The notes under the pieces are model-generated. The model had not been told where the DNA came from, made no database searches, and saw only the letters and a list, made by a program, of their open reading frames with translations. Of a stretch of DNA of 64,000 bases, positions 1 through 64,000 are shown one piece after another. The translations under genes and the position numbers were made by a program. Origin of the DNA: Paenibacillus xylanexedens (lineage in GTDB: Bacteria; Bacillota; Bacilli; Paenibacillales; Paenibacillaceae); assembly GCF_001908275.1 (NCBI RefSeq), contig NZ_CP018620.1, positions 3,596,001 to 3,660,000 of the forward strand, written 5' to 3'. Each line of letters starts with the position of its first letter. The stretch's first letter is position 1.

Positions 1-2
1 AC

Positions 3-578
3 AGCCAAACGCCAAGCTTGATTGTGCTCGACCTGATGATGCCACATAAGAATGGTTGGGAAGTTTGCAACGAGATTCGGCAAACTGAGGATGTGCCCAT
101 TGTAATGCTGACGGCCCGGGGGGAGGAGCAGGACCGTCTGATGGGACTGACGATGGGGGCGGATGATTATCTGACCAAACCATTCAGTCCGAGAGAACTT
201 GTTTTGCGTGTGAAGGCAATCCTGCGGAGAATGCGAACTGCGCAGGCATCACCTGTTACAACATCTGAATATACGATCAATTATGAAGGGCTTACCATTG
301 ATTTTACCAAGCGTGAAGTGCACATTAGCGGGCAGGCCATTGAATTGACCGTTACAGAGTTTGAGATGTTGTATTTGCTGGCAAGTCACCCGGGTCAGGT
401 GTTCTCCCGTAATCAGATGTTAAGCAAGATTTGGGATTTTAGCTATGAGGGAGATACAACAACGGTGACTGTACATGTTCGGAGACTACGAGAGAAGATC
501 GAACAGAATCCTTCTGATCCAAAATATATTAAAACAGTTTGGGGTATAGGCTACAAGTTTGCGGGTGGTAGTTCATGA
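3..578 (+). CDS. OmpR/PhoB-family response regulator, 5' end cut by window
   Basis: DNA-binding response regulator whose start lies before the window; the frame is open from base 3. The visible part has the phospho-acceptor Asp in LDLMMP, the conserved Thr of VMLTAR and the Lys of LTKPF, so the receiver domain lacks only its first ~45 residues. A winged-helix Trans_reg_C domain follows, with the recognition-helix pattern TVTVHVRRLREKIE and the C-terminal hairpin VWGIGYKF. The stop overlaps the start of the downstream kinase by 4 bases (ATGA), so the two are translationally coupled. The regulon is unknown; the adjacent methionine sulfoxide repair genes are the obvious candidate target (inference). 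Confidence 0.93.
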   Translation, partial: SQTPSLIVLDLMMPHKNGWEVCNEIRQTEDVPIVMLTARGEEQDRLMGLTMGADDYLTKPFSPRELVLRVKAILRRMRTAQASPVTTSEYTINYEGLTIDFTKREVHISGQAIELTVTEFEMLYLLASHPGQVFSRNQMLSKIWDFSYEGDTTTVTVHVRRLREKIEQNPSDPKYIKTVWGIGYKFAGGSS

Positions 579-1615
579 AACTTCGCACATACTTGGTGTT
601 GTCCAGTCTCACAGGCATTGGCGTATTATTAATTTGTTTGTTCATCAGTTATTCCAAAATGCTGCTTACGATTGAACAATTGTATTGGTTATCGGCTATA
701 ACGGCAGGGGTAGGCTTACTTTCGTTTATTCTTCAATATTTGCTGACTAAGCCATTAGAGAAATCAATTGCGCGTATTACACAGCAGACTATACGAATTG
801 CCGAAGGGGATTTCCATACGGAAGTCCCTCTCATCGGTACGCAGGAATTTAAGCTTCTGGCACAGCAATTTAATGAAATGAGTTCCAAGCTGAAGGAAAG
901 CTTTGATCATCTGCATCACTCAGAAACCGCGAGACGAGAGTTGATCGCCAATGTATCCCATGATTTACGGACTCCCTTGGCATCTATTCAGTCATTCGTC
1001 GAAGCGTTGGAGGATGATGTCATTAAGGATAAAGAAACCTTTCAACGTTACCTGAACACGATACGACTTGAGACGAAGCGTTTGGGAGGGCTTATTCAAG
1101 ACTTGTTTGAATTATCCAGCCTGGAAGCGCAAGGGGAGGTATTTGACCCTCAGCCTTGTCACGTCGATGAGTTGCTGCTCAGTACATTGGAGAGTTTTTC
1201 GTTTCACCTCGCCGAGAAAACGCTGAACGTTGAAATCGATTTGCCCGATAAATTACCAGCCGCGGTCATGATGCCTGCACAAATGAAGCGGGTCCTTTCC
1301 AATTTGCTGCAAAATGCCATTCAATACTCTCCTGTTGAAGGAAAAATCATTCTGGCTGCCGACGAAAAGGGGCCGTTTATACGAATTTCAGTTACGGATG
1401 AAGGGGAAGGCATTGAAGCGGAGGAGACTTCGCGTATATTTGAACGTTTTTATCGAATTGACAAATCACGCAGCAAGAGTAATGGGGGGGCCGGGCTTGG
1501 CCTTGCCATCGCTCAATCAATTGTGGAACTCCATGGTGGCGAGATCGGGGTTCAGAGTACAAAAGGAGAAGGAAGCTGCTTCTGGTTCACGCTTCCGATC
1601 TACGTCAGTCGTTAA
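575..1615 (+). CDS. HAMP-containing sensor histidine kinase
   Basis: Membrane sensor kinase partnered with the preceding regulator. Two membrane segments (about residues 7-27 and 37-58) are separated by only ~10 residues, so there is almost no extracellular sensor and the signal is probably sensed within or at the membrane. A HAMP linker (about 60-112) is followed by the H-box HDLRTPL, the N-box (NLLQNAIQYS), the G1 box (DEGEGIE), the F-box (IFERFYR) and the G2 box (GGAGLGLAI). 346 residues is normal for the family. The ligand cannot be deduced. The next gene starts ~40 bp downstream on the same strand with no obvious terminator between. Confidence 0.93.
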   Translation: MKLRTYLVLSSLTGIGVLLICLFISYSKMLLTIEQLYWLSAITAGVGLLSFILQYLLTKPLEKSIARITQQTIRIAEGDFHTEVPLIGTQEFKLLAQQFNEMSSKLKESFDHLHHSETARRELIANVSHDLRTPLASIQSFVEALEDDVIKDKETFQRYLNTIRLETKRLGGLIQDLFELSSLEAQGEVFDPQPCHVDELLLSTLESFSFHLAEKTLNVEIDLPDKLPAAVMMPAQMKRVLSNLLQNAIQYSPVEGKIILAADEKGPFIRISVTDEGEGIEAEETSRIFERFYRIDKSRSKSNGGAGLGLAIAQSIVELHGGEIGVQSTKGEGSCFWFTLPIYVSR

Positions 1616-1658
1616 CCTTGGTTAATCAAACGTAGTATTTATTCAGGTGGTGAATGAC

Positions 1659-2375
1659 TTGACCAGTGATTTGGTTTTTCTTTTCGGGGTTTTTGGTGCA
1701 GGATTGTTATCGTTTTTTGCGCCATGTATTCTGCCACTGATCCCGGTATACGTGTCTTATCTATCCGGAAGCATGGTCAACGGTACGAATCAGCAGCAGC
1801 CTGACACCCATTCGGTTCGGTTGCGGTCCACACTTGTTTTGCGGACATTTTTATTTGTTCTTGGGCTGTCCCTGGTATTTGTTTTACTCGGTTTTGGTTC
1901 CAGCATGGTTGGTAATTTGATCTCAAGTCCTGTGTTTATTGCGATCTGCGGAGCCATCGTGGTGCTTTTTGGGATTTATCAAACTGGTTTGATCCGACTA
2001 TCCTGGCTGGAACGGGAGAGAAAGCTGTCAAACGATCAAGCCAAACGGGGAGGGTATGTCGGAGCGTTCCTGTTGGGTCTGACGTTTAGTTTTGGCTGGA
2101 CGCCTTGTATCGGGCCTGTGCTGGCGGCCATTCTTGGTATCGCCGCAGGAGAAGGCTCTCCACTGTACGGCGGGTTTCTCATGTTCCTGTATACCCTTGG
2201 ATTAGCGATTCCTTTCCTGATTCTGTCCGTTTTTTCGGAATATGTTATGAAGCGGATACGTCGTTTATACAAGTACATGGGCGTCATCAAAATAACTTCC
2301 GGCTGTATTCTTATTGTCATGGGGCTATTGTTAATGACAGACCGGCTAAACAGCTTGGTGACCTGGTTTCAATAA
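1659..2375 (+). CDS. ccdA: CcdA-type thiol:disulfide transmembrane electron carrier
   Basis: Six-helix membrane protein of the CcdA/DsbD-beta family, which passes electrons from cytoplasmic thioredoxin to extracytoplasmic thiol proteins. Both conserved redox cysteines are visible, in FFAPCILPLIP near the N-terminus and GWTPCIGP in the middle. I chose TTG at 1659 because AGGTGGTG at 1645-1652 sits six bases before it; in-frame GTG codons at 1647 and 1650 are the alternatives. It is followed 18 bp later by a thioredoxin-like lipoprotein and then by msrAB, so its likely job here is to power surface methionine sulfoxide repair rather than cytochrome c maturation (inference from context). Confidence 0.9.
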   Translation: MTSDLVFLFGVFGAGLLSFFAPCILPLIPVYVSYLSGSMVNGTNQQQPDTHSVRLRSTLVLRTFLFVLGLSLVFVLLGFGSSMVGNLISSPVFIAICGAIVVLFGIYQTGLIRLSWLERERKLSNDQAKRGGYVGAFLLGLTFSFGWTPCIGPVLAAILGIAAGEGSPLYGGFLMFLYTLGLAIPFLILSVFSEYVMKRIRRLYKYMGVIKITSGCILIVMGLLLMTDRLNSLVTWFQ

Positions 2376-2393
2376 TCATTGGAGGAATTTGGT

Positions 2394-2975
2394 ATGAAGA
2401 CGGCACGGAAATGGATGGTATCTGTAATCGTATTCACTGGAGTACTATTGATCTTGAGCGCATGTGGATCACAGCAAACAGATACAAAACAAACGGGGTC
2501 ATCATCAACCCCAGCATCAACATCCGATATGAGTTCGTCAACCATGATGAACAAGGGCGAGACGGCTCCTGAATTTTCATTGCGTGATCTGAAAGGAAAC
2601 ACGGTTGGACTTTCTGATGTTCAAGGCAAGAAAGTGTATGTGAAATACTGGGCTTCCTGGTGTTCCATCTGCCTTGCGGGTTTGGAAGACCTGAACAATC
2701 TGGCTGGTCAAAACAATGATTTTCAAGTCATTACGATTGTGACGCCAGACTACAAAGGAGAGAAATCCTCCCAAGCGTTTACCAAATGGTTTGACCAACA
2801 GCCGTATGATAACATAACTGTTCTTTTGGATGAGAAAGGTGTATGGGCCAAGAAATTTGGCGTAAGAGCATATCCTAGTTCCTTTTATATTGGCTCTGAT
2901 GGTATTTTAACGAAATCGCAGCCAGGGCATGCATCCAATGAACAGATCATGGAATCATTACAAGAGATTTTGTGA
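2394..2975 (+). CDS. Thioredoxin-like (TlpA/ResA family) lipoprotein
   Basis: Membrane-anchored extracytoplasmic thiol reductase. ATG 2394 is preceded by GGAGG at 2381-2385. The signal sequence ends in the lipobox LSAC, followed by a Ser/Thr-rich linker, and the AhpC-TSA/redoxin domain starts near residue 50 (APEFSLRDL). The active site is WCSIC in YWASWCSIC, and the cis-Pro region is AYPSSFYI. Lying between ccdA and msrAB, it most plausibly relays electrons from CcdA to MsrAB, as Etrx proteins do in pneumococcus (established family knowledge applied by analogy). It ends 16 bp before msrAB and shares its transcript. Confidence 0.9.
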
Positions 2976-2991
2976 GAAGGGAGGAAGTGTC

Positions 2992-4080
2992 ATGAAAAGG
3001 ACGCTGCTCGGCTTGTGCCTCCTTGTTATCGCGATAGTTGTATCTGCTTGTGGAAACAGGGCTGAGAGCCATTCAGCTTCATCTTCGATATCCACTCAAC
3101 CTGTCAAGGCATCGAGTGTCTCCGAGGAAAACCTGAGTAACCTGTATTTGGCAGGAGGCTGTTTCTGGGGTGTGGAGGCATATATGGCTCTTATTCCGGG
3201 GGTTCAGGATGTGACTTCCGGTTATGCCAACGGTGAAGGAGAGAATCCAACCTATGAGGATGTTATTCGCGGGGACCAGGGGTTTGCGGAGACCGTTCAT
3301 GTAAAATATGATCCGCAACAAGTATCTTTGCAGAAATTGCTTGAATCTTATTTTCGAGTTATTGATCCTACCAGCTTGAATAAGCAGGGCAATGATCGTG
3401 GAGTTCAGTATCGGACTGGAATATATTATACGTTGCCTGAAGATGCCAAAATTATCGAGCAGGCTGTAAAGGCAGAGCAAGAAAAATATGACCAACCTAT
3501 TGTAACGGAAGTAATGCCTCTGCAGAATTATTATTTGGCGGAGGAGTACCATCAGGATTATTTGGAAAAAAATCCGAGCGGATATTGTCACATTGATATG
3601 ACTGTCCTGGATGACCTGGAGATTGGAGTTGATCCGGCTCAATATCCACGTCCAACAGATGAACAATTAAAGGAACGATTAACAGACGAACAGTATGCGG
3701 TCACGGTAAACAATGATACGGAGCATGCGTTCAGTAACGAATACTGGGATAATGAGGAGCCCGGTCTGTATGTGGATATTGCAACGGGAGAGCCGTTATT
3801 CACCAGCCGGGATAAGTACGATTCCGGTTGCGGGTGGCCGAGTTTTACAAAGCCGATTGTACCTGAGGTTGTTACCTATACAACGGATACGAGCTTTGGG
3901 ATGGAACGCACGGAGGTACGAAGCCGGGCAGGTGACATCCACCTCGGTCATGTGTTCGATGATGGTCCCGAAGATCGCGGCGGCAAACGTTACTGTATTA
4001 ACAGTTCATCGATCCGGTTTATTCCGTTAGACAAGATGGAGGAAGAACGGTACGGATACTTATTGTCTTTTGTCGAGTAG
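2992..4080 (+). CDS. msrAB: Bifunctional peptide-methionine (S)/(R)-S-oxide reductase MsrAB, lipoprotein
   Basis: Fusion of MsrA and MsrB that reduces both sulfoxide diastereomers of methionine in proteins. ATG 2992 follows the ribosome site GGGAGGAAG. The lipobox VVSAC gives membrane anchoring outside the cell. MsrA follows from about residue 45, with the catalytic Cys in GGCFWG. MsrB follows from about residue 225, with [20 protein letters not shown] and the catalytic Cys in RYCINS. One of the two usual CxxC zinc motifs is absent, so this is probably a zinc-free MsrB. It is the last gene before a terminator. A secreted MsrAB fusion with ccdA and a thioredoxin-like partner matches known extracytoplasmic repair systems. 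Confidence 0.95.
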
Positions 4081-4126
4081 AGAAGGGCAGCTGACTTTAT
4101 CAAACGGTAATAAGGCCATAATTTAG

Positions 4127-4168
4127 AACGGTTGAGATCTCTCTATGAGGGATTCCGACCGTTTTTTA
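4127..4168 (+). terminator. Rho-independent terminator after msrAB
   Basis: The arms AACGGT (4127-4132) and ACCGTT (4158-4163) form an imperfectly extended stem followed directly by a run of T. It ends the ccdA-msrAB transcript. Confidence 0.75.
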
Positions 4169-4223
4169 TTCTGAGGCATCTAACAAAAACGGAGGTAGGC
4201 TTCAAAGATGGTTCCATCATTGC

Positions 4224-4250
4224 TATAATTGATAATCATTATCAATTATA
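4224..4250. promoter_or_regulatory. Fur box overlapping a -10 element
   Basis: A perfect 27-bp palindrome with 13-base arms around one central C, containing the Fur core GATAATCATTATC. The left arm begins with TATAAT at 4224, preceded 17 bp upstream by TTCAAA as a weak -35, so iron-loaded Fur would cover the promoter of the AraC gene at 4316. The match to the 19-bp Fur consensus is by eye. Confidence 0.85.
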
Positions 4251-4315
4251 GGTGGGTTTTTAGTCACAATGCCAAGGTATTGTGTGTGTTTGATCGCTTA
4301 GGAGAGGGAGTTTAT

Positions 4316-6226
4316 ATGGGAATTCAGAATGACATCAAGCTGTGGGATCAGGTACAGGTTCGCGTGCTTGATGTGCGTTTTATATCGCTCGCAACACACG
4401 AGTTCATACGCAATTATGTGTTACCAACCAGTGCATATGTGTATGTTCAAGGCAGGGGTCAGGTCTCGCTGGATGAAGAGGTATGGACGACAAACCAGTT
4501 CTTGCTGCTGCATGGGGGGAAAGGAAGACGTCTGACACTTGAAGCGACAGGGGTTACGGAGGTACATCTGATTTTGTACAAATCAACCTTGCCCTCCAAC
4601 GTGCTTGTGGAGTACCGAATGATGTTGAACCAGCGTAATCCGTTTGAAGAGTCCTGGGCGACAGTGCCGGATCATACACTTGAGTTACGTGAGCTTGTGC
4701 GGAATATACATGAATGTTGGTCAGGGCAGGAGCGAGTGGGCAAAATTCAAGTCAAAGTGTATTTTTTTCAACTGGTACAGCTTGTATTGTTACAGCGGAG
4801 TCGCATGTTTAACGAAGTTCAACAGCCTTCGCTTACCGATCAGGTTTTGCGATATATCAAAGCTCATTACCGGGAATCCATCTCACTTGATTCGCTTGCC
4901 CAGTCCTTGAGTTACAGTCCGCAATATTTATCACGCAAATTCAAGGAACAGACGGGATGTACACCGACAGAATATGTGATTCGGTTACGAATGAGTGAGG
5001 CAAGGAGTCTGCTTGCGTCCACAGAAGCTTCATTACAGGAGATTGCTGCGTATGTCGGTTATATGGACCCGTTTTATTTCAATCGTATATTCAAAAAAGA
5101 GACCGGTATCACACCGGGGCAATATCGGTTGAAGCAGCAGGAAAACTCGAAATCAGTTTCAGAAAGTACATTAAATGCAACAAATGAATCCATTGTAACA
5201 AGAGGGGATGAACGTTATCCTTTAATTGATGATGATAATCATTATCAATATGAGGGAGATGAGGAAATCAACATGTTTAACCATTTTAAATCAGCGATCA
5301 TGTCGCTTGCGCTTGTACTCACATTGAGTGCTTGTGGAACAGCCCAGCAGCGGGCAGAAACATCCGAAGTTGCGGCTGAACCCGAACAACCGGCAGTCGT
5401 GGAAACCCAAATGGTAAATACGACCTTTGGTGAGGTAGAGATTCCTGCACATCCGGAGCGAGTTGCTGCCATTGATTATCTGGGAACGGTGCTTGCTCTT
5501 GGTGTCAAACCGATTGGTGGAGGCCAATTTCTAATGAACAGTCCTTATCTGGAAGGTCACATGGATGGTCTTGAAACGATAGGGGATTCCGTTGAACAAT
5601 TGATGGAACTGGAACCTGATCTCATTATTACATTGAATCCGGACAAGGCTGCTTATGAGAAATACAGCAAGATTGCTCCAACCGTTTCGATCGCATCCAT
5701 CACATTCCCGACACTGAAAGATGAAGTAAACTATTTCGGTAAAGTCCTTGGCAAAGAAGCGGAAGCAGAGAAGTGGCTTGCTGATTTTGATGAGGAGATT
5801 GCCAAAATCAAGCAGGAGGTGCAGAGCGTTGTTCCAGCTGACGCTACATTCTCCGTTATGCAGGAATATGATCGCCAAGTCTTCATTTTTGGCAATCAGT
5901 CGGGCCGGGGAGGGCGTAACATCTACGAATTGCTTGGATTGCAAGCGCCAAAGAACATTCCATCCGAGTTGATGCAGGGCGCCTACCATGAATTCTCCAT
6001 AGAATTGCTTTCGAAGTATGCCGGAGATTACATTGTGCTGACCAGTAACTCTCAGCTAAAAGATCTTCAGGCAGATCCGATCTGGGGTTCATTGCCTGCT
6101 ATCAAAAATGGAAATGTGTACATATGGACGGAAGAACAATCCTGGTTCCGTGACCCTATCGCCTTGTTGAAACAGACACAGGATCTGGCTGAGTGGATTA
6201 TTGGACTTAATACACCGTCTAAATAA
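4316..6226 (+). CDS. AraC-family regulator in frame with a siderophore-binding lipoprotein (fused ORF)
   Basis: One open frame of 636 codons holds two proteins. Start ATG 4316 follows GGAGAGGGAG. Residues ~1-165 are an AraC-type N-terminal sensing region and ~170-275 carry two HTH motifs (SLDSLAQSLSYSPQYLSRKF; LQEIAAYVGYMDPFYFNRIF). A low-complexity linker leads into a complete lipoprotein signal sequence at codon 320 and a FecB/FhuD-like binding domain. The linker DNA contains a second Fur box and a ribosome site, which argues that the regulator was once a separate gene that lost its stop. Family knowledge: AraC plus binding-protein fusions such as Btr sense ferric siderophores in the cytosol, but those lack an internal signal sequence. 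Whether a long fusion is made is unknown. Confidence 0.75.
   Translation: MGIQNDIKLWDQVQVRVLDVRFISLATHEFIRNYVLPTSAYVYVQGRGQVSLDEEVWTTNQFLLLHGGKGRRLTLEATGVTEVHLILYKSTLPSNVLVEYRMMLNQRNPFEESWATVPDHTLELRELVRNIHECWSGQERVGKIQVKVYFFQLVQLVLLQRSRMFNEVQQPSLTDQVLRYIKAHYRESISLDSLAQSLSYSPQYLSRKFKEQTGCTPTEYVIRLRMSEARSLLASTEASLQEIAAYVGYMDPFYFNRIFKKETGITPGQYRLKQQENSKSVSESTLNATNESIVTRGDERYPLIDDDNHYQYEGDEEINMFNHFKSAIMSLALVLTLSACGTAQQRAETSEVAAEPEQPAVVETQMVNTTFGEVEIPAHPERVAAIDYLGTVLALGVKPIGGGQFLMNSPYLEGHMDGLETIGDSVEQLMELEPDLIITLNPDKAAYEKYSKIAPTVSIASITFPTLKDEVNYFGKVLGKEAEAEKWLADFDEEIAKIKQEVQSVVPADATFSVMQEYDRQVFIFGNQSGRGGRNIYELLGLQAPKNIPSELMQGAYHEFSIELLSKYAGDYIVLTSNSQLKDLQADPIWGSLPAIKNGNVYIWTEEQSWFRDPIALLKQTQDLAEWIIGLNTPSK
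5228..5246. promoter_or_regulatory. Fur box inside the AraC-SBP reading frame
   Basis: GATGATGATAATCATTATC matches the classical 19-bp Fur consensus at 18 positions and lies 27 bp before the internal start ATG 5273. It encodes Asp/Asn/His residues of the linker in the long frame. Its placement is what one expects of the operator of a separate lipoprotein gene. Confidence 0.85.
5273..6226 (+). CDS. Iron-siderophore ABC transporter substrate-binding lipoprotein (internal start)
   Basis: Independent translation product proposed from ATG 5273, preceded by GAGG (5261-5264) and a Fur box. The signal sequence ends in the lipobox TLSAC, followed by a charged linker and a periplasmic-binding-protein-2 fold typical of FhuD/FeuA: HPERVAAIDYLG, the LEPDLIIT strand and the C-terminal ENG-like KNGNVYIW. 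317 residues is normal. It would capture a ferric siderophore at the cell surface. No permease or ATPase gene adjoins, so it must use one encoded elsewhere. It is in frame with the AraC gene upstream; both products are possible. Confidence 0.8.
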   Translation: MFNHFKSAIMSLALVLTLSACGTAQQRAETSEVAAEPEQPAVVETQMVNTTFGEVEIPAHPERVAAIDYLGTVLALGVKPIGGGQFLMNSPYLEGHMDGLETIGDSVEQLMELEPDLIITLNPDKAAYEKYSKIAPTVSIASITFPTLKDEVNYFGKVLGKEAEAEKWLADFDEEIAKIKQEVQSVVPADATFSVMQEYDRQVFIFGNQSGRGGRNIYELLGLQAPKNIPSELMQGAYHEFSIELLSKYAGDYIVLTSNSQLKDLQADPIWGSLPAIKNGNVYIWTEEQSWFRDPIALLKQTQDLAEWIIGLNTPSK

Positions 6227-6236
6227 GGAACTTCAG

Positions 6237-6283
6237 AAAAACCGTGCCGCCCAGTTTGCTGAGCAGCACGGTTTTCATTTTCT
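6237..6283. terminator. Bidirectional terminator
   Basis: The arms AAAACCGTGC (6237-6246) and GCACGGTTTT (6266-6275) are perfectly complementary, with T tracts on either strand. It serves the SBP gene and the leftward-reading lipoprotein gene. Confidence 0.85.
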
Positions 6284-6364
6284 TATGTAGGACTGAACAG
6301 TAGAGGGGATTAGCTGCCTGTACGGAGATGAAATAACAGTGTGGTGTGATTACCGTATAAGAGT

Positions 6365-7036
6365 TTATTCGCTCTTTTGTTCGTTCTGAATTTCTTGCAG
6401 ATCCTCCAGTTGCAGTGTGAGGTCATTCTCGGGATTTGCACTCACAATGACTTCTGACGGTGATTGTTGCTGACCTGGCTGGTTCGACTTGGCGGCAGGT
6501 TTAATCACGTAGAGACTTTGAACGGAGTTGAGCATGCTGGCAGGGGTGTCTTCATACGTTTCCAGGAAGAGTACATAGTCTTTGGTAGGAATCAGCTTGA
6601 GGTTGTCATCATTAATAATCTCGGTGTTGCCAAGTTGTCCGCCAAGTTGCTTCACTTCAAGTTTTTCCCCGGCAGTGTAACCGCCTTTATAGGATTCAGC
6701 GACCTGAATCGTGTGGATCGTATAGATTTTGTCAAAAGAAGATGGCTCTCCGCCCGGATCGGACGCGGGGTTTAACTCGTTTTCATTGGCAGCATCGGTA
6801 ACTTGTACGATATCGTTTAAAGCTTCCACACGAGTCTCAACAACACTACCTTTCACAATGGTATTTGCTCTCTCGGACAGGTCGCCAATGCTGGCATAAC
6901 TCGGGTAATCTTCAGAAGCAATAATGGTCATGGGTGCATCGGATGGGGACGCGGTAGGTGTAACAGAAGAACATCCAACAGCAGATAAAATGAAAATGGA
7001 AGAGAGAAGCAGCGTTAATACTCGATTTTTGTTCAT
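6365..7036 (-). CDS. Lipoprotein of unknown function
   Basis: 223 residues. The lipobox SAVGC follows a hydrophobic signal, then a Ser/Thr/Pro stretch. The body begins SYASIGDLSERANTIVKGSVVE and contains a beta-rich segment with the pattern YTIHTIQVAESYKGG and VKQLGGQLG, resembling secreted Firmicute proteins of unknown role; I do not recognise a catalytic motif. The C-terminus is Gln/Glu rich. The start is supported by AAGGAGG ahead of the ATG. It lies 44 bp behind the zincin-like gene, probably in one leftward transcript, so the pair may work together at the cell surface (inference). Confidence 0.85.
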   Translation of the reverse strand: MNKNRVLTLLLSSIFILSAVGCSSVTPTASPSDAPMTIIASEDYPSYASIGDLSERANTIVKGSVVETRVEALNDIVQVTDAANENELNPASDPGGEPSSFDKIYTIHTIQVAESYKGGYTAGEKLEVKQLGGQLGNTEIINDDNLKLIPTKDYVLFLETYEDTPASMLNSVQSLYVIKPAAKSNQPGQQQSPSEVIVSANPENDLTLQLEDLQEIQNEQKSE

Positions 7037-7080
7037 GGACAGGAATCCTCCTTGGATTTTTGGGATAAGTTCGTAGCGGA

Positions 7081-7602
7081 TTAGTACTTGGATTTTACGT
7101 TATTGATATCAAAAGTTTGAGGTTGGGTCATGGAATTGCGGTTACGGGAGTAAGACATAATGGAAGGACTGCTTGTTGTTGGGTTGTCACCGAGCCAGAT
7201 GGAGTGTCCGAGTTCGTGGACAAATACGCTTTGAATGAAGTTGGATAAGTTGGTCGCGTCAGGGGTGATTGTGGATGCATTGAGTTCGATGCGGAAGCTT
7301 ACAACTTGACTGCCGGAGACGGAGGCGTAGTTGACACCATATGCTGTATTATTGAAGTTTCCTGCGGTGATGGTGTTTGGGGAGTTATTTGTTTTGGTGA
7401 ATTTAACTTTGGCACCTGCATTGTTCCAGTTGGTAAGGGATGCGTCCATGGGAGTCTGCCATGCGGCGGCGTAATTATACGTACGAATGGGGATGGTGGT
7501 GCTAGGGTAACCGTAGGTTAGAAAGGTTGCAGCATAGATAGTACTGCCAAACATCGCAATCGCTGAGAACAACATGATGCTCATCAAAAACTTCCTTTTC
7601 AT
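7081..7602 (-). CDS. Secreted zincin-like metalloprotease, matrixin/snapalysin type
   Basis: 173 residues from the ATG at 7602, chosen because GGAGG lies eight bases upstream and a clean signal peptide follows (cleavage near STIYAA). The catalytic motif is HELGHSIWLGD, with HExxH at about residue 130, and a Met-turn-like SIMSYSRN lies after it. The third metal ligand position of the HExxHxxGxxH pattern holds Asp, as in snapalysin (M7), and the usual Gly is Trp. The small catalytic domain has no propeptide that I can identify. It is first in a two-gene transcript with the lipoprotein downstream. The substrate is unknown. Confidence 0.8.
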   Translation of the reverse strand: MKRKFLMSIMLFSAIAMFGSTIYAATFLTYGYPSTTIPIRTYNYAAAWQTPMDASLTNWNNAGAKVKFTKTNNSPNTITAGNFNNTAYGVNYASVSGSQVVSFRIELNASTITPDATNLSNFIQSVFVHELGHSIWLGDNPTTSSPSIMSYSRNRNSMTQPQTFDINNVKSKY

Positions 7603-7830
7603 ACTTAAAACCTCCAATAAATGTATTTTATTCTCTATTATAGTAACAAGTAATATTGGAGTTGAAATGAGTCCGAGGTCGTTGTTTTTGTCGTGAAAAA
7701 CATGAAATATACCTTGATCAGACCCTAATGGTGTCAAAATAAGTCATTTTCTGTTCAATGTTCATGAATAATTTCCCTAAAATTACAAACAATACGTTCA
7801 ACTTCTCATAGGGAAAGGTAGTGCTTGAAC

Positions 7831-8508
7831 ATGTGCAACCGTTTTTCATTGGCAGCCGATTTAGACGATGTCAGAGATCATTTCAAGATTCAGCGAGTGA
7901 TGTATTATTACAAAAACCGATACAATATCAGCCCAACCCAGCATACGCCGATTATTTTGCATCAGGATGGTGAGCGTGTATTGGATGAGTTCCGGTGGGG
8001 GTTCATTCCATTCTGGGGTCGCGATGCCGTTAACGCAAATCTTATGACAGTGCATGAGAATCCTTCCTATTACAAACTGGTAGAGACCAAGCGCTGCGTT
8101 ATTCCCTGCAATGGATTATATTACTGGCGGCAAGAGGGCAAAAAAAGTTATGCGGTTCGTGTTGTTATGCCGGATCGTGGCCTGTTTGGGATTGCTGGGT
8201 TATATGAGGTGTGGAGAGATACACGGAAAGAGCCGCTTCGTACCTGCACGATGCTTATGACAGGCGCAAATATGGTTACACGCGAGTTTGGCAGTAAAAT
8301 GCCAGCGATCCTTTCCGAAGAAGAGATCAACACCTGGCTTGACCCGGCTAATACACGGGTGACTCAGTTGTTACCGCTATTGAAATCGTATAACAGTACA
8401 GAGATGAATCTGTATCCAGTCACCCCAATGGTCGCTAACGATGAACACGACTGTTACGAATGCGTAGAAGAGATGGATCAGAAGCTGGCTTACGTTCGGA
8501 GTTTCTGA
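7831..8508 (+). CDS. SOS response-associated peptidase (SRAP/YedK-HMCES family)
   Basis: DNA abasic-site shield protein. The start ATG 7831 gives MCNRF, placing the essential Cys at position 2, where it becomes N-terminal after Met removal and forms the covalent link with abasic single-stranded DNA; the upstream in-frame TTG at 7825 would destroy this and is rejected. Further family signatures are EFRWGFIPFW, the Asn in AVNANLMTV, the Glu of YEVW and the C-terminal LYPVTPMV followed by NDEHDC. 225 residues is normal. It is a single gene with its own terminator. No convincing LexA box is visible upstream. Confidence 0.92.
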   Translation: MCNRFSLAADLDDVRDHFKIQRVMYYYKNRYNISPTQHTPIILHQDGERVLDEFRWGFIPFWGRDAVNANLMTVHENPSYYKLVETKRCVIPCNGLYYWRQEGKKSYAVRVVMPDRGLFGIAGLYEVWRDTRKEPLRTCTMLMTGANMVTREFGSKMPAILSEEEINTWLDPANTRVTQLLPLLKSYNSTEMNLYPVTPMVANDEHDCYECVEEMDQKLAYVRSF

Positions 8509-8537
8509 GTATCTTTTGGATGATGTGAAGAAAATGA

Positions 8538-8577
8538 AGAGGGCTGAGAGTCTGGAGACACTCTGCTCTTTTTTTCC
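8538..8577 (+). terminator. Terminator after the SRAP gene
   Basis: The short stem AGAGT/ACTCT (8547-8551, 8560-8564) is flanked by further AGAG/CTCT pairing and ends in TTTTTTT. Confidence 0.6.
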
Positions 8578-8594
8578 TTTCTGAAAATGAAAAG

Positions 8595-8634
8595 TTGCAA
8601 TTGCAGTGAAACGTAACTATAATCATTACAGTAA
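8595..8634 (+). promoter_or_regulatory. Promoter of the OYE gene with overlapping inverted repeats
   Basis: TTGCAA (8595-8600), a 17-bp spacer and TATAAT (8618-8623) form a good sigma-A promoter. Overlapping it are GTAA at 8613 with TTAC at 8626, and TTAC-A-GTAA at 8626-8634, which resemble operators of MarR/HxlR-type redox regulators. The regulator is not identified. Confidence 0.55.
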
Positions 8635-8695
8635 GTGAACGCATATATTCATATATCTATTAAAAGAGATATTTATAATCAGGAGGGAACCACGA

Positions 8696-9826
8696 ATGAA
8701 TCCAAAGTTTAACCAGATGTTTGAACAAGTTTCACTACCGACTGGCATTACATTGAAAAACCGTATCGTGCTCGCTCCCATGACTCATATGTCCTCGAAT
8801 GCTGATGGTACGATATCCGACGCTGAACTTGCTTATTATGCACGTCGCACCGGTGGTGCGGGCATGTCAATTACGGCTGTAGGGCATGTAACAGAGACAG
8901 GCATTGGTTTCCCGGCTCAATTTGGCGTATATGACGACCGCTTCATTCCTGGTCTGAAAAAACTGGCTGATACCATGAAACAACAGGGCTCCGTAGCCGT
9001 ATTGCAAATTTTCCATGCGGGCCGTCTGACTCCTGAACAAGCTGTACCTGCGGGTCAAGTGGTTGCTCCTAGTGCGGTTGCAAGTGAGCGTCCAGGATCT
9101 CCTGAACCAAGAGAATTGACAGATGCCGAGATTACTTCGATTATCAAAGACTTTGGTGAAGCGACACGTCGTGCAATTGAAGCTGGCTTTGATGGTGTTG
9201 AGATTCACGGTGCTAATGGTTATCTGATCCAGCAATTCTTCTCCCCGCATTCCAACCGACGTGAAGACCGTTGGGGCGGAAGTGTAGAGAAACGTCTGAC
9301 ATTCCCGCTTGCTGTAGTAGATGAGGTTCAGAAAGTGGCTGCCGAACATACCAAACTGCCGTTCATCATTGGTTACCGTTTCTCCCCGGAAGAACCGGAA
9401 ACACCGGGACTCACAATGGAAGATACGTATGCACTGGTGGATGCGCTTAAAGATAAAAACTTGGATTACCTTCATGTCTCTGTGAACGAGTTCTGGTCCA
9501 AGCCAAGACGTGGCGAAGCAGACACGCGTTCGAGAATGGAATTCATCCTGGATCGTGTGAACGGCAAATTGCCTGTGATCGGCGTAGGTTCAATTCATAC
9601 GGCAGATCAGGCCGCTGAGGCGCTTCAAACAGGAGTACCTCTGCTTGCCATTGGACGTGAGCTGATTATTGAACCAGATTGGGTTGAGAAAATTGAGAGT
9701 GGACGGGAAGAAGATATTGAGACGATTCTGACCAAATCGGATCAGGAACGTCTGGTTATCCCTGACGGATTGTGGAATGCAATCATCCACACGCCAGGCT
9801 GGTTCCCTATGGCAGAAGATAAATAA
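8696..9826 (+). CDS. NADH:flavin oxidoreductase, old yellow enzyme family
   Basis: FMN-dependent ene-reductase of the OYE/2,4-dienoyl-CoA reductase-like group, 376 residues. ATG 8696 follows AGGAGGG. The TIM-barrel signatures visible are LKNRIVLAPMTH, the active-site region QIFHAGR, the substrate/FMN residues in DGVEIHGANGYLIQQF, SPHSNRREDRWGGS and the phosphate-binding GVGSIHTADQAAEAL. It probably reduces electrophilic alkenes or quinone-like stress compounds in the cytosol. It is monocistronic, with its own promoter and terminator. Confidence 0.92.
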   Translation: MNPKFNQMFEQVSLPTGITLKNRIVLAPMTHMSSNADGTISDAELAYYARRTGGAGMSITAVGHVTETGIGFPAQFGVYDDRFIPGLKKLADTMKQQGSVAVLQIFHAGRLTPEQAVPAGQVVAPSAVASERPGSPEPRELTDAEITSIIKDFGEATRRAIEAGFDGVEIHGANGYLIQQFFSPHSNRREDRWGGSVEKRLTFPLAVVDEVQKVAAEHTKLPFIIGYRFSPEEPETPGLTMEDTYALVDALKDKNLDYLHVSVNEFWSKPRRGEADTRSRMEFILDRVNGKLPVIGVGSIHTADQAAEALQTGVPLLAIGRELIIEPDWVEKIESGREEDIETILTKSDQERLVIPDGLWNAIIHTPGWFPMAEDK

Positions 9827-9848
9827 CATACACTTCAGAACTGGAATG

Positions 9849-9874
9849 GAGGGGGCGAAAGCTCCCTCTTTTTG
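9849..9874 (+). terminator. Terminator after the OYE gene
   Basis: A stem of GAGGG plus GC closes on a GAAA tetraloop and is followed by TTTTT. Confidence 0.8.
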
Positions 9875-9963
9875 CACATGGTCCAGATTCTTCTTGTCAT
9901 CGCTCTGTGGTATGATGGATGAACAGGATCAACTGGATAATCAACGGTTTGGAGTGAAGGAAT

Positions 9964-10731
9964 ATGCTCGTAGCTGAACGGTATGAGAAAATAGTGGAAT
10001 GGGTGGATACGCAAGGCAGCATGCGTGTGACCGAACTTAGTGAGCGCTGCGGGGTGACGGAAGAAACGATTCGTCGTGATCTGGACAAGCTCGAACAGGC
10101 GGGCAGGCTCAGACGGTCCCATGGCGGGGCGGTCAGCGTAAAATACAAGGATGAGTTACAGTCGGAGATTCCGTATCCGGAACGGGCTGTAGCCCACGCC
10201 GAAGAGAAGCGCAGAATTGCAAGCGAAGCGGTGAAAATGGTGGAATCCGGCGACCGGATCGCCTTGGATGCAAGTACAACGGCGTGGTATATGGCGGCAG
10301 GATTGCCGAACATTCCACTGACGGTATTAACCAACTCGATTAAGGTCGCCGCTGAGCTGAGTAACAAAGAGCAGATTCGTGTGATTGCCACAGGTGGGCA
10401 ATTGGCTTCGAAATCACTGTCTTTTGTAGGACCGCTGGCCGAACGTTCGCTGGATGCTTATCATGTGGACAAAGTGTTTCTGTCTTGCAAAGGAGTACAT
10501 CTGACCAAAGGCATCAGTGAATCCAATGAATTACAGGCCTTGGTGAAGCAGAAAATGATCCATATTGCAGATGAGGTCATTCTACTTGCAGATTCCAGCA
10601 AATTTAACATACAGGCGTTTACCAGAGTTGCTGAGATGAGCAGTGTGGGCAAAGTGATTACAGATCAGGGCGTAGATGAAGAGCACGTTAGCGCATTGAT
10701 TGAGCAGAATATTACGTGTATACGTGTGTAA
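9964..10731 (+). CDS. DeoR/GlpR-family transcriptional regulator
   Basis: 255 residues. The N-terminal DeoR HTH (VTELSERCGVTEETIRRDLD) is followed by the hinge motif RRSHGGAVS and a sugar-phosphate sensor domain with DASTT and the C-terminal ADSSKF. ATG 9964 has GGAGTGAAGG upstream, and an extended -10 (TGGTATGAT) lies at 9908-9916. It is closely similar along its length to the DeoR protein at 24859. It is followed 20 bp later by an OsmC-like gene. The effector is presumably a phosphorylated sugar, but no sugar catabolic gene adjoins. Confidence 0.9.
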   Translation: MLVAERYEKIVEWVDTQGSMRVTELSERCGVTEETIRRDLDKLEQAGRLRRSHGGAVSVKYKDELQSEIPYPERAVAHAEEKRRIASEAVKMVESGDRIALDASTTAWYMAAGLPNIPLTVLTNSIKVAAELSNKEQIRVIATGGQLASKSLSFVGPLAERSLDAYHVDKVFLSCKGVHLTKGISESNELQALVKQKMIHIADEVILLADSSKFNIQAFTRVAEMSSVGKVITDQGVDEEHVSALIEQNITCIRV

Positions 10732-10751
10732 ACAAGAAGGGAATGAATGTC

Positions 10752-11210
10752 ATGAAACATCCTTTTCATCTGAAAGCGGTATGGAATGGTGGGCGTAACA
10801 GTGAGGGAACAATCGATGCAGGTGGGTTAAAAACGGTCATATCGATTCCGCAGGAGATGGGCGGACCCGGTACGGGAACTAACCCGGACGAGATGCTGCT
10901 GGGTGCAGCCTCCACTTGTTACCTGATCACGCTGGCAGCGATGCTGGAGCGTTCGGATATTACGCCGGATGAATTGACGCTTGAATCGGAAGCAACGGTA
11001 GATGTTACAAATAACGTATTTACGTACGAACGGATCGTACATAGACCCCGGATTGTGCTCAGCGCAGATGCCTCTGAGGCGGATCTGACCAAGGCTGAGC
11101 GCCTGGCGCATAAGGCTGAATCCTCCTGTATGATCTCCCGAGCGGTGGCAGGTAATGTCCAGATGGAGACACAGCCGGTCGTTGTTACTACAGGTGCTAA
11201 CGCGGTGTGA
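10752..11210 (+). CDS. OsmC/Ohr-family peroxiredoxin-like protein
   Basis: 152 residues from ATG 10752, which follows AAGAAGGGA at a normal distance. The family's two cysteines are visible, in AASTCYLI and ESSCMISRA, with the conserved Glu/Arg region LTLESEATVD between them. Members reduce organic hydroperoxides with dithiol electron donors in the cytosol. It is probably cotranscribed with the preceding DeoR gene. Assignment to the OsmC, Ohr or YhfA branch cannot be made by eye. Confidence 0.9.
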   Translation: MKHPFHLKAVWNGGRNSEGTIDAGGLKTVISIPQEMGGPGTGTNPDEMLLGAASTCYLITLAAMLERSDITPDELTLESEATVDVTNNVFTYERIVHRPRIVLSADASEADLTKAERLAHKAESSCMISRAVAGNVQMETQPVVVTTGANAV

Positions 11211-11268
11211 TATACTGAAGAATAGACGATTCAAGTTGTCATTTGTGTAAAATAAGGAGTAATTCGGT

Positions 11269-11859
11269 ATGAACACACAGAAGCGCAAGACTAACCGCTG
11301 GGTACGTTTAACACGTGTTATGAAGCTGAATTTTCTCAAATTGTTACGTGCTCCCGGAGGTGCCCATAAAGTATCTACCGGATTTGCCATAGGGTTTGGA
11401 CTGGAACTGATCGTGATCTCGACGGCTTCCCTGATCTATCTCGTATTTTATCCGATTGTGCGACTGTCTGGGGGTTCGGTGCCAGCAGCCATTGTTGGTA
11501 ATGTGATCGGGAAACTTACGTTTTTACCTATTATCCTGATGCCGCTCGCGAAACAAATTGGCTCATGGATATTGCCTGCTCACAGCATGGGACAGGGACC
11601 GGTACATGAGAGTGCATTCATGGAGCTGTTTCGCGGGAACTGGTCGGCCGTGAGTGAATTGTTGCTTGGTGGACTGGATATTCTGGCAGGCATGTCCGTA
11701 TTTGGTGTTATTCTGGGTGTGATTTCGTACTTTGTCGTGAAATTCTTCTACGTCAGAGCGCTCAACCGGCGTTATGAACGCCGGCTGGAGAAACGCCGAC
11801 AAGCGGATATCGCTTCGGTATCACCTCCGGTATTAATCAGGAAGCCATCACAATCATAA
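11269..11859 (+). CDS. DUF2062 domain membrane protein
   Basis: 196 residues; ATG 11269 follows AAGGAG. A basic N-terminus precedes the DUF2062 signature (APGGAHKVSTGFAIGFGLEL) and three or four membrane segments at about residues 43-66, 74-92 and 135-160, ending in a basic cytoplasmic tail. Family function is unknown. The last 23 bp overlap the 3' end of the convergent AEC transporter gene. Confidence 0.85.
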   Translation: MNTQKRKTNRWVRLTRVMKLNFLKLLRAPGGAHKVSTGFAIGFGLELIVISTASLIYLVFYPIVRLSGGSVPAAIVGNVIGKLTFLPIILMPLAKQIGSWILPAHSMGQGPVHESAFMELFRGNWSAVSELLLGGLDILAGMSVFGVILGVISYFVVKFFYVRALNRRYERRLEKRRQADIASVSPPVLIRKPSQS

Positions 11860-12766
11860 TGGGCAGCATCAACATGGATGCAGCGGTGGTCCACAGAATA
11901 CAGCGAGATACAAACTGCGGAGAAGCATTGAACTGTTCAGCCAAAATAACGGCGTTCACTGCGGTCGGCATCGATGCGAGGATCAGCAGCACACTGAACA
12001 ACGTACCTTCGACCTGAAGAGCGGTCAGTATCAGCCAGGACAAGATTGGCGCAGCTGCGAGACGGACCACAAGTCCGGTCCAGAAGGCTCGGCGTACATT
12101 GGGCAGCCAAGGTGCCGTTGCACCTTTAGGTCTGAGCATCTGTGCTCCCAGAATGGCGAGAACGACAGGCGAGTAGCCCGCAGCCAGCATGGAGATGCCT
12201 CCATCGAGTGCGTCAGGCAGGCTCAGATTGGACGCACGCAGCGCAATGGCGATGCCAGCAGCATAGATGGATGGCATGCGGAAAACGGATAGGATCGCAT
12301 CTTTCACCGTGAATTCGGATCGCGCGGCAAAAAAGATACCTACCGTATTAACAATGATCATCTGTCCAATGACGTAGACCGAAGCCTTGTCCAGTCCAAG
12401 CTGACCAAAGGCGAGCAGTACAAGCGGGAGCCCGTAATTCACGCAGTTCGTAAACGTGGAGACGAGGGTGAGACCCGCTTTTTCGCTTGCACCCAGACGG
12501 AAAACCCGGCTTAATAGCTCGGCGAGGGCCCACAGAGCAATCAGATTAATAATAGAGAACCAGAACGTGCTGGTGACGTCCGTCCAGGTAATCTCTGCAT
12601 GCAGCAATGTATTGAAGATGAGCGCAGGGCTCAAAATATAAAGGGAAAAGGTCGAGAGCGACCGGGTATCCCAATTCTTAAAGCGTTTTAACAGAATACC
12701 CCCAATCACGGGAAGTGATATCGGCAAGAACACATGGTATAACGTGAGTAAAAATGAGTGAAGCAA
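11837..12766 (-). CDS. AEC-family (auxin efflux carrier) transporter
   Basis: 309 residues, ten hydrophobic segments, with the family pattern FLPISLPVIGGILLKR at the N-terminus and an inverted-repeat membrane topology (NCVNYGLPLVLLAFG; NAVILAEQFN). Members export organic anions such as malate or auxin-like compounds. The start is TTG at 12766 with GAAGGGA ten bases upstream; no ATG lies near enough. It is convergent with the DUF2062 gene and overlaps its end. The substrate is unknown. Confidence 0.85.
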   Translation of the reverse strand: MLHSFLLTLYHVFLPISLPVIGGILLKRFKNWDTRSLSTFSLYILSPALIFNTLLHAEITWTDVTSTFWFSIINLIALWALAELLSRVFRLGASEKAGLTLVSTFTNCVNYGLPLVLLAFGQLGLDKASVYVIGQMIIVNTVGIFFAARSEFTVKDAILSVFRMPSIYAAGIAIALRASNLSLPDALDGGISMLAAGYSPVVLAILGAQMLRPKGATAPWLPNVRRAFWTGLVVRLAAAPILSWLILTALQVEGTLFSVLLILASMPTAVNAVILAEQFNASPQFVSRCILWTTAASMLMLPIMIVMAS

Positions 12767-12980
12767 TACAATTCAGTCCCTTCTGGATGAAAAACCTATC
12801 TTATCATAGCAGAAGATGCATCTCATATGAATGGATTTCAGTATGATGATGTGTAGTAATCGCCTTGCTTAACTAAGGATTTCCCTGATGGGTAGCGACA
12901 GCGGATTGCTATTTTGATATTGCAGATTTATTATAGAAGAGGTGCAACAAGATTACATACACATAGAGGAGGAAACTGTA

Positions 12981-14063
12981 ATGAGTGAATCAAAACGCTT
13001 GCTCGTACTTGCCGGCTCTTACGCCGAAGCGGAAAATGAGGGCATTTATGCATATGAATTGAATGAGGATACAGGCAGCTTGTCCAAGCTTGACGGCATC
13101 GCGGGTGTGAAAAACCCAACGTTTGTCAACGTGGATGCTGAAGGTAACAAACTGTATGCGATTGGTGAAACAGCGTCAGCTGAAGGCAATAAAATGTCTG
13201 AAGCTGTAGCTCTGAGCATTGATCCTTCTACAGGAAAATTAACGTTGCTGAACCGGAATAACTCCATTTCAGCTCCACCATGTCATATCCAGCGTGATCC
13301 TTCCGGTAAATACTTGATCCTGTCCAGCTACCACGGTGGCCTGGTAGGTCTGCAAGCCTTGACGGAAAACGGTGAAGTTGGAGCGCTTTTGGACGAGAAG
13401 AAACATAAAGGACAAGGTGCGCATCCTGAACGTCAGGACAAGCCACATGTTCACTCCGCATTCTTCAGCCCGGATGGTAAATACATGATGGTACAGGATC
13501 TGGGCGCAGATAACATCGCGATCTATTCCATTGATGCAGACAAAAATGAACTTGTGCTACACAGTGAAACCAAAACACATCCGGGAGCAGGCCCACGTCA
13601 CTTGGCGTTCCACCCGAATGGTCAATTCGCTTATGTCATCAATGAAGTGGATTCTTCCATTACTTCGTTCCAATATGATGAAGCAGCGGGCACGTTGACT
13701 GAATTGTCTACAGTATCCACACTACCTGATGGATATGATGGCAAAGAGAATACAACAGCAGAAATCACAGTTTCCAATGATGGACGTTATGTATATGGTT
13801 CTAACCGTGGACATGACAGCATCGTTGTATTTGCAGTAGATGCAGACAAAGGTCACCTGACACTGGTTGAGCATGTATCTGCAGAAGGTGAGCATCCGCG
13901 TCACTTTGCGCTGACACCTAACGGCAAATTGCTGATCGCAGCTAACCGCGATACGAACAACCTCGTGACATTCACGGTAGATCAGGAGAGCGGACGTCTG
14001 AAATACACAGGTCACAGCACAGGTGTATCCAAGCCGGTATGCGTGAAACCTGTATATCTGTAA
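12981..14063 (+). CDS. Lactonase family protein (6-phosphogluconolactonase-like seven-bladed propeller)
   Basis: 360 residues from ATG 12981 behind AGAGGAGGAAA. The repeated beta-propeller blades have the pattern NPTFVNVDAEGNKLYAIGE, GPRHLAFHPNGQFAYVINE and HPRHFALTPNGKLLIAANRD, typical of the YkgB/YbhE lactonase family, whose members hydrolyse 6-phosphogluconolactone or related lactones. It is monocistronic. The weakly hydrophobic N-terminus is not a signal peptide, so it is cytosolic. Confidence 0.9.
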   Translation: MSESKRLLVLAGSYAEAENEGIYAYELNEDTGSLSKLDGIAGVKNPTFVNVDAEGNKLYAIGETASAEGNKMSEAVALSIDPSTGKLTLLNRNNSISAPPCHIQRDPSGKYLILSSYHGGLVGLQALTENGEVGALLDEKKHKGQGAHPERQDKPHVHSAFFSPDGKYMMVQDLGADNIAIYSIDADKNELVLHSETKTHPGAGPRHLAFHPNGQFAYVINEVDSSITSFQYDEAAGTLTELSTVSTLPDGYDGKENTTAEITVSNDGRYVYGSNRGHDSIVVFAVDADKGHLTLVEHVSAEGEHPRHFALTPNGKLLIAANRDTNNLVTFTVDQESGRLKYTGHSTGVSKPVCVKPVYL

Positions 14064-14102
14064 TTCAGTCATTTCAACCTAAGTTGAAATTAGCGAAGAG
14101 TG

Positions 14103-14131
14103 AGACCTAGTCGTATGGCTAGGTCTTTTGA
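14103..14131 (+). terminator. Terminator after the lactonase gene
   Basis: GACCTAG (14103-14109) pairs perfectly with CTAGGTC (14119-14125), followed by TTTT. A separate palindrome, ATTTCAAC/GTTGAAAT, lies just upstream at 14071-14090. Confidence 0.8.
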
Positions 14132-14630
14132 TATTTAGGATAAATAAAATTATGAATTTGATCCCATTATTATTTTGATACCTAACTTACATACTTAATT
14201 AGTAACTATAAAATTAGAGGGACACTATCCCTCCTAACATTTCCAATTCCGCTACTTACTAAATCGGCATACGGATGTGAGTCTTTATTTACTCCAGGTG
14301 GTATAGTTTTTGTTTTTGAGAATTAAACATTCACTTAACTTTAAAATGTGAAGAAAAAGTATAAGGGAAAAATTATGTTGTTTGAGATTACATTACACCT
14401 TATGATTAATAGGACTTTTAATTCATTAAGTGACATATAGAGTAGGTTCAAAGACTCATTTAAGGAGGCGCATAATTTAATTTAATTGAGTGGAAGTAAT
14501 TATTATACATATAAAATAGGTTTAGAAAGGGGGAGCAAGCGTTGCTGGAAGTGTTAGGTTGAGGTTAATAAAAGTTAATCTGCAATATTTTTAAAGGCGA
14601 ATTATTGTGATATGGGGAGGCTAAATTAAG
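14132..14630. other. AT-rich intergenic region without a supported gene
   Basis: About 500 bp, very AT rich. I see no RNA gene or long ORF. An isolated AAGGAGG at 14462 and a GGGGAGG ahead of the TTG start at 14631 are the only translation-like signals. It probably carries the promoter of the SLH protein gene. Confidence 0.5.
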
Positions 14631-17600
14631 TTGAGAAAGTTATTAAGTTTGGTTTTAACTATAAGCTTGGTTTGTAGCAGTATAGTAATTTGGGGTGAAA
14701 ATAGTGTAGAAGCGTTCGCCCAATCAGATTTGGCTTCGAAGAATAAACCTTTAAATACTTTGTTTAAATCAACACAGCCCTTTACAGGAACTGTAACAAG
14801 CGTTCAATTACCTAAAGAAATATTGGCTTTGAACAATGTTCTTACAGCACAAATGCCATTAGAGAAACCAGCAAATATCTTGGTCGATGCAGGAGAAGAT
14901 AGCATTAGTTTATCGTGGGATGAAGTTCCTAGAGCGGACAAATATTACGTAACGATAGATGAAGTCACTGTTTATGAAGGTACAAATACTACATACACTC
15001 AATACAATCTGACACCAGCGACTGTCTATAATATTTCTGTTATAGCGGAGTCAGAAAATATTAAAGGGAGACATGGAACAATTATCGCTTCGACTAAAGC
15101 TGTCTCAATTTACAATTCATCCTATAAAGCATCTGGCGATCTGGGAGCTACTAGTGGTTTTGATTATTTAAAATGGAGTCTTTTAAACAGTACTAAGATT
15201 ATGATGTTCTATAAGCTAAAGATTCCCCTTAACATCTCGGGTACTGTGTATGTGAATGATAACTTTAGCAATTATTTGAGTAGTGCGTCTGATTCATATG
15301 TTTTTCTCGAGAACCTTAGGCCTGGAGAAGCAAACCATATTAGAGTGGAATGGGAGAATTGGAAAGATGCAACTATGAATGGATCGTTAGAATTTATTGT
15401 AACTCCTCCTGCTAGTAAGTCTTTGACTCTCGGTAATATAAAAGCTAGTTATGGAGATGTAATAGATTTATTTTCTGAAAAGTGGTATGTCGTTGATAAC
15501 AATATGGTTATATCAACGAATTCTACTTCTAGTTACATTGATGTACCTAGTGAACAAGCAAAGTGGAGAGTAGATTTAAAATCAACAGATAGTAATAGTT
15601 TAGGGAATACCCTAAGGATATTAAAAAAATCATCGGAAGATCAATTGACAACAGGAATTGCATTTATGCCTCATACTTGGAAAGTCAATACATTTAACGA
15701 AGGTAAGTTTGCTTATCAGTACAGTTCAGTGATGGGTGTTATTGGTAAAGAGGATTTAGAAGATTTTCGAGGTATGTTATTGTACTCAGATTTACCTACA
15801 GACTATGGAGCGACTGTAAACAGTCTTGCATTCATTAATCCAAACACACTAGAAGATATCAGTAAACCGTCTGGTAATCAAGGTTCGGCATATACAGGGG
15901 ATACAAGGAAAGAAAATGCTCCACCTAGTCGTCAAATAAGCCCTACCTCTGCTGAAAAGATTCAAAATTTCAAATTTAAAGGATATTTGCAACCCAATGC
16001 CATTGTAAGGGGCAACGGTACAAAGGCCAATCCATATTATGTAGTATCATTGCCAATGGTTTTGGATGAGCTTCAAAAACCCAATGATCCTATCGTAAGA
16101 GATCGTAAGGCAGGACAAGTAAGGATAAGTTGGGATCTTACTAGGGCAGCACAAATTTACAAGATCTTTAGAGATGGTATAGAGATTGCGCAGGTCTCAG
16201 CAAAAGGGATCACTGAATATACGGATAAGGATACTGTAGCCGGGAGGACTTATAGTTATTATCTCATCGCCTCCGATGGTAGTAAGGATAGTAATCTTTC
16301 AGGGGTTGTCAGCGTGAGTGTTTCGGATGGGTCCCCTGTTGAGAACCCTGGGCCAGAGGTTGTGGAAAAGCCCTTGAATTTCAAGGTGAACTCCGTAGAA
16401 ATAGATGCTATAACCCTTTCCTGGAACGCAGTGCTTGGTGCAGAGCGATATACGCTGAGGAGAGGAAACCTCATTATTTATGAAGGAGAAAAACTTTCGT
16501 TTAAGGACAATGAGCTTTTTTCCAATACTATCTTTAACTATTCTATTGTAGCTAGTAAAGGTTATGTGAATAGTGATCGGGCTCTAATTTCTGGAAAAAC
16601 ACGGGCTAATTTAACTTACCCGCCTAACTTGAAAGTAGAGGATCTGAAATACAACAATGTTAATTTAACTTGGGATTCAGTAAAAGACGCACATTACTAT
16701 GTGCTGACTAGGAACAATGAACCAATTACAGAAACAACATCTACATGGTTCAGTGATCTAAGCGTAATCCCTGGTGAGACATATATGTATAAGTTAGTTG
16801 CCATCAATGGTGATGAGCGAAGCACAGCAACAGAGACAACAATTACCGTGCCAATTGAGCCCCGTGTCGGCGAGGCACCACAGGGTAACATTACTCTTAA
16901 AACCACTCGTGTATACCATGACAAAGTGGACTTACAATGGAACATTGTGCAAGGAGCTACATCTTATGAGGTCTACCAAGATAGTACGAGAAAAATTTGG
17001 TCAGGCACTATAAATAAGATGACAGATTATCAAGTGGGTCCACGAGAAGATCACACTTATAAAGTAGTAGCTGTCAATGACTATGGTCGTATTGAATCTA
17101 ACATAGCGCAGGTATTAACATCCGATCTGCCTACGTTGATAATCATCACGCCAAGTCAACCTTTACAAGGAGCAGTTACGTTTGAGTATCAAGCAGTAGA
17201 GGGGGCTGTTCATTATGTTGAGCGTAATCCTCAAACAAAGTACCAGCCACTTGGTAACGGTACATACCGAAAAACATATTACAATTCGGCTACAGGAGAA
17301 ACTCGTGACGAAGGCATTGTGACAACTGTAAACGGAAAGTTACAATTTACTGAAATCGGTGTTAGTCCAAATATGAATTATCGTTATGATGTAATTGCAG
17401 TTGTGGTGAGAGCAGATGGTACGGAACAGGTAATTGCTAAAGATTCGTTGGAAGTAACAACACCATTAGATGGAAGTGGTGCCACCATTCCTGATCCGTA
17501 TATAGCTCCTTGGAGTGGAGGTGTGATAACACCTTATACTGGAAGCAACAATGGAACGAATAGTTCACCAAGTGTAAGTGTTCCAGGGACTACAACAGTG

Positions 17601-18179
17601 GTCGACCCTAACGTTGTAGAACCTCAAGAGGAATTAATGTCGAAATTTTCAGATATTCAAAAAAGTTATGCTAAAGAAGCCATTATAAAACTTTCGAATA
17701 ACAGGGTAGTCAATGGCTATGCTGATGGCACTTTCAAGGGAAATAAAAAAGTAACAAGAGCGGAGTTTGCGATTTTTTTGAATCGTGCTCTGGGTTACAA
17801 CTTGTCAAGTCCTCTGGATGGAACTTTGAAGGATTTAGATCCAAAAGCTTGGTATGCTGCAGAACTTTATTCTGCATTCCAGCATGGAATCATAAAAGGA
17901 TTTGATGGTGGATTTCTTCATCCAACAGCGTATGTGACCCGAGAACAGGCGGCAAGTATGCTTTCAAATGTGTTGTTGAACAAAGGTGCTGTAGTATCCT
18001 CCTATACTCCATACCAAGATAATAATGAGGTTTCTCTGTGGGCATGGACTGGTGTGGATTTGGTATCTCAAGAATCGATTATGAAAGGATATCCTAATCA
18101 AAAGTTTATGCCGAAGAGAGATCTAACTCGGGAAGAAGCAGCAATGATTATTTATAATTTAACCCAATGGAATAAATAG
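14631..18179 (+). CDS. Large secreted FN3-repeat protein with C-terminal SLH domains
   Basis: 1182 residues, starting at TTG 14631 behind GGGGAGG. A signal peptide (about 1-31) is followed by an FN3-like module (82-150), a ~320-residue region I do not recognise, about four further FN3 modules between ~483 and 830 (each with the SWD/TWD/QWN core and a Y-x-Y near the end), a beta-rich segment and three SLH domains (~1005-1180; GYADGTF, GFDGG, GYPNQKF with TRAEFA, TREQAA, TREEAA). It should be anchored to secondary wall polymer on the surface. Codon use is clearly more AT rich than its neighbours. No catalytic motif is seen; it may be structural or adhesive. Confidence 0.9.
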   Translation: MRKLLSLVLTISLVCSSIVIWGENSVEAFAQSDLASKNKPLNTLFKSTQPFTGTVTSVQLPKEILALNNVLTAQMPLEKPANILVDAGEDSISLSWDEVPRADKYYVTIDEVTVYEGTNTTYTQYNLTPATVYNISVIAESENIKGRHGTIIASTKAVSIYNSSYKASGDLGATSGFDYLKWSLLNSTKIMMFYKLKIPLNISGTVYVNDNFSNYLSSASDSYVFLENLRPGEANHIRVEWENWKDATMNGSLEFIVTPPASKSLTLGNIKASYGDVIDLFSEKWYVVDNNMVISTNSTSSYIDVPSEQAKWRVDLKSTDSNSLGNTLRILKKSSEDQLTTGIAFMPHTWKVNTFNEGKFAYQYSSVMGVIGKEDLEDFRGMLLYSDLPTDYGATVNSLAFINPNTLEDISKPSGNQGSAYTGDTRKENAPPSRQISPTSAEKIQNFKFKGYLQPNAIVRGNGTKANPYYVVSLPMVLDELQKPNDPIVRDRKAGQVRISWDLTRAAQIYKIFRDGIEIAQVSAKGITEYTDKDTVAGRTYSYYLIASDGSKDSNLSGVVSVSVSDGSPVENPGPEVVEKPLNFKVNSVEIDAITLSWNAVLGAERYTLRRGNLIIYEGEKLSFKDNELFSNTIFNYSIVASKGYVNSDRALISGKTRANLTYPPNLKVEDLKYNNVNLTWDSVKDAHYYVLTRNNEPITETTSTWFSDLSVIPGETYMYKLVAINGDERSTATETTITVPIEPRVGEAPQGNITLKTTRVYHDKVDLQWNIVQGATSYEVYQDSTRKIWSGTINKMTDYQVGPREDHTYKVVAVNDYGRIESNIAQVLTSDLPTLIIITPSQPLQGAVTFEYQAVEGAVHYVERNPQTKYQPLGNGTYRKTYYNSATGETRDEGIVTTVNGKLQFTEIGVSPNMNYRYDVIAVVVRADGTEQVIAKDSLEVTTPLDGSGATIPDPYIAPWSGGVITPYTGSNNGTNSSPSVSVPGTTTVVDPNVVEPQEELMSKFSDIQKSYAKEAIIKLSNNRVVNGYADGTFKGNKKVTRAEFAIFLNRALGYNLSSPLDGTLKDLDPKAWYAAELYSAFQHGIIKGFDGGFLHPTAYVTREQAASMLSNVLLNKGAVVSSYTPYQDNNEVSLWAWTGVDLVSQESIMKGYPNQKFMPKRDLTREEAAMIIYNLTQWNK

Positions 18180-18253
18180 TCTTATAGCAGAGACAAAAAA
18201 CAATTTAATTTAGGTCACTTTGCGTATAATAAACTAGTGATGTTCTCGAATGA

Positions 18254-18288
18254 AACCGTTAATCCGTAAAAAGGATAACGGTTTTTTC
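18254..18288 (+). terminator. Terminator after the SLH protein gene
   Basis: AACCGTTAATCC pairs with GGATAACGGTT across a short A-rich loop, followed by TTTTTTC. Confidence 0.85.
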
Positions 18289-18373
18289 TTTGAGAAGGGC
18301 TTCGTGTGGCTAAAAAAAGAAATTAATTCAATTATATTCACCTAACAACGAACAATTATCAATAGTATCGCCC

Positions 18374-18404
18374 AAGTAACTACCCCACTTCAAAGTGCGT
18401 ACTT
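18374..18404. promoter_or_regulatory. Candidate HxlR operator upstream of hxlA
   Basis: Nested inverted repeats: AAGTA (18374) with TACTT (18400), and ACTT with AAGT inside. They lie ~145 bp ahead of hxlA and just before a possible -10 TACAAT at 18425. HxlR-family activators bind such GTACTT/AAGTA-type sites, but this assignment is inferred from position only. The rest of 18289-18548 shows no gene. Confidence 0.35.
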
Positions 18405-18548
18405 CCTGAATGGATAGTCAGGGTCTACAATGAGTGAGTAGCCAAAACAAACACTGCATGCATCTGAACAGACCAATTGGTGCAGGCTAAATATCTGATT
18501 ATTATTTTTACAGGAACAAATCATACTTGAACAACAAAGGAGAAATAA

Positions 18549-19184
18549 ATGATGAAATTGCAATTGGCGCTTGACTTGGTAAATATCCCTGAAGGTATCG
18601 CACTGGTTAAAGAGGTTGAACAATATATTGATATCGTTGAGATTGGTACTCCAATCGTTATTAATGAAGGTTTGCACGCGGTAAAAGCAATGAAAGAAGC
18701 ATTCCCTAATCTGCAAGTTCTTGCAGACCTTAAAATCATGGATGCTGGTGGTTATGAAATCATGAAAGCAGCTGAAGCTGGTGCGGATCTAATCACTGTG
18801 CTTGGGGCAACCAATGACAGTACGATCAAAGGTGCAGTAGCAGAAGCGAAGAAACAAAACAAACAAGTTCTTGTGGACATGATCAACGTGCCTAACCTTG
18901 AACAACGTGCTCGTGAAATTGATGCGCTTGGCGTAGATTATATCTGTGTACACACAGGTTATGACCTGCAAGCTGAAGGACAAAGCCCGTTCGAAGATCT
19001 GCAAACGATCAAAGCTGCTGTGAAAAACGCTAAAACGGCTGTTGCTGGTGGAATCAAGCTGGAAACATTACCAGAAGTGATCAAAGCACAACCGGATCTG
19101 GTTATTGTGGGTGGCGGTATCACAGGACAAGCAGACAAAGCGGCAGTTGCAGCTGAAATGCAACGTCTCGTTAAACAAGGGTAA
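18549..19184 (+). CDS. hxlA: 3-hexulose-6-phosphate synthase
   Basis: Condenses formaldehyde with ribulose 5-phosphate to 3-hexulose 6-phosphate, the first step of formaldehyde fixation and detoxification by the RuMP route. 211 residues, TIM-barrel of the OMP decarboxylase superfamily: MKLQLALDLVN, the active-site DLKIMDAG, the VHTGYD region and the phosphate-binding VAGGIKLET and VVGGGITGQADK. Two adjacent ATGs (18549 and 18552) follow AAAGGAG. hxlB follows after four bases, so the two enzymes are coexpressed. Confidence 0.95.
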   Translation: MMKLQLALDLVNIPEGIALVKEVEQYIDIVEIGTPIVINEGLHAVKAMKEAFPNLQVLADLKIMDAGGYEIMKAAEAGADLITVLGATNDSTIKGAVAEAKKQNKQVLVDMINVPNLEQRAREIDALGVDYICVHTGYDLQAEGQSPFEDLQTIKAAVKNAKTAVAGGIKLETLPEVIKAQPDLVIVGGGITGQADKAAVAAEMQRLVKQG

Positions 19185-19188
19185 GCAG

Positions 19189-19752
19189 ATGAGCAAAACA
19201 CAGTACGCAGCTGACATCTTGAAGGAGCTGGAACGTACGTTAAGCCAGATCGACGATGCAGAGATGCAAGCGATGGCTGAGCACATTCTGGCTGCGGAAC
19301 AGATTTTTGTAGCAGGAGCAGGCCGGTCAGGACTTATGGGAAAGGCTTTTGCCATGAGACTGATGCAGATGGGGCTTCGTGTATATGTGGTGGGCGAGAC
19401 CGTAACACCTGGGATCAGCTCGAAGGATTTCCTCTTGCTGTGCTCTGGCTCAGGAGAGACAGGCAGTCTGGTAGCCATGGCTCAAAAGGCTAGTCAAGCT
19501 GGTGCACCTGTTGGTCTCATTACGATTAAGCCAGAGTCCACGATTGGACAATTGGCAACTACGGTAGTGAGTCTTCCGGCTTCAGCCAAAGAGGATACAG
19601 CAACTTCCGGAGCCGCAGTAACCATTCAGCCGATGGGCTCGTTGTTCGAACAAGGACTGTTAATCGGCATGGATGCTCTCATCCTTACGATGATGGAAAT
19701 GAAGGGTATGACCGGAGCGGATATGTTTGGCCGCCACGCGAACCTGGAATAG
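19189..19752 (+). CDS. hxlB: 6-phospho-3-hexuloisomerase
   Basis: Isomerises 3-hexulose 6-phosphate to fructose 6-phosphate, feeding fixed formaldehyde into glycolysis. 187 residues from ATG 19189. The SIS domain signature is clear: FVAGAGRSGLMGKAFAMRL, VVGETVTPGI, CSGSGETGSL and the C-terminal Glu/His region. The longer frame upstream overlaps hxlA and is not used. A terminator follows, so hxlAB form a two-gene operon separate from hxlR. Confidence 0.95.
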   Translation: MSKTQYAADILKELERTLSQIDDAEMQAMAEHILAAEQIFVAGAGRSGLMGKAFAMRLMQMGLRVYVVGETVTPGISSKDFLLLCSGSGETGSLVAMAQKASQAGAPVGLITIKPESTIGQLATTVVSLPASAKEDTATSGAAVTIQPMGSLFEQGLLIGMDALILTMMEMKGMTGADMFGRHANLE

Positions 19753-19762
19753 TGAATAGATG

Positions 19763-19804
19763 AAAGACCGGAATCCTTTGATTGTAAAGGGTTCTGGTCT
19801 TTTC
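19763..19804 (+). terminator. Terminator after hxlB
   Basis: AAAGACCGGAATCC pairs imperfectly with GGTTCTGGTCTTT, followed by TTT. It separates hxlAB from hxlR. Confidence 0.8.
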
Positions 19805-20019
19805 TGCGATGCACAGTCATTTATGTGTATAGGTTTTATTCGTAATTTTCACTTAAACTTTGCATCCCGACCAGGCTGTAGTAGAATTAATAGATAGCTG
19901 TATCGAATGAATGTACTTATTACATCATGCATGGAGCGGAAAGCTTACTTCGTGTGAAGTGTCCCCGTGATATGCGTAGTATACGCGATATAAGATTGAA
20001 GATGAGGGGGCTCGGAGCC

Positions 20020-20379
20020 ATGGCATCCGAAGTGAAGGAACGGATTAATCTGAAAGAAATCAACTGTGAGAAGGAACTGACCCTTGCGGTGATTGGTGGC
20101 AAATGGAAACTGATTATTTTGTGGCACTTGGGTCTGGAAGGCACCAAACGTTTCAGTGAACTGAAACGCCTAATCCCTCATATTACCCAGAAGATGCTGA
20201 CCAACCAGCTTCGTGAGCTGGAGGAAGACAAACTGATTGAGCGCAAGGTATATGCAGAGGTACCTCCTCGGGTGGAGTATACGTTGACAGATCACGGTCA
20301 AAGCCTGATGCCCGTCCTGCATGCGATGTATAACTGGGGTAAAAACTATGGCGAAAATGTAATCTGGAAAGAAAGCTAA
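20020..20379 (+). CDS. hxlR: HxlR-type winged-helix regulator
   Basis: 119 residues from ATG 20020, chosen because the HxlR domain begins at once ([19 protein letters not shown], with the conserved Cys) and GAGGGGG lies upstream. The MarR-like wing is [10 protein letters not shown]. Founding members activate hxlAB in response to formaldehyde, with the N-terminal Cys as the sensing residue. In Bacillus subtilis hxlR is divergent from hxlAB; here it is downstream on the same strand behind a terminator. Neighbourhood supports the hxlAB role, although HxlR-type regulators of other stresses are common. Confidence 0.8.
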
Positions 20380-20398
20380 ATAAGTTATATTCAGAATG

Positions 20399-20440
20399 AC
20401 CGCTAGGTAAATGGATACTTCCATAAACCAGCGGTTTTTT
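20399..20440 (+). terminator. Terminator after hxlR
   Basis: ACCGCT (20399-20404) pairs with AGCGGT (20430-20435), with extra pairing inside and TTTTTT after it. Confidence 0.85.
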
Positions 20441-20475
20441 AGTTACTTTTAAATTTTGGACAGTGGATCAATAGT

Positions 20476-20613
20476 TTACTCCAAACGCAGCGGGCAGAAA
20501 TAGACTTAAGAAGCGAAGCGTTCGCCTTTATCAACGGATTTTCACCTTTAAAAAAGAGAATCAAAAAATCCGGGGATAACAGCGATCGAAAGGCTATTCT
20601 GCCAGCGGAGTAA
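20476..20613. repeat. Structured intergenic hairpin repeat, copy 1
   Basis: About 138 bp between hxlR and pepF. The ends TTACTCC/GGAGTAA are inverted repeats. Next come GCAGAAATAG and CTATTCTGC (one bulged A), then an inner stem GGATTTT/AAAATCC around 20534-20572. It is closely similar along its length to 25656-25805. It encodes no supported protein. It could be a mobile miniature repeat, a structured RNA or a long terminator-like hairpin. Confidence 0.75.
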
Positions 20614-20699
20614 TAAGGAGTAATCATTGTCATGTATAGATGAGCAGAATATGATACGATGAGAGATATTGGAAAATGCAAGGAGGATGACAATTAAAG

Positions 20700-22502
20700 A
20701 TGGAAAAAATACGTACACGTGCTGAGGTAAACCCAGAAACCACTTGGGATCTGAGAGACTTGTTTGTAACCGATGTAGAGTGGGAGCAGGAGCTTCGATC
20801 ACTTCCTCAGGCTGCTGCCCAGATCGAAACGTTCAAAGGGCGTCTGGGCGAAGGGACTGAACAATTGCTGGCTTGTCTGGATGCGCGTGAAGCTTTGCAG
20901 GAGCGGATCGCCAAGACGGCTTCTTATGCCCGCTTGAAGCAGTCAGAGGACAGCACCAATCCGGTGAATATTGAGAATTCAGCCAAGGCAGGGGATATCC
21001 TATCAAATCTGTCGTCGTCCTTGTCTTTTGTCAATTCGGAGATCGTTGATCTGCCGGATGGAACTGTAGAGCGTTATATTCAAGAACTTCCGGGATTGGA
21101 GCCGTATGCGCGCAGTTTGGAGCGTTTGATTCGAGAAAAAGCACATCGGCTTACGCCTGAGACCGAGAAGGTACTCGCTTCACTTGGAGAGGTACTGGAT
21201 TCGCCATACCGTATCTATCTGCGCGGTAAACTGGCAGACATGACGTTTGACGATGCTCTTGATGGAGAGGACAATAATCGTCCACTGTCCTGGTCATTCT
21301 ATGAAAATAATTATGAGATGTCATCCGATACAAAGCTGCGCCGTTCTGCTTATGCTGCATTCAGCTCGACATTAAATGATTACAAAAATACGTTCGCAGA
21401 AGGTTATGCAACCGAAGTGAAGAAACAGGTTGTTTTATCCAGGCTGCGTGGTTACGACGATGTTACAGATATGCTTCTTAGCCCACAGCAAGTGAGCAAA
21501 GAGATGTACAATAATATTCTGGATATTATCCAGCAGGAACTCGCACCGCATATGCGCAGACTGGCAGCTCTTAAGAAACGTGAGCTGGGTCTGGACAAGC
21601 TAATGTTCTGTGATCTGAAGGCGCCGCTTGATCCTGAATTCAGCCCTGCCATTACATATGATGAGGCGTGCACACTCATTCGAGAAGCACTTGATGTGCT
21701 TGGGCCGGAGTACGGCGAGATCGTAGAGCGCGCATTCAGTGATCGCTGGGTGGATTACGCAGATAATGCAGGCAAATCCACAGGGGCATTTTGCTCCTCT
21801 ATATATGGTTCACACTCCTATATCTTAATTTCATGGGCAAACAATATGCGCGGAGCATTTACACTTGCCCATGAAGTGGGGCATGCAGGCCACTTCATGC
21901 TTGCGGGACGTTACCAACGGCTCACGAATACACGGCCATCTCTTTATTTCATTGAGGCACCGTCGACCATGAATGAGATGCTGCTGGCAGATCATTTATT
22001 GAAGCGTTCCGATAATCCGAGAATGCGTCGCTGGGTCATTTTGCAACTGTTGAATACGTATTACCATAACTTTGTTACACATCTGCTGGAAGGTGAATTG
22101 CAGCGTAGGGTCTATGCATGCGCAACCAATGATGAGCCAATTACGGCGAAGACGTTAAGTCAGCTCAAAGGAGACATCCTTTCCGAATTCTGGGGACCTG
22201 ATCTGGTAATTGATGAAGGGGCCAAGCTGACGTGGATGAGACAGCCTCATTATTATATGGGACTATATCCGTATACCTATGCAGCAGGTTTGACGGCTTC
22301 CACCGCGGCAGCACAGCAGATTCGGGAAGAAGGACAGCCTGCGGTAGATCGCTGGCTTGATGCACTCAAAGCTGGTGGAAGTCTCACCCCACAGGAGTTA
22401 ATGAAGCTTGCGGGTGTGGATATGTCCGGACCTGAGCCGATTCGCTCTGCGGTTGCTTATGTCGGCAGTCTGGTCGACGAACTTGAACGTCTGTATTCCT
22501 GA
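20700..22502 (+). CDS. pepF: M3-family oligoendopeptidase F
   Basis: Cytosolic zinc metallopeptidase that cleaves short peptides. 600 residues is the family size. The catalytic motif is LAHEVGHAGHF (HExxH at about residue 388), and the third ligand Glu lies in APSTMNEMLLADHL. The N-terminal PepF domain (TTWDLRDLF) and the C-terminal YPYTYAAGL are conserved. ATG 20700 has AAGGAGG about 13 bp upstream, a little far, but no better in-frame start exists. It is followed by its own terminator. Confidence 0.93.
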   Translation: MEKIRTRAEVNPETTWDLRDLFVTDVEWEQELRSLPQAAAQIETFKGRLGEGTEQLLACLDAREALQERIAKTASYARLKQSEDSTNPVNIENSAKAGDILSNLSSSLSFVNSEIVDLPDGTVERYIQELPGLEPYARSLERLIREKAHRLTPETEKVLASLGEVLDSPYRIYLRGKLADMTFDDALDGEDNNRPLSWSFYENNYEMSSDTKLRRSAYAAFSSTLNDYKNTFAEGYATEVKKQVVLSRLRGYDDVTDMLLSPQQVSKEMYNNILDIIQQELAPHMRRLAALKKRELGLDKLMFCDLKAPLDPEFSPAITYDEACTLIREALDVLGPEYGEIVERAFSDRWVDYADNAGKSTGAFCSSIYGSHSYILISWANNMRGAFTLAHEVGHAGHFMLAGRYQRLTNTRPSLYFIEAPSTMNEMLLADHLLKRSDNPRMRRWVILQLLNTYYHNFVTHLLEGELQRRVYACATNDEPITAKTLSQLKGDILSEFWGPDLVIDEGAKLTWMRQPHYYMGLYPYTYAAGLTASTAAAQQIREEGQPAVDRWLDALKAGGSLTPQELMKLAGVDMSGPEPIRSAVAYVGSLVDELERLYS

Positions 22503-22545
22503 TCTGGTTCATATAGTATACGGACAAGGCAGAACGGGTTGTCTG

Positions 22546-22589
22546 CATGCACCGCCTTCCTTGCGTGGGGGCGGTGCATCTTATTTTTG
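22546..22589 (+). terminator. Terminator after pepF
   Basis: TGCACCGCC pairs perfectly with GGCGGTGCA, followed by CTTATTTTT. Confidence 0.85.
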
Positions 22590-22612
22590 CAAGGGGAAAG
22601 GAACGATGATGA

Positions 22613-23128
22613 ATGGCGTTAACGAGCGTGTCCTCATCGATGGGCCAATTAAGCGTAGACGGCTTTGGTGTGTTTGACGACATGAATGGAGTACCAGGTT
22701 TTGAAGGTAATCAGGGTGGTTTTTTTTCGGGATTTAATGAGTTTGCTACAATGAATGCATTTGCCTCGATTTTCATTGGCGGCATATTTCTCATCATTGC
22801 GGGAGTTATTGTTTTTGTTATTATTTCAGGCATACGCTCAGGGATGTCAAATAACGCAGCAGCCTTGTTAACCCTGCATTCAACAGTGGTGGCCAAACGA
22901 ACGGAAGTCTCAGGTGGAAGCGGCGATAGCAGTGCGACTACCCGGTATTATGTTACATTTGAATTCGACAATGGGGAGCGCACTGAACTAATTGTTGGCG
23001 GAAACCATTACGGCATGATGGTGGAAAATGATCGAGGGATGCTGACATATCAGGGGACACGCTTCAAGCATTTTGAGAGAGATGTACAGCCCCAGTCGGG
23101 GGTAAGCAAAGGTCAATTTTATACGTAA
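22613..23128 (+). CDS. DUF2500-like membrane-anchored protein
   Basis: 171 residues with one membrane segment (about residues 48-75) and a cytoplasmic or surface beta-rich domain with the pattern VVAKRTEVSG, TRYYVTFEFDNG and DRGMLTYQGTRFKHFER, which resembles DUF2500. Function is unknown. ATG 22613 follows AAGGGGAAAGG. It stands alone between two terminator-like hairpins; a weak GC hairpin with TTTTT at 23138-23170 follows it. Confidence 0.8.
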   Translation: MALTSVSSSMGQLSVDGFGVFDDMNGVPGFEGNQGGFFSGFNEFATMNAFASIFIGGIFLIIAGVIVFVIISGIRSGMSNNAAALLTLHSTVVAKRTEVSGGSGDSSATTRYYVTFEFDNGERTELIVGGNHYGMMVENDRGMLTYQGTRFKHFERDVQPQSGVSKGQFYT

Positions 23129-23202
23129 AAAAAGAAATGCGGCTCCTCCCAGGTGGGAGAGAGTCGTTTTTGCTATGCCCAAAAGAAAGAAAAACCGAAG
23201 GG

Positions 23203-23231
23203 TATTCAAACGCTTACAATGGTGATATACT
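23203..23231 (+). promoter_or_regulatory. rhaB promoter with overlapping cre-like site
   Basis: An extended -10 (TGATATACT, 23223-23231) is preceded by a region whose reverse complement, TTGTAAGCGTTTGAAT (23204-23219), fits the CcpA cre consensus at all but two defined positions. CcpA bound there would block the -35, giving glucose repression of rhaB. Confidence 0.55.
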
Positions 23232-23363
23232 CGTAAAATAAAGTTAAACAGTATTAAACAAAAACAAACAAACAATAAATACAGAATAAAGTACAGGGTT
23301 ACGGACTGAATCAAGAGATAGTGTTTGGAAAATAGGGTTGGTTCGAAAGGTTGGTGAAGCGCG

Positions 23364-24857
23364 GTGAGTGTGCTGGCTTATGATTTGGGCGCTGGGAGCG
23401 GGAGAGCGCTACTGGGACATCTGAATGATCGTGGGATCGAAACGAGGGAAATTCATCGGTTCAAGAATGAACCAGTGAAGGTTGGCGAGCGGATGCACTG
23501 GGATATTCTGCGATTGCATCATGAATTGTTGCAAGGGCTTACCCTTGTGAAGCAGCAGGGGGAAAATCCGGAGAGTCTGGGGATCGATTCCTGGGGCGTT
23601 GATTTTGGTTTGCTTGGCAGTAATGGTGAGTTGCTGGGTAACCCGTATCATTACCGTGATACACAGTTTAACGGCATGATGGATCAGGTACGCCAAGAGC
23701 TGAGCTCTCAGCGAATCTTCGAACGTACAGGGATACAGTTTCTTAGCTTTAATACCCTGTATCAATTGGCCACGCTTCAACGCAGCGGTTCCCCGTTACT
23801 TCATGAAGCAGAGCGTTTTCTCATGATTCCGGATTTGCTACGTTATTTCCTGACAGGGGAAGCGGTGAATGAGTTCACCAATGCAACCACAACACAATTA
23901 TACAATCCATCAGCGGGGCAGTGGGATAGTGAGTTGCTGGGGCATATTCGTATTTCGGAGAAACTGTTTGGTGAAGCCGTGCTGCCAAGTACCCGTGTTG
24001 GACAATTGCGAAGCAGTATCTGTAATGATCTGGGATTGTCCCCGATTCCCGTGATCGCTGTTGCGGAGCATGATACGGGTTCAGCCGTTGTGGCTGTTCC
24101 TGCAACGGAACGTTCATTTGCCTATCTGAGCTGTGGAACCTGGTCCCTGATGGGGACGGAGATAGATCATCCGGCAATTAGTGCAGAGAGTCTGGCTTTG
24201 AACTTCACGAATGAAGGCGGGGCGGGCGGAACATTCCGTCTGCTGAAGAACATTATGGGACTATGGATTTTGCAGGAAAGCATGCGGGAGTGGGAGCGCC
24301 AGGGGCAGGGAATTAGCTATGATGCGTTATTGGCAAAGGCGGAACAGGCACCCCCATTTGCCAGTTTGTTTGATACGGATGATGAACTGTTCATGCTAGC
24401 AGGAGATATGACGACGCGTATACGGCAGTATTGTCGTGATAGAGGGCAAGTGGTACCAGCGGATCAGGGGGCTATTGCCCGGGCAATTCTGGAGAGTCTG
24501 GCATTGAAGTATAGAAGAGTTCTGGAATGGACGGAGCAATTGTCGGGTCAGAAGTTCAACGGATTGCATATGGTCGGTGGAGGCATCCAGAACCGCCTGT
24601 TATGTCAGTGGACTGCAAATTCCATTGGCAAGCCGGTATGGGCAGGTCCGGCAGAGGGAAGTGCCATCGGGAATATGGCTGTGCAATGGATGGCGAGCGG
24701 AGATTTTAAAGATATCTGGGAAGCTCGTAAGGCCATTCGTGATTCATTTCCGGTAACTGTGTATGAGCCGCAGGACGGATCAATCTGGGAAGATGCTTAC
24801 GGCAGATTTCTGCGTGTGACGGCTTCATCTAATTCACAAGCGGGGAGTGAGGTGTAG
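23364..24857 (+). CDS. rhaB: Rhamnulokinase
   Basis: FGGY-family kinase that phosphorylates L-rhamnulose to rhamnulose 1-phosphate. 497 residues, start GTG 23364. Visible are the N-terminal phosphate loop AYDLGAGSGRALLG, the substrate region GIDSWGVDFGLL with NPYHYRD, the RhaB-like FTNATTTQLYNP, the ATP-site SCGTWSLMGTE and the C-terminal MVGGGIQNRLLCQ. It is coupled to the DeoR gene one base downstream. The isomerase and aldolase genes are not in the window, so the rest of the pathway must be elsewhere. Confidence 0.92.
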   Translation: MSVLAYDLGAGSGRALLGHLNDRGIETREIHRFKNEPVKVGERMHWDILRLHHELLQGLTLVKQQGENPESLGIDSWGVDFGLLGSNGELLGNPYHYRDTQFNGMMDQVRQELSSQRIFERTGIQFLSFNTLYQLATLQRSGSPLLHEAERFLMIPDLLRYFLTGEAVNEFTNATTTQLYNPSAGQWDSELLGHIRISEKLFGEAVLPSTRVGQLRSSICNDLGLSPIPVIAVAEHDTGSAVVAVPATERSFAYLSCGTWSLMGTEIDHPAISAESLALNFTNEGGAGGTFRLLKNIMGLWILQESMREWERQGQGISYDALLAKAEQAPPFASLFDTDDELFMLAGDMTTRIRQYCRDRGQVVPADQGAIARAILESLALKYRRVLEWTEQLSGQKFNGLHMVGGGIQNRLLCQWTANSIGKPVWAGPAEGSAIGNMAVQWMASGDFKDIWEARKAIRDSFPVTVYEPQDGSIWEDAYGRFLRVTASSNSQAGSEV

Positions 24858-24858
24858 C

Positions 24859-25620
24859 ATGCTGGCAGCCGAGCGGTATGACCGGATTGTGGAGATGGTG
24901 AATGTAAAGGGCAGTATGCGTGTATCCGAGCTTAGTGAGCGCTGCCGGGTGACGGAGGAAACGATCCGGCGGGATCTGGATCGGCTGGAACAGGCAGGAC
25001 GACTGCGCCGGTCTCACGGTGGTGCAGTAAGTGTGAAGGAAGATCAACCGGAGATCCCTTACCGGATCAGGGAGACAACCCATGCGGAAGAGAAAAAACG
25101 GATTGCACAAGCGGCTCTGGCGATGATTAATCCGGGTGATCGCATTCTGTTGGATGCGAGCACAACGGCAGGTTATATGGCAGCGAACATGCCGGATTTC
25201 CCACTGACGGTCTTAACCAACTCGATCCAAATCGCTACTGAACTCAGCAACCGTGACAAGGTTGAGGTCATCTCAACAGGGGGCCAGCTGGCATCGCGCT
25301 CGTTATCTTTTGTTGGGCCGCTGGCGGAGCGTTCTTTGGAAACGTATCACGTGGATAAAATGTTTATGTCGTGCAAAGGTGTACATCTCGAAGGTGGAGG
25401 AATCAGTGAATCCAATGAACTCCAGGCAAGGCTGAAGCAGAAGATGGTTGGCATATCCGATCAGGTCATCTTACTTGCAGATGCCAGTAAATTTGGTGTC
25501 CGTGCTTTTGCCCGAGTATCCGGGTTAAATGCAGTCCATATGATTGTTACCAATCAGCCATTGGAGGCTGAACAGACAGAACGTTTGAGCGGATACGATA
25601 TAGGGATTATTACAGTTTAA
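24859..25620 (+). CDS. DeoR-family regulator linked to rhaB
   Basis: 253 residues from ATG 24859, directly after the rhaB stop (TAGCATG), so translation is coupled; an in-frame GTG at 24847 would overlap rhaB. The HTH is VSELSERCRVTEETIRRDLD with RRSHGGAVS, and the sensor domain has DASTT and ADASKF. It is very similar to the DeoR protein at 9964, so the two are recent paralogues. By context it probably represses rhaB, and perhaps lutABC, in the absence of a rhamnose-derived phosphate (inference). Confidence 0.9.
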   Translation: MLAAERYDRIVEMVNVKGSMRVSELSERCRVTEETIRRDLDRLEQAGRLRRSHGGAVSVKEDQPEIPYRIRETTHAEEKKRIAQAALAMINPGDRILLDASTTAGYMAANMPDFPLTVLTNSIQIATELSNRDKVEVISTGGQLASRSLSFVGPLAERSLETYHVDKMFMSCKGVHLEGGGISESNELQARLKQKMVGISDQVILLADASKFGVRAFARVSGLNAVHMIVTNQPLEAEQTERLSGYDIGIITV

Positions 25621-25655
25621 GATTTTAGAATTTACTTATATTAATTGAACTAAAC

Positions 25656-25805
25656 ATTTACACGAAACGGAGAGGACAGAAATAACTTGAAGAAGCGAAG
25701 CGTGCGCCTTTATCCCCGGATTTTACCCTTTAAAAAGTAAATTAAAAAATCTGGGGATAACAGCGATCGGAAGGTTATTCTGTCATCGGAGTGTCCAGTG
25801 TAAAT
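25656..25805. repeat. Structured intergenic hairpin repeat, copy 2
   Basis: 150 bp. The ends ATTTACAC/GTGTAAAT are perfect inverted repeats. The outer stem ACAGAAATAAC/GTTATTCTGT has the same bulged A as copy 1 but different paired bases, and the inner stem TTATCCCCGGATTTT pairs with AAAAATCTGGGGATAA. Both copies share the block around AAGAAGCGAAGCG and GGGGATAACAGCGATCG. It lies between the DeoR gene and lutA and could attenuate read-through. Confidence 0.75.
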
Positions 25806-25852
25806 ATTCTTAGTCAATTTATCTACTAATCAGTTAATAGGAGCGTGTAATT

Positions 25853-26581
25853 ATGAAGGTCTCCTTATTCATTACCTGCCTCAGCGATGCCATCTATCCC
25901 CGAGTGGGGGAAGCCATGGTCAGATTGCTCGCCGCTCATGGCGTTCGGCTGGATTTTCCGCCGGTGCAGACCTGCTGCGGTCAGCCTTCCTACAATAGCG
26001 GGTACTGGGATGAGACTCGGGTAGCGGCCAAAACGATTCTTGAAGCGTTTGACGACAGTGATTTTGTGGTATGTCCTTCAGGATCGTGTACGTACATGAT
26101 TCATCATTATCCCGAGCTGTTCGCGGATGAACCAGTATGGTTGGAGAAGGCAAAACGATTGGAAGCCAAAGCTTATGAGTTTACTCAATTCCTCGTTCAG
26201 GTACTCGGGATAACCGATCTGGGCGCACGTTTTCCGCACAAAGTAACCTATCATCCATCCTGTCATGGCAGCCGTCTGCTTGGTGTGAAGGATGAACCGA
26301 TGGCGCTGCTCTCTCAGGTGAAAGGACTGGAATTGGTTCCGCTTCCTTTCGCTGAGGATTGCTGTGGGTTTGGGGGTACGTTTGCCATTAAAATGTCCGA
26401 TATTTCGGGAGCGATGGTGACGGAGAAAGTTGATCATGTCAAAGAGACACAAGCTGAAGTGCTGGTTGGTCTGGACATGGCCTGTCTGATGAATATCGCA
26501 GGTAATCTGCGTTATCGGAATGAACCGGTGCGTGTGATGCATCTGGCGGAACTACTGTATGAGGGGGTGCGAACAGGATGA
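25853..26581 (+). CDS. lutA: L-lactate utilization protein LutA (Fe-S subunit)
   Basis: 242 residues. Two CCG-domain signatures are visible, QTCCGQPSYNSGY and EDCCGFGGTFAIK, with other conserved cysteines in CPSGSCTYM and HPSCHGSR; these bind iron-sulfur or heterodisulfide-type centres. LutABC oxidises L-lactate to pyruvate in Bacillus. ATG 25853 has TAGGAGCG upstream. It overlaps lutB by four bases. Confidence 0.95.
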   Translation: MKVSLFITCLSDAIYPRVGEAMVRLLAAHGVRLDFPPVQTCCGQPSYNSGYWDETRVAAKTILEAFDDSDFVVCPSGSCTYMIHHYPELFADEPVWLEKAKRLEAKAYEFTQFLVQVLGITDLGARFPHKVTYHPSCHGSRLLGVKDEPMALLSQVKGLELVPLPFAEDCCGFGGTFAIKMSDISGAMVTEKVDHVKETQAEVLVGLDMACLMNIAGNLRYRNEPVRVMHLAELLYEGVRTG

Positions 26582-28098
26582 GCCAACCGGGAGTTATGGA
26601 TACTACGGTCAAAGAACGTGCCGGACTGGCCTTGAACGATGATTTTCTGCGTAAAGCGGTCAAATTCACGACAGAACGATTGCGTAACGGAAAGAAGTCT
26701 GCCTCAGAAGAACATGGGAATTGGGATGAATGGCGGGAGCGTGGCCGTCAGATTCGTCTGCATACGATTGCGTATTTGGATTATTATCTGAATGAATTTG
26801 TGAATAATGCCCGAGCGAACGGGGTTCATATTCATTTTGCAGATACATCGGTGGAAGCAGCGGCGATTGCGCTGGATATTGCGGCGCACAAGCAGGCTTC
26901 TACGGTGGTGAAGTCCAAATCGATGGTGTCGGAGGAAGTGCACCTGAATCATGTATTGGAGTCGGCGGGCATTGAAGCCATTGAGACCGATCTGGGTGAA
27001 TACATCATACAGTTGGCAGGTGAAGCCCCTTCTCATATTGTCATTCCAGCCATCCATAAGAACCGCTACCAGATTGCAGAGTTGTTATCGAAGGAAGCGG
27101 GTGAAATTCTGGAGCCGGACACAACGGTACTTGCCGGATTTGTTCGCAAAAAGTTGCGCGAGAAGTTCCTCGAAGCAGATATCGGCATGACCGGCTGCAA
27201 TTTTGCGATTGCAGAGACAGGTTCCATGGTTTTGTTCGAAAATGAAGGTAATGCCCGTATGGTATCCACTGTTCCAAAAACGCAGATTACACTGATGGGC
27301 ATGGAGCGGATCATCCCGTCGTGGACGGATCTGGAGGTCATGGCAACCTTGTTGCCACGCTCTGCAACAGGTCAGAAACTCACGATGTACATGTCAGGCA
27401 TCACAGGTCCTCGCCGTACAGCGGATGCGGATGGGCCGGATGAAATGCACATTATTATCGTAGATAACGGTCGATCCCTTCAGCTCGGTGATCCTGAATT
27501 CCAGGAGCTGCTGAATTGTATTCGCTGTGGTGCTTGTCTGAATGCTTGCCCGGTATATCGCCATATTGGAGGTCATGCCTACGGTGGAACATACAGTGGT
27601 CCGATTGGCGCGGTACTGACACCTGCACTCAATGGCAACATTGATGAATGGAACGATATTGCGGGTGCTTCGAGTCTGTGCGGGGCCTGCTATGAAGCAT
27701 GTCCGGTCAAAATTCCGCTGCATGATATGCTCGTTTATTTACGCAGGCGTAAAGTGGAAGACGGCCATGGAAACAAAATGGAAAGCATGGGTATGAAGGG
27801 TTTTGCCGCCGTGGTTTCCAATTCCAAACGTTTCAGTGCGGCCATACGTCTGGGACAGATTGGGCAGAAGGCAGTTGTACGCAACAACGGCATTACTCTC
27901 AAGCTGGGTCCACTCAAAGGCTGGAACAAGTATCGGGTTGCGCCAAGCCTCGCCAAGAAATCCTTCCGGCAACAATGGAACAAACTGGATCAGGAACTGA
28001 ACCAGGAGCAACCGGCCATGGATTCTTCCGTTCGCAGTCGCATGGAGCAGATTATTCGTGAACGAGAAGAGGGGGAGGGTACTAAGCATGGTCACTGA
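26578..28098 (+). CDS. lutB: L-lactate utilization iron-sulfur protein LutB
   Basis: 506 residues. An N-terminal LUD domain (ETGSMVLFENEGNARM) is followed by a two-cluster ferredoxin module (CIRCGACLNACPVYR; CGACYEACPVKIP) and a C-terminal DUF3390-like region. It is the central electron-transfer subunit of lactate oxidation. ATG 26578 overlaps the lutA stop (ATGA), and its own end overlaps lutC by 11 bp, so the three are tightly coupled. Confidence 0.95.
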   Translation: MSQPGVMDTTVKERAGLALNDDFLRKAVKFTTERLRNGKKSASEEHGNWDEWRERGRQIRLHTIAYLDYYLNEFVNNARANGVHIHFADTSVEAAAIALDIAAHKQASTVVKSKSMVSEEVHLNHVLESAGIEAIETDLGEYIIQLAGEAPSHIVIPAIHKNRYQIAELLSKEAGEILEPDTTVLAGFVRKKLREKFLEADIGMTGCNFAIAETGSMVLFENEGNARMVSTVPKTQITLMGMERIIPSWTDLEVMATLLPRSATGQKLTMYMSGITGPRRTADADGPDEMHIIIVDNGRSLQLGDPEFQELLNCIRCGACLNACPVYRHIGGHAYGGTYSGPIGAVLTPALNGNIDEWNDIAGASSLCGACYEACPVKIPLHDMLVYLRRRKVEDGHGNKMESMGMKGFAAVVSNSKRFSAAIRLGQIGQKAVVRNNGITLKLGPLKGWNKYRVAPSLAKKSFRQQWNKLDQELNQEQPAMDSSVRSRMEQIIREREEGEGTKHGH

Positions 28099-28813
28099 AC
28101 ATCAGCAATGGCTTGCACAATTGGAGAAGAAGTCCATGGAGAAACAGGAGCAGTTCATGAATGACATTGCTTCGAAATTGAGAAGACCAAGGCAACGCCA
28201 TGCGCCGACCCAACCCTTTCGGGGAGCACCTGACTTTTGGACTGAATTGGAATGGGATGAAGAGAAGCGTATTCAAGCATTTACCGATAACTTTGTAAGT
28301 GTAGGCGCACACATTGCCCGGGTTCAGAACATGGAGGAAGTATCTCAATTTATAGCCAACAAATCTCATGAACTGAGTGCCAAGTATATCATTCGTCAGA
28401 ATGAACAGGCGTTACAGGATCTCGGATTGGAAGAGCAGCTTCCGGATGTACAGATCTCAGTGTGGAATAGTCAGGCGGATGAGAACTGGAAGGCTCGGGC
28501 AGCTGAGGCTGATATCGGTGTGGTTATGGCGGATTATGCAACAGCATACACAGGCTCGGTCACTGTTCTTTCTTCACCGGAAAAAGGTCGTTCGGTCAGT
28601 CTCTTGCCTACGGTACTCATCATCATTATTCCAGTGGATCGACTGTACACCAGACTGGGTGAGACGCTGGATCGATTTGATGAAGTGGGAAGAGAGAATC
28701 TTCCGGCAGGCATCCACTTTATTTCCGGGCCAAGCCGCTCTTCCGATATTGAAAATGATTTAACCATTGGGGTACACGGACCAGGCATTGTATATGGTTT
28801 AATAATGGGTTAA
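28088..28813 (+). CDS. lutC: Lactate utilization protein LutC
   Basis: 241 residues from ATG 28088 behind GGGGGAGGG; the longer frame has no better start. LUD-domain signatures are AAEADIGVVMADYA and ISGPSRSSDIENDL with the end GVHGPG. Together with LutA and LutB it forms the cytosolic lactate oxidising system. It is the last gene before a strong terminator. Confidence 0.93.
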   Translation: MVTEHQQWLAQLEKKSMEKQEQFMNDIASKLRRPRQRHAPTQPFRGAPDFWTELEWDEEKRIQAFTDNFVSVGAHIARVQNMEEVSQFIANKSHELSAKYIIRQNEQALQDLGLEEQLPDVQISVWNSQADENWKARAAEADIGVVMADYATAYTGSVTVLSSPEKGRSVSLLPTVLIIIIPVDRLYTRLGETLDRFDEVGRENLPAGIHFISGPSRSSDIENDLTIGVHGPGIVYGLIMG

Positions 28814-28850
28814 CGATGTGTTGAGCGTGATGGCACATCATGATTTTGAT

Positions 28851-28900
28851 AACTGTCCGAGATGCAGTATTTGACTGCAGAGGGCAGTTTTTTATTTTTT
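28851..28900 (+). terminator. Terminator after lutC
   Basis: AACTGTCC pairs with GGGCAGTT, with an inner TGCAGT/ACTGCA stem, followed by TTTTTT. Confidence 0.85.
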
Positions 28901-29028
28901 TTGCTATAGTTAAAAGCTATTAAAATTATATTAATTATATATTTCACCTATTAATGATGGAGGTGTATAATCCATCTCAAGAGAGAATTCATATGAGATA
29001 CAAAAGAGAAAGAGGAGGAGAAGTACAG

Positions 29029-29583
29029 ATGAGTATATTTTCTTACCAAGTTCCGTTTATGGAGGGACACGAGGGTGAATTTTCTGCTTTTAAAGGGAAG
29101 GTGCTACTTATTGTGAATACAGCAAGTCGGTGCAGCTACTCCCGTCAATTCAGTGAACTTCAGCAGATGTATGAGAAATATGGTGATCTGGGGCTGGAGA
29201 TTCTGGCGTTCCCGTGCAACCAGTTTAACGACAAAGAACCTGGCAGTAGCGCTGAGGTAGCCGAGTATTGCAGAAGTCAATTTCAGATATCCTTTCCGAT
29301 CCTCGAGAAGGTTGAGGTTGTGGGGCAATCGATGCATCCATTGTTCCGTTATCTGATTGAAGAAGCGCCATTTCAAGGTTATGATCTGGACACGAAGCAA
29401 GGTCAGTGGATGGACACTTTTGTGAAGGAGAAGCATCCAGAATTGTACCAAGGAGACGGGATCAAATGGAATTTCACCAAATTCCTGATTGACCGCAGTG
29501 GAAACGTCCATGGCCGTTATGAAACGACAGTTGCTCCATTAGAGATGGAGTCCGCTATTCAGATTCTGTTAAAGAAATCATAA
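29029..29583 (+). CDS. Glutathione peroxidase-family thiol peroxidase
   Basis: 184 residues from ATG 29029 behind AGAGGAGGAG; upstream in-frame ATGs lack a ribosome site. The peroxidatic Cys is in NTASRCSYS, the resolving-Cys and Gln region is FPCNQF, and the Trp-Asn site is KWNFTKFLID. Bacterial members of this type reduce peroxides with thioredoxin rather than glutathione. The sequence around the catalytic Cys (CSYS rather than CGFT) and an insert around DTKQGQWMD differ from the commonest form. Confidence 0.9.
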   Translation: MSIFSYQVPFMEGHEGEFSAFKGKVLLIVNTASRCSYSRQFSELQQMYEKYGDLGLEILAFPCNQFNDKEPGSSAEVAEYCRSQFQISFPILEKVEVVGQSMHPLFRYLIEEAPFQGYDLDTKQGQWMDTFVKEKHPELYQGDGIKWNFTKFLIDRSGNVHGRYETTVAPLEMESAIQILLKKS

Positions 29584-29694
29584 GTATATCGTAATCCCTG
29601 TCCTGAGGTCCTATGACTTTGGGACTGTTGAAGATTAGAACTGGAAATGTTAGGGTAAAAGAAGATAACGAAGTCCTCCATTTTTTTTAATCAA

Positions 29695-29723
29695 AAATGA
29701 CCAATATACCATTCTGGTCATTT
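29695..29723. promoter_or_regulatory. Inverted repeat upstream of the P450 gene, candidate operator
   Basis: AAATGACCA and TGGTCATTT are perfect inverted repeats separated by 11 bp, ~160 bp before the P450 start. No T tract follows the right arm, so a terminator is unlikely. CYP102-type genes are commonly controlled by TetR-family repressors that release fatty acids (BM3R1, FatR); this could be such a site. No repressor gene is adjacent. Confidence 0.45.
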
Positions 29724-29881
29724 AGTTCTTTGATGGTTTTATCGTTATCTGGATGAAATATGAAAATGTGCAAAAAATAACTTGAATCTGTTGATCTGAA
29801 GAGTAAGTGTAATCGGGTCTGTAAATCCAGTCATTATTTTTAGTTGTAGAACTCTTAACTTGGAAAGAAGGAGTGAGCGTC

Positions 29882-32800
29882 ATGCCACCAATTTCAGTGC
29901 CTCAACCAAAAACATTTGGCCCACTGGGCAATTTGCCGCAATTGAACTTTGAAGAGCCGGTGCAATCCTTGGTGAAACTGGCTGAAGAATATGGACCGAT
30001 CTTTCGTATGGAGTACCCCGGGCGAAGTGAATTGTATATTTCCGGTCACGAACTGGTCGCCGAGGTAACAGATGAATCCAAATTCGACAAACGTGTGTGG
30101 GCACCCCTTGCGAAGGTTCGTGCTTTTGCAGGAGATGGACTATTTACGAGTTGGACCGAGGAGCCGAATTGGAAAAAAGCCCATAACGTACTGCTGCCAA
30201 GTTTCAGTCAACGTGCCATGCAGGGATATCACAACAAAATGATTGATCTGGCTGTGCAGCTGGTTCAGAAATGGTCACGATTGAACCCGGATGAGACGGT
30301 TAACGTCCCGGATGATATGACACGTCTTACGCTCGACACGATTGGCCTGTGTGGGTTCAACTATCGGTTTAACAGCTTCTATCGGGAAGAACCTCATCCA
30401 TTCATTACGAGCATGGTTCGTGCGTTGGATGAATCCATGAGTTCATTGCAACGACTGCGTCTGCAAGACAAGCTGATGATCACCAAAAAGAAACAGTTTG
30501 AACAGGATATCCGTTCCATGTTCTCTTTGGTGGATCACATTATTGCCGAACGCAAAGAGAAACCGCAGGAAGGCGCAGATGATCTGTTGTCCCACATGCT
30601 CAGCGGCAAGGACCCGGAGACAGGAGAAACGCTGGATGATGAGAACATCCGTTATCAGATTATTACATTCCTGATTGCTGGACATGAGACCACAAGTGGA
30701 CTGTTATCCTTCGCCGTTTATTATCTGATGAAGAACCCGGATACGCTGGCTAAAGCCCAAGCTGAGGTGGATCAGATACTGAAAGATCCGGTTCCCACGT
30801 ACAACCAGGTTCGCAATCTGAAGTACGTTCGTATGGTTTTGAATGAAGCATTGCGCTTATGGCCTACGGCCCCGGCATTTTCTCTGTATGCAAAAGAGGA
30901 CACGGTACTTGCGGGTCAATATCCTTTGCAAAAAGGAGACAGCGTCAGTGTACTTATTCCCAAGCTGCATCGCGACCGCGAAGCATGGGGAGACGACGTA
31001 GAGGAATTCCGCCCGGAACGGTTCGAAGATCCGAGCAAAGTGCCGCATGATGCCTATAAACCTTTTGGTAACGGTCAACGGGCCTGTATTGGTCAGCAGT
31101 TTGCACTTCAGGAAGCAACGCTGGTACTGGGCATGGTGTTGAAGCATTTTGACTTCATAGATCATTCTGATTATCAGTTAAAGGTGAAAGAAACGCTGAC
31201 GCTCAAACCGGATAACTTCACAATTCGTGTACGTGCGCGTGGGGGGCAACCAGTCATGGCCGTTCCGGGTGTAGCGGTAGAAGAACCAAAGCCGGTTGCC
31301 AAAAGAACGGAGCCGGATGCGGCGAATGCCCACCACACACCGATGCTAGTTCTGTACGGTTCCAATCTGGGTACCGCTGAAGGCATTGCTCGTGAAATTG
31401 CGGATACTGCCAGATATCAGGGTTTCCGGAGTGAGGTCGCTGCGCTGGATGATCGTGTTGGCAAACTGCCAAAGGAGGGCGCCGTCATTATTGTCAGTGC
31501 ATCCTATAACGGTCAGCCGCCAAGTAATGCCAAGATGTTTGTCGAGTGGATTGAACATGCGGATGCCAATGAATTCAAAGGTGTGCGTTTCGTCGTTCTT
31601 GGATGCGGTGACCACAACTGGGCCAGCACCTATCAGCGTATTCCGCGTTTAATAGATGAACAGTTATCTTCCAGAGGAGCAGAGCGGTTATCACCGCTGG
31701 GTGAGTCAGATGCCAGCGGTGATTTTGAGAAACAGGTGGAGGATTGGACAGAGCAATTATGGCCGGATCTCGCACGAACGATGGGACTGAAACTGAACAC
31801 AAGCTCCAATAGCGAACGCAGTTCACTGTCTGTACAGTTTGTCAGCGGGCTCGCCGTAACACCGCTTGCGGATACGTATGATGCACATGTGGCAGAAGTA
31901 CTTGAGAACAGGGAGCTTCACGACGCGGGAAGTGAACGAAGCACACGTCACCTGGAGATCAAATTGCCTGAAGGCATAACCTACAAGGAAGGCGATCACC
32001 TGGGCATTCTGCCGCAGAACCCACCGGAGCTGGTGGAACGTGTACTTCGTCGTTATGGATTCACCGGAACGGAGCATCTCGTTCTGGATGCATCCGGTCG
32101 CAGTGCCGCGCATCTGCCGCTGCATCAACCGGTGAACCTCTATGATCTGCTCAGTCATAGCGTTGAGCTTCAGGAGGCGACGACTCGTGCGCAGTTGAGA
32201 GAAATGGCAGCATACACCGTATGTCCACCGCATAAGAAAGAACTTGAAGCGCTGCTTGATGAATCTGTGTATATGGATGAAGTGCGGAATAAACGGATCT
32301 CCATGCTGGATTATCTGGTGAAATATGAGGCATGTGAACTGCCGTTTGAGCGTTTCCTTGAATTATTGCCTTCACTAAAAGCCAGATATTATTCGATCTC
32401 CAGTTCACCGCGTGTTCAGCCCGATCAAGCGAGTATTACGGTCAGTGTTGTGCGCGCCCCAGCATGGAGTGGACAGGGAGAATACAAAGGCATTGCGTCC
32501 AACTATCTGGCTAACCTGAAACCGGGTGACGAGATCGTCATGTTCACGCGGACACCGGAATCCGGGTTCCAACTGCCGGAGGATGCACAGGTTCCCGTTA
32601 TCATGGTAGGTCCGGGTACAGGTGTTGCTCCATTCCGAGGTTTCTTGCAGGCAAGGCACGTATTGAAGGAACAAGGTCGTGAGGTTGGCGAAGCCCACCT
32701 GTACTTTGGATGCCGGAATCCCGAGCATGATTATCTGTACAAAAATGAATTGGAAGCAGCCCAGCAAGAAGGGCTTGTGAAACTTCATACGGCCTTCTCC

Positions 32801-33055
32801 CGTGTAGACGGGGAGGAGAAATGTTATGTACAGCATCTGATGAGAGACGATGCCCGTCATCTGATTCCTTTGTTTGAAGAGGGTGCGCATCTGTATATCT
32901 GCGGTGATGGCAGCAAGATGGCACCTGATGTGGAAGCCACACTCCAGCAGGCATACGCTGATATACATGGCAAATCCGCGAAGCAAGCAGAAGATTGGCT
33001 TAATCAGCTTCAGCAGGAAGGTCGTTATGCCAAGGATGTATGGACAGGCATCTGA
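29882..33055 (+). CDS. Self-sufficient cytochrome P450/NADPH-P450 reductase (CYP102 family)
   Basis: Fatty-acid hydroxylase fused to its reductase, 1057 residues from ATG 29882 (AAGGAG eight bases upstream; GTG at 29873 is less likely). The P450 part (about 1-460) resembles BM3, with [10 protein letters not shown] at the substrate channel, the I-helix AGHETTS, ExxR in NEALRLW and the heme Cys in [10 protein letters not shown]. The FMN domain (about 480-630) begins [14 protein letters not shown]. The FAD/NADPH domain (about 670-1057) has [21 protein letters not shown] and the C-terminal VWTGI. It is cytosolic and monocistronic, with a terminator. Confidence 0.96.
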
Positions 33056-33095
33056 TGTACACATGTGAAGGGTCAGCTTGATCCGTAACTGGCTG

Positions 33096-33137
33096 AGCGG
33101 TGAGATACAGAAGCAGTTCTGTTCTCACCGCTTTTTG
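33096..33137 (+). terminator. Terminator after the P450 gene
   Basis: AGCGGTGAGA and TCTCACCGCT are perfectly complementary ten-base arms, followed by TTTTT. Confidence 0.9.
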
Positions 33138-33254
33138 ACATAAAATGATTCTTCAGCAGATAAGTGGTTGCATGGGTTATAATTATATATTGGAAGGGAG
33201 CACCCGTATGCAGACATTTGGGAACCATTGTATGGCTTGCGAAAAGAACCAGCT

Positions 33255-33677
33255 TTACTTCCGCCTACAAGGCCGTTTCAGGTTTTTTCTTCCGGTGGTT
33301 GGCCGATAGATCGACTCGACGCTGGAGAGAGGAAATAATATACGGGAAGGGACTCTGCCTTTTCCCTGGAGTTCAAGATAATCCAGTCCCACGCCCACAA
33401 GTCTGATATTGTTAAATGCATTCCTGGAAGGGAAAGTCGTACGGATTCCCACTCTGACGCCTCGCCGTGTTCGAGGAATATCAAATACCCGAATGGAATT
33501 CAGACTGAGTGGAATGAATAACTGCCGGTTTACTTTGATAAACTGCCTTGGATAGACACGACGAATACGTCCCGGTTCCAACCCGGAGAGTGGAGTATTC
33601 AGTTCTGCAAGGTGCCCCTGGAGTTCTGCCAGGCGCTGCTGAAGTGTTTTTCCAGTATGGAGATGCTGCCAGCTCAT
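33255..33677 (-). CDS. Conserved-looking small protein of unknown function
   Basis: 140 residues from the ATG at 33677, which has GGAGGAATA just upstream. No signal peptide or membrane segment. The N-terminal third is helical and Leu/Gln rich (LQQRLAELQGHLAEL). The rest is beta rich and basic, ending in a DYLELQG, RILFPLSSVESIYRP pattern that recalls Sm-like or spore-coat barrel domains such as DUF2642; this likeness is weak. It stands alone between two plus-strand genes. Confidence 0.65.
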   Translation of the reverse strand: MSWQHLHTGKTLQQRLAELQGHLAELNTPLSGLEPGRIRRVYPRQFIKVNRQLFIPLSLNSIRVFDIPRTRRGVRVGIRTTFPSRNAFNNIRLVGVGLDYLELQGKGRVPSRILFPLSSVESIYRPTTGRKNLKRPCRRK

Positions 33678-33800
33678 AAGTATTCCTCCGTTCGCCATTT
33701 GTACCTAGTATATGAAGGAACGGGGTAGGAAGGTGTACGTTTGATAGCCCATGTTCGTTAAGGCTAACGGGGTTTCTTTTATAATAGAGGAGTGATTCAC

Positions 33801-34145
33801 ATGATCGTAGAAATGTATAAAGACCTCATTAAGGATGAGCGTGGCAATTATTATCTGGCAGTACAGATGGATGGCAATGAGCTTACGCTCGTTAATGCAT
33901 TCGTTGAAGCGGCATTCACGCCTGAACTGATCTACAATGAAGAGTTCCGTGCCAAACATAAAGAGATGGAAGGCGGGTTTGTAGGCAAAATTGCGATGGA
34001 CCTGTTAAGGCATGATGTGGTCATGGGGATGAAGCAAATCGACCGCAAACTGTTGAACTTGTCGGATGTGGAACAGCATTTCACGGTAAATTATATTGAT
34101 ACGATTGAATTTTATCGTCACCCGGCGTGGAACCGTAAGGTGTAA
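33801..34145 (+). CDS. Small protein of unknown function
   Basis: 114 residues from ATG 33801 (AGAGGAG eight bases upstream; GTG 33792 also in frame). It is acidic at the N-terminus, with no signal peptide or membrane segment. Mixed alpha/beta patterns include VEMYKDLIKDERGNYYLAVQ and VVMGMKQIDRKLLNL. I do not recognise the family. It ends in a shared terminator. Confidence 0.7.
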   Translation: MIVEMYKDLIKDERGNYYLAVQMDGNELTLVNAFVEAAFTPELIYNEEFRAKHKEMEGGFVGKIAMDLLRHDVVMGMKQIDRKLLNLSDVEQHFTVNYIDTIEFYRHPAWNRKV

Positions 34146-34260
34146 GGTGAAACTCATCTCCTCTGTAACCAGAGAGAGAATGATTTCCGAAGTGGTAGTC
34201 AATTTTTCTATCTTGTGTCCTTATGAATAAGAAATAAAGAGATGTAAACCCGCAAAAGGG

Positions 34261-34308
34261 AAAAGCGCAAGTGCAGGGGCAGTAAACCTCCGCAACTTGC
34301 GCTTTTTG
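34261..34308. terminator. Bidirectional terminator
   Basis: AAGCGCAAGT (34263-34272) and ACTTGCGCTT (34295-34304) are perfectly complementary. TTTTT lies on the plus side and an A run on the other side gives T on the minus strand. It serves the small plus-strand gene and the leftward glycosidase gene. Confidence 0.9.
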
Positions 34309-34319
34309 CATACAAACAA

Positions 34320-35975
34320 TTAACGATACGTAGGATAGATGATGCCAATATCGCGCTCGGTGCTCAAATTTCCATCAGCATAACGCTGCATTTCATTTCC
34401 TTTGACCCGAATCGGAATGCGCTCTCCTTGATAGTAAAGCTTCCCCTCGACGGTGCGAACGCTCATTCCAATGATGCCTTTCAGATGTCCACTATGATCC
34501 GTCACCAGTCGAATCCCTGACGGGCCGTCCAGATGAACCTTGCCTTCCAGATATACCGTCATGCGATCAGGCGTGTTGACCAATTCATATCCTAATCCGT
34601 TGATTTTTCGGCTATAAGCCGTGTTACCAGATACGATCTCGCCATGATCCATATCGATGGGGAGCAGTCCGGTAAACCAAAGCTGATTCGATCCAACAGG
34701 CATAATTCCGCATAATCGCTCCACATAATCAAGGAGACAGAGGATGGAGGGCGAGTACGTCTCGGTAAAACCTTGTTTTCCCGTCCATGGGCTTAGTACC
34801 TGACTAAATCGCTTATCTTTGGATAGAGCGGACAAGATTGGTTGCATTACCCAGGTTAGCTCCACATATCGATGATGATACTCGAATGCGTGTGGCGCCC
34901 GAATCAAACTCAGGAAATTGGATGCCCCTCCCCAGCTGTTATAGGAGGAAAAGGGATCGAATCTGGGATCATCCATTGAGATCGATGTAAACGGGTATTT
35001 AGCGAAAAACTTGCTTGTATTTAACAGGTACCGACGCAGTAGGTTATCGAATAATTCACGGTCGCCCACCTCGCAGGCCATTACGCGGAGCAACACATCA
35101 GATTGGACTCTGACCAATTCGTCATTGCGATCCCGATCATAGAAGAACATATCCTGTTCGTCGTAACAATAACGGAAAAGACTTTCCAGGCTAGACTCGG
35201 CTTTTGCTTTCCAATCCGTTCCCGATACTCCCAGTTCTTCAGCCATACGGGACAGATACATGCGCTGACAATAGATATTGGCGGTCAGATCCGGTGCCAG
35301 AAAAGGCAGAATCGGAGAATCCGGATGATAGGCAGAAGCATCATTCATATAAGGTGTATCCGGAGTATGCCAGAAACGCGGGGATAAGTCATGTCCGGTG
35401 TCAAACGTACTGAAGGCCTCTACACAGCCAGTTCCTCGGGTATTACGGTTGTGTGCAATCCACTCATCGTAACGAACCATAGCCTTATACATCGTGTTCA
35501 GGAAAGGCGACTGCTTGCCATGATTGCTATGAAGCTGATAGTGGTTCCATACACTGCGTGCCAGTGGAGTGACCAACTGGATTTGCCGGAAAGAGGGCCC
35601 GTTTGCCGTGAGTTTATACGGGAACAATCCATCATCTCTTTGCTGCTTGGCAAATGCGAGGTACGTTGTTTCGGATACCGAAGGCAGCAGGCGAGACAGT
35701 AGCTCTGCATTGATGGTACCTGTGCTCTCTAACCAACATCCGAGATAGATGCCACCTTCTTGTAAAATAGGATTGCTGTCTCCTATGGGCAGGATGCAAG
35801 CAAGCAATTTCTCCACAGCTGCATAATACGTAGCTTCCATTTGACCGCCCGATGCCGCAAACCGGATACCCGACGCATGCCATTCTTGTAATAACTGCTG
35901 ATCTTCCGGTTTAACTGGCTGAACTTGATCCATCATCGAAATGTTGCGCAGCCGATTCAGTATCTCTTCTGTCAT
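34320..35975 (-). CDS. MGH1-like (alpha,alpha)6-barrel glycoside hydrolase
   Basis: 551 residues, no signal peptide. The pattern matches trehalase/GH63-related barrels: KQQRDDGLFPYKL, the catalytic-type GTGCVEAFSTFDTGHDLSPRFW, SSYNSWGGASNFLS and TETYSPSILCLLDY. The Asp in FDTGHD and the Glu in TETYSP are plausible acid and base. A C-terminal beta-sandwich domain (about 470-551) follows. It probably acts in the cytosol on imported oligosaccharides. AGGAGG precedes the ATG. A terminator between it and the oxidoreductase upstream means it uses its own promoter. Confidence 0.8.
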   Translation of the reverse strand: MTEEILNRLRNISMMDQVQPVKPEDQQLLQEWHASGIRFAASGGQMEATYYAAVEKLLACILPIGDSNPILQEGGIYLGCWLESTGTINAELLSRLLPSVSETTYLAFAKQQRDDGLFPYKLTANGPSFRQIQLVTPLARSVWNHYQLHSNHGKQSPFLNTMYKAMVRYDEWIAHNRNTRGTGCVEAFSTFDTGHDLSPRFWHTPDTPYMNDASAYHPDSPILPFLAPDLTANIYCQRMYLSRMAEELGVSGTDWKAKAESSLESLFRYCYDEQDMFFYDRDRNDELVRVQSDVLLRVMACEVGDRELFDNLLRRYLLNTSKFFAKYPFTSISMDDPRFDPFSSYNSWGGASNFLSLIRAPHAFEYHHRYVELTWVMQPILSALSKDKRFSQVLSPWTGKQGFTETYSPSILCLLDYVERLCGIMPVGSNQLWFTGLLPIDMDHGEIVSGNTAYSRKINGLGYELVNTPDRMTVYLEGKVHLDGPSGIRLVTDHSGHLKGIIGMSVRTVEGKLYYQGERIPIRVKGNEMQRYADGNLSTERDIGIIYPTYR

Positions 35976-36079
35976 ATGTTCCTCCTTGTAGCGTCTGCTT
36001 ATTGATTCGATTCAAAAATACGAACGGTCCCGTTATAGAAGTCGGAGACAGCTTGTGTGCAGATTAATGTTAAAAATAT

Positions 36080-36107
36080 AAAAAAAGACTGCGTGATATG
36101 CGCAGCC
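36080..36107 (-). terminator. Terminator of the Gfo/Idh/MocA gene (minus strand)
   Basis: Read on the minus strand, GGCTGCG pairs with CGCAGTC (one G-T) across a 7-base loop, followed by TTTTTTT. Confidence 0.8.
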
Positions 36108-36146
36108 TTTAAATGAAATTAATAATGTAGTGCAGACCTGGGAGAC

Positions 36147-37436
36147 TTAGAAACGAACCAGATTATTAACATTGACAGGCAAACCCGTGGCGATGGCGCG
36201 ATTGGCAGCAATACCCGTCAGAATGGATCTGGCACCGTCCACGTGGTTAGCAGCGCGATGGAACGGATCTTCAACAGGCTCTCCAAACAGATCATTCAGC
36301 AGGACCGGGTCACCTCCGCCATGTCCACCTGCTTTCTCTTCCACTTCAACCTCATATGGCGCATCAAACATTGGAAGAACCCGCAACGTTTTACCGATTA
36401 AAGCACCTTCTTTACTTTTGTCACCCAATGAATTGACATAGGATTGCTCCACAATGTTCATTTCAATCCGGCCTTTGGTGCCATTAATGGCAATGCGATA
36501 ACCCTCCCATGGCTGGTAGGCAACGAGGGAGTAGGTCAGAATGGCTTTGTTCCGATACTTCACAAGAACACCCATTGTATCCTCAATGTTGATGCCATCC
36601 CCAAATACACTCTGATCGCGCTGGTAACCATCTTCCGATTCGGCATCCAGATACATGGACTTCATATGTGCGTCTGAATCCAAATGCAGTGCAAAAGGGT
36701 CATCCTTTGCGATCGGGTTGCCGGTTGCCCGGTTGTAGAATTGCGTTACACCGCGTTCTTCTGCGTTTTCTCTGCCGTAATACATCAGATCACCAAATGC
36801 AAACACGGTATCCGGTTGCGAACCAATCCAGAAATTCACCAAGTCAAAGTGGTGGGTAGATTTGTGCACAAGCAGTCCGCCGCTATTACGCTTGTCCCGA
36901 TGCCAACGGCGGAAATAATCTGCCCCATGGCGGGTATTCAGCAGCCATTCAAAGTGAACGGAAGTAACTTTCCCGATGGTATCATTCAGAATAAGTTCTC
37001 GAATCTTAGTATGGTGCGGTGCATAACGGTAGTTAAAGGTGACTCTTACGTTCTGGCCAGTCCGCTTGACAGCATCCAGAATCTCCTGACATTTCTCCTC
37101 ATCGATGGTCATCGGTTTTTCGGTGACAACGTCACAACCCAGTTCCATCGCACGAATGATGTACTTGTGATGGGTGCGGTCAACGCTCGTTACAATGACA
37201 TAGTCAGGTTTCTCGTTCTCAATCATCTGATCAAACTGATCTGCAGGATAAGTGGGTACCTCAGGATACTCGTACTTTTCCTTCAATAGTTGATTTGCGT
37301 AGTTCATGCGGACTTGATTTATATCACAAAAGCCGACAAGCTCGGATGTATCCCTGTAATCCCGGGTCAAAGCACCATAAAAAAATTCGGCGCGGCCGCC
37401 GGTTCCGACTAATACATAACGTTTCTTGTTACTCAT
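36147..37436 (-). CDS. Gfo/Idh/MocA-family oxidoreductase
   Basis: NAD(P)-dependent sugar or inositol-type dehydrogenase, 429 residues. The Rossmann motif is VLVGTGGRAEFF, the conserved EKP motif is in CDVVTEKPMT and the active-site region is KSTHHFDLVNFW. AAGGAGG precedes the ATG. It is divergent from an AraC regulator whose promoter carries a cre-like site, which points to regulated use of a carbohydrate. The substrate is unknown. Confidence 0.9.
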   Translation of the reverse strand: MSNKKRYVLVGTGGRAEFFYGALTRDYRDTSELVGFCDINQVRMNYANQLLKEKYEYPEVPTYPADQFDQMIENEKPDYVIVTSVDRTHHKYIIRAMELGCDVVTEKPMTIDEEKCQEILDAVKRTGQNVRVTFNYRYAPHHTKIRELILNDTIGKVTSVHFEWLLNTRHGADYFRRWHRDKRNSGGLLVHKSTHHFDLVNFWIGSQPDTVFAFGDLMYYGRENAEERGVTQFYNRATGNPIAKDDPFALHLDSDAHMKSMYLDAESEDGYQRDQSVFGDGINIEDTMGVLVKYRNKAILTYSLVAYQPWEGYRIAINGTKGRIEMNIVEQSYVNSLGDKSKEGALIGKTLRVLPMFDAPYEVEVEEKAGGHGGGDPVLLNDLFGEPVEDPFHRAANHVDGARSILTGIAANRAIATGLPVNVNNLVRF

Positions 37437-37490
37437 GTCTATCGCCTCCTTGAATATAGCTCTAGACTATAACAAGGGAGTACTTCTTTC

Positions 37491-37540
37491 GCCGCATTTT
37501 ATGCGTAACCGCTTTCAAATGCCGCATATTTTGCTATAAT
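37491..37540. promoter_or_regulatory. AraC-gene promoter with cre-like site and GCCGCAT direct repeats
   Basis: An extended -10 (TTGCTATAAT, ending 37540) is preceded by a cre-like site whose reverse strand is TTGAAAGCGGTTACGC (37503-37518), with 12 of 14 defined cre positions. GCCGCATTTT (37491) and GCCGCATATT (37521) are direct repeats 30 bp apart flanking it, as expected of an AraC-type dimer site. It may control both divergent genes. Confidence 0.55.
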
Positions 37541-37563
37541 TTATGGAAAGGAGAGAGGGCGCC

Positions 37564-38466
37564 ATGACAGAACCTTTCAGTGCAGATTTTCATGATCCCA
37601 CGGATTTGCTGCACATCGAATATGATCGTCGCATTGGATATTTCTCGATGACGGATGACCATCTGCATGATCATTATGAGTTGTATTATCTGTTGTCTGG
37701 TGAGCGTATTTATTTCATCAAGGACCGGACTTATCGGGTAAAGGCTGGCGACCTGGTATTTGTTGACCGCAATACGGTTCACAAGACATTGGAGAGTGGC
37801 ATGCCCGACCATGAACGGATGGTGCTGTATTTGAAGCCTGAACTTTTTGCAGCCATAGCTATTTCAGCGGAGTTAGTTGAAGGCTTGAAGGAACCCTTCT
37901 GCTGGGAGATTCCTATTATAAGGTTTCCTTCACAGGTCACGGAGGTTCTAGAACGGATGGTTAGCGAAATGGTGGATGAAATGCTTCGTCCTCAACCTGG
38001 AAGCAACCTGTTGCTCCGTCACCGGGCTATTGAATTGTTGCTGCATGCCTATCGGAATCAACACTTGGGCAGGTTAAGCTCCGATGATCGTGAGCCGGTT
38101 CTTCATCCCAAGACACAGGCAGTTGTACGTTACCTGAATGAGAACTATCAGAAACCACTGACATTACCGGAGGTGGCGGGCATGTTTCGCATTAGTCCGC
38201 ATTATCTGAGTCGATTGTTCAAACAAACAACGGGATTTACCTTCAGCGATTATCTGAATCTGTTACGGGTGAAGGAAGCACAGCGTTTACTGCGAGAAAG
38301 TGAAGAATCCATTACAGATATCGCCTGGCTTGCGGGATTCAGTAACTTCTCTCATTTTGGCAAGATGTTCAAACGTACCGTTCAGGTATCACCAAGAGTT
38401 TATAGGCAGGAATACAAGGAATTGGGTTCCGTGAGGACCGTAAAAGAGGGAGAGAATGGACGATGA
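37564..38466 (+). CDS. AraC-family regulator with N-terminal cupin
   Basis: 300 residues from ATG 37564 behind AAAGGAGAGAG. A cupin-type sensing domain (HDHYELYYLLSG, residues ~30-110) precedes two HTH motifs (LPEVAGMFRISPHYLSRLF; ITDIAWLAGFSNFSHFGKMF). It is of the type that senses sugars. It is divergent from the Gfo/Idh/MocA gene, which is its probable target, and overlaps ridA by four bases. Confidence 0.92.
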   Translation: MTEPFSADFHDPTDLLHIEYDRRIGYFSMTDDHLHDHYELYYLLSGERIYFIKDRTYRVKAGDLVFVDRNTVHKTLESGMPDHERMVLYLKPELFAAIAISAELVEGLKEPFCWEIPIIRFPSQVTEVLERMVSEMVDEMLRPQPGSNLLLRHRAIELLLHAYRNQHLGRLSSDDREPVLHPKTQAVVRYLNENYQKPLTLPEVAGMFRISPHYLSRLFKQTTGFTFSDYLNLLRVKEAQRLLRESEESITDIAWLAGFSNFSHFGKMFKRTVQVSPRVYRQEYKELGSVRTVKEGENGR

Positions 38467-38909
38467 TTGAAGCGAGATTAAATGAACTGGGGATCATTTT
38501 GCCACAGGCCAGTGCGCCCGCAGCGAAATATGCCAATGCCGTTATTGTGAATGGAATTATGTATGTATCCGGGAAAGGACCGGATACCTCCGAACGCGGC
38601 AAACTGGGATCAGACTTCACAACAGAGCAGGGGTATGATTTTGCCCGGAATGCTGGACTGGAGGTGCTTGCTGTCGTTCGAGATGTGCTGGGTTCTCTGG
38701 ATCGGGTGAAGAGAGTGGTTAAAGTGCAGGGCTTTATCAATGCGACCGTTTCGTATCAGGAGCATCATAAAGTGCTGAATGGATTCTCGGATCTGATGAT
38801 GGAGGTATTTGGGGATCAGGGGGCACATGCTCGTTCAGTATTCGGTGCAGTGTCCGTAAGGGATAATTTGCCGCTGATCATTGATTCTATTTTTCAAGTG
38901 GAGGAGTAG
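38463..38909 (+). CDS. RidA/YjgF-family protein
   Basis: 148 residues, translationally coupled to the AraC gene (ATGA). It matches the RidA-like group with GIILPQASAPAAKYANAV, VNGIMYVSGKGP and the C-terminal ARSVFGAVSVRDNLPLII. The canonical catalytic Arg of RidA enamine deaminases lies in this last motif. Family members hydrolyse reactive enamines or imines; others have unknown roles. Confidence 0.88.
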   Translation: MIEARLNELGIILPQASAPAAKYANAVIVNGIMYVSGKGPDTSERGKLGSDFTTEQGYDFARNAGLEVLAVVRDVLGSLDRVKRVVKVQGFINATVSYQEHHKVLNGFSDLMMEVFGDQGAHARSVFGAVSVRDNLPLIIDSIFQVEE

Positions 38910-38917
38910 GTATAACG

Positions 38918-40333
38918 ATGACAGAATCGTCTTCATCTAATCCGATCATGTTAACGATACCCGAGAGCTTCCATACGGAACGCCTCACAATTCGAGCACC
39001 ACAGTGGGGGGATGGCGCAGCCGTTAATGAAGCGGTCCGTGAGAGTGCGGAGCAGCTGCGGTTGTGGTTACCTTTTGCCGAGAAAATCCCTTCATTGGAA
39101 GAGTCTGAAGTGACTGTTCGCAAAGCAAGGCTGCAATATCTGGAACGTACCGACATGATGTTACATTTGCGTGATAGACATACGGATGAATTCGTAGGCA
39201 GCAGCGGGTTACATCGTATTGACTGGAATGCACGCTGTTTCGAGATCGGTTACTGGATTCGAACATCGCGAGCTGGTGAGGGTTTGATGACGGAAGCGGT
39301 GAGAGGCATTGAGCAATTCGCCATTACTCATCTGGAGGCTAATCGGCTGGAGATTCGCTGTGATGCCAGGAATCTACGAAGCGCCAAAGTAGCTGAACGA
39401 GCGGGGTATACGCTGGAAGGGACAGTACAGGTACGCTGGTCGATTGTATGGTTTTCTCCAAAGTCAGAGGCAGTGAGTTTGAGTAAATGGAGGGTAGGTA
39501 TGGAGCGAATTGGTCAGGGAAGAACTGCGGAAATCTATGCGTATTCGAACGAGCACATTATGAAGTTATATCGAATGAATTTTCCGCTCGAAGCAGTACA
39601 GAATGAATTTAGAATAAGTGAGTTTGCATTCAAAAAAGGACTCCCCGTCCCACAGGCAGTATCCTTGATAGAACATACTACATCGAGAGCAGGCATCGTT
39701 TTTGAGCGAATCCAGGGGATTACCCTGTTATCACTTATCATTCAGCAACCGGAGTTACTAGAGCAGCTGGCGTTTAAAATGGCTGACTGCCATTACAGAC
39801 TTCATTGCGAGCGAGATGCTGAAGGGACACTCCCCTTACAGAAGCAGATTTTATCGGGAGCGATTCGCAATGTTCGATTATTGTCGGAGGACGATCAAGC
39901 GCAAGTCCTTTCTTACTTAACAACATTGCCTGATCGGCAGCAGATCTGTCATGGCGATTTTCACCCTGATAATGTTATGCTCAGTGAGGTTGGCGATCAA
40001 TACTGGGTCATTGATTGGATGACTGGAATGTCCGGTGATCCTGCGGGTGATGTGGCTCGAAGCTGGGTAATATTAATGAGCGGCACTTTGCCGGAAGATA
40101 CGGAGCCTGCGATACGAATGGGTTTTGAAATGGCTCGTGAATCACTGGTCGAATATTACGTTAATCACTATATACAGCTTTCCGGTATTTCCCGGGAAAC
40201 GGTTGAATCTTGGATGCTGCCCGTTGCTGCAGCACGTCTGGATGAGGACCTGCCTGCTCAAGAGGTGGAACAACTGCTAAAGTTTGTTCAGGAACGAATT
40301 CGTCGGTTAGACGAATCTGATCATTTTATATAA
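38918..40333 (+). CDS. GNAT acetyltransferase fused in frame to an APH-type kinase, probably by frameshift
   Basis: 471 residues. The N-terminal part (about 1-168) is a RimJ/RimL-type GNAT: FHTERLTIRAP, the acetyl-CoA loop RTSRAGEGLMTEAV and NLRSAKVAERAGYTLEG. The expected GNAT C-terminus, DSTGTLVDCMVFSKVR, is found in another frame from base 39421 and ends at TAA 39484. In the open frame this stretch reads as unrelated sequence and runs into an APH/choline kinase-like domain (about 195-471). So a small indel near 39421 probably joined two genes. GNAT function is doubtful because its last beta strands are lost. It is followed 30 bp later by the methyltransferase gene. Confidence 0.75.
   Translation: MTESSSSNPIMLTIPESFHTERLTIRAPQWGDGAAVNEAVRESAEQLRLWLPFAEKIPSLEESEVTVRKARLQYLERTDMMLHLRDRHTDEFVGSSGLHRIDWNARCFEIGYWIRTSRAGEGLMTEAVRGIEQFAITHLEANRLEIRCDARNLRSAKVAERAGYTLEGTVQVRWSIVWFSPKSEAVSLSKWRVGMERIGQGRTAEIYAYSNEHIMKLYRMNFPLEAVQNEFRISEFAFKKGLPVPQAVSLIEHTTSRAGIVFERIQGITLLSLIIQQPELLEQLAFKMADCHYRLHCERDAEGTLPLQKQILSGAIRNVRLLSEDDQAQVLSYLTTLPDRQQICHGDFHPDNVMLSEVGDQYWVIDWMTGMSGDPAGDVARSWVILMSGTLPEDTEPAIRMGFEMARESLVEYYVNHYIQLSGISRETVESWMLPVAAARLDEDLPAQEVEQLLKFVQERIRRLDESDHFI
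39500..40333 (+). CDS. Aminoglycoside phosphotransferase-family kinase (internal start)
   Basis: Independent start ATG 39500, preceded by GGAGGGTAGG (39488-39497) in a good position, giving 277 residues. The protein-kinase-like fold has the catalytic loop HGDFHPDNVML and the metal-binding VIDWMTGMSGDPAGD. The N-lobe begins IGQGRTAEIYAY with Lys in IMKLYR. The family phosphorylates small molecules such as aminoglycosides, choline or homoserine; the substrate is unknown. Confidence 0.75.
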   Translation: MERIGQGRTAEIYAYSNEHIMKLYRMNFPLEAVQNEFRISEFAFKKGLPVPQAVSLIEHTTSRAGIVFERIQGITLLSLIIQQPELLEQLAFKMADCHYRLHCERDAEGTLPLQKQILSGAIRNVRLLSEDDQAQVLSYLTTLPDRQQICHGDFHPDNVMLSEVGDQYWVIDWMTGMSGDPAGDVARSWVILMSGTLPEDTEPAIRMGFEMARESLVEYYVNHYIQLSGISRETVESWMLPVAAARLDEDLPAQEVEQLLKFVQERIRRLDESDHFI

Positions 40334-40362
40334 AAGGGTAGAGAAAGAGAGGGGACGAATTC

Positions 40363-42585
40363 ATGCTGCATTCATTAAAGGCCATACAATCATACAAGTC
40401 AGGTAACACGCCGGAAGCCCAGCAGCAATGGCTGCAACTGCTGGCAGCGGCGGAGAAGCCCCATATTAACCTCGAACGCATTCATTCCATTGCCGAACTT
40501 GAGGGCACGAATCCAGTGTTGGATTACACTGAGCTTACACTGCACGTGCTGGAGAAACTTCAGGTTTCTTTTTGGGTGCGAGAAATTCTGGAGGACGTAT
40601 TAATCTGGTCAGAGACGGCGAAGGCCGGATCACGGGAGCAGCGGCGGGTATGGCAAAAGCAAGGCGTTAACCTGTTTGTACACAATGTGGGGTCCGCTCA
40701 GTTATATGATCTATACGCAGGGGCAGGCCACCTGGATAACGACATCGGTAAGAGCAGGGTGACGAGTATCAATCAACCTGGATCTGAGAGCGATGCCCTA
40801 AGTAAGAATGAGGATTTAAGCGAGCATACTGCGCCGCCTTCACACACGCCAAGACATGAGATTATTCGTACTCTAATTGCTACGCATGGACTTATTGGTC
40901 AATACATACGCGGCGAGATTCCATTTGCCGAGAATGCTTCGCTCCACGGCTTGATCGTCAAAGGGTGGCTAACTACAGATGAACTGCACACCATACTGAT
41001 GGCATTAAATGAGTGCATTATTGCAGGCGTTGATCCAGCGCTATGGAATCAGGTACAGGCTGAGGTAGAACGAATTGTAGGCTGGATTATCGCTGGACCG
41101 GATCATGAGGACTGGAGCGTGAAGGAACGGTTATCCCGCTTAAGAAGTTCATCCATACGGCAAGGAGAAGCTATGGACGAGGCTTATGCCAAACTTCAAA
41201 CGGAACTGGATGTGGAGCTAATTCTGGCTCCGCTGGCTCATCGTACTCTGTGGTATGTGGAGTCGGCCATGCAGGATTTTTCGTTGCAGGAGATGGTGAA
41301 AGTGTTCCTTCTGACGCTTCGCAGCGAAAGTATGAATCCAACATTTTTGGAGAGTCGATCTGAAATCGTTCGCCATATCAGCTTTGAACCATTGATGAAT
41401 ACGATGTATTACGACTACAAAGGTGTGAAGAAGCTCAATATTTACAAAAAACGAATGATTGAAAAGTATTTGGAACAGTATGCATGGGAACAGATTGTGT
41501 CAGGGGAGCAGATCGTCTATCCCCATCTAACCCATCGGATTGAGCGTCATGCAGATCTGCCGGATACACTGTTCGTGACCTTTGAATTTTCTCCAGCGGC
41601 TGAGAAGCTGATTGCATTCTGTATTGAAGCGGAAAAGTCGCCGTTATACGAGAAGGCTGTACTGCTGTTATTTGACCTGTTCGGATTACGCCGGGATGCC
41701 TATGACAGATTCCACAACGAAGAGACGTATTTGTCCGATATGAACAGCTCCGGTGATTATAAAAAAGTGCTGCTCGACTATATCGTAGGTAAACGGGTAC
41801 TTGATATCGGTCCAGGTGGAGGAATTCTGCTGGATCTGATTGAGCAGGAAAAACCGGAAGTGGAGCCGATTGGTATCGATATCTCAGCCAATGTCATTGA
41901 AGCGCTGGAACGCAAAAAACAGCGTGAGGGACATCGCTGGCAAGTGATGAAGGGCGATGCCCTGCAACTGGAGCAATATGTGCAGCCAGGCACAGTGGAT
42001 ACGGTTATTTTTTCATCCATTCTGCATGAATTATATTCATATATTGAACTGGACGGTCGAAGATTTAATTCCGATACGGTTGTGGCAGCGCTGAGAAGTT
42101 CATTCCGTGTGCTGTCACCTGGAGGAAGAATTCTGATTCGGGATGGCATCATGAGTGAACCGGAGACACAGAAGCGCCGGATTCGTTTCCTGGAAGCGGA
42201 TGGGATGCGCTGGCTGGAGCGGTATGCAGAGGATTTTCAGGGACGTGCAATTAAATATGAGCGGATCTCAGACAACGAAGTAGAGATGCCGATTAACGAT
42301 GCGATGGAATTTCTTTACACGTATACGTGGGGTGAAGAGGCATACGTGCATGAAATTCAGGAGCAGTTCGGTATATTCACGCCGACAGCCTATGAGAACT
42401 GTATTCGAGAAGCACTGGGTGAACAAGCCGAGATGATTACTTTCCGACATTTTCTCCAAGAGGGTTATACGGAAGCACTTGGAGAACGAATGATCTTCAT
42501 GAAGGAAAATGGTGAACCTGCGCCTTTGCCAGACAGTACCTGCCTGATTGTCATTGAGAAGAAAAAAGGGTTGGCGGATGGATGA
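40363..42585 (+). CDS. 740-residue protein with C-terminal SAM methyltransferase domain
   Basis: The class I methyltransferase domain begins near residue 475: motif I is VLDIGPGGGILLDLI, motif II ends IGIDIS, and FSSILHELYSYI and GGRILIRDG correspond to motifs IV-VI. The N-terminal ~470 residues are helical, without recognisable motifs, and contain a charged low-complexity stretch near 130-165. ATG 40363 follows GAGAGGGG. It overlaps the histidine phosphatase gene by four bases. The target molecule is unknown. Confidence 0.85.
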   Translation: MLHSLKAIQSYKSGNTPEAQQQWLQLLAAAEKPHINLERIHSIAELEGTNPVLDYTELTLHVLEKLQVSFWVREILEDVLIWSETAKAGSREQRRVWQKQGVNLFVHNVGSAQLYDLYAGAGHLDNDIGKSRVTSINQPGSESDALSKNEDLSEHTAPPSHTPRHEIIRTLIATHGLIGQYIRGEIPFAENASLHGLIVKGWLTTDELHTILMALNECIIAGVDPALWNQVQAEVERIVGWIIAGPDHEDWSVKERLSRLRSSSIRQGEAMDEAYAKLQTELDVELILAPLAHRTLWYVESAMQDFSLQEMVKVFLLTLRSESMNPTFLESRSEIVRHISFEPLMNTMYYDYKGVKKLNIYKKRMIEKYLEQYAWEQIVSGEQIVYPHLTHRIERHADLPDTLFVTFEFSPAAEKLIAFCIEAEKSPLYEKAVLLLFDLFGLRRDAYDRFHNEETYLSDMNSSGDYKKVLLDYIVGKRVLDIGPGGGILLDLIEQEKPEVEPIGIDISANVIEALERKKQREGHRWQVMKGDALQLEQYVQPGTVDTVIFSSILHELYSYIELDGRRFNSDTVVAALRSSFRVLSPGGRILIRDGIMSEPETQKRRIRFLEADGMRWLERYAEDFQGRAIKYERISDNEVEMPINDAMEFLYTYTWGEEAYVHEIQEQFGIFTPTAYENCIREALGEQAEMITFRHFLQEGYTEALGERMIFMKENGEPAPLPDSTCLIVIEKKKGLADG

Positions 42586-43160
42586 TGAGTGAGGCCAGTA
42601 CGTTTTTGTATTTTGTCAGACATGCGGAGTCTCGATATGTTGAAGGACAGGAACGCGAGCGTGGACTGACAGAGCAAGGTCATCAAGATGCAGGAACGGT
42701 TGCCAGTCTGCTCCATGGGGAGCAGATTCAACTGTTCTATTCTAGCCCTTATAGACGAGCGGTGGATACGATTCAGATTCTGGCAGATCAGTCAGGTGGA
42801 GTTGTGGTGACGGAGGAAGATCTGCGTGAACGCCAGTTGTCGAGTTCGGATGTGAAGCATCATAATTTTCGTGAAGCCAAGCAGCAGTTGTACCGTGATC
42901 CTACGTATGCGTATTCAGGTGGGGAGTCTGGTGAACAGGCTCGCTCAAGGGCAGTAGCGATAATCGAGAAAATTTTGGATAGGCATGCGGATCACAAGGT
43001 AGTCATCGGAACCCATGGAGATGTAATGACGCTTATTTTACAATATTATGATTCTTCCTACGGGTATGATTTCTGGGAGAAGACGACGATGCCGGATATC
43101 TATAAATTGGTGTTTGATGGAACGCAAAAGTTGGTCCAGGTCACCCGATTGTGGGAGTGA
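42582..43160 (+). CDS. Histidine phosphatase (phosphoglycerate mutase-like) family protein
   Basis: 192 residues. The phosphohistidine motif is FVRHAES (an RHG variant), with the second-site YSSPYRRAVDTIQ and the C-terminal catalytic VVIGTHGDVM. It is an acid-phosphatase-like hydrolase of phospho-metabolites. Two in-frame ATGs (42582, 42585) overlap the stop of the methyltransferase gene, so the two are coupled. Confidence 0.88.
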   Translation: MMSEASTFLYFVRHAESRYVEGQERERGLTEQGHQDAGTVASLLHGEQIQLFYSSPYRRAVDTIQILADQSGGVVVTEEDLRERQLSSSDVKHHNFREAKQQLYRDPTYAYSGGESGEQARSRAVAIIEKILDRHADHKVVIGTHGDVMTLILQYYDSSYGYDFWEKTTMPDIYKLVFDGTQKLVQVTRLWE

Positions 43161-43221
43161 CAGAGTTATATATGAGAAATGTATTAACCAGAATGATAGT
43201 GGAGAGGAGTGTGTTGGACGG

Positions 43222-43884
43222 ATGAAAATTACGCTGTTGCCTGATACATACTTTATTGAAAATCTAAGCGTATCTTCATTACAGGATAGAATGTACTGCA
43301 TATTTGATCTCGAAGGTACAGGCATTAATCCTGTGGTGGAGAGTGTGACTCAATTTGGTGCGATGCATTACCAAAGAGGTCAACAATGCAAGACAACATT
43401 TTCTTCACTTACACGCGCGAACAAACCAATACCAGAACCTGTGGCGAAATTAACAGGAATTTCGAATGAGGAAATGTTGGAGGCTCCGTCGTTCGTAGAA
43501 GCATTTCAGGAATTTCAGAAATTTATTGGTGATAACGTTCTTGTGACACAAGCTGGATATGAGTATGACCTACCCATCTTGAAGCGGCATTGTGATTAGT
43601 ATGGGCTTCCGATGTTGACCAACCCGGTGCTCGATACAAAAGCGATGTTCACCTACATTCATCCTGAGATTACCGAGGTCGTCTCTACGGATTTTTTGAT
43701 TCGGTATTACGATCTGAATACAGATGGAATTCACAGGCACAATGCTTTGGCAGATTGTGATGTGATTGCTCGTATCTTTGAAAGTATCCTTAGCGAATAT
43801 GAGGAACTTCAATTGGATCATTTTACAGCCGATCCAAAGCAGATGATGAAACGTTTCGTTATACCAGAGATGTATATGACTTGA
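43222..43884 (+). pseudogene. DnaQ-like (DEDDh) 3'-5' exonuclease broken by one in-frame TAG
   Basis: From ATG 43222 (GGAGAGGAG upstream) the frame has the exonuclease motif I FDLEGTG and motif II AGYEYDLPIL, meets TAG at 43597-43599, then continues in the same frame with YGLPMLTNPVLDTK and motif III HNALADCD. Restoring one codon would give a complete 220-residue protein. The family usually reads D-E-Y-G-L-P here, so GAG to TAG is a likely single change. The second part has a possible restart at ATG 43612. As read it is inactive. Confidence 0.85.
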
Positions 43885-43906
43885 CGAGGAACTGGAGGGG
43901 AGATCA

Positions 43907-44281
43907 ATGAGCAAAATGGATGTGGAGAAGCTACTGTTGGATCTTAACGAGGGACGGATTATGACCCAGCAGACATTCGAAGGATTGGATGTGGAAGTTT
44001 ACCTTGATGAAAGAGATACCTATGCATTTGCTGACGAGTGGATGCAATCCTTTGAACGATGGGCTCAAGCTTCCGCTGTGGCTGAAGAAGAGGTGCTGCG
44101 TGCATGCAGGGAACAGGCGTTCAAACAGACATTAGCTCTCAACTGCGAACCTGAGTTAGCGGGGTATGTAAGTGATGATATGGGTTTAATTGGCGCTGCA
44201 CTGTTACAGGATGTGATGCAAGATTCCTTTGTGAATCAGCTATTGGAGAGTTATCGTCAAGGTCGGTTGCCCCTGCGATAA
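43907..44281 (+). CDS. Protein of unknown function
   Basis: 124 residues, ATG 43907 behind GGAGGGGAGA. Acidic and mostly helical; no membrane segment or motif I recognise. It lies 22 bp behind the broken exonuclease gene, probably in the same transcript as the methyltransferase group. Confidence 0.7.
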   Translation: MSKMDVEKLLLDLNEGRIMTQQTFEGLDVEVYLDERDTYAFADEWMQSFERWAQASAVAEEEVLRACREQAFKQTLALNCEPELAGYVSDDMGLIGAALLQDVMQDSFVNQLLESYRQGRLPLR

Positions 44282-44387
44282 GCGGGGAGCGACCAATATG
44301 ATTGTTTTCGTTTGTATAAAAAAATAGCATCAAATGTACATTGTGAGTGGGATGAAGCATGAGTTACAATTCACCTAGGCAATAGAT

Positions 44388-44406
44388 GAGAATGATAATC
44401 ATTGTA
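44388..44406. promoter_or_regulatory. Fur box before the siderophore-binding lipoprotein gene
   Basis: GAGAATGATAATCATTGTA matches the 19-bp Fur consensus at 16 positions and lies 53 bp before ATG 44460. It predicts induction under iron limitation. Confidence 0.8.
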
Positions 44407-44459
44407 TGTATAACATTCTCACGGTTACATCAACAGATCACATAGGGGTGAAGGGTAAC

Positions 44460-45458
44460 ATGGTAGGTTTTATTAAAGGTTTCAAAGGGTGGACGATCAC
44501 ATTACTGCTCATGGGTTTAGTGATTTCAGGATGTAGTACAAATACCGCTACGAATGCGGAACAGACTCCTGCAACTGAAAGTGCAGCTTCTGGAGAAAAT
44601 ACTTCTGGATCTGAGACAGAGCCTGCGACACGGGTTGTACAGGATGAATTTGGAGATGTGACGATTCCGGTTCAACCACAGCGGATTGCTGGAATATATG
44701 TAGAAGATTATCTGAAGGCGCTCGATATTACACCTGTAGTACAGTGGTATCATCCTTTGTGGGGTGTACAGGATTATTTAGGACTGGATGTTCCGCAATT
44801 TGATACCACAGGGAGCATTGAAGCTTTGTTGGAATATGATCCGGATCTCATCATTGTAGATGGTGGAGTGGATATGGAGAAATATGAGATGTATTCCAAG
44901 GTGGCACCGACGTATCGCTTGCCTGAGAGCGTGTTGCAGGATTCGAATCAAATTTTGAAAACCATTGCCGATGTTGTGGGTAAACCGGAAAAGGGTGAAG
45001 AAGTTGCTACGGCATTCGGAGCCAAGGTTGCAGATGCTAAGGCGAAGTTGCAGGAAGCGGTTGGAGACGAGACCGTCGCAGTTGTCCGGCTGAATGTTAA
45101 CGATGATACACTGGCGTTGTTCGGTGTGAAGAATCGATTTACCGGATTTATTTATTCTGAGCTTGGTCTAACACCTCATCCTCTGGTTAGCAAGATGGAA
45201 GAATATCAGGAAATCTTGTCTGAGGAGGCCATCCCGCAACTTGATGCGGATCATCTTATTATTTTCCCTTCCAATGGAGAATGGTCATCCCCTGAGAACA
45301 AGGAAGCTTTGAAGGTACTTGACAGCAAGTTGTGGCAGTCGCTTCCGGCGGTTAAGAACAATCAGGTGTATATCATGGAAAGAGCACATTGGCAATCAGG
45401 TGCGATTACAGCGAATTCCATGAAAATTGATGATCTCTTGAAAAAAATGACTCCATAA
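44460..45458 (+). CDS. Iron-siderophore substrate-binding lipoprotein
   Basis: 332 residues from ATG 44460 behind GAAGGG. The signal sequence ends with the lipobox VISGC, followed by a Ser/Thr/Glu-rich linker and a FecB/FhuD fold (PQRIAGIYVEDYLKALDITP, YDPDLIIVDGG, DHLIIFPSNGEW). It resembles the C-terminal half of the adjacent AraC fusion along its length (ALxITPVVQWYHPLWG versus ALGVKPVLQCSHHSWG), so both probably recognise the same siderophore. It is monocistronic, with no permease nearby. Confidence 0.92.
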   Translation: MVGFIKGFKGWTITLLLMGLVISGCSTNTATNAEQTPATESAASGENTSGSETEPATRVVQDEFGDVTIPVQPQRIAGIYVEDYLKALDITPVVQWYHPLWGVQDYLGLDVPQFDTTGSIEALLEYDPDLIIVDGGVDMEKYEMYSKVAPTYRLPESVLQDSNQILKTIADVVGKPEKGEEVATAFGAKVADAKAKLQEAVGDETVAVVRLNVNDDTLALFGVKNRFTGFIYSELGLTPHPLVSKMEEYQEILSEEAIPQLDADHLIIFPSNGEWSSPENKEALKVLDSKLWQSLPAVKNNQVYIMERAHWQSGAITANSMKIDDLLKKMTP

Positions 45459-45528
45459 GTGAATCAATTTCATAAGACCTTAATCCATTTTTAGTGAGTC
45501 ATGAAATTGATTCGAGTATGATCCCATA

Positions 45529-45568
45529 AGAAAGTTCTTCAGTCAGGGTTGAAGAGCTTTCTTTTTTC
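45529..45568 (+). terminator. Terminator after the siderophore-binding gene
   Basis: AGAAAGTTCTTCA pairs with TGAAGAGCTTTCT (one mismatch), followed by TTTTTT. Confidence 0.85.
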
Positions 45569-45580
45569 GTATACACTATT

Positions 45581-45599
45581 TTAAATGATAATAATTCTC
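45581..45599. promoter_or_regulatory. Probable Fur box before the AraC-SBP sensor gene
   Basis: TTAAATGATAATAATTCTC matches the Fur consensus at 14 of 19 positions and lies 18 bp before ATG 45617. Confidence 0.65.
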
Positions 45600-45616
45600 A
45601 GTTAAGGACGATGAAC

Positions 45617-47281
45617 ATGTGCCACACCATAATACAACTGATCCCCAAGCCCTGGCTATGCTCACTTCAGCATATGGAATACGTAGATCACCATCAATCT
45701 CATATCGATAAACGTTTGCTATATAAAATATCATCTTCACACTCTATATTCGTTGTAACGTCTGGGAAGGGTTCAATAGTTTGCTCAGATCGGGAATCTC
45801 ATCTGGAAAAAGGAATGATTATGTTTGTTCCGTCTGGAACATCCGTTAAAATAGAAGGTTCGCCTTGGACAGAAAGTGAATTGCAGTACTATAAGCTTGA
45901 TCTGATGGTGGCTGAGTTTAAAGAAGAGACTTCGAACGCTTTGTCTAGAAGAAACACGGAGCAGCAGCAGGAACTTTCCCAAAGTCCAGATTCTCCGACA
46001 TTATTACCTCTTATGCAACTCAGCTACAGTCCGTGGAGTTCCTGTCTGGAAGCCTTGGAACAAATACTGCGTCAACAGATCACTAGCGATTGGATGGAGC
46101 AATGGGAGGTACAGCTTCGTTTTCAGGAGTGGTTCCGAGCCTTGCTTCGCCAGAGTGATCCCAAAACAGAAGCACCCGATGATCGTGCCCGTCTTCAAAG
46201 TTCAATTCGTTATATTGTCGACCATTATGATCAGACCATAACCGTGGATGAGCTCGCAGCAGATATTGGTCTAACAAGAGCCAGCTATACTCGGCAATTC
46301 AAAAAAATTACGGGCAAGCTTCCGCTTGATTATGTGAATACGGTTCGGCTTGAACGCTCGAAACAACTATTGCAGCTGACGGATGATCGCATCCATGAAA
46401 TTGCACAGAATGTGGGATTTAGCAGCGAGTATTATTTTGGTCGCCGATTTAAGCAATACGCTGGTATTTCACCTGGGTTATACCGCCGTCATCACCGTCA
46501 AGAGGTTCGAGTCTTTGCTCCGTATCTGGAGGACTTTGTGTTGGCTCTTGGCGTAAAACCCGTATTGCAATGTTCGCATCATTCCTGGGGCAGACAGCAA
46601 TATTTGGGGTTGGATGACGTACCTGAATTTGATGTGAGCCAGATGGATGCGCAGTTTAATCTAGGCAATGTACCTGATTTTATCATGCTGGATAAGGGAT
46701 ATGATCGATGGAATCTGGACCGCTTTGAGCAGGTAGCACCTACATTTTACGTAGATCATCTGGGGGAGGATTGGCGCTCTATTTTGAGATCGACCGCCGA
46801 TGTATTGGGAAAAGTGAATCGGGTTCAAGATGTAATTGGTGCGTATGAGGACAAGGCAATGGAAGCTAAGAGTCGGTTAGCACGTTATATGCGTGGTCAG
46901 ACGGTAGCTTTTTTGCGTATATCTGCTTCGGATATTACTCTCTATGGGGATCAGCAGGGTTACGTTGGGCCTGTAATTTATCAGGATCTTGGACTGACTC
47001 CGCACTCCCGTGTACAGCAATGGACAAGATACGAGCGGAGGATTTTCATTGGATTGGACCAGTTAAGTCAGCTTAATGCGGATCACTTGTTGATTACATT
47101 TGACACTGGAAATTCTGCCAAACCTGGAGATGAGCGCGAACTACTCGAAAGGAATGAATGGAAACGTCTGCCTGCGGTGAAGAGCGGCAATGTGTATGAG
47201 GTGGATTTCATGTCATGGATGAACTACGGTGTGATCTCTCATGGGAAGAAAATTGAGGATATATTGCGGTTTATGGCTTGA
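45617..47281 (+). CDS. Btr-like AraC regulator fused to a siderophore-binding domain
   Basis: 554 residues from ATG 45617 (AAGGA eight bases upstream; ATG 45611 also in frame). An N-terminal cupin-like region (about 1-110) and an AraC DNA-binding domain (about 195-295; VDELAADIGLTRASYTRQF, IHEIAQNVGFSSEYYFGRRF) join directly to a binding-protein domain (about 298-554) without a signal sequence. Btr of Bacillus subtilis has this design and activates siderophore uptake after binding bacillibactin. This protein is therefore a cytosolic siderophore sensor, likely activating the gene upstream. Confidence 0.9.
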   Translation: MCHTIIQLIPKPWLCSLQHMEYVDHHQSHIDKRLLYKISSSHSIFVVTSGKGSIVCSDRESHLEKGMIMFVPSGTSVKIEGSPWTESELQYYKLDLMVAEFKEETSNALSRRNTEQQQELSQSPDSPTLLPLMQLSYSPWSSCLEALEQILRQQITSDWMEQWEVQLRFQEWFRALLRQSDPKTEAPDDRARLQSSIRYIVDHYDQTITVDELAADIGLTRASYTRQFKKITGKLPLDYVNTVRLERSKQLLQLTDDRIHEIAQNVGFSSEYYFGRRFKQYAGISPGLYRRHHRQEVRVFAPYLEDFVLALGVKPVLQCSHHSWGRQQYLGLDDVPEFDVSQMDAQFNLGNVPDFIMLDKGYDRWNLDRFEQVAPTFYVDHLGEDWRSILRSTADVLGKVNRVQDVIGAYEDKAMEAKSRLARYMRGQTVAFLRISASDITLYGDQQGYVGPVIYQDLGLTPHSRVQQWTRYERRIFIGLDQLSQLNADHLLITFDTGNSAKPGDERELLERNEWKRLPAVKSGNVYEVDFMSWMNYGVISHGKKIEDILRFMA

Positions 47282-47509
47282 TAATGAATGGTCTGTGAGA
47301 TGTTTTTTGAAAAAATCAAGAAAAAGAAAACCATATAACTTTCAAAGCTATCAAAATTTTGTAATGTAATTCACAGGCACTCTATGAATCTACTGGTATT
47401 ATCCTTTTTTAATCAATAATCTGTTTGTTTAATAGACTAAATAAAGGAATTTCAATTAGATTGAGGAATATCTTATAACAGATAGGATATAACCTAAAGG
47501 AGCAGATTA

Positions 47510-47740
47510 ATGATCAAGGATAAAATTCCAATTTGGTTCTGGTGTACCTCGGTAGTAGTTGTCATTATGCTAGTATATAACTTGTTTCAAGTAGATTCTC
47601 GTATTAACATGCTTGCACTAGGCATTCTAAATATTGCTAATGCCATTCGGATGTGGAAGAAATATCGGAACTCAGCAATTATATTTTTGATAATAGGTGT
47701 TCTTTGTGCAGTTTTATTTTTCAAATATCTATATCAATAA
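47510..47740 (+). CDS. Small two-helix membrane protein of unknown function
   Basis: 76 residues, ATG 47510 behind AAAGGAG. Two hydrophobic segments (about 7-25 and 54-73) flank a short polar loop. Function is unknown. It lies directly before the insertion sequence. The 228 bp between it and the AraC fusion show no other gene. Confidence 0.65.
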   Translation: MIKDKIPIWFWCTSVVVVIMLVYNLFQVDSRINMLALGILNIANAIRMWKKYRNSAIIFLIIGVLCAVLFFKYLYQ

Positions 47741-47854
47741 TCATATTGAAGCCTGACCGTCATCTATATGTGGTATTATCCCCTTTAAGTAGACACTAAA
47801 AAAAAACTTCATGTTATCATGGAGGTTCAAGTGATACTTGGAGGGGATATTTTT

Positions 47855-48175
47855 ATGGCGAAAAAAGGGCAAACATTTCAGACATATACGGAAGAATTCA
47901 AATTGAATGCAGTTAGATCCTATGTCGAAGGTTCTTCAAGTTACAAGGTGGTTGCTGAGCGCGAGGGGATTCGAAACTGTTCACAACTGAAGGTGTGGGT
48001 GAAAAAGTGGAAAAACGGGGAAGCGTTCGATGAGCGAAAAAACAGTGTGCCCAATCCACTGAAGGGACGTCCCCGTAAAGCCTTTGGCAGCGTGGAGGAA
48101 GAACGAGACTATCTTCAAGCACAGGTGGATTATTTAAAAAAGCGGTATCCAAATCTAGTAAAGGAGAAGCGCTGA
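47855..48175 (+). CDS. IS3-family transposase OrfA
   Basis: 106 residues from ATG 47855 behind GGAGGGG. It has the HTH of IS3 OrfA (TEEFKLNAVRSYVEG, YKVVAEREGI, LKVWVKKW) and a C-terminal leucine-zipper-like stretch (VEEERDYLQAQVDYLKKRY). It binds the IS ends and is fused to OrfB by -1 frameshifting. Confidence 0.92.
   Translation: MAKKGQTFQTYTEEFKLNAVRSYVEGSSSYKVVAEREGIRNCSQLKVWVKKWKNGEAFDERKNSVPNPLKGRPRKAFGSVEEERDYLQAQVDYLKKRYPNLVKEKR
48136..48142 (+). other. Programmed -1 frameshift heptamer A_AAA_AAG
   Basis: In the OrfA frame the codons read TTA AAA AAG, the classical IS3 slippery site. A one-base slip back joins OrfA to the OrfB frame, producing the full transposase OrfAB. Confidence 0.8.
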
Positions 48176-48207
48176 GCCAACGGGAGAACTACGATATCAT
48201 AGATGAA

Positions 48208-49035
48208 TTGCGCTGCTCGCATGACATTACACGCCTATTATCGATTACAGGAATACCCCGTTCCAGTTACTACAAATGGCGAGCAACACAGCCGCAGCGA
48301 GATGCAAGACAAGACCGTGACCGTGAGATCAAAGAACACATGATGGCTATTCATTTTGAAAACCGAGAGTTTGGTTATCCTCGTATGACAACGGCGCTCT
48401 GGGAGTCTGGCCTGAACGTGAATCACAAGAAAGTATATCGAATCATGCGGGAACTATCGATCCAATCAGTGATTCGCAAGAAGCGGAAGAAGTCCAGCTA
48501 TACGCCATCTGTGATCTATCCGAATCGCCTAAAGCGCCAATTTCATGCTACAGCACCCCAGCAAAAAATGGTGACGGATATTACCTATATTTCGGATGGG
48601 AATTCATTCGTTTACCTGTCCGTGATTCAAGACTTGTTCAACAACGAGATTGTAGCTTGGCAGTTATCTAAACGGAACGATGTTCAGCTCGTATTGGATA
48701 CGGTGGAACAATGGACACAAAAAAGAGACGTTTCAGAAGCCGTGCTCCATTCGGATCAGGGCTTCCAATATACGTCTCAGGCGTACAACACACGATTAGA
48801 AGCATTCGGCATTAAGGGCAGCCACTCTCGCAAAGCAACCTGCCTGGATAACGCATGCATCGAATCCTTCTTTTCGCATCTCAAGACAGAGAAGCTGTAC
48901 CTTAATCAGTGTAATTCAGAAGTAGAGATTCGACAAGCCGTGGAAGATTATATGTACAATTACAATTACCGACGTTTTCAAGCCAAACTCAAACAGCGCG
49001 CACCGATTGAATATCGATGCGCGCTGGCAGCATAG
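48208..49035 (+). CDS. IS3-family transposase OrfB (DDE integrase domain)
   Basis: Open in the -1 frame relative to OrfA; the TTG at 48208 is nominal, since translation normally enters by frameshift from OrfA. The rve core shows the catalytic triad: Asp in VTDITYIS, Asp in HSDQGFQY and Glu in NACIESFFS. The N-terminal HTH_21-type region (FGYPRMTTALW) is present. It ends 11 bp before the right inverted repeat. All catalytic residues are kept. Confidence 0.92.
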   Translation: MRCSHDITRLLSITGIPRSSYYKWRATQPQRDARQDRDREIKEHMMAIHFENREFGYPRMTTALWESGLNVNHKKVYRIMRELSIQSVIRKKRKKSSYTPSVIYPNRLKRQFHATAPQQKMVTDITYISDGNSFVYLSVIQDLFNNEIVAWQLSKRNDVQLVLDTVEQWTQKRDVSEAVLHSDQGFQYTSQAYNTRLEAFGIKGSHSRKATCLDNACIESFFSHLKTEKLYLNQCNSEVEIRQAVEDYMYNYNYRRFQAKLKQRAPIEYRCALAA

Positions 49036-49071
49036 CTTTTTTCATCTGTCTACTTGACAGGGGTATGACCA

Positions 49072-49345
49072 GTCTTTTTAGTTTCAGAGATTAGAACAAT
49101 GAAGGAATCATAATGAGCGACAAATGACAAAAATATCTTGTGTGTGGAACAGTCGGAACAGATCGAGTGCCAGTTGATGGAGTGAAATTTCTGTTCGCCA
49201 TCTGCTAAAAAATATTGACCAGCCGTGTGCGCTGAACGAAATCTATTACTAGCGCGTATTGTTCAACGTTGTCTGGACCTTTCAAGAAATTAGGGACGCG
49301 CATATTATTCCCAAGATTGAGGATATACAGCGGTTTATTGCTTGA
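49072..49345 (+). pseudogene. Degraded remnant of an AraC-SBP (Btr-like) gene 3' end
   Basis: The last ~33 bases (49313-49345) read KIEDIQRFIA-stop and match the end of the gene at 45617 (KIEDILRFMA-stop) at nearly every base over ATTGAGGATATA...GCGGTTTAT.GCTTGAT. Upstream, a partly open frame (LLKNIDQPCALNEIYY, then a stop) is not recognisable. It looks like the tail of another copy, eroded, to the right of the insertion sequence. No live gene lies in 49072-49462. Confidence 0.5.
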
Positions 49346-49462
49346 TGGATGGGTTTTGAATAACAAACAGGCTGGATTCAACATCGGAGAAAAGGAAAAT
49401 ATTATAACATTCCATTTTAATGTATAATATAGGAAAAATAGAATTGGAGAAAGGAACTTCCT

Positions 49463-49780
49463 ATGCGTAAAAAAATCTTGCCCGTACTTTTAGTAGTAGC
49501 TGTTATTGGGATGATTCCTGTTACAGTAATATCGACGACTACGGTTGCGAAATCGCATGAAATTTCGGGTGAAGATCTTCCTGAAAGCTTAAGATATGAC
49601 TCTAATCATCCAGATATAATTTATGTGAAGGATTGCGGGGTCTTCGAGAAAGTTGATTCGAGTTTAGTAGATTACGGCGAAGAAGAAGTTGTGTTCGATG
49701 ATGTACAAAAGGTAACAGATAAAACGAATGTAATTGTTGCTTATGATGCAACTTACGTCAAAAAAGGTGAATGGGAATAG
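49463..49780 (+). CDS. Small secreted or membrane-anchored protein of unknown function
   Basis: 105 residues, ATG 49463 behind GGAGAAAGG. A hydrophobic N-terminal segment (about 5-28) is a signal peptide or anchor. The rest is acidic, with IIYVKDCGVFEKVDSS and a single Cys. I do not recognise it. Confidence 0.65.
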   Translation: MRKKILPVLLVVAVIGMIPVTVISTTTVAKSHEISGEDLPESLRYDSNHPDIIYVKDCGVFEKVDSSLVDYGEEEVVFDDVQKVTDKTNVIVAYDATYVKKGEWE

Positions 49781-49805
49781 CCCATGCAATAGATTTATAA
49801 TATGG

Positions 49806-49841
49806 AGCGCAAGGAGAGTTTTATTCTTCTTGGGCTTTTTC
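49806..49841 (+). terminator. Terminator-like hairpin after the small secreted protein gene
   Basis: AGCGCAAGGAGA pairs imperfectly with TCTTCTTGGGCT, followed by TTTTTC. Confidence 0.55.
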
Positions 49842-49877
49842 TCTGACGTTTGAGGTAAGTGAATACTAAAAAAATGA

Positions 49878-49917
49878 GAATCTCCTTCAGCTTAGGCTGG
49901 ATGAGCTTCTTTTTTTG
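49878..49917 (+). terminator. Second terminator-like hairpin
   Basis: GAATCTCCTTCAGC pairs imperfectly with GCTGGATGAGCTTC, followed by TTTTTTT. It is similar in form to the hairpin at 45529. It has no gene of its own and may be left from the lost gene copy. Confidence 0.6.
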
Positions 49918-50038
49918 CTTACTTTGACGATGAATGAGCCAATGCAACTACTCGAAAGACTTGTTTCATCTTATTTTAGTGTAGCTGCTGAATCGTTTGT
50001 ATGCCCTCAATTGCCTGGAACTTGATTCGAATCATGAA

Positions 50039-51364
50039 TTAGCGATCTAAATCCATTGACATGTGTTGAGTGTGGCGACGAAGACCTAGCGTTACGAGTA
50101 GATAAATACAGGTCAGGACAGCCGATACAGCACTGCTGATCCAGATTCGTTCAAGCCCCGAAAAAGATGAAAGCATCTGCAACAAAAATTGAGCGATCCA
50201 TCCCCCCAGTGTGATAAGAGGAAGTGCAATGCCGTGTGTACGCTTGTGAATTAAAGTCAGTAGCAGCATGGGACCAAGCATGCAAGCATGCAATGATCCG
50301 AACAAATACAGGATTTGAATTGGCGTCATCGACACGGAAAGGGAAATGATGGTTGCTATAAACATGGCCATGCAAATGATGATGTTCCGGGTACGTTTTT
50401 CACCGGAGTTGGCAAGGTTGAATTGTTCCATACATAATTTCAGAACGGCTTGAAACCGGCTCATATAGGACACCGTGAACATCAGGATTAGACATATAAT
50501 CAACATTCCAAACAAAACGGGTGAATGGGTTATGGACAATAGCGGATAGATCAGAGACGGTATATTTGCCAGCCCACCAGAATGAATGGAGACCATCACG
50601 AGCAGTAGAAAAGCCATTAGCACCGTAGCATACATCATGCCTGACATCATAAATACTGGCACAATTTTGGATCGTTCGATGTGAAATAGACGCTGCCAGG
50701 TAGCCGGATCAGCAATAACCTGTCCCAGACCAACCAATACACCAGTTAAGATAAAAAGCAGTGCAGAATGGTTGTCGATCACCAGCATATAAGGATGATA
50801 CAGGCGAATTCCAGAGTAAACTGGGTCAACACCTTGTCGGATAAAATAAAACAAAGGAAACATGATGGCAACGCTGAAAGTCAGAATGACTTGGGGAATA
50901 GCCAATGTATAGAGTGTCTGTAATCCAATAAAACCTGCAAGTAAAGAGCAGATGACGATAAAAGCCGTTCGCCCAGCAACTTCGGGAAGACCGAATAATT
51001 GATGAAAGAAGAATCCGGATACCATTCCTTGCAGGAGCACCGTTTCCAGAAGCAGTATCGCAAACAATCCTGTCATCAAACGAGCACCTGAAGGTGTCAG
51101 TTTGGCTGTCAGCCATTGACTCATTGTTGCCGCATCACCGGAGTGGCTTCGCACATATTTACCCAGCCATCCAAATAACATCAGCGCGAGGGCTGTAGCG
51201 AGAGAGTACCCCAAAGTGCCGTACAAGCCATAACGCATCAATGCTTCAGGCGAATCTACAATGTTGAGGCCGGTGAGCCATCTTCCAAGCAACGCAATAG
51301 TTCCAAGTCCAATACCCAGTTTGACAGGCGCCGCCAAATTGTCGCGGAAATGATTGTAACGCAT
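50039..51364 (-). CDS. Sodium:solute symporter-like membrane protein
   Basis: 441 residues from the ATG at 51364 (GAAGAGGAA upstream), with about 12-13 hydrophobic segments. The pattern resembles the SSS/LeuT-fold family, such as GVLVGLGQVIADPATWQRLF followed by a long membrane segment. It is preceded one base away by a YesN-type regulator, so kinase, regulator and symporter form one leftward operon. The substrate is unknown; the protein may also serve as a sensor subunit. Confidence 0.75.
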   Translation of the reverse strand: MRYNHFRDNLAAPVKLGIGLGTIALLGRWLTGLNIVDSPEALMRYGLYGTLGYSLATALALMLFGWLGKYVRSHSGDAATMSQWLTAKLTPSGARLMTGLFAILLLETVLLQGMVSGFFFHQLFGLPEVAGRTAFIVICSLLAGFIGLQTLYTLAIPQVILTFSVAIMFPLFYFIRQGVDPVYSGIRLYHPYMLVIDNHSALLFILTGVLVGLGQVIADPATWQRLFHIERSKIVPVFMMSGMMYATVLMAFLLLVMVSIHSGGLANIPSLIYPLLSITHSPVLFGMLIICLILMFTVSYMSRFQAVLKLCMEQFNLANSGEKRTRNIIICMAMFIATIISLSVSMTPIQILYLFGSLHACMLGPMLLLTLIHKRTHGIALPLITLGGWIAQFLLQMLSSFSGLERIWISSAVSAVLTCIYLLVTLGLRRHTQHMSMDLDR

Positions 51365-51365
51365 C

Positions 51366-52064
51366 TTAATTCCTCTTCTCACGGAACTTTTTGGGTGGCA
51401 TCCCCACATGTTTATGGAATTGTGTGCAGAAGTAGTGCTGGCTGTTAAAGCCACACCGCTCAGCAACGTCAGCAATATTCAAATCTGAATGACGGTGAAG
51501 GAGCTGTTTGGCGTACTCCATTCGCAATTGATTCAGATATTCAGAGAAAGAGATGCCTACTTCTTCATGGAAGAGTCGGCTCAGATAGGTTGGATTCATG
51601 TGAACAGCTGAGGCGAGCCCGGAGAGATTGATTTTTCCTGAAAACTGTTTTTGCATAATCTGGAGTGCTTCCTGAATGACTTTGGACTGCACGGCTGGCG
51701 AGGCATTATGATCAAACTCATGCAGTACTTCGAGCAATTCCTGTTCAATGACGGGCTTGGTGATGTAATCCATAACTTTCAGCTTGATTGATTGACGAGC
51801 GTATTGAAAGTTGTGGTGTGCAGAGATCATGATAATATGAATTTCGGGGTGAAGACGGCGCAGGTCCTCGGCAACGAGCAGACCGGATTTGCCAGGGAGA
51901 TTGATATCGAGCAGGGCGAGTTGAATCTGTACTTCTTGTCCAATCGATGTGGCTTGTGTTCCATCGGCAGCTTTGTAGAGACGCCAGAAAGGAAATTGAG
52001 GCTGAATTAGAAATTCCAGCTGCTCCAGTTCCAGAGGCTCGTCATCAACCAGCAATACATTCAT
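51366..52064 (-). CDS. YesN/AraC-type response regulator
   Basis: 232 residues. The receiver domain has VDDEP, the phospho-acceptor Asp in LALLDINLPG, Ser-Ala in MISAHH and the Lys in ITKP. The AraC DNA-binding domain (about 135-230) has LSGLASAVHMNPTYLSRLF and IADVAERCGFNSQHYFCTQF. It is paired with the LytS-type kinase upstream. Its targets are probably the symporter and perhaps the adjacent transporter and amidohydrolase genes (inference). Confidence 0.93.
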   Translation of the reverse strand: MNVLLVDDEPLELEQLEFLIQPQFPFWRLYKAADGTQATSIGQEVQIQLALLDINLPGKSGLLVAEDLRRLHPEIHIIMISAHHNFQYARQSIKLKVMDYITKPVIEQELLEVLHEFDHNASPAVQSKVIQEALQIMQKQFSGKINLSGLASAVHMNPTYLSRLFHEEVGISFSEYLNQLRMEYAKQLLHRHSDLNIADVAERCGFNSQHYFCTQFHKHVGMPPKKFREKRN

Positions 52065-52103
52065 GATGAAGTCCCCCTATTCGTGATGTATCGTTCTCCA
52101 TAA

Positions 52104-52868
52104 TTAATGAGCTTTCAATATCTCTTCTTGGGTATAGGGCCAACGGACCTCAACGACAGCTCCTTCTTGTGGTCCCGCTGATAAGCTTAGAGAACTCTCC
52201 TCACCAAAAAAAATATGAAGTCGCTTTCTGATATTTTCCAGCCCATGTCCTTGAATCATTTCAGCTGAGGATATTGGTTTGAGACCCACACCATTATCGA
52301 TTACGGTTAGCAACACTTGCTGTCGACTTCGAAGACAACGGATGGTTAACTCGACAGGGCCCATTTTTGGTTCAAGTCCATGTTTGAACGCATTTTCTAC
52401 AATGGTTTGAAGCACAAAGGGAGGGATATAAGCATCAAGCACATTCTCATCGTATTCCGTGACAAGTCGCAAGCGTTCACCAAACCGCAGATGCTGAATC
52501 TCCAGATAATGACCGGTATAACGAATCTCTTCTTCCAGACGAATCATGGGCTCATCGGTATTGTACTTGAATTTGAGGAATTTGGAGAAAACCTCAAGTG
52601 CACCGACAACCTGTTCGGTACGACGTAGTCTGGCGAGACTGAGAATGACGTTGAGGGTGTTAAACATAAAGTGAGGCTGGATCTGTTGACTGAGCTGTAC
52701 ATACAGTGATTTTTGGAACTCTTTCTCCAACTCGATCTGTTTTTTTTGCATCCGAAGCAAGTCCAGCTGTTTCTCGAAAAAAAACAAAATCAATAGAGCA
52801 ATCGCCCCCACAATGGGAGCGATTATGAATATTAGGACGATGAGGGTAAATTGATCAAGATTAATCAT
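52104..52868 (-). CDS. LytS/YehU-type sensor histidine kinase
   Basis: 254 residues; GGAGG precedes the ATG. One N-terminal membrane segment (about 7-31) and a coiled linker lead to the His_kinase motif QIQPHFMFNTLN and the ATPase boxes ENAFKHGLEP and GVGLKP with GHGLENIRKR. It is unusually short, with no input domain, so it may sense through a partner such as the symporter encoded in the same operon, as in Bts-like or Cbr-like systems (inference). Confidence 0.92.
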   Translation of the reverse strand: MINLDQFTLIVLIFIIAPIVGAIALLILFFFEKQLDLLRMQKKQIELEKEFQKSLYVQLSQQIQPHFMFNTLNVILSLARLRRTEQVVGALEVFSKFLKFKYNTDEPMIRLEEEIRYTGHYLEIQHLRFGERLRLVTEYDENVLDAYIPPFVLQTIVENAFKHGLEPKMGPVELTIRCLRSRQQVLLTVIDNGVGLKPISSAEMIQGHGLENIRKRLHIFFGEESSLSLSAGPQEGAVVEVRWPYTQEEILKAH

Positions 52869-53054
52869 GATGGTCCTCCATGCTAAATGCTAACATTGGG
52901 TGTCTATTGAATCTGATAGAGCCATCCGTAAATCATAAAACTTATTAAAATATGAAGTTGAAAGGGAAATGTATTGTCATCTTAATTTATTTTGGTAAGT
53001 GATTCAATAGAGGGCAAGCAGTTTGTAAATGGTGCCCAAAAAAGCTTCATGATT

Positions 53055-54086
53055 TTAGGAAATAAGATGGCAGGCAGCCTGATGTCCCTCATGAATGGTG
53101 CGCAGTTCGGGAACTTCAGAAGAGCAGCGATCAACTGCAAATGGACAACGTGTATGAAACCGGCATCCACTAGGTGGGTGGATGGGAGAAGGGATATCAC
53201 CGGTTAACTGAACACGTTCTTTGGGCTGATTACGTTTCGTCGATGGAATGGAACTCAGCAGTGCGCGTGTATACGGATGTTGCGGGCGATCAAACAGCGA
53301 TTTTTTATCAGCGATCTCGACGATTGTGCCCAAGTACATCACGATCACACGATCAGAGATGTGACGGACCACACCAAGATCATGGGAAATAAACAGGTAG
53401 GTCAGTTGATGTTGTTTCTGAAGTTTTTTGAGCAAATTAATAATCTGAGCCTGGATGGATACATCCAGTGCAGAGACGGCTTCGTCACAGATAATCAATC
53501 GGGGCTCCAGGGCAAGTGCTCGAGCGATACCAATCCGTTGGCGCTGCCCACCACTAAATTCATGAGGCAAACGATCAATATGCTCCGGACGCAAACCAAC
53601 ATTGTCCATCAGTTCACGGATGCGTTCATCCTGTTTGCCGCGAGGGACTACTTTCTGGATCTCCAGTGCTTCCTTCAAAATCTGTCGTACGGTCTGGCGT
53701 GGGTTTAAAGAGGCGAAGGGGTCTTGAAAAATAATCTGCATATCCTTGCGCATTCGCTTTAACTCAGCTTTATTTAACTCTAGAATGTTCTTACCCTGAA
53801 AATATATCTCTCCACTCGTTGGATCATCGAGTCGCAGGATGGAACGGCCCGTCGTTGATTTGCCACAACCCGACTCCCCTACAATGCTGAGCGTTTCACC
53901 TGCATGAATCTGAAAGCTGATGTCATCCACAGCTTTGACATGGTGAACCACTCTGCCAAGCAGGCCTCCTCGAATCGGAAAGTATTGTTTCAAATGCCTG
54001 ATATCAGCAAGGACATCAGAACTCGAAAGTGCCGAAGATTCCATGTCCGTTGCGGATAATTGGCGGTTCATGTGGATGCTTTTCAT
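53055..54086 (-). CDS. Oligopeptide/dipeptide-type ABC transporter ATPase, OppF/DppF-like
   Basis: 343 residues. Walker [16 protein letters not shown], signature [15 protein letters not shown] and Walker [14 protein letters not shown], with the C-terminal oligo_HPY extension ([15 protein letters not shown]). The start overlaps the OppD-like stop by four bases. It is the last of four transporter genes reading leftwards. Confidence 0.94.
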
Positions 54087-55129
54087 ATCACTTTGCTCCC
54101 TTCCTGATTCGAGATGTGCGGTTGGCCGCTTACATAACAGTCACTCCATTGATCGTCATACATCCAACAGCGTACCGATTCTTCATCAGAACTTTTCAAC
54201 AGCTCAGGCTGCGCCATAGAACAGATATCTTTGCGGAAAGCACATCTGGGGGCGAATCGGCACCCTGAAGGCAGATCATAAGGACTCGGAACAGTTCCCG
54301 GGATGGCTAACAACTCGTCCTGGTCCTCATCGATCCTTGGCAGTGACTGAAGCAGTCCCTGGGTGTATGGATGTTTGGGGTTATCAAATATGGAATCCAC
54401 AGAGGCGTATTCAACAATCTGTCCTGCATATAGAACAGCCACGCGGTCACAGGTTTCTGCAACAACACCCAAATCATGTGTGATCAGGATGATGGACATG
54501 CCCATACGCTGCTGGAGTTGCTTCATCAGATCAAGAATCTGAGATTGTACAGTTACATCGAGCGCTGTCGTGGGTTCGTCTGCGATTAACAGATCAGGTT
54601 GACAAGCCATAGCCATTGCAATCATGACGCGTTGACGCATGCCGCCACTAAGTCGGAAGGGTTCCTGATGCGCGCGTTCTTCAGGGGAAGGTATTCCTAC
54701 CATGCGCAACAGTTCAACAGCCTTTGCCCAAGCTTCCTTCCGTCCCAGGTTCTCATGCAGCCTGAACACCTCAGCAACTTGTTCTCCGACTGTATAAACA
54801 GGGTTCAGCGAGGTCATTGGTTCTTGAAAAATCATGGATATCTCTTTGCCGCGAATGCACCGCATCTGTTCTTCAGACTTGGTCAGCAGATCCTCATTCT
54901 TGAACAAAATCTGACCTCCGACCGTTCGGCCCGGCCGACTTAGAAGCTGCATGATGGAGAGAGATGTCATGCTTTTTCCACAACCGGATTCTCCAACCAG
55001 ACCTAGTGTTTCTCCGCGATGTACACTGAAATCAATGCCATCAACGGCTTTGCTAATTCCTTCGTCCGTAAAAAAGTATGTTTGCAGTCCTTGTACTTCC
55101 AGCAACTTCTCCTGCGTTACCATAGCCAT
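54083..55129 (-). CDS. Oligopeptide/dipeptide-type ABC transporter ATPase, OppD/DppD-like
   Basis: 348 residues. Walker [16 protein letters not shown], signature [15 protein letters not shown], Walker [13 protein letters not shown], and the Cys-containing oligo_HPY tail ([15 protein letters not shown]). It forms the second ATPase of a heterodimeric pair with the OppF-like protein. Confidence 0.94.
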
Positions 55130-55144
55130 GCGATTTTCTCCTCC

Positions 55145-56065
55145 TTAATCCATCTCAATTCTTTTGTTGAAGTACCGGTATAACAGATCCACACCCAGAT
55201 TCACGAAAACAAAAATGACAGAAGCAACAAGTACGCCTCCTTGTACGACAGGGAGGTCCCTCATACGAATGGCATCAACGATCAATCGGCCCAGACCATT
55301 GATAGCAAAAACAGATTCAACCAGAACCGTCCCGCCAAGCAGTGTTCCAAATTGCAATCCGATGACAGTGATTACGGGAATAAGCGCGTTTTTGAGGGCG
55401 TGTTTGTATACAATGAGTCTATTTTTCAGACCTTTTGCCCGTGCGGTACGGATGTAGTCCTGATGAATGACATCTAGCATACTCGAACGGGTCATTCGGG
55501 CAACGATGGCGGCTCCCGAAGCACCAAGCGTGATAGCAGGTAAGATGACGTGTTCCAGGCTTCCCCAGCCGGTAACGGGTAAGAGATGAAATTTGACGGA
55601 GAAAAAGGAGATTAACATCATGCCCAGCCAGAAGCTGGGGAGCGAGATGCCCATCAGGGCAACCAGCATAATCAGGCGATCGGCTGTACTATGCTGACGG
55701 GTGGCGGATACAATTCCCGCTATCATACCAAGTACAATCGTGATGACAATACTGGCCAGTGCCAATTGAATGGTGGTGGGCAGGCGAAGCATAATTTCGT
55801 CCATTACCGGATGGTCTGAGCGATACGAAGTTCCCAGATCTCCGCGAAACACATCGAACACATACTGGATGTATTGCAGCGGAAGAGGTCGATCAAGTCC
55901 CAGATCATGGCGGATGGCTTGTACCGTTTCTTCAGATGCCCCGTCTCCGGCGATGAGAACGGCAGGGTCTCCGGGGACCATTTGCATAATGAGAAAGACA
56001 ACCAGAATGACGCCAAATATAACGGGAACGGTCTGAATGAGGCGTCGCACAATGTAAGTCAGCAT
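55145..56065 (-). CDS. Dipeptide/oligopeptide-type ABC permease, DppB-like
   Basis: 306 residues, six membrane helices. The N-terminal MLTYIVRRLIQTVPVIFG, the loop GLDRPLPLQYIQYV and the EAA-like loop (DYIRTARAKGLKNRLIVYKH) are typical of DppB/NikB. It pairs with the DppC-like permease upstream. Confidence 0.94.
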   Translation of the reverse strand: MLTYIVRRLIQTVPVIFGVILVVFLIMQMVPGDPAVLIAGDGASEETVQAIRHDLGLDRPLPLQYIQYVFDVFRGDLGTSYRSDHPVMDEIMLRLPTTIQLALASIVITIVLGMIAGIVSATRQHSTADRLIMLVALMGISLPSFWLGMMLISFFSVKFHLLPVTGWGSLEHVILPAITLGASGAAIVARMTRSSMLDVIHQDYIRTARAKGLKNRLIVYKHALKNALIPVITVIGLQFGTLLGGTVLVESVFAINGLGRLIVDAIRMRDLPVVQGGVLVASVIFVFVNLGVDLLYRYFNKRIEMD

Positions 56066-56096
56066 ATAGGATGTTCTCTTCCTTTCATGAGCAAAG

Positions 56097-56981
56097 TTAT
56101 TTTAATTTGGGGTCAAGTGCATCACGTAGACCATCACCAAACAGATTGAAGCCAATTACAAGTGTGGAGATGGCGAGGCCGGGGAAAAGAGCCAAGTATG
56201 GGGCACTGAACATGTAATCACGTCCACTGCTTAACAGGGCGCCCCATTCTGCGGAAGGAGGCTGAGCACCCAGACCTAGAAAGGAAAGACCTGCTGCGGA
56301 CAGAATGGCAGTTGCGAGGCGCAACGTAATCTGCACGATTATAGGCGACATAATATTGGGCAATATGTGCACGAGAATGATTCGCAGATCACTTCCGCCA
56401 AGCGTGCGTATGGAATCAATGTATTCGAGCTTCCGGACCGTCAGTGTTGAGCCTCTTACAATTCGTGCAAACATGGGAATGGAGAAGACACCAACAGCAA
56501 TCATGACATTGATCAGGCTTGCTCCCAGTGCACTGACGATAGCCAAAGCGAGCAAAATACCCGGGAAGGCCAGAAGGATATCCATGATTCTCATAATAAT
56601 GGCATCCATCCAACCGCCGTAGTAACCAGCTATCAGTCCCAGGAGCACACCGAAGATTGCACCAATACTTACAGCAGCAATACCGATTAATAGGGATAAA
56701 CGTGTTCCGTAGATGATGCGGCTAAGCAGGTCGCGACCCTTATCATCCGTACCCATCCAGTGATCCCAGGAGGGGAGAAGTAATTTGTCAGGCAGATGGA
56801 TGTTATAAGGATCGTATGGAGCAATCCACGGGGCAAAAAGAGCAACAATAATATAGAAGAGAACAATGAGGCCTCCGGCAGAGGCTAGTTTGTTTGCTGC
56901 CATACGGGTAAGAAACTTACGTAGTTGACCAGGTCTTATTACCGTGTGTGGAGCAGCAGGTGTGATCGCAGATTGATTCAT
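56097..56981 (-). CDS. Dipeptide/oligopeptide-type ABC permease, DppC-like
   Basis: 294 residues from the ATG at 56981, which has GGAGG upstream; the longer frame lacks a ribosome site. Signatures are YDPYNIHLPDKLLLPSWDHW, GTDDKGRDLLSRIIYGTR, the loop EYIDSIRTLGGSDLRIIL and the end FGDGLRDALDPKLK. It is the first gene of the leftward transporter operon, divergent from the amidohydrolase genes. Confidence 0.94.
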   Translation of the reverse strand: MNQSAITPAAPHTVIRPGQLRKFLTRMAANKLASAGGLIVLFYIIVALFAPWIAPYDPYNIHLPDKLLLPSWDHWMGTDDKGRDLLSRIIYGTRLSLLIGIAAVSIGAIFGVLLGLIAGYYGGWMDAIIMRIMDILLAFPGILLALAIVSALGASLINVMIAVGVFSIPMFARIVRGSTLTVRKLEYIDSIRTLGGSDLRIILVHILPNIMSPIIVQITLRLATAILSAAGLSFLGLGAQPPSAEWGALLSSGRDYMFSAPYLALFPGLAISTLVIGFNLFGDGLRDALDPKLK

Positions 56982-57187
56982 AGGAGCCTCCCTTATCGCT
57001 TGATATGTTAATAAAACTAACACACAATAGTGAAAAATAAAGGATTTTTACACATGAAGTAAAAATAACGAAAATTTAAGTAAAGATCATGTAAATAAAC
57101 ATGACAATTAATCGCTAGAATGGAATTCAAGGCAGGATTGATAGCCTCCAACTCCAAAACAAAGAATTAAGAAGGGGGAGATGCGAA
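56982..57187. promoter_or_regulatory. Divergent promoter region of transporter and amidohydrolase operons
   Basis: About 200 AT-rich bases between two start codons. A short inverted repeat, CATGT-6-ACATG (57088-57103), could be an operator. No clear promoter hexamers can be fixed by eye. Confidence 0.35.
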
Positions 57188-58468
57188 TTGGACTACATGA
57201 ATTCAACAGACTACTGGCTGCTTAATGTTCAGATTGAACGCCGCTATGTCTATGACGGGGATGCTGTACGGGGTACGGAAACAGAACTTAGTCATGTACA
57301 GATTAGAGAAGGGGTGATTGTGCAAGTCATTGCGGCTGACAGGATGAATTCGGTCAACATGGACGGAGAACAGATTCTGGCGGAGCCTGCGTATGATGGC
57401 AGAGGAATGTTGATGTTACCTTCATTTACTGAGAAGCATGTTCATCTGGATAAAACGTTGCTGGGCGAACCTTGGCAAGCGGTTATACCCGCCAGCGGGG
57501 TGGCCGGCAGATGTGAAATCGAAAAAAGGCTTCTTCCGCAGCTTGTCACACCGCCGTTGCAAAGGGCTGAACTTCTGCTTAAACGTCTGATTGAAGCAGG
57601 TTCTACTCATATACGGACCCATATCGATGTGTATCCTGAAGCAGGAACGAAACAACTGGAACCCGTATTGAACTTGTTCCATTCTTATCGTCATCAGATT
57701 ACACATGAGGTTGTGGCGTTCCCCCAGCATGGTTTATTGCGCTCGGGCAGTAAAGCATTGGTTCGTGAGGCGCTTCAGCAAGGGGCTCATCTGGTCGGCG
57801 GGGTTGATCCTGCAACAATGGACACAGATCTGGAGGCGAGTTTGCAGCTGATGGTGGAGCTTGCAGTTGAAGCGGGTGCAGGTATTGACCTGCATCTCCA
57901 TGATCCGGATTATTTGGGCACCTATACAATGAAGAGATTGGCAAGGTTGACTGTGGAAGCAGGACTGCAGGGAAATGTATCGATCAGTCATGCATTTGCA
58001 CTTGGTGAAGTCAGTGAGGCAGAAGCGCGATCTACAGCAGATCTGTTGGCAGAGGCGGGAATAACCATCATAACCAGTGCGCCTCATGGTCGAACACTGC
58101 CACCTGTGCCTCTGCTGTGGGAGCATGGAGTGAACGTGGAAGCGGGGTGTGACAACATTTATGATACGTGGCAACCCTTCGGAAACGGGGACATTCTGGA
58201 ACGTGCTTCGAGACTCGCAGAACGGTTTGCCTGGATTGATGAGCGTTCGTTAGCCCGGTCGCTGAGACTAATCACGGGAGGCAGAGAAACAATGGATGCT
58301 CAAGGTGAACGGGTGTGGCCTGTTCCGGGTGATTCGGCAGATTTGGTATTGGTGGATGCGAGTTGTGCAGCGGAAGCTGTCGCCCGCAGAGCACCAAGAA
58401 AAGCGGTTTTCTCCAAAGGACATCTCATCTGGGATGATCAGAAGGGACACCGAAAGGTGCATGAGTAA
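57188..58468 (+). CDS. Amidohydrolase, cytosine deaminase/AtzC-like, paralogue 1
   Basis: 426 residues, start TTG 57188 with GGGGGAG seven bases upstream. The metal-dependent amidohydrolase barrel shows HVHLDK, FPQHGLLRSG, the third ligand region IDLHLHD, the conserved His in SISHAF and the Asp in GCDNIYDTW followed by PFGNGDILE. The catalytic Glu of cytosine deaminase is replaced by Asp. It should hydrolyse an amide or amino group on a cyclic or linear substrate. It is most like paralogue 2 and divergent from the transporter operon. Confidence 0.88.
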   Translation: MDYMNSTDYWLLNVQIERRYVYDGDAVRGTETELSHVQIREGVIVQVIAADRMNSVNMDGEQILAEPAYDGRGMLMLPSFTEKHVHLDKTLLGEPWQAVIPASGVAGRCEIEKRLLPQLVTPPLQRAELLLKRLIEAGSTHIRTHIDVYPEAGTKQLEPVLNLFHSYRHQITHEVVAFPQHGLLRSGSKALVREALQQGAHLVGGVDPATMDTDLEASLQLMVELAVEAGAGIDLHLHDPDYLGTYTMKRLARLTVEAGLQGNVSISHAFALGEVSEAEARSTADLLAEAGITIITSAPHGRTLPPVPLLWEHGVNVEAGCDNIYDTWQPFGNGDILERASRLAERFAWIDERSLARSLRLITGGRETMDAQGERVWPVPGDSADLVLVDASCAAEAVARRAPRKAVFSKGHLIWDDQKGHRKVHE

Positions 58469-58495
58469 CCCTTTGGACAAACCTACGGATGTTCA

Positions 58496-59818
58496 TTGGA
58501 TTCAGATCATTTGACTAAAAAGGGGATGAGGAGCATTTTACAGCATCAGCATACACCGTATTGGTTACGTAATGTCCGTCTGGAACAAGGGTATCGTTAT
58601 GAGAATGATCATATAACCGGGACCATAAGTGAATTGTTTGATCTATGGATCGAACATGGAAAAATCATGCGAATCGTTAAAACGGAAGATCGTAATAGTT
58701 CAGGTTCGTTAACGACGATTACTACAGAATTAATGAATGAAGGAGAAGCGGAGTTGGCCATGCCAAGCTCAGATCGGGATGCCGGAGGTATGCTGCTTTT
58801 ACCAGGCTTCCGAGAAATGCATATTCACATTGATAAAACGTATTACGGTGGACCTTGGATCGCGCCGACGCCACCTGAAGGAATTTTCAAAAGAATTGCA
58901 GAGGAGCGTGAACTGCTGCCGCGGCAATTGCCGCATGCGCAGGAGAGGGCTGTGAAAGTATTGTCTCTTCTGCAATCCAGCGGGGTTACGCATGTGCAAA
59001 CCCACTGCAATATTGATCCCCAGATCGGGCTTGCCAACCTTGAAGCAACGGTGTCAGCCGCAGCTCAGTTTAGCCAGAGTCTCACATGTGAGATCGTGGC
59101 GTTTCCACAACATGGTCTTCTACGCAGTGGCGTCGTTGCAGAAATGAAAGAGGCACTGCGACGCGGTGCACGCTGGGTAGGCGGGGTGGACCCGGCAACG
59201 GTGGATAATGATATTGAAAAATCACTCTTTAACATCATGGACCTGGCGGTGGAAGCCAATGCAGGAGTGGATATTCACATTCATGATCCGGGTCATTTGG
59301 GCACATTTACGATGAATCGTCTTGCAGCGATGACGGAGCAGGCCGGTTGGCAGGGACGTGTGAATGTGAGTCATGCATTGGGTTTTGCAGACGTTACAGA
59401 AACGATGCAGGTGCAACTGGCCGAACGGTTTGCGGAACTGGATATCTCGATAACGTCAACTGTGCCGCTTAACCGCTGGATGCCCTATTCTCTTCTGAAG
59501 AAATACGGAGTTCGAGTTGAATTGGGTGAAGATACCATTACGGATCACTGGGGACCTTTCGGCCGTGGAGACATATTGGAACGAGCCGGACGGTTGGCTG
59601 AGCGTGAGAGATGGAGTTCAGAACGGGGATTAGCCGAGACACTGGGATATATTACAGGGGGAATCACCCCGTTAGATGTACAGGGTAATGTTCAATGGCC
59701 TCTCATTGGTGATCCAGCGACAGCGGTTCTTGTGCAGGCTTCCTGCTCGGCTGAAGCGATCGCAAGGCGTTCAGCGCGAGGTGCATTCATATATCAGGGG
59801 AATCTGGTTAACGTGTAA
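58496..59818 (+). CDS. Amidohydrolase, cytosine deaminase/AtzC-like, paralogue 2
   Basis: 440 residues, nominal start TTG 58496; the ribosome site is weak and ATG 58526 is an alternative. Active-site motifs are HIHIDK, FPQHGLLRSG, VDIHIHD, VSHALG and the Asp in GEDTITDHW with PFGRGDILE. It shares the N-terminal arrangement YWLRNVRLEQGYRYE with paralogue 1, so the two are the closest pair. It lies 27 bp behind paralogue 1. Confidence 0.85.
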   Translation: MDSDHLTKKGMRSILQHQHTPYWLRNVRLEQGYRYENDHITGTISELFDLWIEHGKIMRIVKTEDRNSSGSLTTITTELMNEGEAELAMPSSDRDAGGMLLLPGFREMHIHIDKTYYGGPWIAPTPPEGIFKRIAEERELLPRQLPHAQERAVKVLSLLQSSGVTHVQTHCNIDPQIGLANLEATVSAAAQFSQSLTCEIVAFPQHGLLRSGVVAEMKEALRRGARWVGGVDPATVDNDIEKSLFNIMDLAVEANAGVDIHIHDPGHLGTFTMNRLAAMTEQAGWQGRVNVSHALGFADVTETMQVQLAERFAELDISITSTVPLNRWMPYSLLKKYGVRVELGEDTITDHWGPFGRGDILERAGRLAERERWSSERGLAETLGYITGGITPLDVQGNVQWPLIGDPATAVLVQASCSAEAIARRSARGAFIYQGNLVNV

Positions 59819-59868
59819 CATTCAGACATATTGCATCATTCAATCCACAACGGAAGTAGGAGATTATT

Positions 59869-61425
59869 ATGAAAAAAAGAGGGTTTGTCGGAAGCATGCT
59901 GGCATTGTCCATGACACTTGTAATCAGTGCTTGTTCATCGGGAGGAACATCTACTGCAGGTGGTGAAGCGGTCTCTCCGGGAGAACGCCAATCGGGCGGT
60001 ACACTGGTCATAGCGAGACAGAGTGATGCAAATAATCTGGACCCTCAGTACAGTTCCCAGATTAATTCGATGGCGGTATACCATCATAAAATAACAGAAG
60101 GGCTTGTCTTGATGGACAAGAACAGCAAGTACCAACCATTGCTGGCTACGGAGTGGACGCAACTGAATGATACAACATGGGAGTTCAAATTGCGTGAGGG
60201 AGTGTCTTTCCATGATGGGACACCTTTTAATGCAGAGGCTGTTCAAAAAACGTTTGAACGTATTCCGGCTACACCCAAAGCAGGCATGTTCTCCATGATC
60301 AAGGAAGTGAAGGCGGTGGACGAGCATACGATTCAGTTTATCCTGAATTATCCTTACGCTCCAATCATGTCGCTGCTTGCCAGTGCGGAAGGAAATATAC
60401 TTAGCCCGGCTTCCATAGAATCGGCGGGAACAGATATGGTGAAGGAACCTGTCGGAACAGGACCGTTTGTATTTGAATCATGGACGCCAGGAGACAAAAT
60501 TGTACTTGCTAAAAATGAAAATTATTGGGGCGACAAACCAAACATTGATAAAGTGGAGTTTAAAACCGTCCCGGAAGATACGACTCGCTTAGCGATGGTT
60601 GAGACAGGAGAGGCTCAGGTAGCAGAACAGGTTCCCTCCACGGAGATTGCGCGGATTGAAGCATCTTCAACCATGAAACTGGGGCGTTACGAGGCTTTTT
60701 CTACGGACCATATAGGGTTTAATACAAGCAAAGAGCCATTTAACAACCCGTTGGTTCGCCAGGCTGTAGCGTACGCGGTGGACAAGGAATCTATCGTCAG
60801 CGGCGTGTACAACAATATTGGCAAGGTAACGGACTCCACACTTGGAACCACGATGATCGGATACAGTTCCAATGTGAAGGGGTACAGTTATGATCTGAAC
60901 AAAGCGAAGTCCTTGCTTGCTGAGGCTGGCTATCCAGAGGGGTTCTCGGCCACGTTATATACCAGTGATAATAAAACAAGGGTGAACGTAGCGGAAGTAT
61001 TACAGTCTCAGTTGAAAGGTATTGGAATTAACCTTGAGGTGAAAGTGCTGGAGTTTGGAGCTTACATTGATGCAGCAGCCAAAGGGGAAACCGAAATGTT
61101 CCTGAGTGGATGGGGGAATGCAACAGGCGATGCGGATTATAACCAGTTCAACCTGTTTCACAGCACCTCCAAAGGAGTCCCTGGTAATCATTCCTTCTAT
61201 AATAATCCGGATGTGGATCAGTTCATTGAAGATGCCCGGAAAGAAACGGACCCGGATAAACGCACTGCCATTTATGAAAAAGCGATTCAACTTGAGCTGA
61301 ATGATGTTCCCATTCTACCGTTCCGTAATGGGGAGAATCTGGCAGCCCTCTCCAAAGATGTGGATGGGGTATGGATTAGTCCATCCGGTTTTGTTGAGAT
61401 CAACAGCGCAAGCTTTCTGAAATAA
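59869..61425 (+). CDS. Dipeptide/oligopeptide-type substrate-binding lipoprotein
   Basis: 518 residues, SBP_bac_5 family. The lipobox is LVISAC. Typical motifs include GGTLVIARQSDANNLDP, LREGVSFHDGTPFNAEAV, GTGPFVFESWTPGDKI and ARKETDPDKRTAIYEKAIQ. It delivers substrate to the permeases encoded on the opposite strand. Being interleaved with amidohydrolases suggests the imported compound is their substrate or a precursor. Confidence 0.94.
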   Translation: MKKRGFVGSMLALSMTLVISACSSGGTSTAGGEAVSPGERQSGGTLVIARQSDANNLDPQYSSQINSMAVYHHKITEGLVLMDKNSKYQPLLATEWTQLNDTTWEFKLREGVSFHDGTPFNAEAVQKTFERIPATPKAGMFSMIKEVKAVDEHTIQFILNYPYAPIMSLLASAEGNILSPASIESAGTDMVKEPVGTGPFVFESWTPGDKIVLAKNENYWGDKPNIDKVEFKTVPEDTTRLAMVETGEAQVAEQVPSTEIARIEASSTMKLGRYEAFSTDHIGFNTSKEPFNNPLVRQAVAYAVDKESIVSGVYNNIGKVTDSTLGTTMIGYSSNVKGYSYDLNKAKSLLAEAGYPEGFSATLYTSDNKTRVNVAEVLQSQLKGIGINLEVKVLEFGAYIDAAAKGETEMFLSGWGNATGDADYNQFNLFHSTSKGVPGNHSFYNNPDVDQFIEDARKETDPDKRTAIYEKAIQLELNDVPILPFRNGENLAALSKDVDGVWISPSGFVEINSASFLK

Positions 61426-61445
61426 CGGACGGAGGAGTGGTCAAC

Positions 61446-62747
61446 ATGATCCGCCAACTCATTCAAAATTGCCGGATTCCCGGGAGTCATGGACTACATG
61501 ATATCGTATTGCATGGTACAACCATTGAGCAGATCCTGCCGTCTTCGGACGGTGGGGGTTCATCCATAAGTGACATGACAGGTATGATCCATGGAGAACT
61601 TGAAGAAAATCATGGGCAGTATGGATTTATATTTGATGCTAAGGGTGGTCTCGTACTGCCAGGTTTAATTGAGCCCCACGTCCATCTGGAAAAGGCGCTT
61701 TTGCTTGATTGCATGCCTGGTGATGCTGCCTCATTGCAGGAAGCGATCTCGATGACAGCTGCGCTTAAGGCCGGGTTTACGGAGTCCGATATGATCCAAA
61801 GATCCATAGAAGTCATCCGAAAACTGTCCCGTTACGGCGTAACCAGACTCCGTTGTCATGTTGAAGTGGACCCCATGCTGGAACTACGGGCTATGAACAG
61901 TGCGTTGACTGTGAAAGAAAAAATGGAGGACATGATGGGGATCCAGATTGTGGTCTTTCCGCAAGAAGGAATTTTTAGTACCCCAGGTACCGCAGATCTT
62001 ATGGAAGAGGCAGTAAGGATGGGAGCCGACGTAATTGGTGGAATTACTTATGTTGATCCCATACTGGATGATCATCTGAATTTTGCGTTTGAACTGGCTG
62101 CGCGGTACAATCGCCCCCTTGATTTCCATGCTGATTTCTCATTAAATGCTGAAGATGAAGCTATACTTCACATTGCGAATAAGACCTTGGATTATGGGTT
62201 CCAGGGTAGAGTTTCGGCTGGTCATGTAACTTCGCTTGCGGCTATGCCTCGGGAAAAGGTGAAGTTATACGCTAGAAAGATTGCAGAAGCGGATATCCAT
62301 CTCATGACCCTTCCTGCAACAGATCTGTACCTGAATGGTCGAGCGGATAACGATAACACCCGCAGAGGCATAACGCCGGTTAGTTTGTTGCGGGACGAAG
62401 GGGTCAACGTGATTTACGGCGCTAACAATATTCAAAATGCCTTTACACCTTTTGGTAATGGCAATCCGTTTGATATCGCTTGGTTGCTTGCCCATGCGGC
62501 CTACATGGGGAGTGAAGCGGATGCCGATACTTTGGTGGAGATGGCAACACTTGGTGCAGCACGGGCGATGGGGATAGAAAATTATGGTCTTCGAGCTGGA
62601 GCACAGGCCGATCTGGTCATATTTCCAGTGCAGTCAAGGCGTGAACTGATTATTGAACGACCGCGACCTGTTGGAGTATGGAAGAATGGTCGCCTTCTGA
62701 CTACGAGAGTGGAGGATGGAGAATGTCATGAAATTAGTTATCGATAA
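61446..62747 (+). CDS. Amidohydrolase-like, paralogue 3, with altered metal site
   Basis: 433 residues from ATG 61446 behind GGAGGAG. It keeps HVHLEK, VFPQEGIFS, LDFHADF and SAGHVTS, but the Asp found in the other three (CDN, EDT, SDN) is Asn in GANNIQNAFTPFGNGN, and the catalytic acid position is Phe. So the metal site is altered: it may use another chemistry, be regulatory, or be inactive. Its end overlaps paralogue 4. Confidence 0.82.
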   Translation: MIRQLIQNCRIPGSHGLHDIVLHGTTIEQILPSSDGGGSSISDMTGMIHGELEENHGQYGFIFDAKGGLVLPGLIEPHVHLEKALLLDCMPGDAASLQEAISMTAALKAGFTESDMIQRSIEVIRKLSRYGVTRLRCHVEVDPMLELRAMNSALTVKEKMEDMMGIQIVVFPQEGIFSTPGTADLMEEAVRMGADVIGGITYVDPILDDHLNFAFELAARYNRPLDFHADFSLNAEDEAILHIANKTLDYGFQGRVSAGHVTSLAAMPREKVKLYARKIAEADIHLMTLPATDLYLNGRADNDNTRRGITPVSLLRDEGVNVIYGANNIQNAFTPFGNGNPFDIAWLLAHAAYMGSEADADTLVEMATLGAARAMGIENYGLRAGAQADLVIFPVQSRRELIIERPRPVGVWKNGRLLTTRVEDGECHEISYR

Positions 62748-63885
62748 TGTACTTTTGCCTACTGGAACACACACTTTGGTTATTGAAGAGGGGAAGATTA
62801 CACAGGTCATAGCAGAATCCACGGATCAGGATCAAATAATACATGCTCGCCAGAGCGCTTCCGAATCATGGAACGCTGCCGGGCTTGTGTACCTTCCCAC
62901 ACTTGCAGACATGCATTGCCATCTGGACAAACATCATATCGGTGAACGCTGGATTCCCCTAGAGCCGTTCCAGACACTGGAGTCCCATCTTGCTTATGAA
63001 AAAAAGCTGCTGGGTGGATTGACCCAAACGGTGGGACAACGGGCGAAAGTTCTTGCGGAACAAATGATTGATTACGGTACAACGCGCATTCGTACACATG
63101 TGGATGTGGACTCTGAGGTGGGGCTCCGAAATCTGGAGGCAATCCTACGCGTACGAGATGAGCTTCGTGATGATATGGACATTGAGATTGTGGCATTTCC
63201 ACAGCAAGGGCTCATTCGTTCATCATCTGAACAGATCGTGAAGGAGGCGCTGGCACTAGGTGCCGATCTGGTTGGTGGTGTCGACCCGGCAGGTCTGGAT
63301 CAGGATATGGAACGCAGTTTACAGATGATGTTCGATTTGGCTACGGCTACAGATAAGGGGATCGACCTTCATCTGCATGATGGAGGTGAACCCGGTTTAG
63401 CTACCTTACGGCGATTTGCTGAATTGACAATGGAGGCAGGACTTCAACATCGAACAGCGGTTAGTCATGCCTATTGCTTGGGGCAGCAAACGGAATCCGA
63501 CGTACAGCCTACCCTTGATGTATTAAAACATGCTGGAGTAACACTCGTATCTAGTGTGCCTATTGATCGTCCAATGCCGCGAGGAAGCCAAATCCTCAAA
63601 ACAGGTGTTAACTTCATGCTTGGCTCCGATAACATCCGTGATGCCTGGTCTCCATTCGGCAACGGGGATATGTTACAGCGAGCTTCCCGAATGGCTGAAC
63701 GTGAAAATTGGGTCAGTGATGACAGGTTGCTGGGCACCTATGCGTGGGTGAGTAATGGCAAGTTAACCCCGAGCGTTGGTGATTCGGCTGACTTCATGTT
63801 AGTTCGGGCATTAAACGCCCAGCACGCCCTAACTTCTGTACCCGCGCGCGCGGCGGTATTCAAAAAGGGCAAACGTATACGTTGA
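62728..63885 (+). CDS. Amidohydrolase, cytosine deaminase/AtzC-like, paralogue 4
   Basis: 385 residues from ATG 62728 (GGAGGATGGAGA upstream; ATG 62716 also in frame). Motifs are HCHLDK, FPQQGLIRSS, GVDPAGLDQD, IDLHLHD, VSHAYCLG and the Asp in GSDNIRDAW with PFGNGDMLQ. All metal ligands are kept. It overlaps the end of paralogue 3 by 20 bp, so the two are coupled. It is the last gene visible. Confidence 0.88.
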   Translation: MKLVIDNVLLPTGTHTLVIEEGKITQVIAESTDQDQIIHARQSASESWNAAGLVYLPTLADMHCHLDKHHIGERWIPLEPFQTLESHLAYEKKLLGGLTQTVGQRAKVLAEQMIDYGTTRIRTHVDVDSEVGLRNLEAILRVRDELRDDMDIEIVAFPQQGLIRSSSEQIVKEALALGADLVGGVDPAGLDQDMERSLQMMFDLATATDKGIDLHLHDGGEPGLATLRRFAELTMEAGLQHRTAVSHAYCLGQQTESDVQPTLDVLKHAGVTLVSSVPIDRPMPRGSQILKTGVNFMLGSDNIRDAWSPFGNGDMLQRASRMAERENWVSDDRLLGTYAWVSNGKLTPSVGDSADFMLVRALNAQHALTSVPARAAVFKKGKRIR

Positions 63886-64000
63886 GATAAAAAAATACGT
63901 TTTACATTCCGAACACAAATTGCTGAAGCAAATGTCCTTGACTGCCTCATTGCAACATACCATTAACTAAAGGACAATTCGAAGGGTTGGGTTGCCTTTT
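63886..64000. other. Downstream tail without a gene
   Basis: 115 bases after paralogue 4 show no terminator, RNA or ORF that I can support. The operon may continue beyond the window. Confidence 0.4.

Follow-up and report, generated by a model that had tools for sequence, protein, structure and literature searches.

Divergent gene block with a Dpp-type importer and four amidohydrolases in Paenibacillus xylanexedens includes a member of an Asn-Asn family

Organization of the gene block

The sequence analyzed here (the window) is a 64,000-nucleotide stretch of the Paenibacillus xylanexedens genome (NZ_CP018620.1, positions 3,596,001 to 3,660,000). It carries a divergent block composed of a Dpp-type importer, four amidohydrolases (A1 to A4), and a kinase-regulator-symporter operon (Table 1). 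A preliminary description made from the sequence alone had listed a complete importer, four CodA/AtzC-like amidohydrolases, and this operon, and every one of these genes was confirmed. On the plus strand, 27 bases separate A1 from A2, 50 separate A2 from the binding lipoprotein gene, and 11 separate the latter from A3, while A3 and A4 overlap by 32 bases. Genes labeled by eye as PEP-synthase-like and sulfatase-like lie downstream of A4.

Table 1. Features of the block (positions in the window)
Feature	Position	Strand	Assignment or evidence
A1	57188..58468	+	YahJ-type amidohydrolase; NF005312, YahJ identity, motifs, tree
A2	58496..59818	+	YahJ-type amidohydrolase; NF005312, YahJ identity, tree
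SBP_bac_5 substrate-binding lipoprotein	59869..61425	+	PF00496, 341 bits
A3	61437..62747	+	NN-type amidohydrolase; alignment, motifs, structure model
A4	62716..63885	+	AtzC-like amidohydrolase, D-N motif; constant A3 neighbor in genus
DppC/GsiD-like permease	56097..57023	-	NCBIfam, no curated cut-off reached
DppB/GsiC-like permease	55145..56065	-	NF045470, 358 bits (cut-off 350)
DppD-like ATPase	54083..55129	-	NCBIfam, no curated cut-off reached among the 25 matches listed
DppF-like ATPase	53055..54086	-	NF008453, 436 bits (cut-off 408)
Short histidine kinase	52104..52868	-	PF06580, PF02518
Response regulator, AraC-type output	51366..52064	-	PF00072, PF12833
Distant sodium:solute-symporter-like membrane protein	50039..51364	-	PF00474 in homologues; start re-read
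Perfect inverted repeat TCATGT-N6-ACATGA	57087..57104		Candidate operator, divergent promoter region

The preliminary description had suggested seeking this gene order in other Paenibacillus genomes, and had held that separation of the four genes from the transporter would count against a shared pathway. The same order was found in 5 of 75 genomes of the genus (type I), with protein identities of 67 to 99%; given this recurrence, the layout is not due to chance. In a sixth genome, a scar is left where the block was deleted; the region corresponding to window positions ∼49781 to ∼63204 is missing and only part of A4 remains. The block is therefore one co-inherited, self-contained, and deletable unit. 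The PEP-synthase-like and sulfatase-like genes persist in the genome with the deletion, and were rejected as members of the pathway for this reason.

The Dpp/Opp-type importer is complete, with one SBP_bac_5 protein, two permeases, and two ATPases. Importers of the SBP_bac_5 type often carry peptides or metals. The best NCBIfam models for the binding protein were GsiB (a glutathione binder; the best match), NikA, and DppA, all scoring below their cut-offs. In the sensor operon, the short histidine kinase, which we take to be of the LytS/YesM type, has no recognized sensor domain. A symporter-like gene does lie in this operon as first described, although its start is most likely the ATG at 51364, 1 base past the regulator stop (441 amino acids), rather than 51475. 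The protein had no Pfam or NCBIfam match of its own at 1e-3; PF00474 was matched by two of six homologues (36% and 34% identical). It was also found in the four other type I genomes (66 to 96%). The inverted repeat is kept at all five type I loci, and among these only L048 has diverged far enough for the conservation to carry information. It has a single match in the window, for an expectation of 0.36 with up to one mismatch, and was present in 29 of 100 shuffles; its extended form is unique in the genome.

Lineages of the four amidohydrolases

Both A1 and A2 exceeded the NF005312 cut-off of 447 bits (496 and 516 bits, respectively), and are 38.8% and 40.4% identical to E. coli YahJ. A1 carries the motifs HVHLDK, HLHD, and DN, and A2 carries HIHIDK, HIHD, and DT. 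A3 and A4 scored under the cut-off of every NCBIfam model listed. For each of the four proteins, AtzC and CodA-type entries were the top matches in the PDB, and the sequences of A1, A2, and A4 support a CodA-cluster (subtype III) fold. The HxH motif, the strand-5 and strand-6 histidines, and the substrate Gln are present in all four enzymes. A1, A2, and A4 also keep the strand-8 catalytic Asp (CodA Asp313) and carry HxHD at the position of CodA Glu217, like AtzC.

The four enzymes had been described as paralogous. They are relatives within the CodA cluster but not local duplicates, since A2, A3, and A4 are just 26 to 48% identical to A1 and the tree resolved old, separate lineages, with A1 and A2 YahJ-type, A4 AtzC-like, and A3 distinct from both types. 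The tree thereby ruled out a recent tandem duplication as their source.

A3 belongs to a family with Asn-Asn at the catalytic site

When A3 was compared with CodA, Asp313 and Asp314 were found to be replaced by Asn330 and Asn331 and Glu217 by Phe234, while Asp233 was kept. The earlier statement that this enzyme branch removes amino or amide groups is therefore not a simple fit to A3, which is without the CodA-type catalytic Asp and Glu. The Asn residues were surveyed in the best 120 of 1250 A3 homologues, in fetched loci, and in records from E. faecalis and Rhizobium. Asn-Asn occupied the Asp313-Asp314 position in all of these best 120 homologues and at all 55 fetched loci (here called NN loci). 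In the same 120 proteins the Glu217 position was occupied by Phe (110), Leu (8), or Asp (2), with A3 reading HADF, and the three metal-binding histidines, the essential His, and the substrate Gln were invariant. The next-nearest matches in the genus (34 to 36%; n = 14) are excluded from the NN count, and Asp was retained in all 12 that were checked. As the Asn is fixed across the best 120 homologues, the possibility that A3 is a decayed copy was rejected. Members of the NN family were seen in Bacillota and Rhizobium, and several are annotated as cytosine deaminase.

A structure model of A3 (pLDDT 90.0; pTM 0.90) showed a (beta/alpha)8 fold of the cytosine-deaminase type. The top Foldseek match was the 5-methylcytosine deaminase 4r7w (TMq 0.87), and AtzC entries scored 0.80 to 0.83.

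In the genus, each of the 17 full-length genes of the A4 type adjoins an A3-type (NN) gene, and the type of importer varies between loci. A3 and A4 distances were correlated (r = 0.96; 21 non-redundant loci, no species-tree control). This partly reflects shared genome descent, and such a correlation does not alone prove interaction.

That A3 pairs strictly with A4 and diverges in step with it could be read as a sign that A3 is catalytically silent and assembles with A4 to stabilize or regulate it, leaving hydrolysis to A1, A2, and A4 only. The loss of the strand-8 Asp and the strand-5 Glu, which a two-class study terms highly conserved (PMC12828455), would also fit. We regard such a pseudoenzyme as unlikely, given that its histidines and Gln are invariant and that 21 of the 55 NN loci lack an A4-type gene within 9 kb. 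Moreover, an AtzC study reports that the D303N variant retains activity and H249A is inactive (PMC4577212), so an Asn at this site does not preclude catalysis. Judged from its residues, A3 is probably an active metallo-hydrolase without the usual Asp and Glu, in which the invariant Asp233 perhaps serves as the acid/base. The residue pattern by which catalysis in the superfamily is described does not hold for the NN family, and in the genus of the window A3 has a fixed partner and a testable operon.

The NN family and the A3-A4 pairing appear to be new: no cluster like this one and no Asn-type subfamily was described in open-access titles and abstract starts, and no described Paenibacillus cluster of amidohydrolase, cytosine deaminase, and ABC transporter genes was found in the open-access literature.

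Genes neighboring NN family members

Neighbor genes at the 55 NN loci were labeled according to their similarity to a single profile-tested representative of each kind; the CUT1-like, LIV-type permease/ATPase, PucR/CdaR-like, and IS3-type labels rest on one representative or on inspection by eye, with only some of the representatives profile-tested. The contig scan of genomes returned only two named loci. Genes for FdrA, AllG, an AllH-like protein, and carbamate kinase were found at 5 of the 55 loci, Rieske and RidA-like genes at 10, an Asp/Glu-racemase-like gene at 11, and XdhC and an NMT1/THI5-type binding protein at 8 each. In E. faecalis the NN-type gene occurs with AllD, carbamate kinase, and FdrA, in R. 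ruizarguesonis with 8-oxoguanine deaminase, and in R. leguminosarum near allophanate-hydrolase and isochorismatase genes. E. coli yahJ lies 3′ of yahE-fdrA-yahG-yahH-yahI. Simple allantoin breakdown was rejected as the task of the block, because the genome of the window carries a canonical allantoinase elsewhere (543 bits) and has no match to AllG (PF06545). No known pathway for YahJ, A3-type, or A4-type enzymes was found in the open-access literature.

A gamma-glutamyltranspeptidase gene lies near NN-type genes at locus L091 and on R. leguminosarum pRLN4. Together with the SBP_bac_5 importer and its subthreshold GsiB match, this would suit a peptide-like substrate (cyclic dipeptides, gamma-glutamyl amides, or N-acyl amides) entering through a true di/oligopeptide importer. 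We consider this improbable, and somewhat more so than a silent A3: other loci use other importer classes, ureide, purine, and aromatic-ring genes are the commoner neighbors, and the nearest solved relatives use pyrimidines and s-triazines.

Comparison with known systems and a probable origin of atzC

A1 and A4 share the HxHxxK, Gln, HxH, His, DN, and Trp pattern of the AtzC/CodA cluster, with DT in A2. Unlike in AtzC, however, there is no triazine context in the window, and identity to A1 and A4 is 30 to 35%. A3 is without the Asp and Trp of AtzC and has an Asp where AtzC has His219. The window differs from the E. coli YahJ run in having no carbamoyltransferase or carbamate kinase and in adding its own ABC importer and sensor. 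One report lists YahJ among predicted Tat substrates, with unknown function (PMC7549933).

Loci combining AllFGH (oxamate carbamoyltransferase) and carbamate kinase in E. faecalis and in a genus (g18) of the window's family also carry an A3-family NN hydrolase and share a permease (67%) with the window, whereas the window's genome is without AllG. On Ensifer canadensis pT173d, a YahJ-type enzyme (Ens_c; 63% to YahJ) and an AtzC/A4-like enzyme (Ens_b) likewise lie beside ABC importers, of which there are two; one is annotated as nickel-type and comprises two permeases and two ATPases. In contrast to the window, none of the three hydrolases examined there is NN-type, Ens_b falls outside the A4 tree group, a flavin reductase and a racemase are added, and the gene order differs. 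The preliminary description knew of no described pathway with four such enzymes side by side; the Ensifer cluster is comparable, and no described function was found for it.

Among examples of recently evolved enzymes, AtzC is well known. Upstream of its gene lie a truncated AllG-type gene and a carbamate kinase gene, and atzC was probably derived from an operon of a kind related to the NN/ureide loci. This offers a concrete and apparently new origin for the gene; no named natural ancestor was found in the open-access titles, abstract starts, and passages available, and no discussion of AtzC together with carbamate kinase was found in the open-access literature.

Proposed function of the block

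No gene in the window names a substrate. The preliminary description had proposed a dedicated pathway that imports an amide-rich or N-heterocyclic compound and hydrolyzes it in several steps; inheritance as one unit and the repeated position of relatives beside N-heterocycle and ureide catabolic genes both speak for its outline, and we retain it in conditional form for an N-heterocycle. The block may encode an inducible module that takes up and hydrolyzes a small N-heterocycle, with A3-A4 as its core (probability of roughly 0.6). The substrate would most likely be a cyclic ureide or lactam-type ring, akin to purine and pyrimidine breakdown products. The Dpp-type importer would take up the compound, A3 and A4, kept together, would carry out the core ring hydrolysis or deamination, and A1 and A2 would perform further steps or act on related substrates. 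The kinase and regulator would turn on the divergent operons, probably in response to the state of the symporter-like protein.

A broader and more tentative proposal, which we would not yet favor, is that the NN enzymes form a new active catalytic subtype, with Asp changed to Asn on strand 8 and the acid/base moved to Asp233 after strand 5. With an A4-type partner, they would form the core of a general ureide/N-heterocycle module plugged into various importers, and atzC would have been recruited from a related operon. The separate, old lineages of A1 to A4 could also suggest four unrelated salvage deaminases placed near a transporter by chance or regulation, but the shared gene order and the deletion, the near-absolute A3-A4 pairing, and the 11- and -32-base junctions make this very improbable. 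For the preferred reading, an uptake-and-hydrolysis module, the difference in importer class between loci implies that the substrates may differ.

Gene content and conservation of the cluster

The preliminary description of a dipeptide-type importer, four CodA/AtzC-like amidohydrolases (A1 to A4), and a kinase-regulator-symporter-like operon was borne out, with all genes located in the window, which spans bases 3596001-3660000 of the larger contig in a 7.1-Mb genome. A Pfam search of the 441-residue membrane protein itself gave no match; a sodium:solute symporter domain was found in two of six homologues (36% and 34% identical). Left of the cluster, inspection by eye suggested a binding lipoprotein of siderophore type and an AraC regulator containing a part that resembles binding proteins. 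A pair of transposase genes close to the cluster's left edge, judged IS3-type by eye, was missing at the corresponding site of genome G070.

Coordinates of the cluster and of related features (window positions unless a locus is named)
Feature	Coordinates	Strand	Remark
A1	57188-58468	+	27 bases before A2
A2	58496-59818	+	50 bases before SBP_bac_5 lipoprotein gene
SBP_bac_5 lipoprotein	59869-61425	+	11 bases before A3
A3	61437-62747	+	junction with A4, -32 bases
A4	62716-63885	+	last of five + strand cluster genes
Two permeases, two ATPases (Dpp/Opp type)		-	divergent from A1-A4 run
Histidine kinase (His_kinase, HATPase_c)		-	186 bases beyond importer genes
Receiver-AraC regulator		-	after kinase gene
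441-residue membrane protein		-	start 1 base past regulator's stop
Inverted repeat	57087-57104		divergent promoter region
Lipoprotein and AraC regulator	44406-47281		left of cluster
Transposase gene pair	47819-49035		near left edge
A4 remnant, G070	L174 9766-10503		deletion scar
Second A3-A4 pair, own genome	L010 6386-15440		C1 4480385-4489439
atzC-kinase-AllG-fragment region	L128 1798-6710
atzC-kinase-AllG-fragment region	L176 6442-11660
atzC-kinase-AllG-fragment region	L175 8468-11164
Ensifer canadensis pT173d cluster	L136 8225-23205

Named relatives with close A3 homologues were Paenibacillus xylanexedens DSM 21292 (95%) and Paenibacillus sp. LS1 (94%). At ≥59% identity, A3 was present in 8 of 75 Paenibacillus genomes, and five of these (the window's own, G068, G050, G049, and G047) carried the complete set in identical order, symporter-like gene included. 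The most divergent copy was that of G047 (A1 to A4, 70 to 78%; importer, 85 to 92%; symporter-like protein, 67%). In G070 the flanks matched those of the window and the segment from ∼49781 to ∼63204 was absent, leaving the last ∼226 residues of A4 adjoining a PEP-synthase-like gene. G070 has lost the cluster as a single block, sensor operon included, which supports the boundaries originally proposed.

A perfect inverted repeat (TCATGT-N6-ACATGA) was kept in all five loci of this layout (type I); as four are near-identical in that region, the divergent L048 carries most weight. Matches with up to one mismatch are not rare by chance, occurring in 29 of 100 shuffles of the 64 kb; the extended form was unique in the genome. 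At a guess, the repeat could be linked to the AraC-type regulator.

A3 and A4 form a pair, and the importer is exchanged

The A3 family (NN-type) has Asn-Asn where CodA has Asp313-Asp314. The genus had 18 genes of the NN type (≥53% identity), spread over 15 of the 75 genomes, and 17 A4-type genes of full length (≥51%). Every one of the 17 directly adjoined an NN-type gene; at the second locus of G068 this NN-type neighbor was interrupted by two stops. In G055, the remaining 18th NN gene adjoined broken A4 pieces. The 18th match of the A4 search was the G070 remnant, and its seven further matches (40 to 43%) were of the A1/A2 type. A3 and A4 distances were correlated across 21 non-redundant loci (r = 0.96; Mantel p = 0.0002), a statistic that ignores species kinship. 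The type II loci L060 and L059 (G068 second locus and G055) contained stops or split genes; G055, with many split genes, may reflect assembly error.

In the 55 fetched NN loci, an A4-type gene lay within 9 kb in 34, a YahJ-type gene in 8, and a PucR/CdaR-like regulator in 28. The importer was exchanged between loci: 5 had SBP_bac_5, 11 a set labeled CUT1-like by eye, 8 a LIV-type set with Peripla_BP_6, and 8 an NMT1/THI5-type binding protein, with representatives tested against profiles. A3-type matches occurred in 44 of 295 genomes and 7 of 19 genera of the family-level sample (1e−85), and in 12 of 398 genomes of the class-level sample (1e−80), eight of the 12 from the window's genus. The second pair in the window's own genome was accompanied by a PucR/CdaR-like regulator, a CUT1-like importer, and a PF04909 amidohydrolase, a layout shared by ten further fetched loci, of which two are broken copies.

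A3 lacks the catalytic aspartate of its neighbors

The AtzC pattern (HxHxxK, HxHD, SHA, and D-N plus Trp) was found in A1, A2, and A4, with D-T in A2. A3 reads HxHxxK, HADF, GHVTSL, N-N, and Phe, and is without the catalytic Asp of the other three. Among the best 120 of 1250 A3 matches, CodA Asp313 and Asp314 were replaced by Asn and Trp319 by Phe in all 120; His61, His63, Gln156, His214, Asp216, and His246 were invariant, and the Glu217 position held Phe (110), Leu (8), or Asp (2). The NN pair was present in 55 of 55 fetched loci (54 matched a single pattern; L093 needed a slightly wider one), in Enterococcus faecalis, and in two Rhizobium plasmids; Asp was kept in all 12 checked of the 14 next nearest genus matches (34 to 36%). 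NN sequences formed a single clade (support, 96/97) in a 64-row tree, requiring one change.

A 2025 study of 15,000 subtype III sequences describes the Asp-His-Glu machinery as highly conserved in both classes (PMC12828455). In AtzC, of the same class in that scheme, His is reported to replace Glu; AtzC H249A was dead and D303N was active on ammelide (kcat, 90.4 versus 26.2 per s; Km, 6.1 versus 3.1 mM) (PMC4577212). Asn at this site therefore does not alone make A3 a dead enzyme. That A3 is a silent partner is an unlikely alternative. Proton transfer could be taken over by the invariant Asp233, two residues past the strand-5 His. The predicted A3 structure (pLDDT, 90.0; pTM, 0.90) matched 5-methylcytosine deaminase (TMq, 0.87) and AtzC (0.80 to 0.83).

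Enzyme lineages and neighborhoods of relatives

A1 to A4 are old lineages. In the tree, A1 and A2 were separate branches within the YahJ-type group, A4 formed its own adjacent group, and A3 lay in a distant clade. A1 and A2 exceeded the NCBIfam NF005312 cut-off; A3 and A4 exceeded that of no NCBIfam model listed. Identity to E. coli YahJ was 38.8% for A1, 40.4% for A2, and 47.5% for a solitary paralogue found at another site of the window's genome. The A1 search found eight members in the genome, one a CodA-like protein adjoining a permease-like gene.

No locus compared held a substrate-naming neighbor gene; neighbors of relatives point consistently to N-rings and ureides. In g18, a genus of the same family, five loci read FdrA-AllG-AllH-like-carbamate kinase-permease-A3. 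The E. faecalis locus has an NN-type gene, the same permease (67%), carbamate kinase, and FdrA fused to an AllG-type part; a YahJ-group enzyme, AllD, DUF2877, and PucR are also encoded there. In g12, 10 of 12 loci combined other amidohydrolases with a racemase-like gene, a RidA-like protein, and a Rieske oxygenase, and eight of the ten had XdhC as well. Three genes in a row on Rhizobium ruizarguesonis pRL10 encode an AtzC-like D-N enzyme, which the tree places outside the A4 group, 8-oxoguanine deaminase, and an NN-type enzyme. On Rhizobium leguminosarum pRLN4, the NN-type gene adjoined a gamma-glutamyltransferase-family gene, and genes for AtzF and two isochorismatases lay nearby. E. coli DNA read yahE-fdrA-yahG-yahH-yahI, then yahJ. 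AllFGH is described as an oxamate carbamoyltransferase acting on oxalurate (PMC11326118), and in nitrifiers biuret genes and ABC importers of nucleoside type are reported to accompany allFGHK (PMC12625717). The window's genome has its own allantoinase and AllG was not found in it, which counts against direct transfer of the AllFGH pathway to the window.

The module most likely imports and hydrolyzes an N-heterocyclic or cyclic-ureide compound, the substrate class suggested by these neighborhoods. A3, if active, and A4 would form its core, with A1 and A2 as accessory hydrolases in a presumptive order of steps, and the kinase-regulator operon would provide sensing. A peptide-like substrate for the Dpp-type importer is an unlikely alternative, slightly less probable than a silent A3.

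Origin of atzC and plasmid-borne relatives

On pADP-1, atzC lies 57 bases downstream of a carbamate kinase gene, and upstream of the kinase gene atrazine plasmids carry an AllG-type (DUF1116) fragment (the part matching residues 251 to 417 on pTC1 and pAD51; ∼70 residues on pADP-1). Beyond an IS5 element on pADP-1 and pTC1 lies a membrane protein that shares 40% identity with the permease of g18. AtzC differs from the NN-type in keeping Asp and in falling outside the NN clade. Because the kinase, AllG fragment, and permease mirror the NN-type operons of g18, atzC seems to have been taken from a similar carbamoyltransferase-type operon. In the open PMC library, no paper combining AtzC and carbamate kinase was found.

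Other plasmid-borne YahJ-type genes had no ureide or N-ring neighbors of this kind, so the YahJ-ureide link is not universal. Three amidohydrolases occur in the Ensifer canadensis pT173d cluster, one YahJ-type, one AtzC/A4-like, and one of a different kind, together with a flavin reductase, an Asp/Glu racemase, and two ABC importers.
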